Below, one piece after another: positions 1 through 46,585 of a DNA stretch of 46,585 nucleotides. Within the stretch, counting starts at the first letter, position 1, and every line of letters begins with the position of its first letter. A program made the position numbers and the translations under genes. The notes under the pieces were generated by a model that had not been told where the DNA came from, ran no database searches, and saw only the letters and a list, made by a program, of their open reading frames with translations. This stretch comes from a virus, in the IMG/VR virus record IMGVR_UViG_3300045933_000150, positions 1 to 46,585 of that record. One strand, written 5' to 3'.

Positions 1-5
1 TTGAA

Positions 6-20
6 CCTGCCTGCGGCAGG
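6..20 (+). promoter_or_regulatory. Hairpin competing with the downstream terminator
   Basis: CCTGCC (6-11) and GGCAGG (15-20) form a perfect 6-bp stem with a 3-base loop. Bases 16-20 are also the start of the 5' arm of the terminator at 16-60, so the two structures exclude each other, as in an attenuator. The regulatory role is inference. Confidence 0.4.
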
Positions 21-60
21 GCTGCCCTCATCCTCGTTGGGGTGGCCCTGCCCTTTTTTT
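16..60 (+). terminator. Intrinsic terminator or attenuator before the left early operon
   Basis: GCAGGGC (16-22) pairs with GCCCTGC (45-51), and an inner CCC (25-27) can pair with GGG (40-42). The stem is followed by CC and seven T (54-60). It lies only 11 bases before the first start codon (72), which leaves no room for a promoter. Transcripts reaching the left operon from upstream must therefore read through it. This would apply to right-arm transcripts if the genome is circular. Confidence 0.65.
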
Positions 61-71
61 CTGGAGAACCG

Positions 72-251
72 ATGACCATTGAGGATCGCTACCTCGGCGA
101 CGGCGTCTATGCCTCGTTCGACGGCTACCACGTGATCCTGCGCAAGGCCCTGACCGGAATCGCCTTGGAGCCAGTGGTGCTCGCCGCGCTCGATGAGTTC
201 CGTCGCGACGTAGCTCGTGCGACGCTGCGCGAGCTGGAGGATGCGCCGTGA
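72..251 (+). CDS. Hypothetical protein, 59 aa (first gene of left operon)
   Basis: Small acidic protein of unknown function. The ATG at 72 was chosen because GGAG lies at 63-66 with good spacing. A TTG-type start further upstream would fall inside the terminator stem. The N-terminal half looks like a small beta-rich fold and the C-terminal 25 residues form a charged helix. The stop overlaps the GTG of the next gene by 4 bp (GTGA), so translation is probably coupled. No family is recognised. Confidence 0.6.
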   Translation: MTIEDRYLGDGVYASFDGYHVILRKALTGIALEPVVLAALDEFRRDVARATLRELEDAP

Positions 252-403
252 CCTGGCGCCGTCTTGACCTCGACACCCGCGACTTGAGCGCCGGCTATGA
301 GTGCTGGACGCGCGAGCGCACGGTCAGCGTCGGCGCGGTGATCGCGTGGATGGTGGGGCTCGCGTGGCTCGTGACCATGGCCTTGTACGCGGTGGCGCCG
401 TGA
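248..403 (+). CDS. Small single-span membrane protein, 51 aa
   Basis: GTG start at 248 overlapping the previous stop; the TGA at 401-403 overlaps the next GTG start. Residues 1-27 are polar and charged and contain one Cys. Residues about 28-49 are a continuous hydrophobic helix (Val, Ala, Leu, Trp, Met), so one membrane span is expected. The exact GTGA overlap on both sides supports a real gene despite its size. The function is unknown; small membrane proteins in early phage operons can affect entry exclusion or host envelope functions, but nothing here shows this. Confidence 0.6.
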   Translation: MTWRRLDLDTRDLSAGYECWTRERTVSVGAVIAWMVGLAWLVTMALYAVAP

Positions 404-990
404 AGACAATCGCTGAGCACACAACCGATAAGTCGGCCTGGGGTCCCGGGCCGTGGCAAGAAGAACCCGACAAGGTGCAATGGCTTGACGAGGCCAGCGG
501 TCTCCCCTGCCTCGCCGTTCGTAACGAGCAGTACGGCAACTGGTGCGGCTACGTTGGCGTCAGCGCCGGTCACCCGCTCTACGAAGTGGAGTACGACTCA
601 CCGTCCGAGAAGCTCAAAGCGGCCTTCGAACGACGCAAAGGAGAACCGATCGGCAGCATGGCCGCCGGCCCCGTGGGGCTTTTGTTGGCTGCGATGTGCG
701 ATGGCGAGACGCCGCGTCCTGATTCGGTCTTTGAGGTCCACGGCTGCCTGACCTACTCGGGGCACTGTTCCGGGCGAATCTGCCATGCCGTCGAGCCGGG
801 CGAGGACGATCGCATCTGGTGGTTCGGCTACGACTGCGGGCACTGCGACGACTTCCAGCCGGGGATGGAGGCGCGTGAGAAGTCCTTGGGCCTGCACTTT
901 GGACCGCGCCACGGTAAGTACCGCGATCTGGCCTACGTCGAGGACGAGTGCCGGAAGCTCGCGCGGCAACTGAAGGACCTCAAGCCATGA
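400..990 (+). CDS. Conserved phage hypothetical protein, 196 aa
   Basis: GTG start at 400 is coupled to the preceding stop. The protein is rich in aromatic residues and Cys: an N-terminal GPGPW/WLD region, a central VHGCLTYSGHC segment (about residues 116-126), then WWFGYDCGHCDDF and a C-terminal YRDLAYVEDECRKLA helix. These motifs recur in a family of phage and prophage proteins I know only as hypothetical. The Cys/His clusters (CGHC) suggest metal binding. It probably acts in the cytoplasm; its role is unknown. Confidence 0.75.
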   Translation: MKTIAEHTTDKSAWGPGPWQEEPDKVQWLDEASGLPCLAVRNEQYGNWCGYVGVSAGHPLYEVEYDSPSEKLKAAFERRKGEPIGSMAAGPVGLLLAAMCDGETPRPDSVFEVHGCLTYSGHCSGRICHAVEPGEDDRIWWFGYDCGHCDDFQPGMEAREKSLGLHFGPRHGKYRDLAYVEDECRKLARQLKDLKP

Positions 991-1145
991 CCCGCCCCCT
1001 GCGCTGCCGGCTGGGGCTGCACTGCTGGAGCTACTTCCAGCACTTGACCAGCGGGCTTTGGGTCTGGCACTGCACACGCTGCGGCAAGGTCAAGCCGGCA
1101 AAGCAGCCGCATTGCCAAGGCTACCGCGACCACGGGGAGGCGTAG
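987..1145 (+). CDS. Small zinc-ribbon-like protein, 52 aa
   Basis: The ATG at 987 overlaps the upstream stop (ATGA). The sequence has C9, then WHCTRCGKVK (a CxxC pair) and a further Cys/His near the end, so it can hold one metal ion. It is basic at the N terminus. A longer upstream start is possible but would run into the previous gene. The function is unknown; such one-finger proteins are common in early phage operons. Confidence 0.6.
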   Translation: MTRPLRCRLGLHCWSYFQHLTSGLWVWHCTRCGKVKPAKQPHCQGYRDHGEA

Positions 1146-1334
1146 ATGGTTATCCTCGCCGTCCTCTACGCCATCTTTGCCGGCCTCACCTGCGGCATCA
1201 TGATCTGCGCCGCCATCGCCGAACGCGCGCCGATCTGGGAGCGAATCCTCTGGCCGATCATCATTGGTGCCGGCTGGCCGGTGGTCGTCGTCTTCACCAT
1301 CAGCTGGCGCGTGAACGAGTGGAGGCGGCCGTGA
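1146..1334 (+). CDS. Small membrane protein with two spans, 62 aa
   Basis: ATG at 1146 directly after the previous TAG, with GGGGAGG upstream. Two hydrophobic helices (about residues 2-23 and 35-54) are separated by a short charged ERAPIWER loop, and the tail is basic (RVNEWRRP). This is a hairpin topology with both ends probably cytoplasmic. The size fits small phage holins, but its place in an early operon makes lysis unlikely. Function unknown. Confidence 0.6.
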   Translation: MVILAVLYAIFAGLTCGIMICAAIAERAPIWERILWPIIIGAGWPVVVVFTISWRVNEWRRP

Positions 1335-1702
1335 CCCCACGCGAGAAGATCGCCACCTACGTCAAGCTCCTCCTCGCCGAGGGCGCCGAGAAGCACCCCG
1401 GGAAGAACCACCACTCCTACGCCCTGGGCTGGATCCAGGGAGAGCTCGAGGACCTCTACGCCTACGCGCGTGGGCTCTGCGACTCACTCACCGAGGACCG
1501 CTGCGTGATGGAAGTCTCGATCCACCACGCGGCCATGCGGGTCTTCCTTGACGCGCTCGAACGGCGGTTCGGGGAACTGGTCTTGAAGGGCGCGAGGAGG
1601 GAACTGTGGCCACGATCCGAGAGCTCGCAGCCCAGGTCGAGTACGAACGGGAAGTCGACTGGTTCATCTTCAACCGAATCCTCACTGAAGGAGAACGCAT
1701 GA
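1331..1702 (+). CDS. Hypothetical protein, 123 aa, with a double-coded 3' end
   Basis: GTG at 1331 overlaps the previous stop (GTGA). Residues 1-90 look like a helical protein (TPREKIATYVKLLLAEGAEK). The last 30 residues are Ser-rich and low in complexity, as expected of DNA whose main coding frame is another one. From 1606 the +2 frame opens with a GTG preceded by GGAGG and reads a natural-looking peptide that continues in frame into the next gene. Either this gene really ends near 1610, or a frameshift or overlap exists here. Function unknown. Confidence 0.5.
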   Translation: MTPREKIATYVKLLLAEGAEKHPGKNHHSYALGWIQGELEDLYAYARGLCDSLTEDRCVMEVSIHHAAMRVFLDALERRFGELVLKGARRELWPRSESSQPRSSTNGKSTGSSSTESSLKENA

Positions 1703-2673
1703 GCGAAGTCGCTCAAGAAGAAGAAGCCCCCAAGGGGGAGACCATCCGCCTCAACTTCTCGAAGCCCGAAAGCCCCTTCAAGAAGCCCGACGAGCTCCAG
1801 GAGAAACGCCTCAAGTGCTTCTTCTGGGGCGACACGGGGACCTTGAAGACCCGGCTCTCACTCCAGTTCCCGAAGCCCGCGATCCTCGACCTCGAAAGGG
1901 GCACCGAGCTCTATCGAGCGGACTTCCCCGGCTACGAGGTCCTCCCGGCCACCACCGCCGACGAGGTCATGGCGGCCGTCGACTGGCTCCTCACCCACTC
2001 CCACGAGTACCGGACCCTCGTCATCGACCCCATCACGATCTACTGGGAATCCCTCCAGAAGAAGTGGTCGGATGTCATGCTCGCACGAAAGAAGGGCACC
2101 AAGGGCTACAAGTACGAGTTCTACGAGTTCCAGCCCAAGGACTGGATGCCCATGAAGGCCGAGCACAAGGAACTCATCCGGAAGCTCCTCGCCCTCGACA
2201 TGAACGTGGTCGTCACCGCCCGCCAGAAGAAGGAGTACGCCGAGGGGGGCGAGATCATGCGGGTCATCGGCGAGACGTTCGATGGCGAGAAGTCGCTCCC
2301 CTACCTCTTCGACGTGATCCTTCACCTCCGGAAGGTCGGCGACAAGTTCCTCGCCCGAGCCATCAAGGACCGGACCGGGAAGCTCCCGACCGTGGACTTC
2401 GAGACCAGCTACGAGGTCTTCGAGCGCGCCTTCGGGAAGCAAACGCTCTCGAAGAAGTCGAAGCCCATAGCCCTTGCCACCCAGCGCCAGCAAGAGGTCA
2501 TCCGCCGCTACGCCCAGGAGCTCAAGATCGAGGAGGCGACCCTCCAGGAACGGCTCCAAGCCTACGGGGCCGAGACCGTCGACGAGCTCACCCAGGAGAA
2601 CGCGGCCGTCATCATCGGGAAGCTTGAACAGAAACTCGGCAAGAAGCCGGAGGAGGTTGTCAGTGCGAGTTGA
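1699..2673 (+). CDS. Sak4-like RecA-fold ATPase (AAA_24), probable single-strand annealing or recombination protein
   Basis: 324 aa. Walker A GDTGTLKT at residues 44-51, Walker B-like TLVID at about 106-110, and a TARQKKE segment at 173-179 in the position of the RecA-core sensor motif. The last 70 residues are a helical, charged extension. This is the layout of phage nucleotide-binding proteins of the Sak4/AAA_24 group, small relatives of the RecA/Rad51 core that pair with an SSB-like partner. The following DUF669-type gene is the usual neighbour, which strengthens the call. The ATG at 1699 (ATGA overlap, GGAG upstream) was chosen; an in-frame GTG at 1606 with GGAGG would add 31 residues and is a real alternative. 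Confidence 0.8.
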   Translation: MSEVAQEEEAPKGETIRLNFSKPESPFKKPDELQEKRLKCFFWGDTGTLKTRLSLQFPKPAILDLERGTELYRADFPGYEVLPATTADEVMAAVDWLLTHSHEYRTLVIDPITIYWESLQKKWSDVMLARKKGTKGYKYEFYEFQPKDWMPMKAEHKELIRKLLALDMNVVVTARQKKEYAEGGEIMRVIGETFDGEKSLPYLFDVILHLRKVGDKFLARAIKDRTGKLPTVDFETSYEVFERAFGKQTLSKKSKPIALATQRQQEVIRRYAQELKIEEATLQERLQAYGAETVDELTQENAAVIIGKLEQKLGKKPEEVVSAS

Positions 2674-3070
2674 TTTCTCAAAGGTGAACGAGAAGGGCTA
2701 CCCACCGATCCCCGAAGGCCCCTACCGCTCGAAGATCGTCGAGGTCAAGACCAACTGCACGAGCTCGAAGGGGAACGAGCAGTGGAAGATCCGCTGGGAG
2801 ATCTCCGAGGGGACCTACAGAGGGCGACTCCTCTTCGACGACTTCACCTTCTCGGAGGGAGGGCTCAAGAAGGTAAAGCTGGTCTGCGACCGGATCGGCA
2901 TCGACGTCACCGGGGAGGTCGAGCTCACGGCCGACATGCTCCTCGGGAAGGAGGCCATCGTCACCACCTTCCACGAACCCTACGACGGCCAGATCCGGAA
3001 CAAGATCGGCTTCGACGGGTATGAGTCGGTGTTGCCAAGGAACGAAGATGGCGAGGAACCGCCGTTTTGA
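2663..3070 (+). CDS. DUF669-type protein, SSB-like partner of the Sak4 ATPase
   Basis: 135 aa with GTG start at 2663, AGGAGG at 2651-2656, and an 11-base overlap with the ATPase gene. It begins VRVDFSKV and has the family pattern of a short beta-rich domain: PIPEGPYRSKIVEVK, then KWKIRWEIS-type strands, a central DDFTFSEGG, and GKEAIVTTFHEPYDGQ near the end. Members of this family sit next to Sak4/AAA_24 genes in phages and are thought to bind single-stranded DNA. The OB-like role is family knowledge; DNA binding here is inference. Confidence 0.75.
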   Translation: MRVDFSKVNEKGYPPIPEGPYRSKIVEVKTNCTSSKGNEQWKIRWEISEGTYRGRLLFDDFTFSEGGLKKVKLVCDRIGIDVTGEVELTADMLLGKEAIVTTFHEPYDGQIRNKIGFDGYESVLPRNEDGEEPPF

Positions 3071-3091
3071 ATCTGCACACATGAATGCAAA

Positions 3092-3898
3092 GTGTCACGT
3101 TTGGTTGCACCTGAAGGAACGATTGCAGAGCCACGCATGATCGTTCCAGTCCACAGCAGAGAAGTCTTCACTGTCGAGAACGATTGGTACTGCTACTTCC
3201 ACGACGAGAAGCCGGCCTACGAGTGGGCTTGCAAGGACGACTACCACGACGTTGTTACCTTGGTGCCCTGGACTGGTGAACACTTGTGCATCCGCTTCCA
3301 TGGCTGCGTGCGCTCCGACAAAGGACACCGAATAGTAGAGGCTCTCAAGAAACATGGCTACGATGCCTTCAAGGGCGACCATCGCTGGGTTGGGAAAAGC
3401 TACTTGGCGGCCAACTTTTCTCGGTGGCAACCAGTCAAGGTTTTTTGCCAGGATCCATCGGTCTATTCGGTCTACTTGATCCCACCCGACTTCAGGGCAA
3501 TCAAGTGTTACGGCTGCCGACAGCCATACGTAAGGGACGACATCTACTGGTGGCACCGCGATGCAGGCTGGCGGTGGCATCGAGCATGGAAGGTATTCGC
3601 TGATCGTTACGAACTGGTAGCGGTGTGCTACCAGGAGAAGTGTCTACAAAAGCTTGAATGGAGGAACAGACGGTGGAACAAGACCTACGTAGTCAGAGAG
3701 AAGAAGCGCCGAGAACTCGCAATCGCAGAAATGAAGGCCAAGCAGGCCCGAAAACTCGTCGAGGCAGCACGCCGGCACGAGTATCAAGAGGCCCTCGCGT
3801 CCCTGCGAACGGTCAGAGCCATGCTGAGGGAGCCCAGCCACAGTGCTTGGCGGTCGCCGACCGAGGCATCCGGAACTCACGCGACTTCTCGGACATGA
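3092..3898 (+). CDS. Hypothetical protein, 268 aa, less G+C-rich than its neighbours
   Basis: GTG at 3092; an ATG at 3137 is an alternative start and gives a 253-aa protein. The protein is rich in Trp, Tyr, His and Cys. A CYGC pair (about residues 139-142) and a later CYQEKC pair can form a zinc site around a WWHRDAGWRWHR stretch. From about residue 200 it is a highly charged helix or coiled coil. The last 25 residues (Ser/Thr-rich) look out of frame, and the next small gene begins in the other frame. Codon use is visibly more A+T-rich than in neighbouring genes, suggesting separate acquisition. Function unknown. Confidence 0.6.
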   Translation: MSRLVAPEGTIAEPRMIVPVHSREVFTVENDWYCYFHDEKPAYEWACKDDYHDVVTLVPWTGEHLCIRFHGCVRSDKGHRIVEALKKHGYDAFKGDHRWVGKSYLAANFSRWQPVKVFCQDPSVYSVYLIPPDFRAIKCYGCRQPYVRDDIYWWHRDAGWRWHRAWKVFADRYELVAVCYQEKCLQKLEWRNRRWNKTYVVREKKRRELAIAEMKAKQARKLVEAARRHEYQEALASLRTVRAMLREPSHSAWRSPTEASGTHATSRT

Positions 3899-4062
3899 TG
3901 AGCTTTCTCATGTCGGACTTGGCCCGTGGAAGAATCTCACCAGGGGTCGGAAACGCGATCGTCAACGCTGGAGGGAAGCTCCTCAAGATGGTCGACATGC
4001 AGCACAAGTACGGCCACCCGAAGGGGGATGTCGGCCCGAAGGTACTTCAACTGACCCACTGA
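3895..4062 (+). CDS. Small hypothetical protein, 55 aa
   Basis: ATG at 3895 overlaps the previous stop (ATGA). The peptide reads LMSDLARGRISPGVGNAIVN, then a GKLLKMVDM helix. This resembles short phage proteins that have a two-helix motif with a xGxISPxVGNAI turn. The same frame stays open upstream (RGIRNSRDFSDM), so the true start may be a TTG near 3847, or the upstream gene may be frameshifted into it. Function unknown. Confidence 0.5.
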   Translation: MMSFLMSDLARGRISPGVGNAIVNAGGKLLKMVDMQHKYGHPKGDVGPKVLQLTH

Positions 4063-4580
4063 GAACTGGCTGGCTATTTCATGAACAGCGGAGCGTTCCT
4101 ACACGCGGTAGGAGGTCAGGACTTGGCTTACGGGGCCTCCGTGCGCGTCCTCCTTGGCGCCAAGGACTGTCTGCAACCGAGCGGACAATCCGCTCTCCGC
4201 TATCTCACGGGTCGGTTGCGGGACCACACATATCCTGAAGAAGCGTTTCGGGTACCGTTTGACGCTGAAAAACGGTTCAGCCAACGAAGGTCATCGAGTG
4301 GCGCGCGTGCTGCGGGTGGAGTGCCATTGATCCCGATGGTGCCCAGCACGAAGGCCAGGTCCAACTCGATCGGCGGGAGAGCAGAACGGGCAACGGTGAC
4401 CCCTTCCGACCCGGAACCTCCCAAGTGGTTTCTTCCTCACACTCGACCGCCGAAATCGTAGGACAAGTCTTCAGGGAGAGCTCGCCCGACAGAACCTCGG
4501 GAAGAAAGCTCGAAGAAGCCTGCCGACCCATAGAGGAGGGGAGGGAGGAAAAGGGGTGGGTCTTGCCCTGGAGGTGACCG
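4063..4580 (+). other. 518-base stretch without a convincing gene; possible decayed gene
   Basis: An ATG frame at 4081-4461 (126 aa) is open, but it has no good ribosome site and its second half is Ser/Arg/Pro-rich, unlike a natural protein. From about 4265 a different frame is open to 4577 and reads VIEWRACCGWSAIDPDG, which looks more natural, but it has no ATG and only a late GTG. A third frame reads THILKKRFGYRLTLKNG before that. Three successive frames each looking protein-like over part of the stretch suggest a gene broken by frameshifts, or sequencing errors. Confidence 0.35.
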
Positions 4581-5069
4581 GTGGAGAACGAAGGCGAGAA
4601 AGTAGAACGAAAGGTTTGCCCGACATGCGGAAGAAGGATCCCAAAGCCACGAGCAAGGCCCCCAGAAGGCCCGTGGAGCGTTCCGGCGGCATTGAAAGGT
4701 CTCGCGCTCTACGAAGCGGACGGAACGCTGTGCCGGCGCTGGGAAGAGCTAGAAAGGGCATGGCTGGCAGCCTTCCCGAGGATGAACGTGCTTCACGAGG
4801 TCAGGAAGGCCCACGCTTGGGAGCTGGCGAACGTCGGAAACCGAAAGAAGGACCGGCCGCGGTTCCTGAACCTCTGGCTCCAGCGGGTGAGCGACAAGGC
4901 CCGCTTCGAGGTCGAGCAGGAGCGCAAGTACGCCTACCAGGAGCCGGTCAAGAGGATCGAGCCCAGGCCGCCGAGCGACCTGACGCCGATCAAGGACATC
5001 CTCGCCGAGTACAAGAAGAAGAGGCTGGGAAGGGAGCCGGGGAGCGAAGGCGATGAACAGCCGCGTTAA
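4581..5069 (+). CDS. Hypothetical protein with N-terminal CxxC, 162 aa
   Basis: GTG at 4581 with GGAGG at 4570-4574. A CPTCGRR knuckle at about residue 13 is followed by a Pro/Arg linker. A helical domain then reads WEELERAWLAAFPRMNVLHE and AHAWELANVGNRKKDRPRFL. The WxxY/FPR...W...RFLNLWL pattern resembles the C-terminal part of phage replication-organiser proteins, where a tryptophan-rich helical module precedes a basic tail. That link is weak and based only on pattern. The tail ends in a Lys/Arg-rich coil. It precedes the nuclease gene, with a 17-base overlap. Confidence 0.55.
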   Translation: MENEGEKVERKVCPTCGRRIPKPRARPPEGPWSVPAALKGLALYEADGTLCRRWEELERAWLAAFPRMNVLHEVRKAHAWELANVGNRKKDRPRFLNLWLQRVSDKARFEVEQERKYAYQEPVKRIEPRPPSDLTPIKDILAEYKKKRLGREPGSEGDEQPR

Positions 5070-5379
5070 GGGCAAGCGGGGTGAATTGGAGCTCGCGAAG
5101 ACTCTGACCGCCATGGGCTGCCAGGCCCGTCGCGGGCAACAGTTCCAGGGTACGCCCGAGAGCCCGGACGTCGTCTGCGAGGCTCTCAAGGGCTATCACC
5201 TGGAAGTGAAGCGGACGGAGAAGTTCCGGCTCTACGAGGCCATGGAGCAGGCGGTGTCTGAATGCGGGGCGAAGGTGCCACTCGTGGTCCACAGGCGGAA
5301 CCGTGGTGAGTGGCTCGCGATTTTGAGGCTTGAGGACTTCATGAAACTGGCGCAGCCGGCGCCGGAGGCCGCGCCGTGA
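5053..5379 (+). CDS. PD-(D/E)XK nuclease, Holliday-junction-resolvase-like
   Basis: 108 aa. The N terminus RVKGKRGELELAK carries the conserved Gly and helix Glu (E12/E14 region), SPDVV supplies the Asp (about D39), and LEVKR supplies the E-x-K catalytic pair (about E50/K52). Further on, VPLVVHRRNRGEWLAILRL is the usual closing strand. The size and order match small phage or archaeal resolvase-type nucleases of this superfamily. Likely role: cutting branched DNA during recombination or packaging, together with the Sak4 module upstream. Substrate specificity cannot be read from the sequence. Confidence 0.8.
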   Translation: MNSRVKGKRGELELAKTLTAMGCQARRGQQFQGTPESPDVVCEALKGYHLEVKRTEKFRLYEAMEQAVSECGAKVPLVVHRRNRGEWLAILRLEDFMKLAQPAPEAAP

Positions 5380-5494
5380 AGCGCAAAGAGACTAACGTGG
5401 TGGGTGGACGTGGTGCTCTTGGAAGGAGTGAGAGACCGCTGGTTGGCCCGCGAGCGGCGAGTCAGGGCGTCGCTCGCGGGCGGGGGGAGGCATG
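5376..5494 (+). CDS. Possible 39-aa basic peptide bridging two genes
   Basis: A GTG frame opens at 5376 inside the nuclease stop (GTGA) and ends in a TGA (5492-5494) that overlaps the next ATG (ATGA). It exactly fills the 112-base gap with the coupling pattern seen throughout this operon. The product is Gly/Arg-rich with no recognisable domain. A competing GTG frame at 5404 (WLARERRVRASL) reads more naturally but runs into the next gene. Low confidence. Confidence 0.35.
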
Positions 5495-5752
5495 AACAAG
5501 TTACAAGGCCCCAACGGCACGCGGTTCGAGTGGACGGACGGCGACAAGCTTGTACGGCTCCTGCCGTCGGCCGGCGTGATGTCGCCGTCCGATCGGCGCT
5601 GGGTGGTCGCGCATATCGCCGATCTGCGCGCCTTCGTGCGCGAGCTTGAGGCGCTCGAGAAGCCAGGCCCTGGCATGCGAACGGCGGAGATCGACGACGC
5701 GCGCGAGCGGCTGAAGGCGACGGAACCGAAACCGAAAGGAGACTCACAATGA
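5492..5752 (+). CDS. Hypothetical protein, 86 aa
   Basis: The ATG at 5492 has the strong upstream site GGGGGGAGG. The N terminus (FEWTDGDKLVRLLPSAGVM) looks like a small beta sheet. The remainder is a charged helix (DLRAFVRELEALEK) with a polar tail. The stop overlaps the next ATG. The length and composition fit a cytoplasmic early phage protein. No family is recognised. Confidence 0.6.
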   Translation: MNKLQGPNGTRFEWTDGDKLVRLLPSAGVMSPSDRRWVVAHIADLRAFVRELEALEKPGPGMRTAEIDDARERLKATEPKPKGDSQ

Positions 5753-6057
5753 TCGAAGGACTGAAGGTAACGATTCCTGGACACCGGCTGCGGTCGCTTT
5801 GCTTCGCAGCTGCCGACAAGCACGAGTCGCGGGCGCAGACGTACCGCGATCAGATTGCCAACTTCGAAGCTGCCAAGGTCGAGGCGGCAAGCTTCTCGGG
5901 CGGCGATCCGATCCAGGCGCTACAGCGGAAGCTGTCGGAACACGCCGACGAAGCTGCGGAACTCACGTTTATTGCCGACAACCTGGACGCTGAGGCCAGC
6001 TACCTGCTGGATCGTGGCGACCTGAAGAAGCTTGGTATCTGCAAGAATGCCTACTGA
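5749..6057 (+). CDS. Hypothetical protein, 102 aa, helical
   Basis: ATG at 5749 overlaps the previous stop and follows GAAAGGAGA. After an N-terminal strand (LKVTIPGHRLRSL) the rest is predicted helical: a long heptad-like stretch with DQIANFEAAKVEAAS and KLSEHADEAAELTFIADNLD. The central coil and the Cys near each end are the only notable features. A similar layout of a short strand followed by a coiled coil occurs in several phage early proteins of unknown role. Confidence 0.6.
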   Translation: MIEGLKVTIPGHRLRSLCFAAADKHESRAQTYRDQIANFEAAKVEAASFSGGDPIQALQRKLSEHADEAAELTFIADNLDAEASYLLDRGDLKKLGICKNAY

Positions 6058-6083
6058 GCGGCTGAAGGCGGAAGGGAAGGACA

Positions 6084-6239
6084 ATGGCTGACGACAAAGG
6101 CGGATACGGTTGCACGCTGGCGATTATCGAGATCGTTGTCGGTGTGCTGCTATTTCTGGCGATCAAGCAGCTGGAAGTACTGGAGCAGATCCGCGACCGG
6201 CTGCCGGCCGTGCAGGCAACGCAGGAGACCAAGCCATGA
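6084..6239 (+). CDS. Small single-span membrane protein, 51 aa
   Basis: ATG at 6084 with GGAAGGGAAGG just upstream; the TGA overlaps the next ATG. After a polar N terminus (MADDKGGYGC), residues 11-27 are hydrophobic (LAIIEIVVGVLLFLAI), followed by an amphipathic charged helix (QLEVLEQIRDRLP). One span with a cytoplasmic tail is expected. It is the third small membrane protein of the left operon. Function unknown. Confidence 0.6.
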   Translation: MADDKGGYGCTLAIIEIVVGVLLFLAIKQLEVLEQIRDRLPAVQATQETKP

Positions 6240-6775
6240 CCCGGCCGCCCGCCGCCGCCATGGCGGAGATCGACGAAATGGTGATCGTCCTGGCGATCGA
6301 GCTCGCGCGGCCTAACCGCCCGTTGTCGGATCCTGAAGCTGCCGACTACGCGCGGTTGCGCGAGGAGATTTTGCGCCGCGTGCGGGAGTACCCGGGGCTC
6401 GAGGCCGCCTGGCGCGGTACGCTCGAGCTCTGCGCTGCCTGCCAGCGGGAGCGGGACGACCTGAAGGCGCTCTGCGCCGAGGCGGTCAAACTATTCGACC
6501 TTGGCTCGATCGCTGAGCGATACGACGAGCTGGCGCTGGGAGAGGTGAACGCCGTGACCGCCACGCTGTACCGGCGGCGGTCGCAGGAGCTGCTTGCCGA
6601 AGGCGAGGCGCTTATCAATCGGCTGACGGCCGCCACGGCCGCCAAGGGCGCGAAAGAGGCGCCGGATTCGAGCTACGGGACCCCCGAGGGCGCCGCGTTG
6701 AGTGGCGGGGACGCCAGCGGCCTTCCTGAGGCAACGGGCGAGAGTGCATCAAAATCAAACACTGGAGGCACATGA
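6236..6775 (+). CDS. Hypothetical protein, 179 aa, with a low-complexity tail
   Basis: ATG at 6236 (ATGA overlap). Residues 1-140 are almost entirely helical and acidic, with LELCAACQRERDDLKALCAE (one CxxC pair) and an EGEALINRLTAAT helix. The last 40 residues are Gly/Ser/Ala-rich and probably disordered. No domain is recognised. The protein lies among genes that look like stacked accessory cassettes. Confidence 0.6.
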   Translation: MTRPPAAAMAEIDEMVIVLAIELARPNRPLSDPEAADYARLREEILRRVREYPGLEAAWRGTLELCAACQRERDDLKALCAEAVKLFDLGSIAERYDELALGEVNAVTATLYRRRSQELLAEGEALINRLTAATAAKGAKEAPDSSYGTPEGAALSGGDASGLPEATGESASKSNTGGT

Positions 6776-6828
6776 CGACTGAAAGATCCCGCGTCGCGGC
6801 GGCGGCGCTCGAAGGAGGTGAAGCATGA
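6772..6828 (+). CDS. Possible 18-aa linker ORF
   Basis: An ATG frame (6772) starts in the previous stop and ends in a TGA overlapping the next ATG (6825). It spans the gap exactly, as the other coupled genes here do. The 3' half carries the GGAGG that serves the next gene. It may only keep ribosomes moving, without making a functional peptide. Confidence 0.3.
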   Translation: MTTERSRVAAAALEGGEA

Positions 6829-7607
6829 AAGACATGGAGCCGGCAGACGAGCTTAGGTTTTACCACGAGTGGAACAAGGAACTTCAGGAGAAGAACGAGA
6901 AACTCGCGGCCGTCGTCGAAGCTCTTGAAGACGCCATTGTGGTGTTGAAGCACCAGGCCGCCGACCCGCTCGCCCGCGCGCCGGCCGGGGCGGATCTCGA
7001 GGCGGAACTGCGCGACCAGGTGCAAGGGCTCCAGGACGCGCTCTACTCGATCAAGGACGAGCACCCGGAGGTTTACGGGACGATCTGCGAGCGCATCCCG
7101 CCGCCGAGCTACTGCAAACCTGACAAGAACACGGCGGCCGGCGCTTTACGAGAGCCTTCGCAAGAGGGTGGCGGTGAATCCACCGCAGGCGACCGGCCGC
7201 CGGTTGATGAGGCTTGCGACTGCGCGGAGTGCGCGCTGGCGTCTGAGCAGCAGGAATGGTTAGTGCAAAATGGCGTCGTCCAGCCGCAGCCCGCCGCGGC
7301 GGAGCCGGTGGCGTGGGCTATCCGGCTGACAACCGGGAAGCTTTTCGCCTGGCACTACGACACCGAAGAGAACGCGCGGGCGAATCTCCACGACGATGGA
7401 GATGTTGTCGTCCCGCTCTACGCCGCGCCCGCGGCGGGCGAGGGGAAGCTGCGGAAGGCGGAGGCGGCTATCCGCGTAGCCGCAAAAACTGTTTGTTGGT
7501 TCGACTGGACCGACAACGACAAGGACGCGGCTGCCTCAGTAGACGACTTGCGAAAGTCGCTGGCCGAATACGACGCGGTGCGCGCCGCGCTGGGAGCCGC
7601 GCCATGA
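6825..7607 (+). CDS. Phage accessory protein with coiled coil and VPLYAAP module, 260 aa
   Basis: ATG at 6825 after GGAGG. Residues 1-85 form a coiled coil (EWNKELQEKNEKLAAVVEAL). Residues about 130-150 hold a CDCAECALASEQ segment. Residues about 160-205 contain PVAWAIRLTTGKLFAW followed by VVPLYAAP, a module I know from many phage and prophage proteins where a PVAW start and a VPLY end enclose a small fold of unknown function. The C-terminal 55 residues are helical. The modular make-up suggests assembly by recombination among phage genes. Confidence 0.65.
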   Translation: MKDMEPADELRFYHEWNKELQEKNEKLAAVVEALEDAIVVLKHQAADPLARAPAGADLEAELRDQVQGLQDALYSIKDEHPEVYGTICERIPPPSYCKPDKNTAAGALREPSQEGGGESTAGDRPPVDEACDCAECALASEQQEWLVQNGVVQPQPAAAEPVAWAIRLTTGKLFAWHYDTEENARANLHDDGDVVVPLYAAPAAGEGKLRKAEAAIRVAAKTVCWFDWTDNDKDAAASVDDLRKSLAEYDAVRAALGAAP

Positions 7608-7843
7608 GCGAGCTGGGGAACTTGATTGAGGCGCTGGCCAAGAAACTCGAATTCGACCGCCACCTGCGAATCGGTGTGACCGCTGACGGCGATTACTTCG
7701 TGCAGTTCATTGAGCTGCTGCCGCCTGACGAGCCCGGGCTTGAGCCATGCCTGGAGAGGGTGCTGGCGTCGAGCGACGGGATGCTGTCCACGTGCCTGCA
7801 AAACGTGCTGAACAGCATAGAAGAAGAGTACACGTCGCCATGA
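7604..7843 (+). CDS. Hypothetical protein, 79 aa
   Basis: ATG at 7604 (ATGA overlap with the previous gene). Helix (LGNLIEALAKKLEF), then two strands (RIGVTADGDYFVQFIELLPP), then a C-terminal helix with two Cys. A compact alpha-beta-alpha protein is expected, probably cytoplasmic. Its stop overlaps the next start. No family is recognised. Confidence 0.55.
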   Translation: MSELGNLIEALAKKLEFDRHLRIGVTADGDYFVQFIELLPPDEPGLEPCLERVLASSDGMLSTCLQNVLNSIEEEYTSP

Positions 7844-8016
7844 GCACCGACCGGCAACTCGAAGCAATGGTGTGGGACGAGCTCTACAGAAAGCAAATCG
7901 TCGAGGTTCTGCGGGCCGCGCGCAAGCTCAGGCAGGCATACCTTGACGGCGACAAGTCGGCCGAGTTCTACGCGGCTGAGGAGGTGGTGCTCGCAATCGA
8001 AAGGCTGGACGCATGA
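7840..8016 (+). CDS. Hypothetical protein, 58 aa
   Basis: ATG at 7840 in the previous stop. It is all helical and charged: LYRKQIVEVLRAARKLRQAY then a DKSAEFYAAEEVVLAIERL helix. A two-helix hairpin is the likely fold. It shares the phrase EFYxAxE/D with the next protein ([10 protein letters not shown]), which suggests the two are related by duplication. Confidence 0.55.
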   Translation: MSTDRQLEAMVWDELYRKQIVEVLRAARKLRQAYLDGDKSAEFYAAEEVVLAIERLDA

Positions 8017-8345
8017 ACCCGGACGAGGAAACGATCAGGCTGTGGCTCGACGACATGGAGGATCCTATCGAAGAGGCCATGTCCTGCCGACAATGGCAGC
8101 GAGACGAGAACATTGCCGGAGAGTTTTACGGCGCCCGCGACGCGATACGTGCTCGGGTCGAGGCCCTTGCCGGCATCGCCCAGCCGGCCGGCGCGCTGCG
8201 CCAGGCGCGCGAGGCGCTGGAGGCTGTGGTTGCTTACTTCGCCTCCTATCCGTTTCCGACAGGGGCCGTGATTGTTGACCAGTGCCGCGCCGCCCTGGCC
8301 GCCCTGGGCGCGGATCGGCCGCGGGAACGAAAGGAAACGCAATGA
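8013..8345 (+). CDS. Hypothetical protein, 110 aa
   Basis: ATG at 8013 (ATGA). The protein is acidic and helical; [20 protein letters not shown] resembles part of the preceding 58-aa protein. The 3' end holds a 16-base sequence (8310-8325) repeated near the end of the next gene (8789-8804), so both proteins carry an ADRPR motif near their C termini. No domain is recognised. Confidence 0.6.
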
Positions 8346-8804
8346 AGTACCGTAAGAAACCCGTCGTTGTCGAGGCCGTTCAGTGGTTCCCCGGCTTCGC
8401 CATCGACGGCGTGAAGGAGATCGTGCCGGAGATCATCCTTTCGGCATCCGGGAAACACTTCTATCTGTCAGCGAGCTTTCCGGGGGGCTGTGGCCCCGGC
8501 CCGTTTCGCATGCCGGATGCGTGGCTGCCCGTAGAGGACGGAGAGATCCTACCCTTCACGTTCTGGGATCTGAAAGTCGGCGAGACGCGGCCTGCGAGCG
8601 CTGATGATCCGCTGACCAAGAAGTACCTGGAGTACGCGAAGCTTACAGAACTGCCGCAGCCCTACGGGCTCGTAGACACGCTGGAAGGACGAATGATTGT
8701 CTCGCCCGGTGACTGGATCATCACGGGCGTCAAGGGGGAAATCTACCCGTGCAAGCCGGACATCTTCGAGGCGACCTACGAGCCCGAAGCGGATCGGCCG
8801 CGGG
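8310..8804 (+). repeat. 16-base direct repeat at two consecutive gene ends
   Basis: GCGGATCGGCCGCGGG is found at 8310-8325 and at 8789-8804, near the 3' ends of two neighbouring genes, giving both proteins an ADRPR motif. It may be a recombination seam. Confidence 0.6.
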
Positions 8805-8842
8805 CGGGGGAGGACCAACCAAAGGAGGATCGCGATGTCTGA
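8342..8842 (+). CDS. Conserved phage protein of the [15 protein letters not shown] type, 166 aa
   Basis: ATG at 8342 (ATGA; GAAAGGAA upstream). It starts [15 protein letters not shown] and has [20 protein letters not shown], then DIFEATYEP near the end. Both blocks are hallmarks of a widespread phage and prophage family whose members begin with this basic strand and end with this Gly-Asp-Trp hairpin. A small beta-barrel-like fold is likely. The function of the family is not known to me. A Gly-rich insert ([11 protein letters not shown]) lies in the middle. Confidence 0.8.
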
Positions 8843-9095
8843 CTCGATCTGCTGTCCAGGCTGTGGCGGCGACGGGCGCTTCCTGAGCGAGTGCTGCAAC
8901 GGTTCGGGCGGCTGTAGCTGCCGCGGCGAGGTCGTTGATCTCGGCGCCTGCCGGGTCTGCCATGGGAGCGGGCGCGTAGTCGAGGGCGAGTACGATCGCG
9001 CCGCGAACCGGAACGTCATCGCGGGGCTCCACTTCCTCGGCTCTGGACCGAGCGGCATGCACGGTTTGTGGCCGAACAGGGGGTACCTCGTATGA
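8835..9095 (+). CDS. Cys-rich DnaJ-type zinc-finger protein, 86 aa
   Basis: ATG at 8835 after GGAGG. The sequence is arranged as [10 protein letters not shown], then [10 protein letters not shown], then CRVCHGSGR, i.e. CxxCxGxG-type knuckles like the zinc-binding domain of DnaJ. Two zinc ions could be bound by the 8-9 Cys. There is no J domain. It may bind unfolded protein or act as a protein-protein adaptor; this is inference from the fold only. The C-terminal 30 residues are Gly-rich. Confidence 0.7.
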
Positions 9096-9292
9096 GCCCG
9101 GCTGACGCGCCGCTGGACGTGGCGAAACGTCCGAAGCGTCCGAAGTGTCCAGAATGCGGGATCCCGTTCTCCGACTGGTTTACTTGGACTGATAACGGCT
9201 GGTCCTACTGTTGGCCGTGCTACCGCAAGACGGGCCGAGTGATTATGGAGCCGGGCGCTCTTGTCGAGACGAGGAAGGAGAAGCATGGCTGA
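9092..9292 (+). CDS. Zinc-ribbon protein, 66 aa
   Basis: ATG at 9092 in the previous stop. CPECG (about residues 19-23) and CWPC (about 40-43) make a four-Cys zinc ribbon around a WFTWTDNGWSY hairpin. The N terminus (ADAPLDVAK) is nearly the same as that of the next protein (ADALDVAK), as if the 5' ends had been exchanged or duplicated. Function unknown. Confidence 0.6.
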   Translation: MSPADAPLDVAKRPKRPKCPECGIPFSDWFTWTDNGWSYCWPCYRKTGRVIMEPGALVETRKEKHG

Positions 9293-9677
9293 CGCGCTCG
9301 ACGTGGCGAAGCTGCGGGAATTGGCGAACGAGGCTTCAGCAAAACCGTGGAGTGATCGTGAACTGAAGCTGGCCCTGGCCGTGGAAGCGCTTGCCGACGA
9401 GGTTGAGCGGGTGCGCGCGGAACGCGACGGAATCATTGCGAACGGCGTGACGCTGAGCGTGCCGGAACGGAAGCGCCGGCTGACGCTGGTCGGGATCGAG
9501 CACGCCGGCTATCTGCGCGGGCACGCCGCAGCTTTGGCCGCCGCGCGGGCGGCGCTGGAGGAGTGGGCCAAGGCGCGCGAATTTAGCCATGACGACGACC
9601 CGTACACAGCGGCGCGCGAGTCCGTCACCGTGTTCGACCGGCTGGCCGAGCGCGGGCCGAAAGGAGGGACGACGTGA
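9285..9677 (+). CDS. Hypothetical protein, 130 aa, helical
   Basis: ATG at 9285 with AGGAGAAG upstream, overlapping the previous gene by 8 bases. It is predicted to be almost all helix: LREELANEAS-like start, EALADEVERVRAERDG coil, then AAALAAARAALEEWAK. It shares the ALDVAKLRELA-type N terminus with many phage early proteins that carry a similar helix-coil-helix plan. Function unknown. Confidence 0.6.
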   Translation: MADALDVAKLRELANEASAKPWSDRELKLALAVEALADEVERVRAERDGIIANGVTLSVPERKRRLTLVGIEHAGYLRGHAAALAAARAALEEWAKAREFSHDDDPYTAARESVTVFDRLAERGPKGGTT

Positions 9678-9946
9678 GGCTGAAGAAAAAGCCTGAATTG
9701 GTTGGAACGGCGGCGCTGCCGATTTACGAGCAGCACGGATTCCTATTTCGGCAGTCGCTTGGATCGGGAGAGTTTGAAGGGCAGCCGTTCCAATTCTCGC
9801 TCAACATCAATGGCGACGCTTTCTTTGTCGAGAGCGAGGGCCGTTACTTCTCGGTCAGCACTCGGGAAATCGTTGCTCAAGTCATGCAACAGGTTTTCTT
9901 CCCGAACGGCAAGCGCCGCCGGCAGCGCGCGAGGAGGATCAAGTGA
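9674..9946 (+). CDS. Hypothetical protein, 90 aa
   Basis: GTG at 9674 (GTGA overlap). After a basic start (RLKKKPEL) there are several beta strands: HGFLFRQ, FQFSLNINGDAFFVESEG, YFSVSTREI. A helix (VAQVMQQVFF) and a very basic tail (KRRRQRARRIK) follow. The tail would suit nucleic-acid binding. No family is recognised. Codon use is slightly less G+C-rich than in the neighbours. Confidence 0.6.
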   Translation: MRLKKKPELVGTAALPIYEQHGFLFRQSLGSGEFEGQPFQFSLNINGDAFFVESEGRYFSVSTREIVAQVMQQVFFPNGKRRRQRARRIK

Positions 9947-10419
9947 CCGACGACGAGCGCCTGGCGGAGATCGAACGGCGGGAGAAGGCGGCCACGCCGG
10001 GTGAGTGGAAGTTCAAGGTAGAGCCGGGCGGCGGCTGCGATGAAGGGCGGATTGTCTCTGTGCCGCTGCACGGACCGCCACCGAAGCCGGGCTGGCAAGA
10101 GACTGGCATAGTGTGCGATTTCGGCAGCAGCGAATCTTATGACCAATGCGCGGGCTCGCCGCCGGAACCTCCGGACTTGGATTTCATTCTCCACGCCCGC
10201 GCCGACGTGCCCTGGCTGGTCGCGCGGCTGAAGGCGGCACTGCCTGACTTGGCGAAGGCACACCGGGAGATCTACGCCTGGCAGACTGCGGTCGCCGAGC
10301 TCGCCGACAAGGACCCAATGCCGCGGGGCTATCAGATCGTGCGGCACTTGGGGGCGAGGGTTGCCGAGCTGGTTGATGACCCGGCCTTCGACGCCGACGG
10401 CGGCGGGGGGCGCGGGTGA
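9943..10419 (+). CDS. Conserved phage early protein, 158 aa (ATPGxW / DVPWL type)
   Basis: GTG at 9943. Two blocks place it in a common phage family: ATPGEWKFKVEP near residues 17-28, and DLDFILHARADVPWLVARL at about 75-93. In this family the second block (D-F-I-x-H-A-R-x-D-V-P-W-L) is the signature. The C-terminal part is helical and ends in a Gly-rich run. The family function is unknown to me; members occur in accessory regions of many temperate phages. Confidence 0.7.
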   Translation: MTDDERLAEIERREKAATPGEWKFKVEPGGGCDEGRIVSVPLHGPPPKPGWQETGIVCDFGSSESYDQCAGSPPEPPDLDFILHARADVPWLVARLKAALPDLAKAHREIYAWQTAVAELADKDPMPRGYQIVRHLGARVAELVDDPAFDADGGGGRG

Positions 10420-10724
10420 GCCGAGTAGGTCCGAGCCTCAAGCCGCCGCGGTGGCTGCCGCACGCTGAAAGGCGAAGCCGCGAACGATTCCCCGGAGTGG
10501 ATCTTGTGAAGCTCTTCTTCTCGGCACGGAGACCCACGAAGAAAGAACGAGCTTGGATCAAGGGCACCTGCCCTGGATCCGGCAAGTACATGAGCCGCAG
10601 CTTTGCCGGCCGGTACTTTCTCGTGGCGCGCGACGCGGTGTTTGTCATGCAACCGCCGGAGACGGTGGTGACGGTCTTAAGACTGCGTGCCGCGGCCGGC
10701 GCGGCGAAGGAGGGGAATGGCTGA
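10416..10724 (+). CDS. Hypothetical basic protein, 102 aa
   Basis: GTG at 10416. The N-terminal half is basic (HAERRSRERFPGVDL), then GKYMSRSFAGRYFLVARDAV and PPETVVTVLRL. The alternation of a helix with three strands ending in a TVxT-V-L-R strand resembles small RelE/BrnT-like folds and phage proteins of that shape. The match is too loose to call a toxin, and no antitoxin-like partner is adjacent. It overlaps the next gene by 8 bases. Confidence 0.55.
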   Translation: MSRVGPSLKPPRWLPHAERRSRERFPGVDLVKLFFSARRPTKKERAWIKGTCPGSGKYMSRSFAGRYFLVARDAVFVMQPPETVVTVLRLRAAAGAAKEGNG

Positions 10725-11088
10725 ACGAATCTACGAGTGCGGCTGCGGCCTCAACGACTTGGCCCGCGAGGAGTGGACACACTGCCCGCTCCACGGCGGG
10801 CCGTTCGTCTGCAAGAAGGGCAACGAGGGCAAGAGCCGCCAGCCACCATGGACCAACGAGGACTTGCGGCAGATGCTCCGGCGCGAGGTCGCCAGCCGGC
10901 GCCAGCTTCAGGCGCTTTGCCTGGAGGCGTCGCAGTGCATGTACGAGCTGGGCTTCAACGCTGGGACGAATGCGGAGGAGCTGCACTCGGTTCTGATCGC
11001 GGCGTCCGGGTACCACTCAACCGAGTGGAAGCCGTTCCGCGAGATGCGCAAGCCCGCGCCGCCGGCCGGGGAGGCGCATGCCGAGTAG
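10717..11088 (+). CDS. Hypothetical protein with N-terminal zinc site, 123 aa
   Basis: ATG at 10717 after AAGGAGGGG. CGCG, HCPLHGG and VCKKG near the start give a Cys/His cluster for one zinc. The remainder is helical (EVASRRQLQALCLEASQCMY). The overlap with the gene before and the 11-base overlap with the gene after indicate co-translation. Function unknown. Confidence 0.6.
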   Translation: MAERIYECGCGLNDLAREEWTHCPLHGGPFVCKKGNEGKSRQPPWTNEDLRQMLRREVASRRQLQALCLEASQCMYELGFNAGTNAEELHSVLIAASGYHSTEWKPFREMRKPAPPAGEAHAE

Positions 11089-11356
11089 CCCGCTACACAA
11101 GACCCTCGCCGAGCTCGCCGTCTTCGTCGCCCGCGCCGTCAACGAGAACGAGGCCGCCGCTGCGGCGCGTATCGCCGAGCGCTTGCGGAAACGCCTCCGC
11201 GGCGGCTACGGGACCCGCACCTGCGCCTACTGCGGGCTCACCTGGCGGCCGAAGTCGGAGAACCCGCGGCGCTGCGGGTGCTGTAACTCGAGGTACTGGC
11301 GGGGGCGGGCGGTGCCGCGCGCTGTGGAAGGGCCTACTGTTCCTTCGCCCGCTTGA
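11078..11356 (+). CDS. Zinc-ribbon protein, 92 aa, last gene of left operon
   Basis: ATG at 11078. An N-terminal helix (KTLAELAVFVARAVNENEAA) leads to CAYCG (about residues 54-58) and CGCCNSRYW (about 71-79), a classical ribbon. Its end overlaps the end of the convergent 893-aa gene by 23 bases. No terminator is visible between the two operons, so they may transcribe into each other. Role unknown. Confidence 0.6.
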   Translation: MPSSPLHKTLAELAVFVARAVNENEAAAAARIAERLRKRLRGGYGTRTCAYCGLTWRPKSENPRRCGCCNSRYWRGRAVPRAVEGPTVPSPA

Positions 11357-14015
11357 GCTGCCGCTCGACCGCGGTCAGGAGCTTCAGGAGTTCCGTCGCC
11401 CGTGGTGACTTGAGCCCCGCCTCGTCCTTCGGGGCGTAGGGCCTCTCGAAGATCCTGACTTCCCCGGTGCGCCTGAGGGGCTCGGCTTCTCGGCGAAGGT
11501 TCTCGGCCAGGGTGCGGAGCTTGTCGACCTCGTCCTGGCTCACCACCCGGACACCCGAGAGTAGCTGGAGCAGGTTCTGGAGGTTCCCGCGGCGCGGGTC
11601 GGTGTCGGCGACGATGTCGGAGACCTGGTTCGCGGTCCGCTGGAGCCGGGAGGTCGGGAGGTTCCGGAGGATGAAGAGCGCCAGTGGGTCCGCCTCGAAG
11701 CGCTTCTGCCCACTCGGGAGAGTCTTCTCCCTGAAGCCGATGGCCTCCCGGAGGCCGGGGATCTTCCCGAGGATCGGTTCCGCGCGGTCCATGTCGAGGA
11801 TGTCGCGGCCGGTGAAGAGGTCCTTCCCCAGCGCCGCCTCGGCCGGGGCTCGCCAGACCGGGGCCACCTGCTGCCCGATCCGCTTCAGGATCTCGGCCCC
11901 GCCGCCGAGGACGCCACCAGCGCCACCCGTGGGGTCGAACTTAGAGAGCTCCTCGAGCGGAGACCCGAAGCCGGTCAGGAACTGCTCTTCGCCCTGAGGA
12001 CCAGCCCAGATCGGGATGGCGGCCGTTCGCTTCACCTGCTCGGGGATCGGGCCTTCGGCCCCCGGGCCAGGGACGGTAGCACGGGTGAGGGCGGCCATCT
12101 TCCCCGGGTTCTCGAAGTACTCCGTCATGACCTTGGGGATGACCTTCCGGGTCCACGGATAAAAAAGGAAGATACGCTTCGCGAGGATCTTCTCGGCGCC
12201 CGTCAGGTCCGAGTAGTCGAAGAGGTTCTTCTTGACCGAGGCCGCCGCCTCGACATCCGAGAGCCCCTCGGCCTTCTTCGCGAGGAAGTGCCAGACCCTG
12301 GTGAAGTTCTCGGAGAAGGTGGCGTAGGCGCGCCCGGCCTTCCCGGCCTTCGGGAGCCGCCTTGCGAGGGCCGGGAGCTCCCCCTGGATGAAGCGGGCGC
12401 CGCTCCCCCGGAGGATCCCTAGGGCCTCGTAGAAGGCCAGGACCGAGGGGTTTTTGAGCGCCTGGACCGCGAGCCTGAACGCCGGCCCGATCGTCTTCAG
12501 CATGGCTCCCGTCGAGGTCCCAAGCCAGGAAAGCATGGTGTCTGACACCACGTTTCGGACGTGGTAGGCCGGGAAGGGCACCGTCAGGGCACCGCGGTAG
12601 AGGGCCAGGGTCTTGTCGAGGACCTGGGTAAGGCCCTGGATCGCTTCTGGGGACGTGATCCGATCCGCCATGCCCAGGAGCTCGTCCGCGATCTCGGGCG
12701 GGATCCCCTTCCCGGCGAAGCGCGTGGCAACCTCCGGTGTGAGCGCGGCCCGGCTCAGTAGCTCCTCAGCCGGGACCAGACCCTCCCGCATGGGCTCTCC
12801 GAACTTCTGGGCGGCGGCCTGGAAGAGCTTCGCCATGGCGACGGCCTTCTCGCCGGAGGCTACCCGGGCGCCGATCTGGACCGCGGGGTCCTCAACGAAC
12901 CACTTCTTTCCGGCACCCAGCCGTTCCTCGAAGAGCTTGTTGAGGTCCCCAGTGTACTCCTCCAGGAGCTCCGGGAGTCGCCTTTCCTGGAAGCCCTGCT
13001 TGGTCGAGTACTTACGCGCGAGGTAGCTCCGGACGGTGCGCTCGTTCTTCGGGTCACTGAGCCAGCGGATGGCATCCTTCGAGAGAACGGTCCGTGGGAT
13101 GTAGCTCTTCGTCTCAGCACTGAGGGCCTTGACCGGGATCCCTGCGGCCTGCTCGCGGGCGAGCTGCTTCGAGAGGATGTCCTGGGTCTTGAGAGTGAAG
13201 GGCGCCGCAGAACCCAGAGTCTCAGCCTCCCGGAAAAGCCTCGAAGCCGCCTCCTCCCTTGTGCCCCCCGCCACGGCCTCGTCGATGTCCTTCCCCAGGC
13301 TCTCCGCGATCTCCCGGCCGGCGATCTCACCCTCCCGGACCTCACGGCCCGCGAAACGCTCGGCCAGGGGCTCAAGGGCCTCCGACTTCCCGTAGCGCGG
13401 ATCGAAGAGCTTCCTGGCCCCGGTTCCGAAGCGCGATCCGGCCAGAGCCTGCCCGCCCCGCGCCAGGGCACCAATGACTGGGGCTCCACGGATGACCGGC
13501 TGGCCAGCGACCGAGAGCAGCGCCCTTTGTCCAGCCTCCACCTGTTCGCGAGCCGTTGGGGCGAGAGCCGTGGGTACCCCGAGGCGCTTCGCCTGGCTCT
13601 CGGTACGTGCAAGGCGCTCCGTGAGCTCGAGGACTTCATCAGCCAGGCCAGCACGCTTCGCGGCCTCCGTCTCGAGCCTGAGCGCGGCCTCGGCCGCCTC
13701 GAGAGCCCCCTTCGACTTCCCGGCCGCGGCTGCCGCCTTACCGCCCTTGGTCAAGGTGCCTATACCAGTTACGTAGGAAAGTGGGTCGGTGGCGACCTCG
13801 GTGGCGAAGCCGGCCACGTCGCCCAGGTCGAACCCCGGCCTGTTGGGCTCGAGGAGTCCGATCCGTTCGAGCACTCGGCGGCCGGAGGCTTCCTCCTCCC
13901 CGGTGATGGCCTCGCGGATCTTCCGGCCCGGGTAGTCAAGCGTTCGGGCGAGGCGACGGAGAAGGCCGGCTTCCTCGATTTCGCGGGTGAGTTGGTCATC
14001 TCTTCTGGTCGGCAC
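11334..14015 (-). CDS. Large putative internal virion or ejection protein, 893 aa
   Basis: GTG start; last gene of the late operon. Helical and Ala-rich throughout, with membrane-active-looking Gly/Ala segments (about residues 75-100 and 165-200). Residues 471-495 (ALTVPFPAYHVRNVVSDTML) and 598-627 (FDYSDLTGAEKILAKRIFLF, then YPWTRKVIP) match a pattern I know from very large phage proteins: an alpha-helical domain ending in FDYSDLTxxEK...FxFYxWTR. Such proteins are packaged in the head and ejected with DNA in short-tailed phages. No peptidoglycan hydrolase motif is evident in it. The position after the other internal proteins supports the call. Confidence 0.65.
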   Translation of the reverse strand: MPTRRDDQLTREIEEAGLLRRLARTLDYPGRKIREAITGEEEASGRRVLERIGLLEPNRPGFDLGDVAGFATEVATDPLSYVTGIGTLTKGGKAAAAAGKSKGALEAAEAALRLETEAAKRAGLADEVLELTERLARTESQAKRLGVPTALAPTAREQVEAGQRALLSVAGQPVIRGAPVIGALARGGQALAGSRFGTGARKLFDPRYGKSEALEPLAERFAGREVREGEIAGREIAESLGKDIDEAVAGGTREEAASRLFREAETLGSAAPFTLKTQDILSKQLAREQAAGIPVKALSAETKSYIPRTVLSKDAIRWLSDPKNERTVRSYLARKYSTKQGFQERRLPELLEEYTGDLNKLFEERLGAGKKWFVEDPAVQIGARVASGEKAVAMAKLFQAAAQKFGEPMREGLVPAEELLSRAALTPEVATRFAGKGIPPEIADELLGMADRITSPEAIQGLTQVLDKTLALYRGALTVPFPAYHVRNVVSDTMLSWLGTSTGAMLKTIGPAFRLAVQALKNPSVLAFYEALGILRGSGARFIQGELPALARRLPKAGKAGRAYATFSENFTRVWHFLAKKAEGLSDVEAAASVKKNLFDYSDLTGAEKILAKRIFLFYPWTRKVIPKVMTEYFENPGKMAALTRATVPGPGAEGPIPEQVKRTAAIPIWAGPQGEEQFLTGFGSPLEELSKFDPTGGAGGVLGGGAEILKRIGQQVAPVWRAPAEAALGKDLFTGRDILDMDRAEPILGKIPGLREAIGFREKTLPSGQKRFEADPLALFILRNLPTSRLQRTANQVSDIVADTDPRRGNLQNLLQLLSGVRVVSQDEVDKLRTLAENLRREAEPLRRTGEVRIFERPYAPKDEAGLKSPRATELLKLLTAVERQLKRAKEQ

Positions 14016-14017
14016 TC

Positions 14018-14047
14018 TTGACTTTCAGGACCGGTGGCCGGTAGAGG
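14018..14047 (+). promoter_or_regulatory. Weak promoter candidate for the isolated + strand gene
   Basis: TTGACT at 14018-14023 and TAGAGG 18 bases later match the -35 well and the -10 poorly (3 of 6). It is the only candidate upstream of the + strand gene at 14078. Confidence 0.25.
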
Positions 14048-14077
14048 TTGAGGATGGTGGTTGAAGAAAGGACCCAA

Positions 14078-14359
14078 ATGAAGGAGCAGAGACCTTGGAC
14101 CTGGGGAGACAACGTGGCGCTACTGTGCTGCGCGCTGATCCTGATGGCTGGATTCGCTGTCATGACCTGGAACGATCCACACATGGTTGACGCGCGCCAC
14201 AAGCTGTTCTCGCGGGAGACACGGCCAGACCAGACGCCAGTCTACATCCCGGAAGATCGGCTTCTCCGTGAAGTGCGCGCCACCCGTGCGGCAGCAGAAG
14301 AAGCCGCCTGGCGCTCCACGATGGCCGAGTGGGAATCATCGCGCAGGAGAAATCCCTAA
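14078..14359 (+). CDS. Isolated + strand membrane protein in the late operon, 93 aa (moron candidate)
   Basis: ATG at 14078 with GAAAGGA at 14066-14072; ATGs at 14054 and further upstream are in frame but lack ribosome sites. Residues 9-28 (WGDNVALLCCALILMAGFAV) form one membrane span, then a Trp/Asp/His-rich linker and a C-terminal charged helix (REVRATRAAAEEAAW). It opposes the direction of the 27-kb late operon and sits in a 320-base gap between two virion genes, overlapping one by 24 bases. This is the usual setting of a moron gene expressed in the lysogen. It could instead be a spanin-like envelope protein. Function unknown. Confidence 0.55.
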   Translation: MKEQRPWTWGDNVALLCCALILMAGFAVMTWNDPHMVDARHKLFSRETRPDQTPVYIPEDRLLREVRATRAAAEEAAWRSTMAEWESSRRRNP

Positions 14360-15331
14360 ACGCTTCAGCGTCTCCGGGCTGATCTCGCCCAGTGGCTTTT
14401 GCGGTCCAACGGCTTCCGGCATCCCCTGGTTTTGAAGCTCCAGAATCCGCAGCATGACTTCCTGAAGGGCCTGCTTTTTCTGCCGATCCTGCTCGGCCAT
14501 TGCCGCCATGGCTGCCGGATTCCCGTAAGGCCCCATGGCCTGAGCAACCGCCGGAGACATCATCTTCTCCTGAGGGTTGATCGCCAGGATGTCGGCCTCG
14601 ATACCCTTGAAGTCCTCCTCGGTCGGGAACTGCCGGCCCTGACCGCCGAGCGCGATCCGGCGCGCAAGCTCAAGGACAACTTCGTCCTGGTCCTGGATCG
14701 GAATCCGTGACATGACCCGGGCGAAGGCATGCGCCAGGTCGTCACGCTTCATCGTCCCCAGGACTTCAGGTCGAAGGTCGTTGTTCCCCGGGAAGGTGGT
14801 GTTCTGGAGACGGGAGATACCGATCTGCCTAGGCGTCGTCTTCCCCTGCATGACCGCCTCGAGCTCTTGTGCTTCCTCCTCCGAAGAAAGCAGCCCCGAT
14901 TCCCGGGCCTTCGTGATCGGCGTGGCGCGGGATTCGATGACCGCTTCTGGAAGCTTGGTCAGCTTCTGCTCGTGGATGATCTTCGCTTGCCTCTCCTCGT
15001 GAGGGAACTGCTTTGTCTCCTTGAACTGCCGGTCCTTGGTTGCTTCCGCAACCTCCTCGGCGATGCGGAGCCTGTCGATGTCCTGGCGCCCGGTCTCGAT
15101 CTCCCGATTCTGTGCCAACTCCGCGCCCTTGTGCTCAAGACCCCCGACGACGCCGTAGATCGACCCCCCGGCCTGAGCCAGGTTCCCGGTGGCGTTCAAG
15201 GCGGCGATCAACTGGGCGAAGCGGGCGTCCTTCGAGCGCTTCTTCTCACTCCGGGCGTCGAGCGCCCGCTGGTTCAGGTTGCCGATGATCTGCGCCGACT
15301 GCGCTCCGCTGATACTGGGGTACCTGGCCAT
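14336..15331 (-). CDS. Putative internal virion protein, 331 aa
   Basis: Starts ARYPSISGAQSAQIIGNLNQ. Residues 20-130 are mostly charged coiled coil with a Gly-rich interruption (GGSIYGVVGGLEHKG). The rest is helical, with Gln/Met-rich segments (AEQDRQKKQALQEVMLRIL). The position between portal-proximal tail genes and the 893-aa ejection protein, and the mix of coil and Gly/Ala segments, fit an ejected head protein of a short-tailed phage. No enzymatic motif is seen. Confidence 0.5.
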   Translation of the reverse strand: MARYPSISGAQSAQIIGNLNQRALDARSEKKRSKDARFAQLIAALNATGNLAQAGGSIYGVVGGLEHKGAELAQNREIETGRQDIDRLRIAEEVAEATKDRQFKETKQFPHEERQAKIIHEQKLTKLPEAVIESRATPITKARESGLLSSEEEAQELEAVMQGKTTPRQIGISRLQNTTFPGNNDLRPEVLGTMKRDDLAHAFARVMSRIPIQDQDEVVLELARRIALGGQGRQFPTEEDFKGIEADILAINPQEKMMSPAVAQAMGPYGNPAAMAAMAEQDRQKKQALQEVMLRILELQNQGMPEAVGPQKPLGEISPETLKRLGISPAR

Positions 15332-15335
15332 GGGT

Positions 15336-15812
15336 CTATCCTAGGATCTTGTTGACTGAACCGAGAACACCGCCGCCGCGCTTCTTACGCTTCTGGACCG
15401 GAGGGGCAAAGCTGGCCTCGAGGCCCTGAAGCCCGATCATCTGACCGCCGCGGGGTAGCTGGACAGACTGGGCACCGCTCACCTGTGGGGACTGCCCGAG
15501 AATCATGCCGGCCTGGCGAAAGAGGTCCTGGCGGCGGGCCTCGTCCCGGGCCTTGAGGGAGGGCAACAGCTCCTCCGGGAGCCCAGGACGCGAGTAGATC
15601 GCAGCCCCCGGGGAGACCCCCGGGAGAGGAGCCGGCCCCTGGCTTCGCATGAGGGCCGATGGCTGGGGCATGACCGCCTGGTTCGGGTTCTGGAGACCCT
15701 GGTTCAGGGCCGACGTCCGGGCCGGGAGTCCGTAGACCAGAGCCTCAGCCACCCGGTCGCGGTCGGAGGTCGGCACATCGGCCAGTGGGTTTGAGTAGCG
15801 CGAGCGGATCAT
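15336..15812 (-). CDS. Hypothetical virion-associated protein, 158 aa
   Basis: Basic, Pro/Gln/Gly-rich protein (NQGLQNPNQAVMPQPSAL) with a helix (LKARDEARRQDLFRQAGMIL) and a C-terminal KRKKRGGG stretch. It overlaps the upstream gene by 4 bases (ATGA). The low complexity and its place between two putative internal proteins suggest a small head or ejection component. No family is recognised. Confidence 0.5.
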   Translation of the reverse strand: MIRSRYSNPLADVPTSDRDRVAEALVYGLPARTSALNQGLQNPNQAVMPQPSALMRSQGPAPLPGVSPGAAIYSRPGLPEELLPSLKARDEARRQDLFRQAGMILGQSPQVSGAQSVQLPRGGQMIGLQGLEASFAPPVQKRKKRGGGVLGSVNKILG

Positions 15813-16072
15813 GTGAGGCCGTAGATCTTCGAGATGATCCCTCCGAGCGAAGAACCACCCTGGAACCCCCCGAGTCCGGCTGCTGGACCGCCGATGATGC
15901 TGCCGCCGATGCCACCGATGCCGCCCAGGATGAGGGGGATCAGGTCCATGGTCCTCTGCTTACGGGCCTCCTCCTCCTCCTTCGAGCGCTGCTTCCGCGC
16001 CACCGCGGTCGCTTGCGATGCCTGAAGAGTCCTGGGGATGCCGCTCGTCGTCGTCGGGAAAGTGGCTGCCAT
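15809..16072 (-). CDS. Small Gly-rich membrane-active virion protein, 87 aa
   Basis: A charged N-terminal half (KQRSKEEEEARKQR) is followed by a Gly/Ile-rich hydrophobic stretch: DLIPLILGGIGGIGGSIIGG, then PAAGLGGF. The glycine-zipper pattern (GxxxG repeats) is what one expects of a protein that inserts in membranes, as ejection proteins do. A holin-like role is a weaker alternative. It overlaps the next gene by 4 bases. Confidence 0.5.
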   Translation of the reverse strand: MAATFPTTTSGIPRTLQASQATAVARKQRSKEEEEARKQRTMDLIPLILGGIGGIGGSIIGGPAAGLGGFQGGSSLGGIISKIYGLT

Positions 16073-16074
16073 GG

Positions 16075-16869
16075 CTACACGTACTGGAGTCCTTTCTTTC
16101 GTCCCTGGGGTTCAAGGAGTCCCGAGAGGTCGACCGGCCCGCGCTCGGTCTCAAGGAAGAGGTTCGCGAGCATCTCGTCGAACGCGGCCCGCATGGCGTC
16201 CTCGCGGGAGGTGATCCCGGTGAGGTCCCCGAGGGCCGCGCGGTCAGCCTCCTCCTGCTGGAAGTCGAGGTCCGAGAGCTGGCCCGAAAGCTCGATCGCC
16301 GCTCGCTGGGGGAGCATGGCTCGGTTGAGGAACCCACCAGATGAGGAGTAGACCCCGCCCTGGGCCTGTTCCTGCTGGAGCTGACGGAGGGCGTCCTGGG
16401 TGGCGACCGCTGTCCGGTCCTTCAGGGCCGAGGCTCGCTGGGTCTTGAGGTCGTTCCCCTGGGATACCCGCCGCATGGCGACCTCGCGGGCAAGCTGACT
16501 CGAGGGATCCATGCCCACGGCACCCCGGCCCCGAGCAAGCTCCTCGAAGCCACGGGCGCGGTCCTCCTCGGCACGCTGAAGATTCTCGAAGTTGAGCCCA
16601 GCCTCGAGGAGCGGGATGTCCTGCCGGCGAAGGGGTTGCCCACCGGCCGGGGCCAGGATGTCGGCTGCGGAGCCGAGGAGCGCTCGCTGGCGGTCAAGCT
16701 GCGCCTGCTGGTTCGCCTTCTTCCAGTTGGGAGCCCCCTGGGGGATCGAGGGCCGGGGCTGGAAGACGGGCTGGCGCGAGTAGGGCTGGGGGGCGTAGTT
16801 CCCGCCAGGAGCCTGCACCATGGGGAAGCGCCTGAGACGCTGTTCAAGTTCCGGGTTGATAAGTGACAT
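16075..16869 (-). CDS. Putative internal virion protein, 264 aa
   Basis: The N-terminal 55 residues are Pro/Gln-rich. The rest is a long charged helix set (LQRAEEDRARGFEELARGRG; QDALRQLQQEQAQGG). The first 26 bases overlap the 3' end of the S74-type gene. Composition and neighbours suggest a head-internal or ejection protein of a short-tailed phage. No motif identifies it precisely. Confidence 0.5.
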   Translation of the reverse strand: MSLINPELEQRLRRFPMVQAPGGNYAPQPYSRQPVFQPRPSIPQGAPNWKKANQQAQLDRQRALLGSAADILAPAGGQPLRRQDIPLLEAGLNFENLQRAEEDRARGFEELARGRGAVGMDPSSQLAREVAMRRVSQGNDLKTQRASALKDRTAVATQDALRQLQQEQAQGGVYSSSGGFLNRAMLPQRAAIELSGQLSDLDFQQEEADRAALGDLTGITSREDAMRAAFDEMLANLFLETERGPVDLSGLLEPQGRKKGLQYV

Positions 16870-17494
16870 CGTTCTTCTCCAACTTCGCGATCCTCGCTTC
16901 GAGGTCGTCGATCTTTTCTAGGGCGCATTGTACCGCACGGATGGCGATCCCGGCCAAGTCCCTGGCCGAGATCGAGGTCGGGTAGCCGACCCGGAAAGCA
17001 TGCCAGAGGTCCTCGACCGTTGGGCCGATCCGCTTGACCCCCAGCTCCTTTCGGTGCTCGAACTCGAAGACCGGGAGCTGGCGGATCCTGTCCACGATCT
17101 CGGCGTTCTCGATCCGGCGGATCGCCACCTTCTTCTCGTAGGTGCAAGGGGCGTCGGTCCACACCCCGGCCGAGGTGAGCTTGGCCCCGAGGTCAGTGGT
17201 CACGTAGTCCGCGGACCCGAAGCCGGCGTCCGAGTCCATGCTGAGCATCGACTGCCCATTCGAGTGGATCTCGACCGCCGCCCCATCCCCCTCGCTCTGC
17301 CTCACCACCTGACGGCGTGACTCCCGCTGCCCGCGGAAGTAGCGTTCGATGACGGTCAGGTCCCCCTCGGTAAACGAGCCCCCGAGGTTCTTCGTACTCA
17401 GGAGCCGGTCCTGGATGATCCTCGCCAGGGCGTCGATCGCCAGTTGCGTGTCCCGGTCCTTGGGACGGTGGATGTTGCCGAAGGGGGAGGTCAT
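16844..17494 (-). CDS. Stand-alone S74-type (intramolecular chaperone) domain protein, 216 aa
   Basis: Residues 1-110 hold a short helix and a beta-rich piece (DSDAGFGSADYVTTDLGAKL). Residues 112-207 follow the peptidase S74 plan: TDAPCTYEKKVAIRRIENAE, then VDRIRQLPVFEFEH, the GVKRIGPTVEDLWHAF block, a SISARDLAGIAIRAV helix and a final coiled coil. S74 domains trimerise and then cut themselves off phage fibres. Here the domain is a separate gene, and the usual Ser-Asp...Lys dyad region reads Thr-Asp with a wider gap to Lys121/122, so self-cleavage may be lost. It may act in trans on a fibre or spike. The S74 call rests on pattern only. Confidence 0.6.
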   Translation of the reverse strand: MTSPFGNIHRPKDRDTQLAIDALARIIQDRLLSTKNLGGSFTEGDLTVIERYFRGQRESRRQVVRQSEGDGAAVEIHSNGQSMLSMDSDAGFGSADYVTTDLGAKLTSAGVWTDAPCTYEKKVAIRRIENAEIVDRIRQLPVFEFEHRKELGVKRIGPTVEDLWHAFRVGYPTSISARDLAGIAIRAVQCALEKIDDLEARIAKLEKNDVTYQPGT

Positions 17495-17694
17495 CGCTTC
17501 GCCGCTTTCCGGTCCTCCATGAGGAGGCGCAACTCGCCCGCGATGTCGCGGAGGAGCTTGTCGAGGATGTCGATCGTGCTCTCGCGGGGGGCGCCCTCGT
17601 CGAGGATCTCAAGGCGAATCAGCCGAGCCACACGCTTCAGGTCATGGACGATGTCAAGGAGCCTGGCCTCGCGCCGCTCGTGGTCGTACCTCAT
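17491..17694 (-). CDS. Hypothetical helical protein, 67 aa
   Basis: Almost wholly helical and charged: EARLLDIVHDLKRVARLIRL, then ILDKLLRDIAGELRLLM. Probably a helical bundle or coiled coil. It overlaps the nozzle gene upstream and the S74-type gene downstream by 4 bases each, so it is made with the tail proteins. It may be an assembly factor; no direct evidence. Confidence 0.5.
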   Translation of the reverse strand: MRYDHERREARLLDIVHDLKRVARLIRLEILDEGAPRESTIDILDKLLRDIAGELRLLMEDRKAAKR

Positions 17695-19478
17695 GCCGAA
17701 CCTCCGAGCGCAACATCCTGCTCCCAGCCGCGGATGACGACCGGGGAGGTATTGTTGTTAGCAAACTCGTAGCGGAACTGGCGAGCCGAGGAACTGACAC
17801 GATTGCGGAAGACCGGGTCCACCATGTCGTACCCAAGCTGGATGTCGGTAGGGAAGTCCGAGTCGAGGAGCATCTTGATGTCGATCAGGGAGTCCTGAAG
17901 CTGGGGAACGAAGTCGACCATCAGCTCCCCGAGGATCTTCCAGCGGCTGGGCTCGTCGAGGTCGATCTTCCCGGATCGCCAGAGGAAGTCGATGACGTCG
18001 CCGTCGTCGGTGGTCCCCCCGTAGACCCCGGTCTTCCCGTTCCCGTCAGCAAAGCCGAGCGCCACCACGCGCTTCTTCGTCGTCCCGTCCGTCACCAACG
18101 CCGGGTAGGCAAGCGGGAAGGCGAAGGTCCAGGGCGACCAGACCGGGAACCCGACCTCCTCCGAGTAGCGGTAGAAGTAGACGAGGATCTTCTGGTTCGA
18201 CTGCTGGCCCGAGTCCGAGAAGCTCCAGAGGATGGCCCCCAGGTCATAGAGGTGGCAGGAGACACTGAAGCGGTCCCGGGCGAAGTTCCGGTTCACGATC
18301 CGTTCGTGGACGGGGCGCGAGATCGGGGTCGCCTGGGAGCCGTCGAAGACGTAGACCTCATCCTCCCCCAGGTAGTAGACAAGATCCCCGACCGCCTCTA
18401 CCGAGTGGTGGCCTACCGGACCCGAGCCCTCCCAGACCTTCCTGACGTAGATCGTGTCCTCGGAGTTTCCGTCGACCGCCCAGATCGACTTCCTTTTCCC
18501 GACGAAGAGGAGTCCGCGGTAAGCGAAGAGGGCGGTGATGGGATCCGAGTCCCCGGTCGAGCCGATGTCGACGAAGCCGACGATCGCGAAGGGCTTTCCG
18601 GGGGGGGTGAAGTAGAGGCGGTTCGGGAAGGCCGGGTCCCCGGCCGCAAACATGACGTCCGCCTGGTAGGTCATGAACTTGGGGATGGGGGCAATGCCAA
18701 TGGGAAGCGGGGCTGTCGAGGTCGAGGAGACATCCGAGTCCTTGACGTTGTCGTTGACGACGAAGGTCCCGGAGCCCGGGGTATGGTTGGCCTCGAGTGA
18801 AAAGTACCAGAGGTTCTCCCCGGCCGAGACCTTCCGGCGGTAGACCCTGACCTTGTCGACCCGGGTGTCCGAGGTGCGCTGGATCGTGATGTCGACCGAG
18901 GTGTTGAGGGCGTTGATCGCGTTCGGGGAGGAACTGGCGTTCGACTCCTGGCCCCAGGTGCTCGAGTAGTACGTGACCCGGTGCTCGTAGAGCCCGGTGA
19001 GGTTCCCTCCGGCGACGCTGGCCGAGAGGAGGTTCGGGACCGTGGGGAGTTCGGCGTTGAAGACCGAGATCCCGTCCGTGACCTTGAAGGTCGAGCCGTC
19101 ACAGAAGTAGACCCGGTTATTGACCCCGCTGAAGTCCACCGGCTCGCCGACAAGAGAACCGTCCGCCGAGAGTTCGACGGCACTGGCGGAGAGGGCGTTG
19201 ATCGAGACTGCGAAGAGCTTCCGTCCGACCTTCTCGAGGGTGACCGTGGTGCCGTCGTTCTTGACGTAGTCGAACATCCCGAGGGGGGTGCCCTCGTCGA
19301 AGAAGCTCGCGATCTCCTGGAACCCGGCACGCTTCTCGACCGGGCCTTCCCCCAGGACCACGTTCCGGCAGTCCTCGGCGTCGGTGACCGGGTTGAAGGC
19401 CGAGTCATAGGCATTGTTGATCCCGCGGAAAGCGGCCTTCCCGCTCTGGCCCTGGGCTGGGAACTTGACAGTCGGCAT
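17691..19478 (-). CDS. Tail nozzle or stabilisation-like protein, 595 aa
   Basis: The start PTVKFPAQGQSGKAAFRGIN is followed by a region (DAEDCRNVVLGEGPVEKRAG) typical of phage proteins that form the tail nozzle, where a short N-terminal strand leads into a beta-propeller-like series. Repeated beta blades follow (ALFAYRGLLFVGKRKSIWAV; DLVYYLGEDEVYVFDGS). This matches podovirus tail-tube B / stabilisation-type proteins by layout, size and gene order after the adaptor. It would form the tip of the short tail. Confidence 0.65.
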   Translation of the reverse strand: MPTVKFPAQGQSGKAAFRGINNAYDSAFNPVTDAEDCRNVVLGEGPVEKRAGFQEIASFFDEGTPLGMFDYVKNDGTTVTLEKVGRKLFAVSINALSASAVELSADGSLVGEPVDFSGVNNRVYFCDGSTFKVTDGISVFNAELPTVPNLLSASVAGGNLTGLYEHRVTYYSSTWGQESNASSSPNAINALNTSVDITIQRTSDTRVDKVRVYRRKVSAGENLWYFSLEANHTPGSGTFVVNDNVKDSDVSSTSTAPLPIGIAPIPKFMTYQADVMFAAGDPAFPNRLYFTPPGKPFAIVGFVDIGSTGDSDPITALFAYRGLLFVGKRKSIWAVDGNSEDTIYVRKVWEGSGPVGHHSVEAVGDLVYYLGEDEVYVFDGSQATPISRPVHERIVNRNFARDRFSVSCHLYDLGAILWSFSDSGQQSNQKILVYFYRYSEEVGFPVWSPWTFAFPLAYPALVTDGTTKKRVVALGFADGNGKTGVYGGTTDDGDVIDFLWRSGKIDLDEPSRWKILGELMVDFVPQLQDSLIDIKMLLDSDFPTDIQLGYDMVDPVFRNRVSSSARQFRYEFANNNTSPVVIRGWEQDVALGGSA

Positions 19479-20113
19479 CAGTCCTCGTCGACGTGGATGT
19501 ACTGGGCTCCCGCCCGCTGCCTGACCGCCGCCCCCTCCTCCATGCGTTTCATGTCGGCCTGGTACTCACCCTCCCAGGCGGAGAAGTCACGCTGCTCGGA
19601 GAGCATGGCGTCCCTGGCGGCCTGAAGAACCATGAAGCGGTGGAACTCGGAGGGGATCTCCGAGATGTCGCCATCGGCCGAGAGGTCGGCGAGCTTCTTT
19701 ATGTACCAGACCCGGAGCTCGAAGGCCGCGGTGGGGGCGACGACTCCGAGGAAGTTCCCGCGGAGGTAGAAGAGGGTGTCCTGCGGGGTTTCGCGCTTCT
19801 CCTCGTGGCGCCTGGCAAAGGTGACGAGTCTCGCCCTGACCGGGTGGTCGCCCTCGTAGACCCGCTCGGCGTGGAGGATGTCCTTCACCTTCGAGGGGAA
19901 GTTCCCCATGTCGAACTCGTGGGAGTCCTTGTTGATCTCGACCGAGACGTCCTGGCAGAGGGCAAAGTAGGTCTCGTCCTGGGCGTCAATGAGGTTCTGG
20001 GCGACCTCCTGGGCACGGTTCAAGAGAGTGCCCTTCGTGGTCCCTGGCCAGCGCTTCTCGTCCCGGTCGTCGACATAGATCCCGAAGAGGAGCTTCATTT
20101 CTGCGAAGGTCAT
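19478..20113 (-). CDS. Head-tail adaptor (tail tubular A-like), 211 aa
   Basis: Helical N terminus with TLLNRAQEVAQNLIDAQDET, followed by YFALCQDVSVEINKDSHEFD, DMGNFPSKVKDILHAERVYE, and a C-terminal RVWYIKKLADLS/EIPSEFHRFMV block. This order (helices, a strand ending in D-x-P/N-x-D, a W-Y strand, then EIPxEFHxxxV) is the pattern of phage adaptor proteins that ring the portal. It overlaps the nozzle gene by one base, as adaptor and nozzle genes usually adjoin. The call is by pattern. Confidence 0.65.
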   Translation of the reverse strand: MTFAEMKLLFGIYVDDRDEKRWPGTTKGTLLNRAQEVAQNLIDAQDETYFALCQDVSVEINKDSHEFDMGNFPSKVKDILHAERVYEGDHPVRARLVTFARRHEEKRETPQDTLFYLRGNFLGVVAPTAAFELRVWYIKKLADLSADGDISEIPSEFHRFMVLQAARDAMLSEQRDFSAWEGEYQADMKRMEEGAAVRQRAGAQYIHVDED

Positions 20114-23100
20114 GTTCCTGTGATTCCTCCTCCCGTGAGGTTCGAGGTGCCGGTGATCCCGGATCCGGTGACGTTCGAGGTCCCAGAGATCCCGCTCCCG
20201 GTGACGACCGGCTCCGTACAGTCAAGGCCGTCGCCCTCTGAGGGATCGACCGGGGGCTCGGGTTCAGGCTCCGCCTCGTCGGTTGTGAGGCCACTGAAGA
20301 GCCAAGCCGAGTGCCGCCAGTCCGTGGCCCCAACAAGGATCGTGTTCGGAGCCGGAGGGACCGTGAGGCAGGGGTGCATGCCCGAGGACCGGAAGCGATT
20401 GTTGAAGCTCGGGAGTCCCGGCGGCGGGGTCGGTGGGCCGGTGGGGGTGATCTCCCCCGTGTAAGCGGTCGGGGCGGACTCGTTCGGGACCGGCGAGGCG
20501 GTGTCGATGGCCGAGACCCGGTAGCGGTAGATGTGGTCGTTCTGGACCGAGTTGTCGGTATGGTTCGAGGCCACCGGGGAGGCAATCAGGATCTCGGGCT
20601 GCCAGACGGCGCCAAGCTTCTCGGCCCGGTAGACCCGGTAGCCGGCGAGGTCGGGTTCGGTGTTGTTGTTCCAGTCAAGGGACACGGTCGCGTCCCCTGG
20701 GGTGGCCAGGATCGGACTCGGAGTCGGGGTCGCCGGGGCGGTCAAATCGACAACGCCCACGAAAGCCTCGTGGGAATCGCCGCGACGAATCTTGACCTCG
20801 ATGCCGTTGAGAGTCCCCCCGAACCAGGTACCGTCGTCGATGGCGGCGAGGGTGGGGTAGACGGTTACCGTATTGGCGGTGGCGTAGAGGAAGGCGACGA
20901 AGTTCCTGGTCGTCGAGGAGGTCGGGCCGTTGAACTCGGTCCGGTAGACCCCGATCAGGGAGTCGTCGTAGCCGTAGGTGTTCTCGGGCGGGTAGAGGAT
21001 GGGAGTCGCGGAATCGCCGACCCCAGCATCGAGGAAGCCCTGGACGATCTGCTTCTCGGGGGTCGACGGCCGGATCATGATCTGTCGGAGCTTCGCGTTC
21101 GCGGCCTTCGACCAGGTACAGTCGGTGCCGTCAGAGTTACTCGGGACCGGGGGGACCTGGGTCTGCAGCTGGAAGAGCTGGGACCTCTTTCCGCCCTTCG
21201 TGGCGTGGGCATCGACCGTGGTGATGAGATCGTCCCAGATGAGGAGGATGGGGTAGGTGTACCCGGGGATCGTAGTGCCCGTCAGGTTCGTCACCAGGAA
21301 GTGGCGCTTGTAGCGGGAGCACTTGGTCGACCAGTAGAACTGGGCCAGGTTGAGGACGTGGTAGACGTAGCTCCCGGAGGCTCCCTGGGTAGGGCCGAAG
21401 GCCGTGGGGGTGAAGTTCCAAGCGGCGACTGACTGGAGGTGCGGGAGGTCGTCAGGCTCGGCGTTGACGGGCGGCCCGACATCCTTCGGCCAGCGCTGGC
21501 CCCCGTAGTTCGAGTAGCCGTTCGTGCCGGTAGGGGAGGTACGGGTACCGAAGAAGGTATCGGGATCGTTGACCCCGGTCTCGCCATCCTCGTAGGCTTG
21601 CTGAAAGCTAAAGCGTCGGTCGACCGCCGTGTCGTCCTCTGCGGCGTTGTAGATCCGGATCGTGTTATGGGCGAGGCCGCGCTTGTAGTAGCTCCAGTGG
21701 TGGCCCTGGCGAGAGGGGTTCGTTGGTGCCGAGAGGTCCTTGTAGGTGGTGTCGTCGCCGACATTGTGGTGCCCGGCATCAATCACTAGAGGCTCGAAGT
21801 CGCAGGCGATCTGAAAGTGCCCGGCCTCGCGGTGCGAGTGCCCTCCGGTGAAATACTTCGGGTGCGCCCAGCACATGGCCCAGCTCTCGCGGCCCGACTG
21901 CTTCCAGCCCGTCCGGACGCAGACATGCCCGGCGTTCACGAACTCGCGGTAGTAGTTCCCGCCGCCGTAGCCAGCGATCGTGGGTTCGGTGGCCGGGACT
22001 GCGGGGTTGTAGTAGAGGAGGGCGTGAAGGAGGTACGGACCCCACATCGACTGGTTGGCCTCGTCCCGCATCTCGGTCACCAGCCACTGGCACGCTTGAC
22101 CGTAGAGCGAGGAGTCCCGGTTCGCGATCTGGAGGAGGTGGACCTGGGTCATGGCCTGGAACTGGTAGCCGCCGTCCCCGGTGGTCACGTCCCCCTGCTG
22201 GAAGAAGCTCCAGTCCGCGCGCCAGTGCCAGAGTAGCCAGTGCCCCTGGAGCTTCCACCACGGTTCCGAATCCCACCATGAGGTCGCGAGCCCAGTCTCC
22301 ATGGCCGGGAACATGCGGACGTAGAAGCCCTCGTTGACGACGTTGTAGCCGAGGGAGCCGCAGCCCTTGTGAGTCCCGCCGTCCGAGTTCCCGAAGTGGC
22401 GGAAGACCGCGAAGTAGCTGTCGGCGTCAGTGCCGGCGTAGCGCCAGTCCATGACGTTGTCGATGTCGACGACCGCAGCGTTGTTCCTCGTGAGGTCGTT
22501 CGTGACCCCGTCCCCGGTCGTGAAGTCCTCCATGATCCCGATGAGGGAGAACTGGGTGAAGTTCAGGTCCCCGTGCGCCGTCCCCCAGATGAACTCGGTG
22601 TCGCTTCCGTCGATCCCCTGCCAGTCGACCCCGACGTTCGGGTTGTCCTTGATGAGGTTATAGCAGGTGGTCCGGATCGTGTGGCGGTTTGCGGTCGAGA
22701 AGTGGGTGTAGAGGAGCGTGTATCCCGTCGCCATCGACTGGATCGCAGTCCGGATGAAGCCCTTCGAGGTCGAGGTCGTGTAGGTGAAGTTCGCGAGGTC
22801 CATGACCCCGGCCATGGCGTGCGTGCGGTAGGCGGTATTCCCATCGAGCAGATAGACGAGACAGATATTCGCCATCTCCTCGACGTCACGGTTCCGGTAG
22901 TAGGTCGTCGGGCGCGTGAGGACGAAGTCCGCCCGGCCCTTCATGGTGGCGTAGTCGGCCGACCAGGAGGGGTTCGTCTTCCGGGAGTTGATGGTGGCGA
23001 AGGAGAGCGAGTGGTCGGAAGCGTTCGAGGAAGCCGTACAGGTTGCTCCCGAGGTTCCACCCGTCAGCGTGAGGCCAGAGGTTGCCGGCGACCCGCTCTC

Positions 23101-23316
23101 GGGCTCGTAAAGCAGGGGAGACGTCCCGTTCGCGGTGTTTGAGACTACCTTCCCCGATCCCCCCGACCACGAGACGGTCTCCCCATGTTGAAACGGTCCA
23201 TTCGTGATGGCCCCGATCGACACCTGCTGGCGATTAGAGATCCAGAGCCGTGGGTGCTTCCCCGAGACCGGCTTCTTCCAGGGGAGGAATGAACTGGGGT
23301 TGACGCTACTCGGCAT
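20110..23316 (-). CDS. Tailspike or depolymerase with heparinase II/III-like domain and FN3, 1068 aa
   Basis: ATG at 23316, directly after the previous gene's stop. Residues about 120-440 are helical with many Trp (alpha/alpha toroid-like). Residues 490-560 carry GGHSHREAGHFQIACDFEPL, VIDAGHH and LAHNTIRI, the block of heparinase II/III C-terminal domains (H493/H495, H500, D513, H550-N551). A beta-sandwich follows to about 850, then a fibronectin-III-like domain (865-960: LDWNNNTEPDLAGYRVYRAE) and a C-terminal repeat of GSGITGTSN units (1039-1068). Such enzymes break uronic-acid polysaccharides by elimination. In a phage tail cluster the likely role is to digest host capsule or exopolysaccharide. 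The substrate cannot be read from the sequence. Confidence 0.7.
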   Translation of the reverse strand: MPSSVNPSSFLPWKKPVSGKHPRLWISNRQQVSIGAITNGPFQHGETVSWSGGSGKVVSNTANGTSPLLYEPESGSPATSGLTLTGGTSGATCTASSNASDHSLSFATINSRKTNPSWSADYATMKGRADFVLTRPTTYYRNRDVEEMANICLVYLLDGNTAYRTHAMAGVMDLANFTYTTSTSKGFIRTAIQSMATGYTLLYTHFSTANRHTIRTTCYNLIKDNPNVGVDWQGIDGSDTEFIWGTAHGDLNFTQFSLIGIMEDFTTGDGVTNDLTRNNAAVVDIDNVMDWRYAGTDADSYFAVFRHFGNSDGGTHKGCGSLGYNVVNEGFYVRMFPAMETGLATSWWDSEPWWKLQGHWLLWHWRADWSFFQQGDVTTGDGGYQFQAMTQVHLLQIANRDSSLYGQACQWLVTEMRDEANQSMWGPYLLHALLYYNPAVPATEPTIAGYGGGNYYREFVNAGHVCVRTGWKQSGRESWAMCWAHPKYFTGGHSHREAGHFQIACDFEPLVIDAGHHNVGDDTTYKDLSAPTNPSRQGHHWSYYKRGLAHNTIRIYNAAEDDTAVDRRFSFQQAYEDGETGVNDPDTFFGTRTSPTGTNGYSNYGGQRWPKDVGPPVNAEPDDLPHLQSVAAWNFTPTAFGPTQGASGSYVYHVLNLAQFYWSTKCSRYKRHFLVTNLTGTTIPGYTYPILLIWDDLITTVDAHATKGGKRSQLFQLQTQVPPVPSNSDGTDCTWSKAANAKLRQIMIRPSTPEKQIVQGFLDAGVGDSATPILYPPENTYGYDDSLIGVYRTEFNGPTSSTTRNFVAFLYATANTVTVYPTLAAIDDGTWFGGTLNGIEVKIRRGDSHEAFVGVVDLTAPATPTPSPILATPGDATVSLDWNNNTEPDLAGYRVYRAEKLGAVWQPEILIASPVASNHTDNSVQNDHIYRYRVSAIDTASPVPNESAPTAYTGEITPTGPPTPPPGLPSFNNRFRSSGMHPCLTVPPAPNTILVGATDWRHSAWLFSGLTTDEAEPEPEPPVDPSEGDGLDCTEPVVTGSGISGTSNVTGSGITGTSNLTGGGITGT
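20113..20202 (-). repeat. Short tandem repeat at the end of the tailspike gene
   Basis: The last 30 codons encode three imperfect copies of a 10-residue unit of the form VTGSGITGTSN. The DNA shows GTGACG/CCGGA patterns every 30 bases. It may form a beta-stem or trimer cap, or be a recombination site for tailspike exchange. Confidence 0.5.
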
Positions 23317-23317
23317 G

Positions 23318-24046
23318 TCACGGCCCGGCGACGAGCTTGTCCCGGGTGAAGGAGGTGTTGGCGACTTCCGAGAGCGTGGCCTTACAGATGACGCTGCCAG
23401 CGTCGTTGTGGATCGAGAGCAGACTCGGAGTGTCGATGAGCTTGTTTCGCATGGCCATGTAGAGGAGCATGATCGCCTGGGCGACGGTCGGGGTAGCCGG
23501 TGGCTGGGCCTGGGCAAGCTCTGCGAGCGTGTCGTCAAGGAGCCCAGCCGAGAGCTCGTCGACCGCAGAAGAAGCAATGGCCGTTGCCGTGAAGACGTCC
23601 GTCGCCATGGCCCCCACCGAGGCGTCGATCCGCCCCGAGACCAGGGCCGCCGGCAGCCTTGCCAGGATGTTCGTGAGATCGGTGCCGATGGTCGTCAGGG
23701 AATAGCAGGTCGTGTAGATGAAGCTGTTCGCCACCTTGGCGGTCACCACCACCCAGTCGGCTCCCGAGGCGAAGGCCGCGTCGGGAATGTCGAAGCGGTA
23801 GACCCCGGGCTTGTTGGTCGAGTCCGCCTCCCGCCACCCACCGTCCGCGTGCGCGGCATCGATCGCTGCCAAGCTCGCCATGGTGATCGTGGTGATGGTG
23901 CTCCCCTGGCGCCAGTAGCTCCCGGTCACGGCACTATGGGCAACCCCCGTGGTCTCGACGTTATTCGCGACGTTACGGAGGAGGACCGGGATCGAGACGT
24001 CGGTCGAACCCGCGCGGACCGAAAGAGAGATCAGCTTGTCGGCCAT
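23318..24046 (-). CDS. Conserved phage tail protein, 242 aa
   Basis: N-terminal beta domain with SVRAGSTDVSIPVLLRN and GVAHSAVTGSYWRQGS, then GGWREADSTNKPGVYRFDIP followed by AFASGADWVVVTAKV. This is the well-known phage tail module in which a GGxxEVDxTNxPGxYRLDxP loop follows a short repetitive strand. The C-terminal half is helical with a VAQAIMLLYMAMRNK segment common at the end of this family. It probably joins the tailspike or fibres to the tail. It precedes the tailspike gene. Confidence 0.7.
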   Translation of the reverse strand: MADKLISLSVRAGSTDVSIPVLLRNVANNVETTGVAHSAVTGSYWRQGSTITTITMASLAAIDAAHADGGWREADSTNKPGVYRFDIPDAAFASGADWVVVTAKVANSFIYTTCYSLTTIGTDLTNILARLPAALVSGRIDASVGAMATDVFTATAIASSAVDELSAGLLDDTLAELAQAQPPATPTVAQAIMLLYMAMRNKLIDTPSLLSIHNDAGSVICKATLSEVANTSFTRDKLVAGP

Positions 24047-24047
24047 G

Positions 24048-25013
24048 TCAGTTCATGCTCGTGAAGGCGCCAAAACCAAGTTCCTCGGGCTTTATCAAGA
24101 GCGCCTGGGCACTGGCACTCAGGACGTTCGCGACCGATCGTCCGGCAGGATAAAGGAAGGCGAAAGGCTTCTTCGACCAGCGGAGGACCTGGTCGGCGCT
24201 CCAGGCGCCCCGCATACAGGAAACCAGCGCCAGGTTTCCGCCGAAGAAGCGATCGGAGGAGGTCCCACCTCCAGAAAGGAAGTTTGACCCGATCCTGACT
24301 TCCTCCGCCGGGTTGAAGCCTCCAGTGCCGTTTGCGGGGTTGGCGCCGGTAGTCCGGCTGCCATCGATATAGATGTCGAGCTTCCGGGTCGTGTCGAGGG
24401 TCATGGCGTAGGTGTGCCAGAGACCATCGTCGACGACGACATTCGAGGCCGGGGAGTTTGAGGAGCCGGCACCCGTCAATCGGATGTTGGTGGTGATCTC
24501 GCCGGGGTCCGAGGCGTTCGAGCCCTCGCGGACGTAGATATTGAGGGAGTCGCTTCCTCCCACCGTTCCCTGACTCCAGATGTACTTGAACTGAGACCCC
24601 GTGTTTGACGGCAGCTGGAGAACGATGAGGATCGTGAACTCCGGGGTCACCGTCGCCTGGTCCGCTTCGTACTCGAAGAGGTCCACTGCCATCCGATCAT
24701 CGATCTCATCGAAGAGAAGCGTCCGCCCGTAGCGCCCGGTGGTCCAGGCCGGGGTGGAAGTCGCTCCCGACCCGAAGGCATGGCGCGAGTAGCCCGAGAC
24801 ATCGCGGAAGCGATCCGAAGCTCCCTCCCAGAAGGGGAGAACGAGATGCGGCCGTCGCCTCCAGGCCCAGCGCCAGTCAGGGTCCACGCGCGAGACCGCC
24901 ACCGGCCAGAAGCGCGGCTTGCGCTCGAGGATGTGGAAGACCGGGACCTCGATGAAGAAGTCGGTGACCGGAGGAGGGGGGCCACTTTCGCCGAAGAAGA
25001 TGAGGAGACTCAT
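24048..25013 (-). CDS. Tail protein with LamG-like lectin domain, 321 aa
   Basis: ATG at 25013 was chosen (ATGA overlap with the previous gene); a longer upstream frame lacks support. Residues about 65-275 form a concanavalin/LamG jelly-roll: LLFDEIDDRMAVDLFEYEAD, FTILIVLQLPS, LWHTYAMTLDTTRKLDIYID and FFGGNLALVSCMRGAWSADQ. The N terminus is Pro-rich. Such domains bind sugars on the host surface, so an adhesin role in the tail is likely. A second LamG-type protein is encoded just upstream. Confidence 0.7.
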   Translation of the reverse strand: MSLLIFFGESGPPPPVTDFFIEVPVFHILERKPRFWPVAVSRVDPDWRWAWRRRPHLVLPFWEGASDRFRDVSGYSRHAFGSGATSTPAWTTGRYGRTLLFDEIDDRMAVDLFEYEADQATVTPEFTILIVLQLPSNTGSQFKYIWSQGTVGGSDSLNIYVREGSNASDPGEITTNIRLTGAGSSNSPASNVVVDDGLWHTYAMTLDTTRKLDIYIDGSRTTGANPANGTGGFNPAEEVRIGSNFLSGGGTSSDRFFGGNLALVSCMRGAWSADQVLRWSKKPFAFLYPAGRSVANVLSASAQALLIKPEELGFGAFTSMN

Positions 25014-25735
25014 ATCCCTACCCCCATGAGAGCGAGCGTCCCCTTCTTCGGAGGCCCGGTAGGTGCGCCGCCGGCGGCGGGGATATAGATCCGCCGCCCG
25101 CCCATACTCCACGGGATCGGCGGCCCGTCCTCGGTCGCCCAGGTGCCAGCGACGGTCAGCGTCCGGCCCTGGCCCGAGTAGTCAACCTCGTCATCCGCCG
25201 TCGAGAGGAGCGGATACCAAGCGTTCAAGTTGGCGAGGCGCTTCGGTAGATACTGCCGCATCTCCTGCACGATCTCGGCGGCCGTGAGGACCGCGTTGTA
25301 CTCCTTGACTGCCGCGGCGCAGCCGTTGAGTGAGTCGAAGGCGTCGGTCACTCGGCAGCCGATGCCCACCCCGGCGGTCGCATCATTAGAGCCGCCGCCG
25401 TGAGTAGTGTCCTGCACCCCGTTCAGGTACACGATCAGGTCGCTCGCGCCCGTTCCCTGGCGCACCAGGGCCACGTGGTACCAGGTCCCGACCGTCAGCG
25501 AAGAGCCGTTGGGACCATCCGCCGAGGGGTTGTAGCTGATGAGCGTCGTGCCGGTGCCATTAGTGCCGACGTACCAGTGCCCATCGAGCCCGTTGTCCGC
25601 CTCGACCGACAAAAAACAGGAGTAGTCGTTGGTATCGACGCTAATCTTGAACCACCCCATCACCGTGTACGTGTTGCCGGTGAGGTTCGTCGTTCGCCTG
25701 AGCGTGTCCCCGGATACGTCCTTGCGGACCGCCAT
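25010..25735 (-). CDS. Tail protein with LamG-like lectin domain, 241 aa
   Basis: Residues 10-165 give the LamG pattern: TYTVMGWFKISVDTNDYSCF, TVGTWYHVALVRQG, DLIVYLNGVQDTTHGG and CAAAVKEYNAVLTAAEIVQE. The C-terminal part ends with a Pro/Gly-rich stretch. Together with the next gene it forms a pair of concanavalin-like adhesins that may recognise the polysaccharide digested by the tailspike. Coupled to the next gene by ATGA. Confidence 0.7.
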   Translation of the reverse strand: MAVRKDVSGDTLRRTTNLTGNTYTVMGWFKISVDTNDYSCFLSVEADNGLDGHWYVGTNGTGTTLISYNPSADGPNGSSLTVGTWYHVALVRQGTGASDLIVYLNGVQDTTHGGGSNDATAGVGIGCRVTDAFDSLNGCAAAVKEYNAVLTAAEIVQEMRQYLPKRLANLNAWYPLLSTADDEVDYSGQGRTLTVAGTWATEDGPPIPWSMGGRRIYIPAAGGAPTGPPKKGTLALMGVGI

Positions 25736-25744
25736 GATCTCGCC

Positions 25745-26248
25745 TCAGGTGTCCGAGTAGCTGATCGTCACCAGGACAACGATGCAGTCGCCGGCCATGG
25801 TGTCCGAGGCGTTGTTGGCGTCGCGGTTGAGCCGCAGCCAAACCATGTCGTTGGCCGCCAGCGAATCGAGATTCGATACCGTGATGGTCGCCTGGTGGAG
25901 CCGCTGGCCAGTGGTGCCGAGGTGGGTATCGGTCACGCTGTTCGCGGTCGCGAGGCCGTCCGTCTCCACGTCCTGGGTGTCCGTGTTCGGCGTGATGGCC
26001 GCGATCTGACAATCGAAGATCACGTCGTTCGTGGAGGCCGTGTCGGCGTACCAGTAGATGTCAACGGTGAGGTTCCCGGAGCCATAGTTCGCGGCCTTGA
26101 ATTTCCAGAACGCGGCCTCGTCGGCGGCGGCGTCGAAGGCGAGGCCCGAGACCGGGAAGTTGGTGCCGTTCGTCTTCACGTAGGCAGGGAAGGCGGAGGC
26201 CAGGTACTGCGCTTCTTCGGGGCTGAGTGGTACGGTGACGGTAGCCAT
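25745..26248 (-). CDS. Tail protein, beta-sandwich, 167 aa
   Basis: All-beta protein: TVTVPLSPEEAQYLASAFPA, then AFWKFKAANYGSGNLTVDIY, WYADTASTNDVIFDCQIAAI and a C-terminal CIVVLVTISYSDT. It starts and ends like a small phage tail module (baseplate or fibre base). It follows an 84-aa protein with a one-base stop/start overlap. No exact family is recognised. Confidence 0.55.
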   Translation of the reverse strand: MATVTVPLSPEEAQYLASAFPAYVKTNGTNFPVSGLAFDAAADEAAFWKFKAANYGSGNLTVDIYWYADTASTNDVIFDCQIAAITPNTDTQDVETDGLATANSVTDTHLGTTGQRLHQATITVSNLDSLAANDMVWLRLNRDANNASDTMAGDCIVVLVTISYSDT

Positions 26249-26502
26249 TACGCTATCTCGAACCTCCTACGCACGACCCAGACAAGGAGCCGCGCCTTCT
26301 GCTTGGCGGTCAGGGCGCTACGCGCCGGCTGCGGGATGGCGGTGTTGAAGCTCGTGGCATTGTCGTCGGCCCACTGATCGGCGGCGTTCACCGCCGCCCG
26401 CAGATCCGCCTTCGAGATTGGGATGTTCTCGAGGTTGTCCCTGGCCGAGCGCATGAAATCAGCCCATACGTCGAAGCGATCCTGATCGGATAGAACAGCC
26501 AT
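26248..26502 (-). CDS. Conserved small phage protein, 84 aa
   Basis: Entirely helical: LSDQDRFDVWADFMRSARDN, then KADLRAAVNAADQWADDNAT, then LTAKQKARLLVWVVRRRFE. This is the layout of a small, common phage tail-region protein (R-xxVW-xxFMR start, AAVNAxDxW middle). The function of that family is unknown to me; it lies in the tail cluster here and overlaps both neighbours by one base. Confidence 0.65.
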   Translation of the reverse strand: MAVLSDQDRFDVWADFMRSARDNLENIPISKADLRAAVNAADQWADDNATSFNTAIPQPARSALTAKQKARLLVWVVRRRFEIA

Positions 26503-29051
26503 CAGCTCTCCACGGTGTAGTAAGAAACGGTGACATCCAGGCTTCCACTGGTCGGGGCGCCACTCGTAATTCTCAGATCTTCGTTGTCAGCACCGACCCC
26601 GACGATGCCGCTTCCGTCCCCGGTGTTGAACCCACCGCCAGCCGGGATCCCTGGGTGAGCCGCCACGACTCCGGTCGTGGTCGGGGTGTTCGCCGTCCCA
26701 AAGCCGATCACCACCGAGACGTTGACCGAGGTGGCGTTGTGAAGGGTGACGAGGACCCGGGTGACTACGATCTTGAGACCCGCCCCGACGGTGACGATCG
26801 CCGTATCGGTCTGGGATGCGGTGTAGTTGGCCCGGACCGTGACTACGTTCGGATGTCCGCCGATGACCCAGGGGACTCCTGCGCGGTTCGCGTACCAGTC
26901 CGTCCGGTCATTAGCCGCCACCGCGGTCGGGTTTGTCCCGTGAGCGATGGCCTTGTGGCCGACCTTGACCGGGTTCCCGGCATCGGCCGCATCGTGAGCG
27001 ACGTTGCCGCCAGCGGGCAGCACCGACTGGTCAGAAGCAACCGCCACCGAGATCGAGTTCGCCATCGTCTGCTGGCCTTCGTTCGGCAAGCTAACGATGT
27101 CGACATCGCCGATATTGTTGGTGCCAGTCGGAATCGCATTGATCGAGACTGTCCCATCCACCGTCAAGGACCCACCGCCATCGGCAACGTTCACGGCCCC
27201 GCTGGTCGTCGTCCAGATCCTGGTAGCGTCCCCATCCGCAGAGACCGCGGTGGGGGTGGCAGCCGATCCGTAACCTCCGATCAGAACCGGGTTCCCGGCC
27301 ACAGCGGCATCGTGCGCCGCATCGCCGACCACTTCGTTGGTGTTGGTCCCCGCCGCGAGAGTGACGTTCGGGAGGGTAAGGACATCGACGTCGCCGATGT
27401 TGTTGGTCCCCGCTGGCAGGGCCGGCAGGGTCAGGACATCCACGTCCCCGATATTGTTCGTACCGGCTGGGATCGCCGCGTCGATGGTCGTCGAGGTGTA
27501 GAGCCTCCCCGAGGCGTTGACGTTGAGGGTGGAGTTGTCCCCGTCAGCCCCCGATCCCACGGCGGCCGTGTCGCGCCTGACTGCCAGGGCCAGGACCCCC
27601 ACATCGCCAGAGGCATGCGGGTCATCCTCCGCTTTCCCGAGCGCCGTGGCCCCAGTCCCGGGGACCACCGAAAGCACATCCACATCACCGATGTTGTTCG
27701 TACCCGCAGGGATCGCAGGCAAAGTCAGGACGTCGACATCCCCGATGTTGTTGGTGCCCGCCGGAATGGCTGGCAAGCTGAGTACGTCAACGTCACCGAT
27801 GTTGTTCGTCCCAGCAGGAAGGGCCGCGTCTACCGTGGTCGAGGTGTAGAGCCGGCCAACCGAGTTGACGTTAAGTGTCGCCCGATCGCCATCGGCATCG
27901 ACCCCAGACGCCGCGGTATCGCGCCTGACGGCCCCGGCCAGGGTCAGCTTGTCGGCCGTGACATGGGCAGTGTCCTCGTCGTATTGGGTCCCACCCCCGA
28001 CCGCGAGCTCCGCCCCGGCAGCGTCCCTCAAGTTGACGTGGAGGGCACGGTTCTGGGTGGCACGGATGGCGCCCGTCTGGTGCTCAGTCAGGGTGCTCGG
28101 GGAGGTGTCGTCCCGGTAGCCCTGGATCGGGGTTCCCGAGGTGGTCCCGGCCGTGAAGGTGGCCTGGTCAGTCTGAGCGGTTCCACCAGAACCAGCCCCC
28201 GCCTTGATGTTGACCTTCAGGTTCCCCAGGGCGTCGAAGATCGGCGCGTGGTAGTCGCCATCGGTGTCGACCGGGGAAGTGTCCGCATCCCGCCTCACCC
28301 CCAGCGCCAGGACCCCGACATCGCCCGTGGTATGAGCCGCGTCCTCGGCCTTCCCGAGAGCCGTGGCGCCGGTCCCGGGGACGACCGAGAGGACGTCGAC
28401 ATCGCCAATATTGTTTGTACCCGCCGGCAAAGCCGGAAGCGTCAAGACATCAACGTCGCCGATATTATTCGTGCCAGCAGGTAGCGCCGGGAGGGTCAGG
28501 ACATCGACATCGCCGATGTTGTTCGAGCCCGAGGGAATGGTCCCCGTGAGGACCACAGCCGCGCAGCCGATCGACCCCACGATCGAGACCACGATGGTCC
28601 CGGAGGTGAAAGCCGAACACCGGACCCGGAACTGGAGTTGCCCGGCAACCCCAAAGTTCCAGTTGTCGTTCGTGGTAGCAGAGGTAACGACCCCACCCCC
28701 GGCCGTGCCACGGCCGCCAACCGCGTACCAGTTGGTGCCATCCGTGGTTCCCTCAAACTGGACGGTCGCCACCCAGGTCCCCGTGAGCTGAACCGACGCG
28801 GTCCCGAGGCCCCTGGCATCGAGGGTCGCAGCCTGGCCGGACGCGGTCAGCGATCCGGAGGCCGATCGGTTCTCGGGCGTCACCGCCCGCGTGACATCGA
28901 CATCAAGCCCGTTCGTAGAATCGCCCGAGATCGCGGCCGAGGAGTCAGAGGTACCATCTACCAGCTTCACCTTCTGGAAGTGGTTGCCGCCGACATCGTC
29001 CGTGGCGATGACCGCTCCGGTCCCGGGAGTCCAATTGAGATTGTCAGCCAT
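26502..29051 (-). CDS. Repeat-bearing tail fibre protein, 849 aa
   Basis: N terminus with VIATDDVGGNHFQKVKLVDG, a motif of phage tail appendage proteins. Residues 172-221, 411-460, 527-560 and 640-655 carry 9 copies of GTNNIGDVDV. Between them larger modules are duplicated (VPGTGATALGKAED and RLYTSTTxDAA). Residues after 760 form a beta-rich end domain (VVTVRANYTASQTDTAIVTV). The pattern of short beta repeats suits an extended fibre shaft. The repeats use different synonymous codons, so the amino-acid sequence seems selected. It sits upstream of the lectin and tailspike genes. Confidence 0.7.
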   Translation of the reverse strand: MADNLNWTPGTGAVIATDDVGGNHFQKVKLVDGTSDSSAAISGDSTNGLDVDVTRAVTPENRSASGSLTASGQAATLDARGLGTASVQLTGTWVATVQFEGTTDGTNWYAVGGRGTAGGGVVTSATTNDNWNFGVAGQLQFRVRCSAFTSGTIVVSIVGSIGCAAVVLTGTIPSGSNNIGDVDVLTLPALPAGTNNIGDVDVLTLPALPAGTNNIGDVDVLSVVPGTGATALGKAEDAAHTTGDVGVLALGVRRDADTSPVDTDGDYHAPIFDALGNLKVNIKAGAGSGGTAQTDQATFTAGTTSGTPIQGYRDDTSPSTLTEHQTGAIRATQNRALHVNLRDAAGAELAVGGGTQYDEDTAHVTADKLTLAGAVRRDTAASGVDADGDRATLNVNSVGRLYTSTTVDAALPAGTNNIGDVDVLSLPAIPAGTNNIGDVDVLTLPAIPAGTNNIGDVDVLSVVPGTGATALGKAEDDPHASGDVGVLALAVRRDTAAVGSGADGDNSTLNVNASGRLYTSTTIDAAIPAGTNNIGDVDVLTLPALPAGTNNIGDVDVLTLPNVTLAAGTNTNEVVGDAAHDAAVAGNPVLIGGYGSAATPTAVSADGDATRIWTTTSGAVNVADGGGSLTVDGTVSINAIPTGTNNIGDVDIVSLPNEGQQTMANSISVAVASDQSVLPAGGNVAHDAADAGNPVKVGHKAIAHGTNPTAVAANDRTDWYANRAGVPWVIGGHPNVVTVRANYTASQTDTAIVTVGAGLKIVVTRVLVTLHNATSVNVSVVIGFGTANTPTTTGVVAAHPGIPAGGGFNTGDGSGIVGVGADNEDLRITSGAPTSGSLDVTVSYYTVES
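27087..28538 (-). repeat. Nine-copy coding repeat GTNNIGDVDV in the fibre gene
   Basis: Units of 16-17 codons in four clusters: 28389-28538 (3 copies), 27672-27821 (3), 27372-27473 (2), 27087-27134 (1). Copies differ at third positions but hardly at the protein level. The first two clusters are followed by the same 45-codon module, showing block duplication. Confidence 0.8.
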
Positions 29052-29500
29052 CAGGAACTCTTCAGGCGATAGTAGAAGAACTTGAGGATCGAGCCCGAGG
29101 CCGGAAACGCCTGCGAGGTGAGGTTCACGATGAAAGGCTTGAAGTCCCGGGGTGGGAGCCAGATTTCCGGGATGACAAGCCGCTGCGCGGCCGTCGTGTT
29201 GGCAACGAAGAAGCTCCCGACGTAGCCGTTCTTCGGAGGCCGTTCAGTTCCGCCGGTCGTCGAGTCCTCATAGTTGGTGCCATCTACCGTCCTGACCAGG
29301 TAGAGGTCGATCATGCCGTCAGCCGTGGGCGCGGAGACGAAATCGACGGTGAGTTCCGCGTCCGCGTAGAGGTCGCCGAGGTCGTTGTCCTGGGCCGTCG
29401 TGGCGATGGCGGCGGACCCCGAAGCCAGGGCATCGAGCTCGGTCGTCATGACGCTTGCCGGGTTCGACCTGGTGGAAGCTTCAAAGAGAGTCGAGGCCAT
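29051..29500 (-). CDS. Tail protein, 149 aa
   Basis: Beta-rich with ALASGSAAIATTAQDNDLGD at the N terminus, AELTVDFVSAPTADGMIDLY, YLVRTVDGTNYEDSTTGG and a C-terminal FFYYRLKS. It resembles phage tail proteins that carry this D-xxDLYADxELTV pattern. It shares one base with the fibre gene downstream. Probably a fibre-base or neck component. Confidence 0.6.
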   Translation of the reverse strand: MASTLFEASTRSNPASVMTTELDALASGSAAIATTAQDNDLGDLYADAELTVDFVSAPTADGMIDLYLVRTVDGTNYEDSTTGGTERPPKNGYVGSFFVANTTAAQRLVIPEIWLPPRDFKPFIVNLTSQAFPASGSILKFFYYRLKSS

Positions 29501-29503
29501 GGG

Positions 29504-29545
29504 CTACTTCTTGGGCTTGGGCCTTTTCTTTCCACCGCAGGGCAT
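29504..29545 (-). CDS. 13-aa basic peptide with strong ribosome site
   Basis: ATG at 29545, stop at 29504. The peptide is MPCGGKKRPKPKK. AAAGGA followed by a 6-base spacer is an excellent ribosome site, and its sequence uses the stop codon of the upstream secreted protein gene. Tiny Lys/Gly-rich peptides in this form occur between structural genes in other phages. A charge-bearing or DNA-binding role is possible but unshown. Confidence 0.45.
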   Translation of the reverse strand: MPCGGKKRPKPKK

Positions 29546-29556
29546 GGTGAGTCCTT

Positions 29557-30003
29557 TCAGTTCGAAGCCTGGATCGTGATAACCACCTTCACGTTCGTGG
29601 GTGCGAGCGGACCCGTGGAGGTCAAGGTGAAGGGCTCACTCATCGCCCAGGCAGAGGTGTTATTGACCGCATCCCTCGCCTGAACTGCGACCTTGTAGAC
29701 CCCGGCCGGCTGCCCGGTGAAGAGCACCGTGGCACTGACCGAGTTCGCCCCGACGACGAGCGGCGCCGTGATGGTCTTGATGGCGATGACCCCCGAGGGG
29801 TTCACGACCACCGGTGGGAAGAGCGCGATCACGGCGTCCTTCAGGGCGGCGCCACCGACAGGGGATTCCGCCTGGTCGAAGGTGATCGAGGATGAGACCC
29901 CGACCGGGGGCGGTGGCGTCTGGGCATCGGCCTCGAGGCTGATCGCGACGCATGCCCAAGCAGCGATGTTGAGGGCCGTGAGGATCTTGAGGACACGGTT
30001 CAC
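29557..30003 (-). CDS. Secreted protein with Ig/FN3-like domain, 148 aa
   Basis: Residues 1-28 form a classical signal peptide: Arg/Lys start (MNRVLKI), hydrophobic core (LTALNIAAWACVAISL), and EADAQ with a likely signal-peptidase cut after ADA. The mature part has Pro-rich start, then a beta sandwich (KTITAPLVVGANSVSATVLF, GVYKVAVQARDAVNNTSAWA) of FN3 type. A signal peptide is unusual in a structural cluster. It lies directly after the holin-like gene. It could modify the host surface in superinfection, or work in lysis. No catalytic motif is seen. Confidence 0.6.
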   Translation of the reverse strand: MNRVLKILTALNIAAWACVAISLEADAQTPPPPVGVSSSITFDQAESPVGGAALKDAVIALFPPVVVNPSGVIAIKTITAPLVVGANSVSATVLFTGQPAGVYKVAVQARDAVNNTSAWAMSEPFTLTSTGPLAPTNVKVVITIQASN

Positions 30004-30182
30004 TTGAGTGGCTCCGTGGTAATGGCCCGGAGGATCGCCATGATGAGGGCCGCACCGACGACGGCTCCGTTCAGGATCTTGGGATCAGTCACTACCTCGG
30101 TCAGGTAGTTCGCACTGGCCGCGAGCCCCATGAGGATCGCGACAATGATGGTCCGGCTCGAGGAGATCGGTTTACCGTTCAT
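30000..30182 (-). CDS. Holin-like small membrane protein, 60 aa
   Basis: Two hydrophobic helices: residues about 10-27 (RTIIVAILMGLAASANYL) and 37-53 (LNGAVVGAALIMAILRAI), separated by a short polar turn with Asp/Lys. The N terminus and C terminus are charged. Its size and topology fit small class II-type holins. It overlaps the lipoprotein gene upstream by 4 bases and the secreted protein gene downstream by 4 bases, which forms a lysis-like cassette. A signature family is not recognised. Confidence 0.5.
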   Translation of the reverse strand: MNGKPISSSRTIIVAILMGLAASANYLTEVVTDPKILNGAVVGAALIMAILRAITTEPLK

Positions 30183-30448
30183 GTGGGGTTCGGGGGGTTG
30201 GGGGCCGGGGTTGGCTTCGGCTGCCCGAGCTTGAGCTTGGCAATGACGCCAGTCAGGACCGCACCGCCACCGACCACTGCGGCGGCGATGAGGTCACCGA
30301 TCGAGGTGGCGTCCTTGGCCTTCTCGACGAAGGCGACTCGGCCTGACTCAAGCGGCGACGGGCCTCCGTCTTCCTGTGGATCGGTCAAGAGCTTGCAGCC
30401 AGCCAGCGCTCCGAGGAGCATGGCAGCACAGAGTAGCTTCTTCATCAT
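30179..30448 (-). CDS. Lipoprotein, possible outer-spanin-like protein, 89 aa
   Basis: MMKKLLCAAMLLGALAGC has a lysine start, hydrophobic core and a lipobox (LAGC) with lipidated Cys18. The mature protein is short, with a helical stretch (GDLIAAAVVGGGAVLTGVIA) that may itself be membrane-active, and ends in a Pro-rich tail (KPTPAPNPPNPT). Pro-rich lipoproteins are usual for o-spanins (Rz1-type), but the extra hydrophobic region is not. The start follows the previous gene's stop directly. Confidence 0.5.
   Translation of the reverse strand: MMKKLLCAAMLLGALAGCKLLTDPQEDGGPSPLESGRVAFVEKAKDATSIGDLIAAAVVGGGAVLTGVIAKLKLGQPKPTPAPNPPNPT
30185..30210 (+). promoter_or_regulatory. G-quadruplex-capable run on the + strand
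   Basis: GGGG, GGGGGG, GGGGG and GGGG runs with 2-3 base loops meet the usual G4 pattern. They code (on the other strand) for the Pro-rich end of the lipoprotein, so the runs can be explained by the codons for Pro. Confidence 0.35.
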
Positions 30449-30820
30449 TCACTCCTTGGGGACATTGAGGGTTCGGTTGAGTTCCTGGAAGCGGCGCCAG
30501 AATTCTCTTCGGGTGCTATCAGGCTTGAAGCCGCGGGCTTCGAGTCGCCGATCGATGTGGGCATTAAGACCCGCAGCAATCTCGGGATCATCGAACCCAT
30601 CAGGACCAAAATGAGACTTACGCCTAAGTTCAGAGCGAGTTTCTTCAATGAGCCGCGCGTGGTTAACCATCCCATGCTTCTTGATCTCTTCGAGATCCCA
30701 CTGCATCCGGTAGTAGAGACCGACTCCGATACAGATGGCAGCCGCGATAGGCTTGACCCACTCGCGGAGAATGTAGACGGCCTTGGTTGCATTCACTTCC
30801 TCGTCATGGTCTTTCGGCAT
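30449..30820 (-). CDS. Membrane-anchored hypothetical protein, 123 aa
   Basis: ATG at 30820 preceded by GAGGAA; the longer open frame upstream lacks a ribosome site. Residues 22-38 (VKPIAAAICIGVGLYY) are the only membrane span, near the N terminus. The rest is charged and helical (WDLEEIKKHGMVNHARLIEE, then RLEARGFKPDSTRREFWRRF). A single N-terminal anchor with a periplasmic helix would suit an i-spanin-like or phage-head-associated membrane protein. The adjacent lipoprotein gene supports a spanin pair, but the overlap or nesting of classical spanins is absent. Confidence 0.5.
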   Translation of the reverse strand: MPKDHDEEVNATKAVYILREWVKPIAAAICIGVGLYYRMQWDLEEIKKHGMVNHARLIEETRSELRRKSHFGPDGFDDPEIAAGLNAHIDRRLEARGFKPDSTRREFWRRFQELNRTLNVPKE

Positions 30821-30827
30821 CGTTTCC

Positions 30828-31313
30828 TCATGCGAAGACCTGCCTCCCCTTGACCAGATCCCGCACCAGATCCTTCTCACACTGATCGACCACGTCCTGG
30901 TACTCGCGTTCCTTCTGGCGCTCGAAGCGGGCCTCCGACTCCTCGAAGCTCCGGATCCAGTTACGGTTCGCCTGCTGGGGGTCGACTGACCCGCCTTCGG
31001 TCTTGTCGTGGGCACGTAGCCAGTCGAGGACCCAGAGGCCGAGGGGCCGGTACTCGCCACGGGGACCCATGACCTCGTACTCCTTGACGAGGTGATCCTG
31101 GGCCGGCACTACGCCACGGCGGAAGACGCGGTAGAGGACCCAGCGTTCCATGCGGCGGTGCCAGTGGGGTTCGAGGTCGGGGTCGTAGCGACGGAGCGAT
31201 TTCAAAAAAAAGGGCGGCGCCGCCCTTGGCGAGGAAGCTTCCCTTGCTAGCTGCCATCGCCGCGCGTAGGTTGGCGCCGTCCGCCGTTCTTTCACTCGGG
31301 GGAACTCGATCAT
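30828..31313 (-). CDS. Structural-region hypothetical protein, 161 aa
   Basis: ATG at 31313 overlaps the decoration gene stop (ATGA). The part after residue 42 is natural-looking: YDPDLEPHWHRRMERWVLYR, then GVVPAQDHLVKEYEV, GPRGEYRPLGLWVLDWLRAH and a C-terminal coiled coil. This WVLYR...RPLGLWVL pattern occurs next to phage capsid genes. Residues 29-38 are coded by a terminator-like hairpin with T8 (31204-31227). An internal ATG at 31151 (MERWVLYR) would avoid it. The start is thus uncertain. Role unknown; perhaps a head-completion factor. Confidence 0.55.
   Translation of the reverse strand: MIEFPRVKERRTAPTYARRWQLAREASSPRAAPPFFLKSLRRYDPDLEPHWHRRMERWVLYRVFRRGVVPAQDHLVKEYEVMGPRGEYRPLGLWVLDWLRAHDKTEGGSVDPQQANRNWIRSFEESEARFERQKEREYQDVVDQCEKDLVRDLVKGRQVFA
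31204..31227 (-). terminator. Terminator-like hairpin plus T8 inside the 161-aa gene
   Basis: On the - strand AAGGGCG-GCGC-CGCCCTT forms a 7-bp stem with a 4-base loop, directly followed by the rest of a run of 8 T. It lies about 85 bases after the decoration-protein stop. It would end or reduce late transcription here. The T8 run (codons TTT TTT TTG) is also prone to slippage in a G+C-rich genome. Confidence 0.6.
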
Positions 31314-31714
31314 GCGCTCGCGTTGTCGAGGCGTTCGATCCAAACGTTCAGGGTGAGCTCCGCTGTCGAGCCGGTGTCAGCCGCAGCGGATGACTTCTTG
31401 ATGAGGAGCGCTGTCCCGGCCGGCACCTCAGCCGAGGAGGCCAGCGTGTGGCTGACAATCACCCCCGCCGCCTGGGAATCGGCGACCGCGTAGTTGACGT
31501 AGAGGGTCGGGGTCGCGATGGTCCCCACCGTGACGTTCTGCGTGTTGGTGGCGCCGTTCGCGGTGTTGAAGATGGTCTCGGCACGGATGACCCGCGTGGC
31601 ATTCGCCATGTCGAGGTAAGCGAAGGACTGGTTATCCGCCGTCACTAGCTTGATGACATGGGAGATACAACGGTAGCGGGCGTCAGCGTGAAGGTTCCTG
31701 TTCTTGATCGACAT
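31310..31714 (-). CDS. Head decoration-like protein, 134 aa
   Basis: N-terminal SIKNRNLHADARYRCISHVI, then beta-rich repeats (FNTANGATNTQNVTVGTIAT, LTLNVWIERLDN). It directly follows the major capsid gene and is of the size and beta content of cementing/decoration proteins. No family signature is recognised. It is separated from the capsid gene by a strong hairpin (31755-31790). Confidence 0.55.
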   Translation of the reverse strand: MSIKNRNLHADARYRCISHVIKLVTADNQSFAYLDMANATRVIRAETIFNTANGATNTQNVTVGTIATPTLYVNYAVADSQAAGVIVSHTLASSAEVPAGTALLIKKSSAAADTGSTAELTLNVWIERLDNASA

Positions 31715-31754
31715 AGTGACTCCCCCCTTTCGGGGATACTGGGTTGAGGTAGGG

Positions 31755-31790
31755 CTGGGGGAGGAATGAGGGATCTCACCCCTCCCCCAG
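31755..31790. terminator. Perfect 10-bp hairpin between capsid and decoration genes
   Basis: CTGGGGGAGG (31755-31764) and CCTCCCCCAG (31781-31790) form a perfect stem with a 16-base loop. T5 (31794-31798) follows on the + strand, so as an intrinsic terminator it points in the + direction (stopping antisense reads). On the - strand it lies right after the capsid stop without a T run, and could protect the capsid mRNA or lower downstream expression. Confidence 0.55.
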
Positions 31791-31804
31791 GGCTTTTTGG
31801 TGGG

Positions 31805-33091
31805 CTATTCCGTGATCGTGTGAAGGACCGCACACTTGCGAGAGTTGTCGATCCCCAGCTGCGAGTAAGAGAAGTAGGTGGCGATGGCCGAGTCCTTGTT
31901 GGTCGCCGTCCGGCAGAGGACCGCGCCGTCATCGTCGTACCACTGCCAGTCCTCGTTGATGTGAAACTCGAAGGCCGACATCGAGAGGAAGTAGATCCGG
32001 CCCAGGGTCTGAGGCGTCTGGGTGAGCGAGGCATCCTTCTCGACCACCATGGGAACGCCGTTATAGTCGAGGGCCTTGAAGCCGCCGTCGAGCGAGAGCT
32101 CGTTGACGAAGCGCTTGTCAGCGGTCACGAGGCCCAGGTACTTCCGGCGGATGGCGTGGTTCGTGAGGATCAACCCGGGGACGGTGTCGGTCTCGATGTC
32201 CGTCTGGTCGAACGCCTGCTGCATGCCGTCGAGGGTGAGGGCGCCGGCCATGTTGATCATCGGCGTCTGCCACCAGAGGTTCCCGGTGCGGTTGATGCCG
32301 CCGACATAGCTCTGGGAATCGGAGGCACCGTCGAGACCGTTCGTGGTCCCGGGGTTGGCGTTATTGCAAAGCGCCTCGAGGCCCCAGGATTCGACCGCCG
32401 ACTTCCAGGTCGTGGAGGAGGTGCGGTTCCTGGTGCCGGTCCGGATGACGACGTCGTTCGTGTCGGTCGTGATGACGGCCGGGAGGACCGCGGTGTCGGC
32501 GTCGGTGATCGAGGAGATGGTGACCGCCGAGCCGTTTGTGATGTTCGCCCCATCCGAGCCGTTACAGATGTCGACCACCATGCCGGCCTGGAGGTACTTT
32601 GTGGACTCGACCTCGAGGTTCGCCGAGGCGGTGGTGGTCTTACAGCGGGTCAGTACCGAGGTGCCGTCGTGCCAGAACTGACGGTTCTGGTCCTGGGCGA
32701 CATCCTTCTGGAGGCCGTCCATCTCGCTCTTGATCCCACGGACGAAGCTCCCGACATTCGACTTCGTGGCCGAGCGCGCGGGTCCCGTGACCTTGATCTG
32801 GCCGTAGTGGTACTTGACCTTGTAGATCGCGTTGTCGTACTGCTGGTTCCCGGCCCCAGGGATCTGGTTGTAGACCCCATCCAGGCCAGCGTCTTCCTGA
32901 CGCGAACCGACACCGACGTTGCGCCCGATGTGAAGCGGGATGACGGCGTACTTTCCACCCTCGAAGTTCTTTCGGTTCTTCTTGACCTTCGAGAGGAAGT
33001 AGGTGCGGGTGTTGAGTTGCTCCCTGACGGGTCCTTCGTAGACTTCCTTCAGGATCTTCGTGACAGCTGTGTTTGCGGTATCAAAGGCCAT
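31805..33091 (-). CDS. Major capsid protein, 428 aa
   Basis: Starts AFDTANTAVTKILKEVYEGP. There is an N-terminal helical arm, a beta-rich middle (YAVIPLHIGRNVGVGSRQED), and a domain with ESWGLEALCNNANPGT and NHAIRRKYLGLVTADKRFVN, followed by a strand pair (FEFHINEDWQWYDDDGAVLC). The HK97-fold layout, the size, and the place after a scaffold gene support the call. An N-terminal arm with EVYEGPVREQLN and a TRTYFLSKVKKN segment is typical of phage capsid proteins with such scaffolds. Expression is probably high; a strong hairpin follows. Confidence 0.8.
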   Translation of the reverse strand: MAFDTANTAVTKILKEVYEGPVREQLNTRTYFLSKVKKNRKNFEGGKYAVIPLHIGRNVGVGSRQEDAGLDGVYNQIPGAGNQQYDNAIYKVKYHYGQIKVTGPARSATKSNVGSFVRGIKSEMDGLQKDVAQDQNRQFWHDGTSVLTRCKTTTASANLEVESTKYLQAGMVVDICNGSDGANITNGSAVTISSITDADTAVLPAVITTDTNDVVIRTGTRNRTSSTTWKSAVESWGLEALCNNANPGTTNGLDGASDSQSYVGGINRTGNLWWQTPMINMAGALTLDGMQQAFDQTDIETDTVPGLILTNHAIRRKYLGLVTADKRFVNELSLDGGFKALDYNGVPMVVEKDASLTQTPQTLGRIYFLSMSAFEFHINEDWQWYDDDGAVLCRTATNKDSAIATYFSYSQLGIDNSRKCAVLHTITE

Positions 33092-33143
33092 GACGACTCA
33101 TGGCCCGATACAAGGGATACGGGCGCTCTCCTTTCCTTCTGGG

Positions 33144-34007
33144 TTACTGAGGCTGCATGGCGGCGATCAGCATCGCTTCCGCCACTTCTTCCGATCGTCC
33201 GCTCAAGAGATCCTTCTTCGTCAGAGGCTTGGCCGGAATCGCAGCCGCGCCGCCGCGACCCTCGACCAGGTTCTTTCCCGATTCGATCTTCGACTTCACG
33301 TAGTCCTGCTGCTGGCTCTTCAAGATCCCCTCGAAGACCGACAGCGTTTCCTTGGCCGCCTCCTCGGGGGTCATGTTCCCGTTTGTGTACTGGAGCCCGG
33401 TCGACATGAGCTGGAGCATCTGCTGGGCTCTCGGGTGCGAAGACAGCTTCTTATAGGTCTCGGAGGCTTCGAGGGCGCTCCTGGTGGAGGCGAACTGGCT
33501 CTCGACCCGCTGGCGCTCGGCTGCCTGGAGCCGTGCCGTCTCCTGGTCCTGCTCCCGCTTCTCGATCGCCGCGAGGCGCTCCTCGAGGAGCTTGACCGGG
33601 TCCTTTGGACCCTCCGGCTGGACGGGTGTCTGCGGGGGCGGGGCCTGGGCTTGTTCGGCCTCCTGTGCCCTCAGGCTCTGGAGGTACTTGATCCCCAGGA
33701 TCTTGAAGGCGTTCGACTCGTCCTTCGTGATCTTGACCCGCTGGCCATCGAAGTCGAACTCGTCGAACTCGACAGCCGGTGCCGTCTGGGCCGGGGCGGG
33801 AGTCATGGGTTCGGCTGGAGGCGTCTCGGCCGGCGTGGTCTCCGGGGCCGGGGCCGCGGGCTCCTGGGCCTGGATCTCCCCCTCCGGGAACATCTTCTCG
33901 ACCATGGCATCCGCCGCCTCGTGGGCAGCCGAGAGGCCGGGCATCCTGGGCTCAGGGGCCGTCGCTACCGCGCCGCCACCGCCCGCATCTTGCGTTACCT
34001 GTTCCAT
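33144..34007 (-). CDS. Capsid scaffolding protein, 287 aa
   Basis: Acidic and Pro/Ala-rich N-terminal 90 residues (PAAPAPETTPAETPPAEP), then an FDFDGQRVKITKDE strand, a central coiled coil (KLLEERLAAIEKREQDQETA) and a helical C terminus with DLLSGRSEEVAEAMLIA. The size, the charge pattern and the position between portal and capsid genes are those of phage scaffold proteins, which guide assembly and then leave the head. No protease is encoded nearby, so exit is likely without cleavage. Confidence 0.75.
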   Translation of the reverse strand: MEQVTQDAGGGGAVATAPEPRMPGLSAAHEAADAMVEKMFPEGEIQAQEPAAPAPETTPAETPPAEPMTPAPAQTAPAVEFDEFDFDGQRVKITKDESNAFKILGIKYLQSLRAQEAEQAQAPPPQTPVQPEGPKDPVKLLEERLAAIEKREQDQETARLQAAERQRVESQFASTRSALEASETYKKLSSHPRAQQMLQLMSTGLQYTNGNMTPEEAAKETLSVFEGILKSQQQDYVKSKIESGKNLVEGRGGAAAIPAKPLTKKDLLSGRSEEVAEAMLIAAMQPQ

Positions 34008-34018
34008 TGAAACTCCTT

Positions 34019-36073
34019 TCAGGCTTGCATCGTGAGTTCAGGGGCGGGGACGTCGGGCGTCGGCTGGCCGCCAGGCTCCTCCATCGGCTCCTCTTCGCCC
34101 TGCGGCATGTCCATGACCACCCCCTGGGCCGCAAGCTGGATGTCCGTGAGCTCCTGGGCTCGCATCTCGAAGAGCTGGGCGATCTCCGGAGTCTCGTTCT
34201 CGCGGTAGTAGGGGGTCTTCTGGAAGTTCCGGAGGGCCTCGAGGTGGATAGCAGGGTCATCCGAAGGGTGCACCGGCTGGGGGATCCCCTGCATCATGAG
34301 GAGGTTCGCCTCCTCGGCGTTCTGGGTGTCGGCTTGGCCTTCGGAGAGGAAGGGTTCCTCGCTCCCCAGCTTCAGCATCTGGATGATCTTCTTCCGGTCG
34401 GTGACCGGGTGGAGGACCTGGGCGTTTATGAGCTCGATCATCCACTGCTTCCGCTGCATGGGAGAGGACGGGATCTGGGAGCCCATCGAGGTGTCGACGT
34501 CGAAGTAGTTGACCCCAGGCATCCCGGCGTTCTTCCCGACGAGGAGGGACCCCGTGAAGACCATGGTCTCAACCTTCCCGCCCTTCCCGGTGACCTTCAT
34601 CACCCGGTCCTCGGTCATGTTCTTGTGAGCGAGGTTCAAGAGCCAGTTCCCGATCTTCGAGAGCTGGACCCCGGCGAGCATGAAGGTCGGGGCGTAGGTC
34701 TGCTCGTCCTGTTCCTGGAGGAGTGCGATGGCGCTGGCCGCCCGGACCCCGCCAGGGGCCCTAGCCTGGGTCACCTCATGGACCGACATCGTGTCCTCGA
34801 TGTCCTTGAGTGCCCACTCCCCGCGCTTCATGTTGTACTCGGGCATGGAGGGCGGCGAGAGATAGGCCGGCGGGGTGACGCCGTTGAAGCCGATCTTCTC
34901 CCCGACCGAGGTCGTGAAGGCAGCGTCCGAGACCTGGGCCGAGTTCGGGAGGAGAAGCTTCGGGTTCGCCATCTTGTTCCCGTTCTCGATCAGCTGGTTC
35001 CGCCAGCGGTTGTACTCCGCCTGAATCGGGATCGAGTGCTCGAGGGGACAGCTCCCCCAGAAGCGACCGGGGATCTGGATGTCGAAGAGGTGGACGTAGG
35101 GGATGCGGAGGAAGGGGTTCGGGAGGTCGCGCGAGTCCCGGGGCGTGAGCGCCTTCCCGCCCGCAATGAAGCAGTGGTAGCCCTTGGGGAACTTCTTCGT
35201 GGGGTTCACCCAGAGCTCGTGCCCCATGACCACGTCATCCTCGTTCGACTCCTGCATGAACCCGGCGTAGGGACCGGCAAGCTGCTTGATTCGCTTGAGG
35301 TAGAAGTTCGTGAGTGCCGAGTCCTCGCTGTCGGGCGTGATCCTCACCCCGTAGCGGTCCTCGAGGTAATCCGGGTGGAACATCTGGGTGTCGATGAGCC
35401 AGGCCGCGTCCTCGAGACTGGTGGCGACCGGGTCGACATCGACGGAGAATGGCGGCCGGACCCTGACGTCGAGGTCTCCGAGGTTGAGGGAGCCCCCGAC
35501 CTTCTTCATGAAGGGGCCGTACTCGCCGACGAAGGGCTCCAGTTCCTCGGGGGAGAAGCCCAGTTCCGCCCCGGCGTGGGGATCCCAGGCAGCCCTGAGG
35601 AAGACGTTCCCGGTGGTGCCGAGCCAGGTGAAGGCGTCGACCATCTTCCGGTCCATGCCGAGCCACTTCCAGTAGTACTCGAGGAGCTTCTTCCCGACGA
35701 GGGCTCTCGCCTGGTCGTCCATGTCCCCGGTGGCCGGGGTAACGCTCCAGATCGGGCGTTCCTTGAGGGCCTTCGAGACAAACTTCCGCACCGCCGGCAT
35801 GAGGCGGTTGAAGACGACCCGGGAGCGCCCGGGAATCGAAGGCGGGGTGATGAGGTTCCCGGTCTGGTTGTCGAAGACGTGGTACTGGTAGCCCATGTAC
35901 TGGGCGATGTTGACGAACCACTGGCGCTCGAGTGACTGCCGGGTGCGGTCGCGGTCGCTCCAGCGCTCCTCGACGAAGCCGATGACCTGGCGTTCGTCCT
36001 TCCAGTCGATACGGTTGCTCGTCCCGTTCTTCGACCCGGGGTTCGCGAGGCGGTCTGGTCCGAGGGAGGGCAC
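34019..36073 (-). CDS. Portal protein, 684 aa (P22-like)
   Basis: The N-terminal domain has VEERWSDRDRTRQSLERQWF and NIAQYMGYQYHVFDNQTGNL. The stem region includes FNRLMPAVRKFVSKALKERP, the clip/wing area DPHAGAELGFSPEELEPFVG and PPFSVDVDPVATSLEDAAW. Late on there is GVRAASAIALLQEQDEQTYA, a helix typical of portal crowns, and the end is Glu/Pro-rich. The length and pattern match large portals of podovirus P22 type. Twelve copies would form the DNA channel at one head vertex. The gene order terminase-portal-scaffold-capsid is standard. Confidence 0.85.
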   Translation of the reverse strand: MPSLGPDRLANPGSKNGTSNRIDWKDERQVIGFVEERWSDRDRTRQSLERQWFVNIAQYMGYQYHVFDNQTGNLITPPSIPGRSRVVFNRLMPAVRKFVSKALKERPIWSVTPATGDMDDQARALVGKKLLEYYWKWLGMDRKMVDAFTWLGTTGNVFLRAAWDPHAGAELGFSPEELEPFVGEYGPFMKKVGGSLNLGDLDVRVRPPFSVDVDPVATSLEDAAWLIDTQMFHPDYLEDRYGVRITPDSEDSALTNFYLKRIKQLAGPYAGFMQESNEDDVVMGHELWVNPTKKFPKGYHCFIAGGKALTPRDSRDLPNPFLRIPYVHLFDIQIPGRFWGSCPLEHSIPIQAEYNRWRNQLIENGNKMANPKLLLPNSAQVSDAAFTTSVGEKIGFNGVTPPAYLSPPSMPEYNMKRGEWALKDIEDTMSVHEVTQARAPGGVRAASAIALLQEQDEQTYAPTFMLAGVQLSKIGNWLLNLAHKNMTEDRVMKVTGKGGKVETMVFTGSLLVGKNAGMPGVNYFDVDTSMGSQIPSSPMQRKQWMIELINAQVLHPVTDRKKIIQMLKLGSEEPFLSEGQADTQNAEEANLLMMQGIPQPVHPSDDPAIHLEALRNFQKTPYYRENETPEIAQLFEMRAQELTDIQLAAQGVVMDMPQGEEEPMEEPGGQPTPDVPAPELTMQA

Positions 36074-36390
36074 TAGTAGACCCCTTGGCCTCCGAAGTAC
36101 CTGGCTTGCTCAAGCTCGTGGGCCTTCACTTCAAGCTCGAGGCGACTCTTCCGGTCCTGAGGACTCTCCGGCGGGTCGCGGTCCTTCGCTTCCATCTGCC
36201 AGTAGGTGGTGATGTCCTTCGCCGTCAGGCGGTTTTCGAGGCTCCGGATCAGCTTCAGGTACTCCTTCTCCCGGGCCTGGTCGCGATCCATGACCTCGAG
36301 CCAGTTCTTCCGTGAAAGCCACGCCTGGTAGCCGAGGACGCCGGCAAGGAGCGTGAGAACAGCGGAAAGGACGTAGACTTCGGGCATCAC
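36073..36390 (-). CDS. Single-span membrane protein with coiled coil, 105 aa
   Basis: Residues 4-23 (YVLSAVLTLLAGVLGYQAWL) form one membrane span. The remainder is charged coiled coil (WLEVMDRDQAREKEYLKLIR; SRLELEVKAHELEQARYFGG). Such a plan is common for i-spanin-type or phage envelope proteins, but it lies between terminase and portal genes, where membrane proteins are unusual. The stop overlaps the portal start by one base. No exact family. Confidence 0.55.
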   Translation of the reverse strand: MMPEVYVLSAVLTLLAGVLGYQAWLSRKNWLEVMDRDQAREKEYLKLIRSLENRLTAKDITTYWQMEAKDRDPPESPQDRKSRLELEVKAHELEQARYFGGQGVY

Positions 36391-36584
36391 TTGCTCGCCA
36401 GTTCATCGAGGGCCGCGGAAATCTGCTCCTGAGCCTGCTTCAAGACTTCCTCGAGGGCCGCCTTCGAGTGGCTCCGGAAGGTCACCAGGTAGGAAGGCTC
36501 CCCGGATCCGACGCACGCTTGCCCGGTGACCTCAAGATCTGTCTTCGGGACCTGGATCTCGGCTTGCCATTCGGTCTTGACCAT
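36387..36584 (-). CDS. Hypothetical protein, 65 aa
   Basis: Two or three beta strands (EWQAEIQVPKTDLEVTGQAC, SYLVTFRSHS) and a C-terminal helix (KAALEEVLKQAQEQISAALD). The start ATG is 3 bases after the TerL stop, and the stop overlaps the next gene. Probably cytoplasmic. No function can be assigned. Confidence 0.5.
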   Translation of the reverse strand: MVKTEWQAEIQVPKTDLEVTGQACVGSGEPSYLVTFRSHSKAALEEVLKQAQEQISAALDELASK

Positions 36585-36587
36585 GGA

Positions 36588-38234
36588 TCAATACTCCGTT
36601 CCGAGCCCGCCGATATGCGGCGTAGGCTCCGTGAGGTTCCGATCCTTCATGTAGCGCTTCATCAGGTGGCGGTAGCGACGAGACTCAATGCCGTCCGTCA
36701 TCTTCACGTCCTCGATCTGGAGTTCCTGCTCGCGGATGAAGCCCTCGAGGCGATCGTGGGGCACGTAGCGCATGCCGGTGGCGCAGAGATAGCGAAGCGT
36801 GTCGGCAGCATGGTCGTTCTGCTTGTGGGGGATCTCGCGCTTCCGGGGAGCGTTCGGGTTCTTCGACTTGATCCAGCGCAGTTTCCGGAGTTCATCGATC
36901 AGGTTCTTACAGGTGACGAAAATCTGGAGCTGCGGGCGACCTGAGAGACCCTTCAGCATGGTGCCCTTGACGCGCTGGATCCCAGCCTCGAGCTGGTTAT
37001 CCGCGAAGGAGCAGAAAAGCCCGTAGCCGGCGAAGAGATCGCAGACACCGGAGCCGCCGGCCGAGGTGCGGGACCGCGAAGAGGGGTCGATGTAGCGGGC
37101 CTGGATCCTCTCCGAGCGGGGAGTCACAAACCACTTCTCGACCTCGCGGTTCTCGATTCGCTGATCGTCGACAACCACGGGCTCAATGACGACCCGCTTC
37201 TCCTGGCCCTCGGCGCGGGCAACCAAGTCCGCCACTTCCTTCCACTTGCTTGAGTGCTCGTAGAGCTCGCGATAGACGTAGAAGGTCTCGTCGGGGCTCA
37301 CCGCGCACCAGAGAGCCGCGAAGGTTTTCACGCCTGGGTCAATCGCGCAGTAGCGGGTCCAAGAGTCCGGGATCGCGAAGGGCTGGACCATGTGCTCGCG
37401 GGAGAACTCGGTGTAGACGAGGCCCTCGCCGCGGCGGGACTTCCCGTGAAGCGTGACCTCGACCTCCTCCTTCGAGAGCTGGGTCTCGATCTCCTTGACG
37501 ACCGAAGCCTGTACGTGGCCGCAGTCGCGGGCGCGATAGGTCGAGAACCTGAAGAGCTCGCACTCCGGGTCCCCAGTCTCGGCCCGGTCCTCGAGATCCA
37601 TGCACCAGGGCTCTGAGCGGATCAGGGTAGCACCGACCACCACCCGGCCGCCGTAGGCGAGGCGGCGCCGGAGGAGTTCCTCGTAGAGGATCTGGTCGAC
37701 CTCCTCGTCGATGACCGCGAGGTGAATGGCCGCCGCCTGGAGTTTCCGCCTCGCTTCCTCGAATCCCTGGCCCGAGATGAAGTCGATCTGCCCGCCCTTC
37801 TTCATGAGGACGTACTGTGGGATCGCGGTATTCGTGATGTTCGGTCCGCGCCTCTCGATCTCCCAGGAGGGGATGATGTCCTCCAAGTGGCGCCAGACAC
37901 CTTCCTGGATCGTCCGGTAGGAGGCACTGACGAGGTAGATCCTCGGGGCCGCCGGGGTCTCCTGGTAGGGGTGGTCCTCGCAGAGCCACCAGGCGATCTC
38001 CTGGGCGATGCTGCGCGACTTCCCGGACTGGCTCCCCCCGAAGACGAGCCGCGTCATGGCCGTCGAGCGGAAGAAGCCCTCCTGGTTCCGGAGGGGATGG
38101 TCGTCGGGGGCGAAGTTGTAGTACGGGTGCTCGATCCGGCGGCGGATCTCCCGCGCGTAGGCCATGACGGTGAGGAGGGCGTCACGGTCCTTCGCGATCC
38201 GGGTGCTGTCGACGTAGGTGTAGCTAGACGGCAA
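36588..38234 (-). CDS. terL: Terminase large subunit, 548 aa
   Basis: The ATPase domain has Walker A GGSQSGKS at residues 66-73, an adenine-binding-like R/Q region around 107-110 and Walker B LAVIDEE at 172-178. The nuclease domain has CAIDPG (D299), YIDPSS (D383) and NDHAADTLRYL (D474/D478), an RNase-H-like acidic set. It packages DNA into the prohead and cuts it, using ATP. The full domain order is present, and the length is usual. The next gene upstream overlaps it by 11 bases and is the likely small subunit. Confidence 0.9.
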   Translation of the reverse strand: MPSSYTYVDSTRIAKDRDALLTVMAYAREIRRRIEHPYYNFAPDDHPLRNQEGFFRSTAMTRLVFGGSQSGKSRSIAQEIAWWLCEDHPYQETPAAPRIYLVSASYRTIQEGVWRHLEDIIPSWEIERRGPNITNTAIPQYVLMKKGGQIDFISGQGFEEARRKLQAAAIHLAVIDEEVDQILYEELLRRRLAYGGRVVVGATLIRSEPWCMDLEDRAETGDPECELFRFSTYRARDCGHVQASVVKEIETQLSKEEVEVTLHGKSRRGEGLVYTEFSREHMVQPFAIPDSWTRYCAIDPGVKTFAALWCAVSPDETFYVYRELYEHSSKWKEVADLVARAEGQEKRVVIEPVVVDDQRIENREVEKWFVTPRSERIQARYIDPSSRSRTSAGGSGVCDLFAGYGLFCSFADNQLEAGIQRVKGTMLKGLSGRPQLQIFVTCKNLIDELRKLRWIKSKNPNAPRKREIPHKQNDHAADTLRYLCATGMRYVPHDRLEGFIREQELQIEDVKMTDGIESRRYRHLMKRYMKDRNLTEPTPHIGGLGTEY

Positions 38235-38904
38235 GCGCCTCTCGCTTCTTCTCCCGTTCGCGGGTGCTCTTTCGAGCCTTCCGCGCGAGGCGGGCCTTCT
38301 CCCTGACCTTCGGATCCGAGAACCCGTGGGCCTGGATCCCGTGGCCAGTGTGGAACCCCTTGTGGTCGAGGTACTGGAACTGCTCGAGGAGCGGCAGCAC
38401 GAACCCGTACCACTCCTTCATCAGCTCGTCGTTCGACTTCTGCATGAGGTCGCCGATGCCGCCGACCCCGGCCCGCCAGTTCTCCATGTCGTGGAGCCGG
38501 CGGAGGCATTCGGTGCGGAAGAGCTCGCTCGTGTCCTTGGCGAGGATCCGCTCCATGAGGAAGTCCTTCTGGGAGGTGTGGCTCCCGATGTCCTTCCACT
38601 CGGCGGGACCCTTCGGTTTCGGGGCGTCTGGCGGCGGGGCCTCGCCGACGAGGGCCGGCGGGATCCGGTTCTTGTGGCCACCCCACTTCCGCTTTGAAGG
38701 GCCGGGGATGGCGGCAGGGTTATCAGAGGCCACGGCCCCGGCACCTGGGTCCTCGGGTAACGGCCCTGAGGGGTCAGCTGCCCCCTCCGAGTTTGGGCCT
38801 TGGGGTGAGAGAGGGGTGTCTACTAGATGGGGCGAAGGAGTGGGCGGACCCCCGGCGTCAGAGCTCTCCGTCGCACCCAGAGATGGCTCCGCACCACAAG
38901 CCAT
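38224..38904 (-). CDS. Putative terminase small subunit, 226 aa, first late gene
   Basis: ATG at 38904 was chosen because GGAGGAG lies 6 bases upstream; an earlier in-frame ATG at 38922 lacks a site. The N-terminal 80 residues are Pro/Ser-rich and disordered. Residues about 95-180 hold a helical region (HTSQKDFLMERILAKDTSEL, then FRTECLRRLHDMENWRAGVG). The C-terminal end is very basic (KAARKSTREREKKREA-like coil), suited to bind DNA. A small subunit recognises phage DNA for TerL. The call rests on position and composition. Confidence 0.6.
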   Translation of the reverse strand: MACGAEPSLGATESSDAGGPPTPSPHLVDTPLSPQGPNSEGAADPSGPLPEDPGAGAVASDNPAAIPGPSKRKWGGHKNRIPPALVGEAPPPDAPKPKGPAEWKDIGSHTSQKDFLMERILAKDTSELFRTECLRRLHDMENWRAGVGGIGDLMQKSNDELMKEWYGFVLPLLEQFQYLDHKGFHTGHGIQAHGFSDPKVREKARLARKARKSTREREKKREALAV

Positions 38905-38925
38905 TGTGGTCTCCTCCGCCATACG

Positions 38926-38941
38926 CCACTACTGGTAGTGG
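38926..38941. promoter_or_regulatory. Inverted repeat CCACTAC-TG-GTAGTGG over the late promoter -10
   Basis: Perfect 7-bp arms with a 2-base centre. The arms cover the -10 (38932-38937, - strand) of the candidate late promoter and end 22 bases before the start codon at 38904. It is a likely operator. Confidence 0.5.
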
Positions 38942-38960
38942 TCAGAGTTTGGCCAGTCAA
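38932..38960 (-). promoter_or_regulatory. Candidate late promoter
   Basis: On the - strand TTGACT (38960-38955), 17 bases, then TACCAG (38937-38932). The -35 is good and the -10 poor, as expected for an activator-dependent promoter. It is the best candidate for the 27.5-kb late operon. Confidence 0.4.
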
Positions 38961-38996
38961 GAGGAAAGTGGACAGATTTTGGGCGGTCAAGGGAAA
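38941..38996. repeat. Two imperfect 26-base direct repeats upstream of the late promoter
   Basis: Copies at 38941-38967 and 38971-38996 share the pattern G-x-CAGA-x-TTTGG-x-C-x-GTCAAG with GGAAA at the end, 30 bp apart (about three helix turns). On the - strand each contains TTGAC. They may be activator binding sites. Confidence 0.55.
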
Positions 38997-39017
38997 TCTT
39001 GTGACAGTCACAAGATT
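38995..39017. promoter_or_regulatory. Perfect 23-bp palindrome in the divergent control region
   Basis: AATCTTGTGAC-A-GTCACAAGATT has two 11-bp arms and a single central base. It is the strongest palindrome in the window, and lies between the late operon and the + strand zinc-finger gene. It has the form of a site for a dimeric regulator. Confidence 0.65.
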
Positions 39018-39088
39018 CAGCGGCAAAGAGTCCGTGAACGGCCGGCTGATGCGGAAAGCCTGTAATTTAAGAGGCGTTGTGCGGTTTC

Positions 39089-39108
39089 TTGCCGCTGGGT
39101 AGCGGCAA
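39089..39108. promoter_or_regulatory. Inverted repeat TTGCCGCT-GGGT-AGCGGCAA
   Basis: 8-bp arms with a 4-base loop; AGCGGCAA is then repeated directly. There is no T run on either side, so it is more likely an operator or leader hairpin of the + strand gene at 39176 than a terminator. Confidence 0.45.
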
Positions 39109-39175
39109 AGCGGCAACAACCCCCTTGACAGGACCCCCCTTGCCACGCGCGGGCCGAGCGGAGAGGATGGCGGGT

Positions 39176-39973
39176 ATGAAAGAAAACGGCTGGCAAGGAA
39201 GAGATGACGGCTGGCACGACGAGATCCGGAAGGTCTTCTGGTCCGAGGTCTCGATCGGCCAAGGGCGAAGGATGCTGCTCCCTTATTGCACCGAGCACGG
39301 GATCATGGCCCCGCCCATGGTCTTGAAGCCGACTGACGAGTTCGCCTGCCGCTACCAGAGCTGCAAGAAGGTCTTCGCGGCGCACGGCGCCTTCGCCTAC
39401 TACCACGGCCTGGCCGGACACTACGGCGTGCCCAAGCCCACAGCCCCCTCCGACGTCGCAACGAAGCGCCTACCCGGCCAGTCGAAGGACTACTCCTGCG
39501 AGGTTTGCGGAAAGAACCTCGACGGCCAAATCGCACACCATGTAGGCCAGAACGTGTTCCGCTGCCAACCGTGCTTCGTCGCGCAAGCCGAGTGGAACAA
39601 GATCGAAAGCGACATCCACCAAGCCGCCAGCCGCGCCATCGAAGCCGAGAAGGAAGTCGTCTACAAAGCACTCGAAGAAGGGCTCCAACACGCCTACAAC
39701 ACGGAGCGCGCCAAGGCCACTTCAGACACCATGGACAACACCGTCCGCTTCTGTCGCGGCGAATGCTGCCCACGTTGCGGTATGTCCTGGGAAACGGCGT
39801 TCGATCAAGCCCTTTCAGGGCGGCGCTACGCCAAAGAGTTCTACGAGCAGCACGAGCCGATCTCCTTCATCGAGCACTACGACTGCACGCCTCCTGATCC
39901 CTTGAAGCTCTGCCCTCGCTGCCACGGCCCTGCGGACCACGTACCCATGGGCCTACACTGCCGAGCACTATGA
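39176..39973 (+). CDS. Multi-zinc-finger protein, possible regulator, 265 aa
   Basis: ATG at 39176 with GAGAGGA upstream; ATG 39167 (MAGMKENG) is an alternative. C58-x4-C63-x13-H77-x4-H82 gives a C2H2-like finger (FACRYQSCKKVFAAHGAFAY). Two CxxC pairs follow at 108-111 and 130-133 around HHVGQNVFRC, then CPRC at 198-201 and CPRC at 246-249 with H/C at 254-262. A helical middle (IHQAASRAIEAEKEVVYKAL) separates the modules. It is divergent from the late operon across a region full of palindromes, so it may control that operon. DNA binding and the role are inference. Confidence 0.6.
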   Translation: MKENGWQGRDDGWHDEIRKVFWSEVSIGQGRRMLLPYCTEHGIMAPPMVLKPTDEFACRYQSCKKVFAAHGAFAYYHGLAGHYGVPKPTAPSDVATKRLPGQSKDYSCEVCGKNLDGQIAHHVGQNVFRCQPCFVAQAEWNKIESDIHQAASRAIEAEKEVVYKALEEGLQHAYNTERAKATSDTMDNTVRFCRGECCPRCGMSWETAFDQALSGRRYAKEFYEQHEPISFIEHYDCTPPDPLKLCPRCHGPADHVPMGLHCRAL

Positions 39974-40149
39974 ACGATCAGCCAGGAAGATGCGCTAGCT
40001 GCGGCGCAATCCCCATCGAAGGGACCCGCTGCGAACTCTGTAACCCCTGGCGCCGGGCGGCAGCCTGGCTCCTCGTCCTCAGCTTCCCGGCAATCCCACT
40101 CGTCGCAATCATCAAGGCGATCGTCGACTGGGTACACTGCCGTGGGTGA
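39970..40149 (+). CDS. Small membrane protein with N-terminal zinc knuckle, 59 aa
   Basis: ATG at 39970 overlaps the previous stop (ATGA). CASCG (8-12) and CELC (21-24) form a four-Cys ribbon. Residues about 31-52 (AAWLLVLSFPAIPLVAIIKA) form one membrane span. It is made with the zinc-finger protein. A zinc ribbon just before a membrane helix is the plan of small bacterial membrane proteins of unknown function. Confidence 0.6.
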   Translation: MNDQPGRCASCGAIPIEGTRCELCNPWRRAAAWLLVLSFPAIPLVAIIKAIVDWVHCRG

Positions 40150-40457
40150 ACCAGCGCCTACGCGCTGAGACCTCCCCCTGAAACAACCACGGCCACACTC
40201 ACTGCCGTCAGCCGCTAGCACTCGCGGGTAGTCGCCACGCGAGGCCGGCTAGTAGGCGGGGAGGTACTTCACTCGGGCTGGCGGCGGCAGTGGAACGGGC
40301 CTATCCCCCCCCCTCGTGCCGTGTTTCGCTGCAGCTGCAGCGACGTTGCGCACTAGATCCGTAACCTTAGTGGGTTTGTACGTCGGGCAAGTGCAAGCAT
40401 CGTCGGCGAGTGCAGCCTTGTCCCTCGGTGCTGTGTGTCCCTCGGCCTCGTGCTGTT

Positions 40458-40500
40458 GGCCACGGCCAGCGGCCTGGGCCGGCGGCCACGGCCAGCGGCC
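40458..40500. repeat. 17-base G+C-rich direct repeat
   Basis: GGCCACGGCCAGCGGCC occurs at 40458-40474 and 40484-40500, 26 bases apart, followed by two GGCGGCC units (40501-40514). Confidence 0.7.
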
Positions 40501-40574
40501 GGCGGCCGGCGGCCACGACGAGCGGCAGTGGCTAGCACCAGCTGCTAGCACTAGTAGGGCAAGGCTATCGAAGT

Positions 40575-40601
40575 TTGTCAAGTCGAAAGTTGTCATATCG
40601 A
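40575..40601. repeat. Paired direct repeat TTGTCA-N2-TCGA
   Basis: Copies at 40575-40586 and 40590-40601, 15 bp apart, are identical except for the two central bases. They lie just upstream of the inverted repeats at 40615-40656. Confidence 0.5.
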
Positions 40602-40614
40602 GTGTTTGCCTGGA

Positions 40615-40656
40615 TTGTAACTTTTACAACTGTAAAGTTTCTTTACACCTTGTAAA
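40615..40656. promoter_or_regulatory. Cluster of three inverted repeats in A+T-rich DNA
   Basis: TTGTAA-CTT-TTACAA (40615-40629), TTTACA-AC-TGTAAA (40623-40636) and TTTACA-CCT-TGTAAA (40642-40656). The last two share identical 6-bp arms, 19-20 bp apart, i.e. on the same face of the helix. They are probably operators or initiator sites for one dimeric protein. Confidence 0.6.
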
Positions 40657-40683
40657 CCCTCACAAGCGCTGAATCGTAAACCT

Positions 40684-40736
40684 TGGTATACAATTGCGTA
40701 TGTGCGCTTGTTGTGGCGTAAGGACTTAGCGTATGG
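40684..40736 (+). promoter_or_regulatory. Two extended -10 promoter candidates
   Basis: TGG-TATACA (40684-40692; TACAAT also at 40689-40694) and TGG-TATGCT (about 40734-40742) match the TGn-extended -10 form. Neither has a good -35. Both face the operon at 40847. Confidence 0.35.
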
Positions 40737-40770
40737 TATGCTGTGTGCAGATAGATTTTGTGCTTGCTGG

Positions 40771-40820
40771 CTACTTTGGCCAGTAAGTAGAAACCCCGGC
40801 GAGACGCGAATCTCCCGGGG
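40771..40820 (+). promoter_or_regulatory. Two consecutive leader hairpins before the right operon
   Basis: CTACTT (40771-40776) pairs with AAGTAG (40785-40790). Then CCCCGG-C-GAGA (40794-40804) pairs with TCTC-CCGGGG (40811-40820), leaving one bulged C. No T run follows, so these are not terminators. Two adjacent hairpins near the 5' end of an early transcript recall the put sites of HK022, which act in RNA as anti-terminators. That comparison is structural only. Confidence 0.5.
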
Positions 40821-40846
40821 CGCGGCCTTCAGAGAAAGGATCTCCG

Positions 40847-41188
40847 ATGGCGAGTGCAGTTTACGGAAACCGCCGGCAGAAGACAACCGGCGAGATTTAC
40901 GAGCAGTACAACCGGCTTTCCCGCCGGCTCTACTCTCAACACCAGGAACTTGCGCGACGGGCGCATCCTGAAACGGGCGGTAACTCGCTTCTCGTTCACA
41001 ACTGGGGGAATGAGGCTTCCAAGGCGGCATGGGAGGCTTTGACGCCCCGCTCGCGCCGGCTTGAGCAAGCCTTCCAGCGTCTCTACGATGCGGCCGAACA
41101 CCGACGGCACTTCCGGTACGGACCGCGAGCCTTCCGGCCGCTCTGGTGCGCGCTCTGCGAGGCGGAGCGGAAAGGCGGCCGGGCATGA
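40847..41188 (+). CDS. Hypothetical protein, 113 aa, first gene of right operon
   Basis: ATG at 40847 with AGAAAGGA upstream. Basic, helical protein: GEIYEQYNRLSRRLYSQHQE, then LTPRSRRLEQAFQRLYDAAE, ending in a WCALCEAERKGG segment with one CxxC pair. The many Arg and Tyr suggest binding to nucleic acid. The end has the GGxA form seen in the next genes. No family is recognised. Confidence 0.6.
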   Translation: MASAVYGNRRQKTTGEIYEQYNRLSRRLYSQHQELARRAHPETGGNSLLVHNWGNEASKAAWEALTPRSRRLEQAFQRLYDAAEHRRHFRYGPRAFRPLWCALCEAERKGGRA

Positions 41189-41400
41189 ACGCCGACAAGC
41201 CTTTGGAGGAGCAAGAGGGGGCGCATCTCTACAGGTGCGGGAATCGGCGTTGCCGAGATCACGGACGGACGGAAAGCTACGGCCTTAGCCCGAGTGCTTT
41301 CCGCTTCGCGACCGGTTCCTTTGTAAGCTGCCCCAGCTGCGGGCAGCCGATGCACTGGAAAGGGCAAGAGGCGGCCGAGAAGAAAGGGGAGAGCGCATGA
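41185..41400 (+). CDS. Zinc-ribbon protein, 71 aa
   Basis: ATG at 41185 (ATGA overlap). CGNRRCRDHG and SCPSCGQPMHW give two Cys pairs about 30 residues apart, a classical ribbon, with a Ser/Phe-rich loop between. The C terminus is Lys/Glu-rich. Function unknown; probably an early regulator or adaptor. Confidence 0.6.
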   Translation: MNADKPLEEQEGAHLYRCGNRRCRDHGRTESYGLSPSAFRFATGSFVSCPSCGQPMHWKGQEAAEKKGESA

Positions 41401-41624
41401 ATCGCTCAAACACCCTTCCCGGCTGGCATCGAGTAACCGGGTCGGAAGCCTACGCCATGCGCCCGGAAGCCTGTGACTACTGCGGGTTTCCCGACCCGTG
41501 GGACGATGACGATGGCTCGCCGGACGCGAAAGGCTTCCTCTACCACTACGCGCACGACCTGGTAGCTTGCGGGGCCGGTTGCGCCCGGAAGCTCGCCCCC
41601 CGCGTTCGGGAAGGTGGTGCGTGA
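41397..41624 (+). CDS. Hypothetical protein with Cys pairs, 75 aa
   Basis: ATG at 41397 (ATGA). CDYCGFPDPWDDDDG in the middle and LVACGAGCARKL near the end supply four Cys for a zinc site. The 3' end (AAGGTGGTGCGTGATG) serves both as codons for EGGA and as the ribosome site of the next gene. Function unknown. Confidence 0.6.
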   Translation: MNRSNTLPGWHRVTGSEAYAMRPEACDYCGFPDPWDDDDGSPDAKGFLYHYAHDLVACGAGCARKLAPRVREGGA

Positions 41625-41866
41625 TGGCTCCCTTCATCCAAACCTTCCGCGGCCGGGCCGGGAAACGATTCTCGGGGTTCCAAGTCGGCATCGTCCTCGA
41701 GTCCTACCACGGGACGCCTGCCATTGCCATCGGGGACTGGACACAGATCGGGCTTGCCCTGGACCGCTACTGGCCGTTCCCGACCATCGAAGCAGCGAAA
41801 GCCTCGTTGGAATCGTGGGATGGCGCAGGGGATCCCCCGGGCTCGAGCGTGAAAGGGGGTGCGTGA
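41624..41866 (+). CDS. Hypothetical protein, 80 aa
   Basis: ATG at 41624 (TGATG overlap). The sequence has FSGFQVGIVLESYHGTPAIA and DWTQIGLALDRYWPFPTIEA, suggesting a small alpha/beta fold. It ends VKGGA, with the same junction sequence as its neighbours. No family is recognised. Confidence 0.55.
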   Translation: MAPFIQTFRGRAGKRFSGFQVGIVLESYHGTPAIAIGDWTQIGLALDRYWPFPTIEAAKASLESWDGAGDPPGSSVKGGA

Positions 41867-42093
41867 TGTATATCGACCAGTTCTTCACCGACTACCACGC
41901 GGCCTATGATCTGGCCGTGGCAACCGCCCGGCGCATGCGCCTTGACATCGGCATCCGGGCCGTCAACGAGTTTGGGAAGCGGGGTTTCCGCCTCAACTTC
42001 CTCCCGCGCCCGGAAAACTCCTTCGGGTGGGAGACCCGCTGCGAGCGCATCACCCCGGATTGCCCCTACATCGAGCGGAAAGGCGGTGCGTGA
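41866..42093 (+). CDS. Hypothetical protein, 75 aa
   Basis: ATG at 41866 (TGATG overlap). Helix first (YHAAYDLAVATARRMRLDIG), then strands (FRLNFLPRPENSFGWE) with two Cys near the end (TRCERITPDCPYIERKGGA). The alpha/beta pattern fits a small globular protein. Function unknown. Confidence 0.55.
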   Translation: MYIDQFFTDYHAAYDLAVATARRMRLDIGIRAVNEFGKRGFRLNFLPRPENSFGWETRCERITPDCPYIERKGGA

Positions 42094-42740
42094 TGCTCAT
42101 TCCCCCCAACATCCTTCAAGGCGTGTCCGCCGCCGCCTCGCGCGACACGTCGCGGCTTCAACTGTGCGGCGTTCTCCTCGAGCGCGGCGAGGATGGCCAG
42201 CCCATGGCCACGGCCACGGACGGGAAGACCTTGATGCACGCCCGATGGGTCGAGGATCCGCCGGCCGAGTTCCCCACGGTCGAGACTTGCGACCCCTCGC
42301 CGGTTCCCGGCTCGAGAGCCTTGATTCCGATCGAAGCGGTTTCCTCCCTGGCGAAGATGCCGCCGAAGAAGCCAGCAAAGCCGATTCTCCGGAACCTAGC
42401 GATGGACGAGAAAACCTTGAACGGTTCCGCGGTCTTCGCCGGCACGGACCTTGACTCCCGGGAACGCCGGGAAGTCTCGACGATCGAAGGGACCTTCCCC
42501 GACTACCGGCCGGCGCTTGCGGCTCCCGAGCGTTCCGTCAAGGTCTCGGTGAATGCCGAGATGCTAGCCAACATCCTCGAGGCCGTGGTGAGGGCTGGCG
42601 AGCTACCGAAGCCTTACCGTCGCGTCACGCTCGAGATCCCCATCCTCGAGAACGGGGACACGGCCAGCCGGCCGGTCCTCATCCACGCCGAGACTCCAGG
42701 AACCAAGGTAACCGGCCTCGTGATGCCGCTGACCAAGTAA
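42093..42740 (+). CDS. Short sliding-clamp-like (DnaN beta-type) protein, 215 aa
   Basis: Signatures of the beta clamp are visible in order: an N-terminal IPPNILQGVSAAASRD helix, ATDGKTL at 41-47 (DnaN: ATDGxRL), RALIPIEAV at 75-83, EGTFPDY at 132-138 (DnaN: GxFPDY), and a C-terminal TGLVMPLTK like the MPMRL end of clamps. Bacterial clamps have about 366 residues in three domains; this one has room for two or fewer. It may be a phage clamp that needs more subunits per ring, or a mimic that engages or blocks the host clamp partners. The call is by pattern. Confidence 0.65.
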   Translation: MLIPPNILQGVSAAASRDTSRLQLCGVLLERGEDGQPMATATDGKTLMHARWVEDPPAEFPTVETCDPSPVPGSRALIPIEAVSSLAKMPPKKPAKPILRNLAMDEKTLNGSAVFAGTDLDSRERREVSTIEGTFPDYRPALAAPERSVKVSVNAEMLANILEAVVRAGELPKPYRRVTLEIPILENGDTASRPVLIHAETPGTKVTGLVMPLTK

Positions 42741-42800
42741 CCCCCCCCTCGGGCACTGTGGGACCACAGGAACCGCGGCTAAGCCGCAGAAGGAGACCAG

Positions 42801-43052
42801 ATGACGGACACCGTTACCCGCTACGTCCCGACCTTTGTCGGAAAGGATGGGCTCCGGACCCTGATGCAGCCCGCGCAGGGGCGGAACACCTACGCCACGG
42901 CGTTTGAGGCGCAAACGTGGATTGAGGAAGTCCTCAAGAACACGAGCCAGGACACCATCCGCCAGCTTTACGGCGAGTCCCCTGACTTCGAGGTCCGGGC
43001 TTGCCAGTGTCACGCCGGGCACTTCGACCCGGTAGGCGTTTACTTTGACTGA
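42801..43052 (+). CDS. Hypothetical protein, 83 aa
   Basis: ATG at 42801 with GAAGGAGA upstream. Strands (VTRYVPTFVGKDGLRTLMQP) and a helix (ATAFEAQTWIEEVLKN), then a CQCHAGHFDPVGVYFD end with Cys and His. Probably a small globular protein that may bind metal. It begins a new translational block, 60 bases after the clamp-like gene. Confidence 0.6.
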   Translation: MTDTVTRYVPTFVGKDGLRTLMQPAQGRNTYATAFEAQTWIEEVLKNTSQDTIRQLYGESPDFEVRACQCHAGHFDPVGVYFD

Positions 43053-43063
43053 AAGGACCGACG

Positions 43064-43513
43064 ATGAGTGCTTTCATCTGCTCCGACTACCACATCAGCG
43101 CCTTGGCCGACTACGCCACGCGATCCATGCGTCGGAGCCGGCTCTACGCGGCCGATCGACAATGGGAAGACCCTGAGGAGGTTTTCAAGGTTCTTTGGGC
43201 TGAAAACGTCCGTTCGGTCCTCTACCGCTACCCTGAGGACACGGTAGACACGGCGCCCGGTCCGATCGGCCCGAAGGGCTCCTTCGATCGCCGTGTCAGG
43301 GCGCAGAGTTTCAACCCCATCGACATCGTGAAGAGCTGCCACTGCCTCGAGTACCAGTCCTGCGAGTGTCCGGACTACCGGGAGACCACGGCTTACGAGC
43401 TGCTCCAGGCGATCGAAGCGATGGCCATCCGTGGCCTTCCAGGCTACGACAGCGCGGCGTGGGGCCTCGAAGCGCCGGCGCCGAGGCTGGTGACGGAAAG
43501 GAGCCAAGCATGA
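43064..43513 (+). CDS. Conserved phage hypothetical protein, 149 aa
   Basis: ATG at 43064. It begins SAFICSDYHISALADYATR, a start shared by a family of phage and prophage proteins (SAFxxSDxHIxALxxYA). The middle has NVRSVLYRYPEDTVDT, and near the end there is CHCLEYQSCECPDYRETTAY with a Cys cluster and a helical YELLQAIEAMAIR. The family function is unknown to me; it is common in early regions of temperate phages. Confidence 0.7.
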   Translation: MSAFICSDYHISALADYATRSMRRSRLYAADRQWEDPEEVFKVLWAENVRSVLYRYPEDTVDTAPGPIGPKGSFDRRVRAQSFNPIDIVKSCHCLEYQSCECPDYRETTAYELLQAIEAMAIRGLPGYDSAAWGLEAPAPRLVTERSQA

Positions 43514-43695
43514 AGACACTTCAAGGCATTCGCGAGATTCAGGACCGGGCTGGGTGGACGGATTCCACGATGATGCACCTTCTCATGGAGTTCATCGCCC
43601 ACCAAGGTCTCAACAAGCGAGCCGTGCGCTTCCTCGAAGACGAGGCAGAGAAGGACGCGCTGCACTGCGACTGCCGCGAGGATGTGCAGCCATGA
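43510..43695 (+). CDS. Hypothetical protein, 61 aa
   Basis: ATG at 43510 after GGAAAGGAG, overlapping the previous stop. Helical (TLQGIREIQDRAGWTDSTMM, then LLMEFIAHQGLNKRAVRFLE) and ends with two Cys. The pattern of short helices with WTD...LLxEF resembles many small phage proteins. Function unknown. Confidence 0.6.
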   Translation: MKTLQGIREIQDRAGWTDSTMMHLLMEFIAHQGLNKRAVRFLEDEAEKDALHCDCREDVQP

Positions 43696-43760
43696 GCCTC
43701 TGCAAGTGTCGAAGGAAGAAGAAGGCAGCAAAGAGAAAGGAGCCTTCCCGCCGTGGCTGA
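43692..43760 (+). CDS. 22-aa very basic peptide
   Basis: ATG at 43692 (ATGA overlap) to TGA at 43760, which overlaps the next GTG gene. The product has a CKC pair and 12 Lys/Arg in 22 residues. The 3' end holds AAAGGAG, the ribosome site of the next gene. It may be a coupling ORF or a small nucleic-acid binder. Confidence 0.4.
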   Translation: MSLCKCRRKKKAAKRKEPSRRG

Positions 43761-44055
43761 ACCCTACTGGATCGAACGAACCGAACGCGACGCCAACCGC
43801 GAGCGCCATCCCTGCCCACGTTGCCAGCGACCTACCTACGGCAGCATCAGCGACTGCGGCACAACCCGGGACTGCCCAGCCTGCATGGAAGCCGACGAGC
43901 GCATCCGGGACGCCGCTCCCGCCCTCCTCGAGGCCGCGAAGGCTGCGTTTGAAGACCTTGACGACCATCTCCACGGGCGGAAGCCGCGGCATCACGCCTT
44001 GGAGCTGTCCAAGATGCTCCGCGCCGCCGTGAACCGAGCCGAGGGGCGAGCATGA
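43753..44055 (+). CDS. Zinc-ribbon plus helix protein, 100 aa
   Basis: GTG at 43753. HPCPRCQRPTYG and DCPACMEADERI give two Cys pairs for a zinc ribbon, followed by a long helix (LLEAAKAAFEDLDDHLHGRK). Basic C terminus. The stop overlaps the next ATG. Function unknown. Confidence 0.6.
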   Translation: MAEPYWIERTERDANRERHPCPRCQRPTYGSISDCGTTRDCPACMEADERIRDAAPALLEAAKAAFEDLDDHLHGRKPRHHALELSKMLRAAVNRAEGRA

Positions 44056-44270
44056 CCGGCGCTTACTTCAGCCAGCTCGAGCTCGATAACCTGTTCTTCG
44101 CCCGCACGGGCGAGTACCGGCAACCACGGATCGGCGAGCTCTACGAGCACCCGCAAGGCGAGCCCTGCCGCTTCGATGGCAACCCCGCTGTCCGCCGGCG
44201 TTGGATCCTCAAGATTGCGGGCCGCGTCACCAGCCCGCCGTGGGAAGGCATGGAGAAGTACCAGCTGTGA
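44052..44270 (+). CDS. Hypothetical protein, 72 aa
   Basis: ATG at 44052 (ATGA). Mixed helix and strands (YFSQLELDNLFFARTGEYRQ, then RWILKIAGRVTSPPW) with no Cys pair, unlike its neighbours. It is probably a small alpha/beta protein. Function unknown. Confidence 0.55.
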   Translation: MTGAYFSQLELDNLFFARTGEYRQPRIGELYEHPQGEPCRFDGNPAVRRRWILKIAGRVTSPPWEGMEKYQL

Positions 44271-44539
44271 CCGCCCTCGAACCCGAGAAGACCTACCACC
44301 GCTGCCTCCGCTGCAGCCACGAGTGGCATCCCCGGGTGTGGTTCGAGCACCCGAAGCAGTGCCCACGCTGTAAGAACAAGCACTGGTGGACGCCCCCGGG
44401 CTCCTTGAAGCGTGGCCGGCGGCCGAAGCCTCCGGTGGGCCGGGACATCCGGAAGAAGCGAAAGGCGCCCTTGATCCGGGACCCGAAGCCGAAGCCGCCC
44501 CCGCCGCCGCCGGTCAAGAAAGGCTGGTACAACGTGTGA
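44267..44539 (+). CDS. Zinc-ribbon protein with Pro/Lys tail, 90 aa
   Basis: GTG at 44267 (GTGA). HRCLRCSHEWHPRVW and QCPRCKNKHWWTP form a ribbon very like those of many DNA- or RNA-associated zinc proteins. The tail is basic and Pro-rich (RRPKPPVGRDIRKKRKAPL, then KPKPPPPPPVKKG), suggesting contact with nucleic acid. Function unknown. Confidence 0.65.
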   Translation: MTALEPEKTYHRCLRCSHEWHPRVWFEHPKQCPRCKNKHWWTPPGSLKRGRRPKPPVGRDIRKKRKAPLIRDPKPKPPPPPPVKKGWYNV

Positions 44540-44754
44540 CCCTCTTGAACTTCGATCTCCCGCCGGATCCTTGCTGCAAGGACCTCGCGCAGTCGCTGAA
44601 GAACGGCACGGACAACGAAATGTACGGGTCCGCACTGAACTGGTGGGCCGGCGCCTACCACCTCGGCTGCGACTTGCCGGACGTGAGATTCTGCCCATGG
44701 TGCGGAGCCAAGCTACCCCAGGGCGAAGGTCAGACGCCGGAGGAGGCCACATGA
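44536..44754 (+). CDS. Hypothetical protein with Cys pairs, 72 aa
   Basis: GTG at 44536 (GTGA overlap). DPCCKDLAQSLKNG at the start and HLGCDLPDVRFCPWCGAKLP near the end give five or six Cys, likely one zinc. The CPWCGAKLP end is typical for proteins that carry one short zinc knuckle at the C terminus. Function unknown. Confidence 0.6.
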   Translation: MTLLNFDLPPDPCCKDLAQSLKNGTDNEMYGSALNWWAGAYHLGCDLPDVRFCPWCGAKLPQGEGQTPEEAT

Positions 44755-45215
44755 TGAACTTCAAGCTCCCGCACGCGCTCGACGACATGAACGCGCGGCC
44801 CTTTGCGTTCTACATTCCGGCCAACACGCACCGCGTGCGCATCCTCTGGGAGCACCACGAGGGCGACCCGGTTGACGGCGAGGCGTGCCTTGAGTACGTC
44901 GAGCACGAGCCGGAGACGGTCGGGGACAAGTTTGTGAGGCGTTTCTCGAAGCGTGTCATGGTCAAGCCGGCAGGGAAGGGGGCCATCAACACCCTCGAGA
45001 TCGAAACGTCTCGCAGCCAGGAGAGCGGCTTGGCGCTCCTCTATCGTTGCGGCGAAGAATCCGAGGATACCCTGGTCGGGGCCGTGTGGCTCCACGCCGT
45101 GGAGACCAACAGCGTCGCACTCGCCCAAGTGGCCGGCAAGGTCAAGTGGTCGGTGAAGATTGCGGGCCATAAGATCGAGCACGGGGGAAGCGTCAAGAAG
45201 AAGGGTCGCAGATGA
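44751..45215 (+). CDS. Hypothetical protein before the integrase, 154 aa
   Basis: ATG at 44751 with CGGAGGAGG upstream. Beta-rich: RPFAFYIPANTHRVRILWEH, RFSKRVMVKPAGKGAINTLE, GLALLYRCGEESEDTLVGAV. The basic end (KIEHGGSVKKKGRR) follows a strand. It overlaps the integrase start by 4 bases, so the two are co-translated. It may be an excision or directionality factor by position only; the fold does not look like a known excisionase. Confidence 0.6.
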   Translation: MMNFKLPHALDDMNARPFAFYIPANTHRVRILWEHHEGDPVDGEACLEYVEHEPETVGDKFVRRFSKRVMVKPAGKGAINTLEIETSRSQESGLALLYRCGEESEDTLVGAVWLHAVETNSVALAQVAGKVKWSVKIAGHKIEHGGSVKKKGRR

Positions 45216-46102
45216 CGCTCACGGATCTCTACGCGTGCTTGGAGAGGGACTACCGGCTGAACGGGCGAGCCTCGCTCGAGGTGCTTCCCTACCACAAGGG
45301 GCCGGTGATAGCCTTCTTCGCCGGGCGACAGGCCGAGGACCTGACCGGGGCCGACATCGCGGCCTACAAGGAGTGGCGGTTGAAATCCGTGGCCCCGGGC
45401 ACGGTGAACAACGACCTCCGCTACCTCTCTTCGGCCTACTCGAAGGCCCTTGACGAGGAACTGATCGGCCGGCGGCCCCGGATCAAGTGCCTCCGGGTGG
45501 ACAACGCGCGCCAGGGGTTCCTGAGGCCCCGGGGCTTCGACCGGCTGGCCAAGTGCCTTGAGACCCTCTCCCCGGTCGTCGGGCAGCTGGCCCGGGCGCT
45601 CTACTCGTTAGGGTGGCGGTCGGGGGAACTCAAGAGGCTGGCCTGGAGCGAGGTGGACGTCACGGGGTGGGTTCTCCGCCTCCCAGCGGCCCGCCACAAG
45701 AACAGGCAGCCGAAGTCAGTGGCCCTGGCCGGCGAGGCGCTACGGGTCTTCCAGGCCCGCTGGGCGGCCCGCCAGGGACCATGGGTCTTCCACCGCTACG
45801 GCGGGGAGCCGGTCCGGCACATCGGCGACGTCTGGCGGCATGCCTGCCGGGCGACCGGGCACCAGGGGCTCCGGCCCCACGACCTGAGGCGCAGTTTCGC
45901 CCGGAACGCCCTCCACGCCGGCCTCAAGATCCCCACGATCATGCTGATCGGGGGGTGGAGGACCATGAGCGTGTTCCTCCGCTACGCGATCCAGGACGAC
46001 CGGGACATGCGGCTGGCCCTGGCCCAGCTGTCGGCTTGGACGGAGAAGGGCGGGGACGAGGCCGAGGGGCCGATCCTCAAGTTGCCGGCCGAGAGGGCGT
46101 GA
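45212..46102 (+). CDS. int: Tyrosine integrase, 296 aa
   Basis: ATG at 45212 (ATGA). An N-terminal SAM-like core-binding region (about 1-100) with TGADIAAYKEWRLKSVAPGT and NDLRYLSSAYSKAL. The catalytic domain has Arg136 (GWRSGEL), a Lys near 163, the HxxR pair His223/Arg226 (HDLRRS), Trp249 in the His/Trp position and Tyr258 (FLRYAI) as the nucleophile. All key residues are present. It would recombine attP with host attB. The tRNA-Leu fragment 325 bases downstream is a fitting attP core. Confidence 0.9.
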   Translation: MTLTDLYACLERDYRLNGRASLEVLPYHKGPVIAFFAGRQAEDLTGADIAAYKEWRLKSVAPGTVNNDLRYLSSAYSKALDEELIGRRPRIKCLRVDNARQGFLRPRGFDRLAKCLETLSPVVGQLARALYSLGWRSGELKRLAWSEVDVTGWVLRLPAARHKNRQPKSVALAGEALRVFQARWAARQGPWVFHRYGGEPVRHIGDVWRHACRATGHQGLRPHDLRRSFARNALHAGLKIPTIMLIGGWRTMSVFLRYAIQDDRDMRLALAQLSAWTEKGGDEAEGPILKLPAERA

Positions 46103-46104
46103 AA

Positions 46105-46344
46105 TCACCCCCTTGACTTCTCGTGGCCGTTACGGTTTATTGTGTCCGGTATGGCGTCGGACACGAAGAGATCGGCGTACCGCGAACCTGAAGAGCCCCT
46201 GACCCTACGGGCGAACCGAGAGAGGATCTCGATTGCCGCGCGCCTCGAGATTCCACCGAAGTCTTCGGCGATGTCGTCAAGGACGATGATGGTTTCGCGG
46301 GAGAGCCGCAAGGTCATGGATTCGGGGTACTTCACCTTGAGCAT
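46105..46344 (-). CDS. Small ribbon-helix-helix-like DNA-binding protein, 79 aa
   Basis: ATG at 46344 was chosen since GGAGG lies 8 bases upstream; ATGs at 46350 and 46359 are in frame. The strand SMTLRLSRE, helix TIIVLDDIAEDFG and helix ISRRAAIEILSRFARR match the RHH plan of CopG/Arc-type regulators, which bind operators as dimers. The tail is polar. It is convergent with the integrase, next to attP, and may control the integration or early genes. It is the only clear small DNA-binding regulator of classical type in the window. No CI-like repressor is seen. Confidence 0.6.
   Translation of the reverse strand: MLKVKYPESMTLRLSRETIIVLDDIAEDFGGISRRAAIEILSRFARRVRGSSGSRYADLFVSDAIPDTINRNGHEKSRG
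46113..46141 (+). promoter_or_regulatory. Sigma70-like promoter over the 3' end of the ribbon-helix-helix gene
   Basis: TTGACT (46113-46118), a 17-base spacer and TTTATT (46136-46141). It is the best sigma70 match I found in the window. It fires toward attP and, if the genome is circular, toward the left early operon; it is antisense to the RHH gene. Confidence 0.5.
46142..46164. promoter_or_regulatory. Inverted repeat GTGTCCG-N9-CGGACAC at the promoter start site
   Basis: Perfect 7-bp arms (46142-46148 and 46158-46164) with centres 16 bp apart, directly after the -10 at 46136. It has the place of an operator. It is also coding for the RHH protein on the other strand. Confidence 0.45.
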
Positions 46345-46426
46345 TGACATGGCCTCCATTGTGGCCGAAAAGGGTTACTTGTGCAAGCCGAACGCAACGC
46401 GAAGTCGTTCAGGTGATTCCTCAAAG

Positions 46427-46480
46427 TGCCGAGGCCGGGAGTTGAACCCGGAAGGACCGTTGGGTCCACTAGACCCTCAA
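46427..46480 (-). other. attP core candidate: 3' fragment of tRNA-Leu(GAG)
   Basis: Read on the - strand: anticodon loop TTGAGGG (46480-46474, anticodon GAG), 3' half of the anticodon stem TCTAG, a long variable arm GGACC-CAAC-GGTCC, T arm CCGGG-TTCAACT-CCCGG, 3' acceptor strand CCTCGGC, and A as discriminator. These are features of tRNA-Leu. The 5' half (acceptor 5' strand, D arm, 5' anticodon stem) is missing: the sequence before the loop is not complementary. A tRNA cut at the anticodon loop next to int is the form of a phage att site. CCA is not encoded. Confidence 0.75.
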
Positions 46481-46585
46481 CCGACGTGCCATAAGTTAAG
46501 CGTCGCGTCCGGCTCATCAACCCCTAACCGGATCTCCGCACAGGGCTCCGGCAGGGACCCATCTCCTTCTACCTTTCTGGCCCGG

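Follow-up and report, generated by a model that had tools for sequence, protein, structure and literature searches.

A heparinase II-like protein encoded among the structural genes of a podovirus-like phage, a candidate tailspike depolymerase

Phage depolymerases are reported to be elongated homotrimers, mostly of beta-helical fold (PMC5380687). Podovirus tailspikes such as Jasmine gp17 and the GH28 protein of ctLwi270 are right-handed beta-helices (PF13229, PF12708/PF00295), whereas the protein studied here, P0001, is predicted to have a toroid and beta-sheet fold. Its closest described system in both sequence and structure is heparinase II (family PL21; Pedobacter HepB, PDB 2fuq), with which it shares the alpha/alpha toroid and the antiparallel beta-sheet domain. 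Lyases of families PL15, PL17, PL33, PL35, PL12 and PL39 have the same overall fold and the same plan of His/Tyr residues and metal site, and are further from P0001 than PL21 by either measure. Lyases and an epimerase share the catalytic apparatus (PMC11848413). No phage tailspike with a heparinase-II fold was found in the literature (open-licence papers).

The window, by which we mean the whole stretch of DNA analysed, comprises the 46,585 nucleotides of IMG/VR virus record IMGVR_UViG_3300045933_000150. P0001 (1068 aa) is encoded by an open frame at 20110..23316, and the coordinates given in the original prediction are correct. The minus strand carries the gene and all features of it and of its neighbours described below; the ATG is at 23316 and the stop codon ends at 20110. 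We consider it probable (roughly 60%) that P0001 is a depolymerase of capsule or exopolysaccharide, associated with the virion of a temperate, podovirus-like phage, with a catalytic part that comes from a bacterial heparinase-II-type lyase. A more specific reading, to which we give somewhat under even odds, is that a metal-bearing toroid lyase of heparinase-II type was captured from bacteria and became a working tailspike, its catalytic tyrosine now lying one helical turn away from the usual place; the fold class would be new to phage depolymerases.

Sequence comparison gives good support to P0001 as a homologue of bacterial heparinase II (PL21) across both enzyme halves. A profile of bacterial relatives matched it by hmmsearch with E=9e-28 (92 bits), where the top decoy among 300 shuffles and the other ORFs of the window reached 4.5 bits, and residues 440–860 alone gave E=6.5e-25. 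HHalign returned E=5e-20 over 585 columns, NCBIfam HepB E=3e-7, and PDB heparinase II (2fuq) matched the domain alone with E=2e-4. Tblastn recovered 77 bacterial relatives, part of which match over both enzyme halves; overall identity to heparinase II and its bacterial relatives is about 20–23%. The curated thresholds are another matter: HepB (NF045571) scored 28.7 bits against a cut-off of 600 bits, PF07940 (Hepar_II_III_C) 13.6 bits for the whole protein and 15.9 bits for the domain against a gathering score of 24 bits, and the PL21 cut-offs were not reached. A PF07940 match at E<=0.01 was present in 42 of the 45 members of set A3, P0001 not among them.

By alignment, the HPRLW motif (residues 21–25; 23242..23256) is a conserved mark of the N-terminal edge of heparinase-II-like enzymes; HPRL is conserved in at least 90% of the bacterial relatives and is also found in heparinase II, P0002 and L004. 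Between this motif and the toroid lies a beta-rich insertion (residues ~30–105; 23002..23229), seen as an alignment gap and as strands in the model, that is missing in the bacterial relatives and had no match to phage sequences by tblastn. The alpha/alpha toroid (residues ~106–440; 21997..23001) is delineated by helical hairpins in the model, by HHalign and by a DUF4962 match (E=0.0037, below its curated cut-off), and the Trp-rich helical segment noticed earlier lies at about residues 347–369. It is followed by the antiparallel beta-sheet domain of heparinase II/III C-terminal type (residues ~463–846; 20779..21930), supported by the bacterial profile, by 2fuq and by PF07940 at E=0.0094. Next comes an FN3 domain (residues ~860–955; 20452..20739), which proved real on its match to the Fn3-like PDB entry 3mpc (E=5e-4), and C-terminal Gly/Ser/Thr repeats, which TRF resolved as 2.3 copies of a 33-bp unit at 20131..20206. 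HepII_C (PF18675), present in 40 of the 45 A3 members, was not found in P0001. Homology to the bacterial enzymes stops at about the start of HepII_C, where the FN3 domain follows, so that on sequence grounds FN3 appears to replace HepII_C. The N-terminus, MPSSVNPSSFLPWKKPVSGKHPRLW, lacks a hydrophobic signal and thus has no apparent signal peptide. The phage-type additions, that is the beta-rich insertion, FN3 and the Gly/Ser/Thr repeats, would take the place of the secretion signal and the C-terminal domain.

An AlphaFold model (pTM 0.68) shows helical hairpins and then beta sheets, and its best PDB match is heparinase II (Foldseek E=5e-26, TM 0.72 on target), followed by PL15, PL35, PL17, PL33 and PL12 lyases. 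The alignment supplied to AlphaFold consisted of heparinase-II relatives, and the model therefore depends on the homology; a prediction without alignment had a pLDDT of 32, too low to use, with helices and then strands still seen. The modeled architecture is that of PL21, an alpha/alpha toroid with an antiparallel beta-sheet domain, and neither the model nor the fold search gave the right-handed beta-helix usual for tailspikes. Together with the strong profiles, this strongly supports the proposal of a heparinase II/III-like rather than a beta-helical fold.

It is hard to credit that the motifs arose by chance, that P0001 is an ordinary beta-helix tailspike or that bacterial DNA was misassembled into the viral contig. 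The Pfam matches taken alone are below cut-offs and the record is metagenomic; however, the profile score against the decoys already refutes the sequence-level part, a beta-helix is missing from the model, and the third-position G+C of the gene (0.85) is like that of neighbouring genes (0.78–0.90). The gene boundaries are also tightly packed, with the TGA of the upstream gene ending 1 nt ahead of the P0001 ATG, and the P0001 stop overlapping the start of the next gene as ATGA.

Both blocks that first drew attention to the protein, HSHREAGHF (residues 493–501) and LAHNTI (548–553), were confirmed in P0001 and have aligned counterparts in heparinase II. His493 and His495 (21832..21840) correspond to catalytic His406 and to the metal ligand position His408, respectively, and are invariant in all relatives. 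Asp513 (21778..21780) corresponds to Asp425 of heparinase II, is Asp in 41 of 44 relatives, and has as its counterpart in GAGase II the metal ligand Asp421. His550 of the AHN motif (21667..21669), also shared with heparinase II, is His in 42 of 44. The metal-site columns His495, Asp513 and His550 are kept in the alignment, and metal binding is predicted; the position of heparinase II Asp410 is occupied by Glu497. His248 (22573..22575) aligns with catalytic His202, a column with His in 43 of 44 relatives. It lies in a region of the model (residues 226–283) with confidence below 50, and Asn252 is an alternative counterpart of His202. Splitting the relatives to mend the alignment of this region made it worse and was dropped.

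The main departure from heparinase II is in the segment Ser321–Tyr324 (22345..22356). The column of catalytic Tyr257 has Tyr in 44 of 44 relatives and Ser321 in P0001, ungapped in three MAFFT settings and in agreement with HHalign; the same helix carries Tyr324 one turn further on. Because the catalytic tyrosine is out of register, lyase activity is uncertain. Is P0001 then a virion protein of heparinase-II fold that no longer catalyses and acts instead as a receptor protein binding glycans beside LamG lectin-like proteins? We regard this as unlikely, though worth serious consideration. The serine at the Tyr257 position, the lack of a clear counterpart of heparinase II Glu205 and the presence of two LamG-type proteins nearby are in its favor, but retention of the counterparts of His406, His408, Asp425 and the AHN His at such low identity would be unusual for a dead enzyme, and Tyr324 is at hand one turn on. 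A C5-epimerase, or some other modifier of uronic acids that is not a lyase, would be a most improbable identity: human DS-epimerase 1 has the same fold, was recovered by the fold search (6hzn, E=8e-13) and belongs to the shared catalytic plan cited above, but the closest protein by sequence and structure is heparinase II, a lyase.

If P0001 is a depolymerase, beta-elimination would be carried out by His493 and His248, with Tyr324 perhaps in the role of Tyr257. By analogy with PL21, the substrate would be a uronic-acid polymer of the host surface, bound in the cleft between the toroid and the beta sheet.

The P0001 gene belongs to the virion module and occupies the place of a tailspike gene. 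The next gene codes for an SU10-type head-tail adaptor (19478..20113; PF24175 E=5.7e-11), followed by an internal virion or P22 gp10-like tail hub protein (17691..19478; phrog_3287, phrog_511, phrog_8040), the gp10-like call being based on position beside the adaptor, an arrangement shared with ctEqG8 and ctLwi270. On the other side is a fibre-like structural protein (23318..24046; BLASTP E=4e-14 to a protein of MW202621), the first ~100 aa of which are met again in the structural modules of further phages. The phage has a P22-like portal and a podovirus capsid protein; an integrase is encoded at 45212-46102. The portal is homologous to that of Arthrobacter phage Jasmine (E=6e-47), in which a beta-helix tailspike (gp17) and a GDSL esterase are encoded between the capsid protein and the SU10 adaptor. 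The GH28 beta-helix protein of ctLwi270 is likewise in a structural module, between portal and capsid protein. The label of tailspike draws its support only from where the gene lies, from synteny with phages having beta-helix spikes in this module and from the apparent lack of a signal peptide; against it, no virion-attachment or N-terminal anchor domain was recognized in P0001.

Two LamG/ConA-like proteins are indeed encoded nearby, at 25010..25735 (PF13385 E=7.9e-16) and 24048..25112 (PF13385 E=5.7e-7), with the fibre-like gene between them and P0001. The notion of a polysaccharide-targeting set is plausible, ctLwi270 having an adjacent pair of LamG and GH28 proteins, and the LamG proteins may aid glycan binding. 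That P0001 is attached to the virion, is catalytic, acts on such a substrate and cooperates with the LamG proteins is our inference.

Should the depolymerase reading be true, a toroid lyase in this role would mean that an unrelated enzyme of a typically monomeric kind can serve as the basis of a tailspike, and a uronic-acid polymer would be the predicted host surface target. The search for depolymerases would widen, because tools trained on beta-helices or tied to Pfam cut-offs would miss such a protein. P0001 may represent a new way for a phage to cut through the sugar coat of a bacterium.

A similar structural-module protein was found neither in 50,697 phage records nor in IMG/VR, PHROGs or BFVD. 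P0001, alone or in alignments, had no relatives in IMG/VR or in the first genome scan, nor did the bacterial heparinase-II alignment in IMG/VR; tblastn against the phage records matched around the FN3 region only, a region that resembles minor tail proteins of Gordonia phages; and PHROGs held no family with a convincing match to the lyase part. In BFVD the sole fold relatives were baculovirus ODV-E66-type proteins. The one phage record matched by bacterial heparinase-II queries was a faecal scaffold of 10 kb labelled UNVERIFIED 'Bacteriophage sp.', probably bacterial DNA. Of 34 viral contigs carrying the DNA motif, most matched by chance, and the real cases were L004 and L029 only.

Heparinase-like proteins are encoded on viral contigs L029/L114 and L115. 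They have a Hepar_II_III_C-type core with GH(S/A)H.DAGTFQ and AHN motifs, carry a Sec-type signal and are not in an obvious tail slot; in the alignment they are without the IDAG Asp. Such enzymes outside an obvious tail module lend some weight to the idea that P0001 is a cargo (moron) enzyme that is not built into the particle and would feed or remodel the host after secretion or release by lysis. We find this improbable, since P0001 has no such signal, its gene is packed tightly among structural genes with the ATGA overlap with the adaptor, its FN3 resembles that of minor tail proteins and Jasmine has a tailspike at this position. The L029/L114 and L115 proteins are 48% identical to each other and, over the motif region, about 29% identical to P0001, and P0002 matched the bacterial profile with E=3.5e-13.

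The 1068-residue protein P0001 is encoded on the minus strand (23316–20110) of the window, a complete IMG/VR virus record. Its ATG begins one base after the stop of the preceding gene, and its own stop overlaps the start of the next (ATGA). PF07940 and DUF4962 were found in P0001 in the correct order, with scores under the Pfam cut-offs. The NCBIfam HepB model matched with E=3e-7, and heparinase II was the sole molecule matched by phmmer among PDB sequences (E=2e-4 when the domain was searched by itself). When 84,980 genomes of bacteria and archaea were scanned, led by the motif, 77 relatives with 22–31% identity emerged. They come chiefly from Paenibacillus and from Bacteroidota such as Pedobacter, and a few belong to Acidobacteriota, Verrucomicrobiota and Planctomycetota; most carry HepII_C and PF07940 domains. 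HHalign of P0001 to their profile covered both enzyme halves (E=5e-20, 585 columns). The heparinase II/III-like identity of the original prediction was borne out by hmmsearch with this profile (E=9e-28, 92 bits; the highest score among 300 shuffled sequences and all other ORFs of the window was 4.5 bits), where E-values are somewhat favoured because the relatives were picked by a motif common to P0001, although the margin remains large. By itself the C-terminal half gave 6.5e-25, and the toroid half a weak 0.006. Homology of P0001 to heparinase II, and its fold, are nearly certain.

The AlphaFold model (45 sequences; pTM 0.68, mean pLDDT 58.5) has helical hairpins at residues 106–435, beta sheets at 464–860, and FN3 strands at 893–954 followed by a tail of low confidence. 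Heparinase II was the top PDB fold match (E=5e-26, TM 0.72 (target)), followed by PL15, PL35, PL17, PL39, PL33 and PL12 lyases; no beta-helix was seen in the model or this search, as had been predicted. Since the alignment consisted of heparinase relatives, the model supports and does not prove the fold. A single-sequence control (pLDDT 32) also gave helices followed by strands.

The HPRL motif is kept on the N-terminal side and is followed by a beta-rich insertion (residues ~30–105) that the relatives lack. The predicted FN3 domain and terminal repeats are present: FN3, matching Gordonia phage minor tail proteins, stands where the bacterial enzymes carry HepII_C, and 33-bp repeats lie beyond it. 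Inspection of the N-terminus revealed no signal peptide.

Catalysis by heparinase II involves His202, Tyr257 and His406, with Glu205 as neutralizer, and Asn serves at the His202 position in PL12, PL17 and PL35 (PMC12088678). In the related GAGase II, tested metal-site residues include His403, Asp405 and Asp421. By alignment, His493, His495, Glu497 and Asp513 of P0001 correspond to His406, position 408, Asp410 and position 425 of heparinase II, and the AHN motif histidine is His550. His248 aligns with His202 (His in 43 of 44 relatives); model confidence is low there, and Asn252 is a possible alternative. The Tyr257 column holds Tyr in all 44 relatives and Ser321 in P0001, a register given alike by HHalign and by MAFFT under three settings; Tyr324, which lies one turn further along the same helix, might take over the catalytic role. 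P0001 would probably be an active lyase.

The window encodes a podovirus-type capsid protein, P22-like portal, terminase, integrase and SU10-type adaptor, in the order terminase, portal, scaffold-like gene, capsid, small and lysis-like genes, repeat protein, two LamG proteins, fibre-like protein, P0001, SU10 adaptor and gp10-like hub. The two LamG proteins predicted beside P0001 are thus there, separated from it by the fibre-like gene. Arthrobacter phage Jasmine, with a homologous portal (E=6e-47) and capsid protein, has a beta-helix tailspike and a GDSL esterase between capsid protein and SU10 adaptor, the interval occupied by P0001. In podovirus ctLwi270, a LamG protein adjoins a GH28 beta-helix protein, although this pair lies between portal and capsid protein. 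From these arrangements P0001 occupies the place of its relatives' tailspike equipment; for the virion role, it is gene position that provides evidence, not proof. We consider P0001 likely (roughly 80%) to be a virion-associated depolymerase.

Phage depolymerases are described in a review as mostly beta-helical (PMC5380687), and we found no report of a toroid-lyase fold in a phage in the open-licence literature searched. Relatives of the lyase part were absent from PHROGs, from IMG/VR at the sensitivity used and, apart from one unverified scaffold, from 50,697 phage records; BFVD fold relatives were baculovirus ODV-E66-type proteins only. That scaffold (MT837828.1, UNVERIFIED faecal 'Bacteriophage sp.') carries a full heparinase-II-like gene (2511–4688) whose product is 41% identical to a Paenibacillus enzyme, and is probably bacterial sequence under a phage label. 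Phage-borne toroid lyases may nevertheless not be unique to P0001, because two IMG/VR contigs from one metagenome, L029 (5025–7217; = L114, IMGVR_UViG_3300050821_001211) and L115 (7938–10529; IMGVR_UViG_3300050821_018577), encode secreted heparinase-II/III-like proteins. These have signal peptides, differ from P0001, are 48% identical to each other and lack the IDAG aspartate in the alignment; their genes sit outside any obvious tail slot, and they look like phage cargo enzymes. One gene adjoins NAD-salvage-type genes and an integrase, and the other is near a large terminase. P0001 scores below the curated cut-off, has no HepII_C and departs from the tyrosine register; for these reasons it should not be placed in PL21, and the most fitting name is heparinase-II-like protein in tailspike position.

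Among the neighbors, the N-terminal ~100 residues of the fibre-like protein (23318–24046) recur in other phages' structural modules, at the start of a 720-residue protein of MW202621 and internally in one of MW202627, and could represent a common virion anchor domain without a Pfam family. The 849-residue protein (26502–29051), with repeated LPAGTNNIGDVDVLTLPA units encoded by 54-bp repeats, matches phrog_9224, a PHROG of unknown function, and probably serves as fibre or decoration. An 893-residue protein (11334–14015) closing the structural module has no Pfam match and is possibly an ejected internal virion protein; related podoviruses also have a large protein at that position. Also within the module, at 30000–30448, a gene for a small predicted lipoprotein precedes one for a small membrane protein, and the two resemble spanin/holin-type lysis genes.
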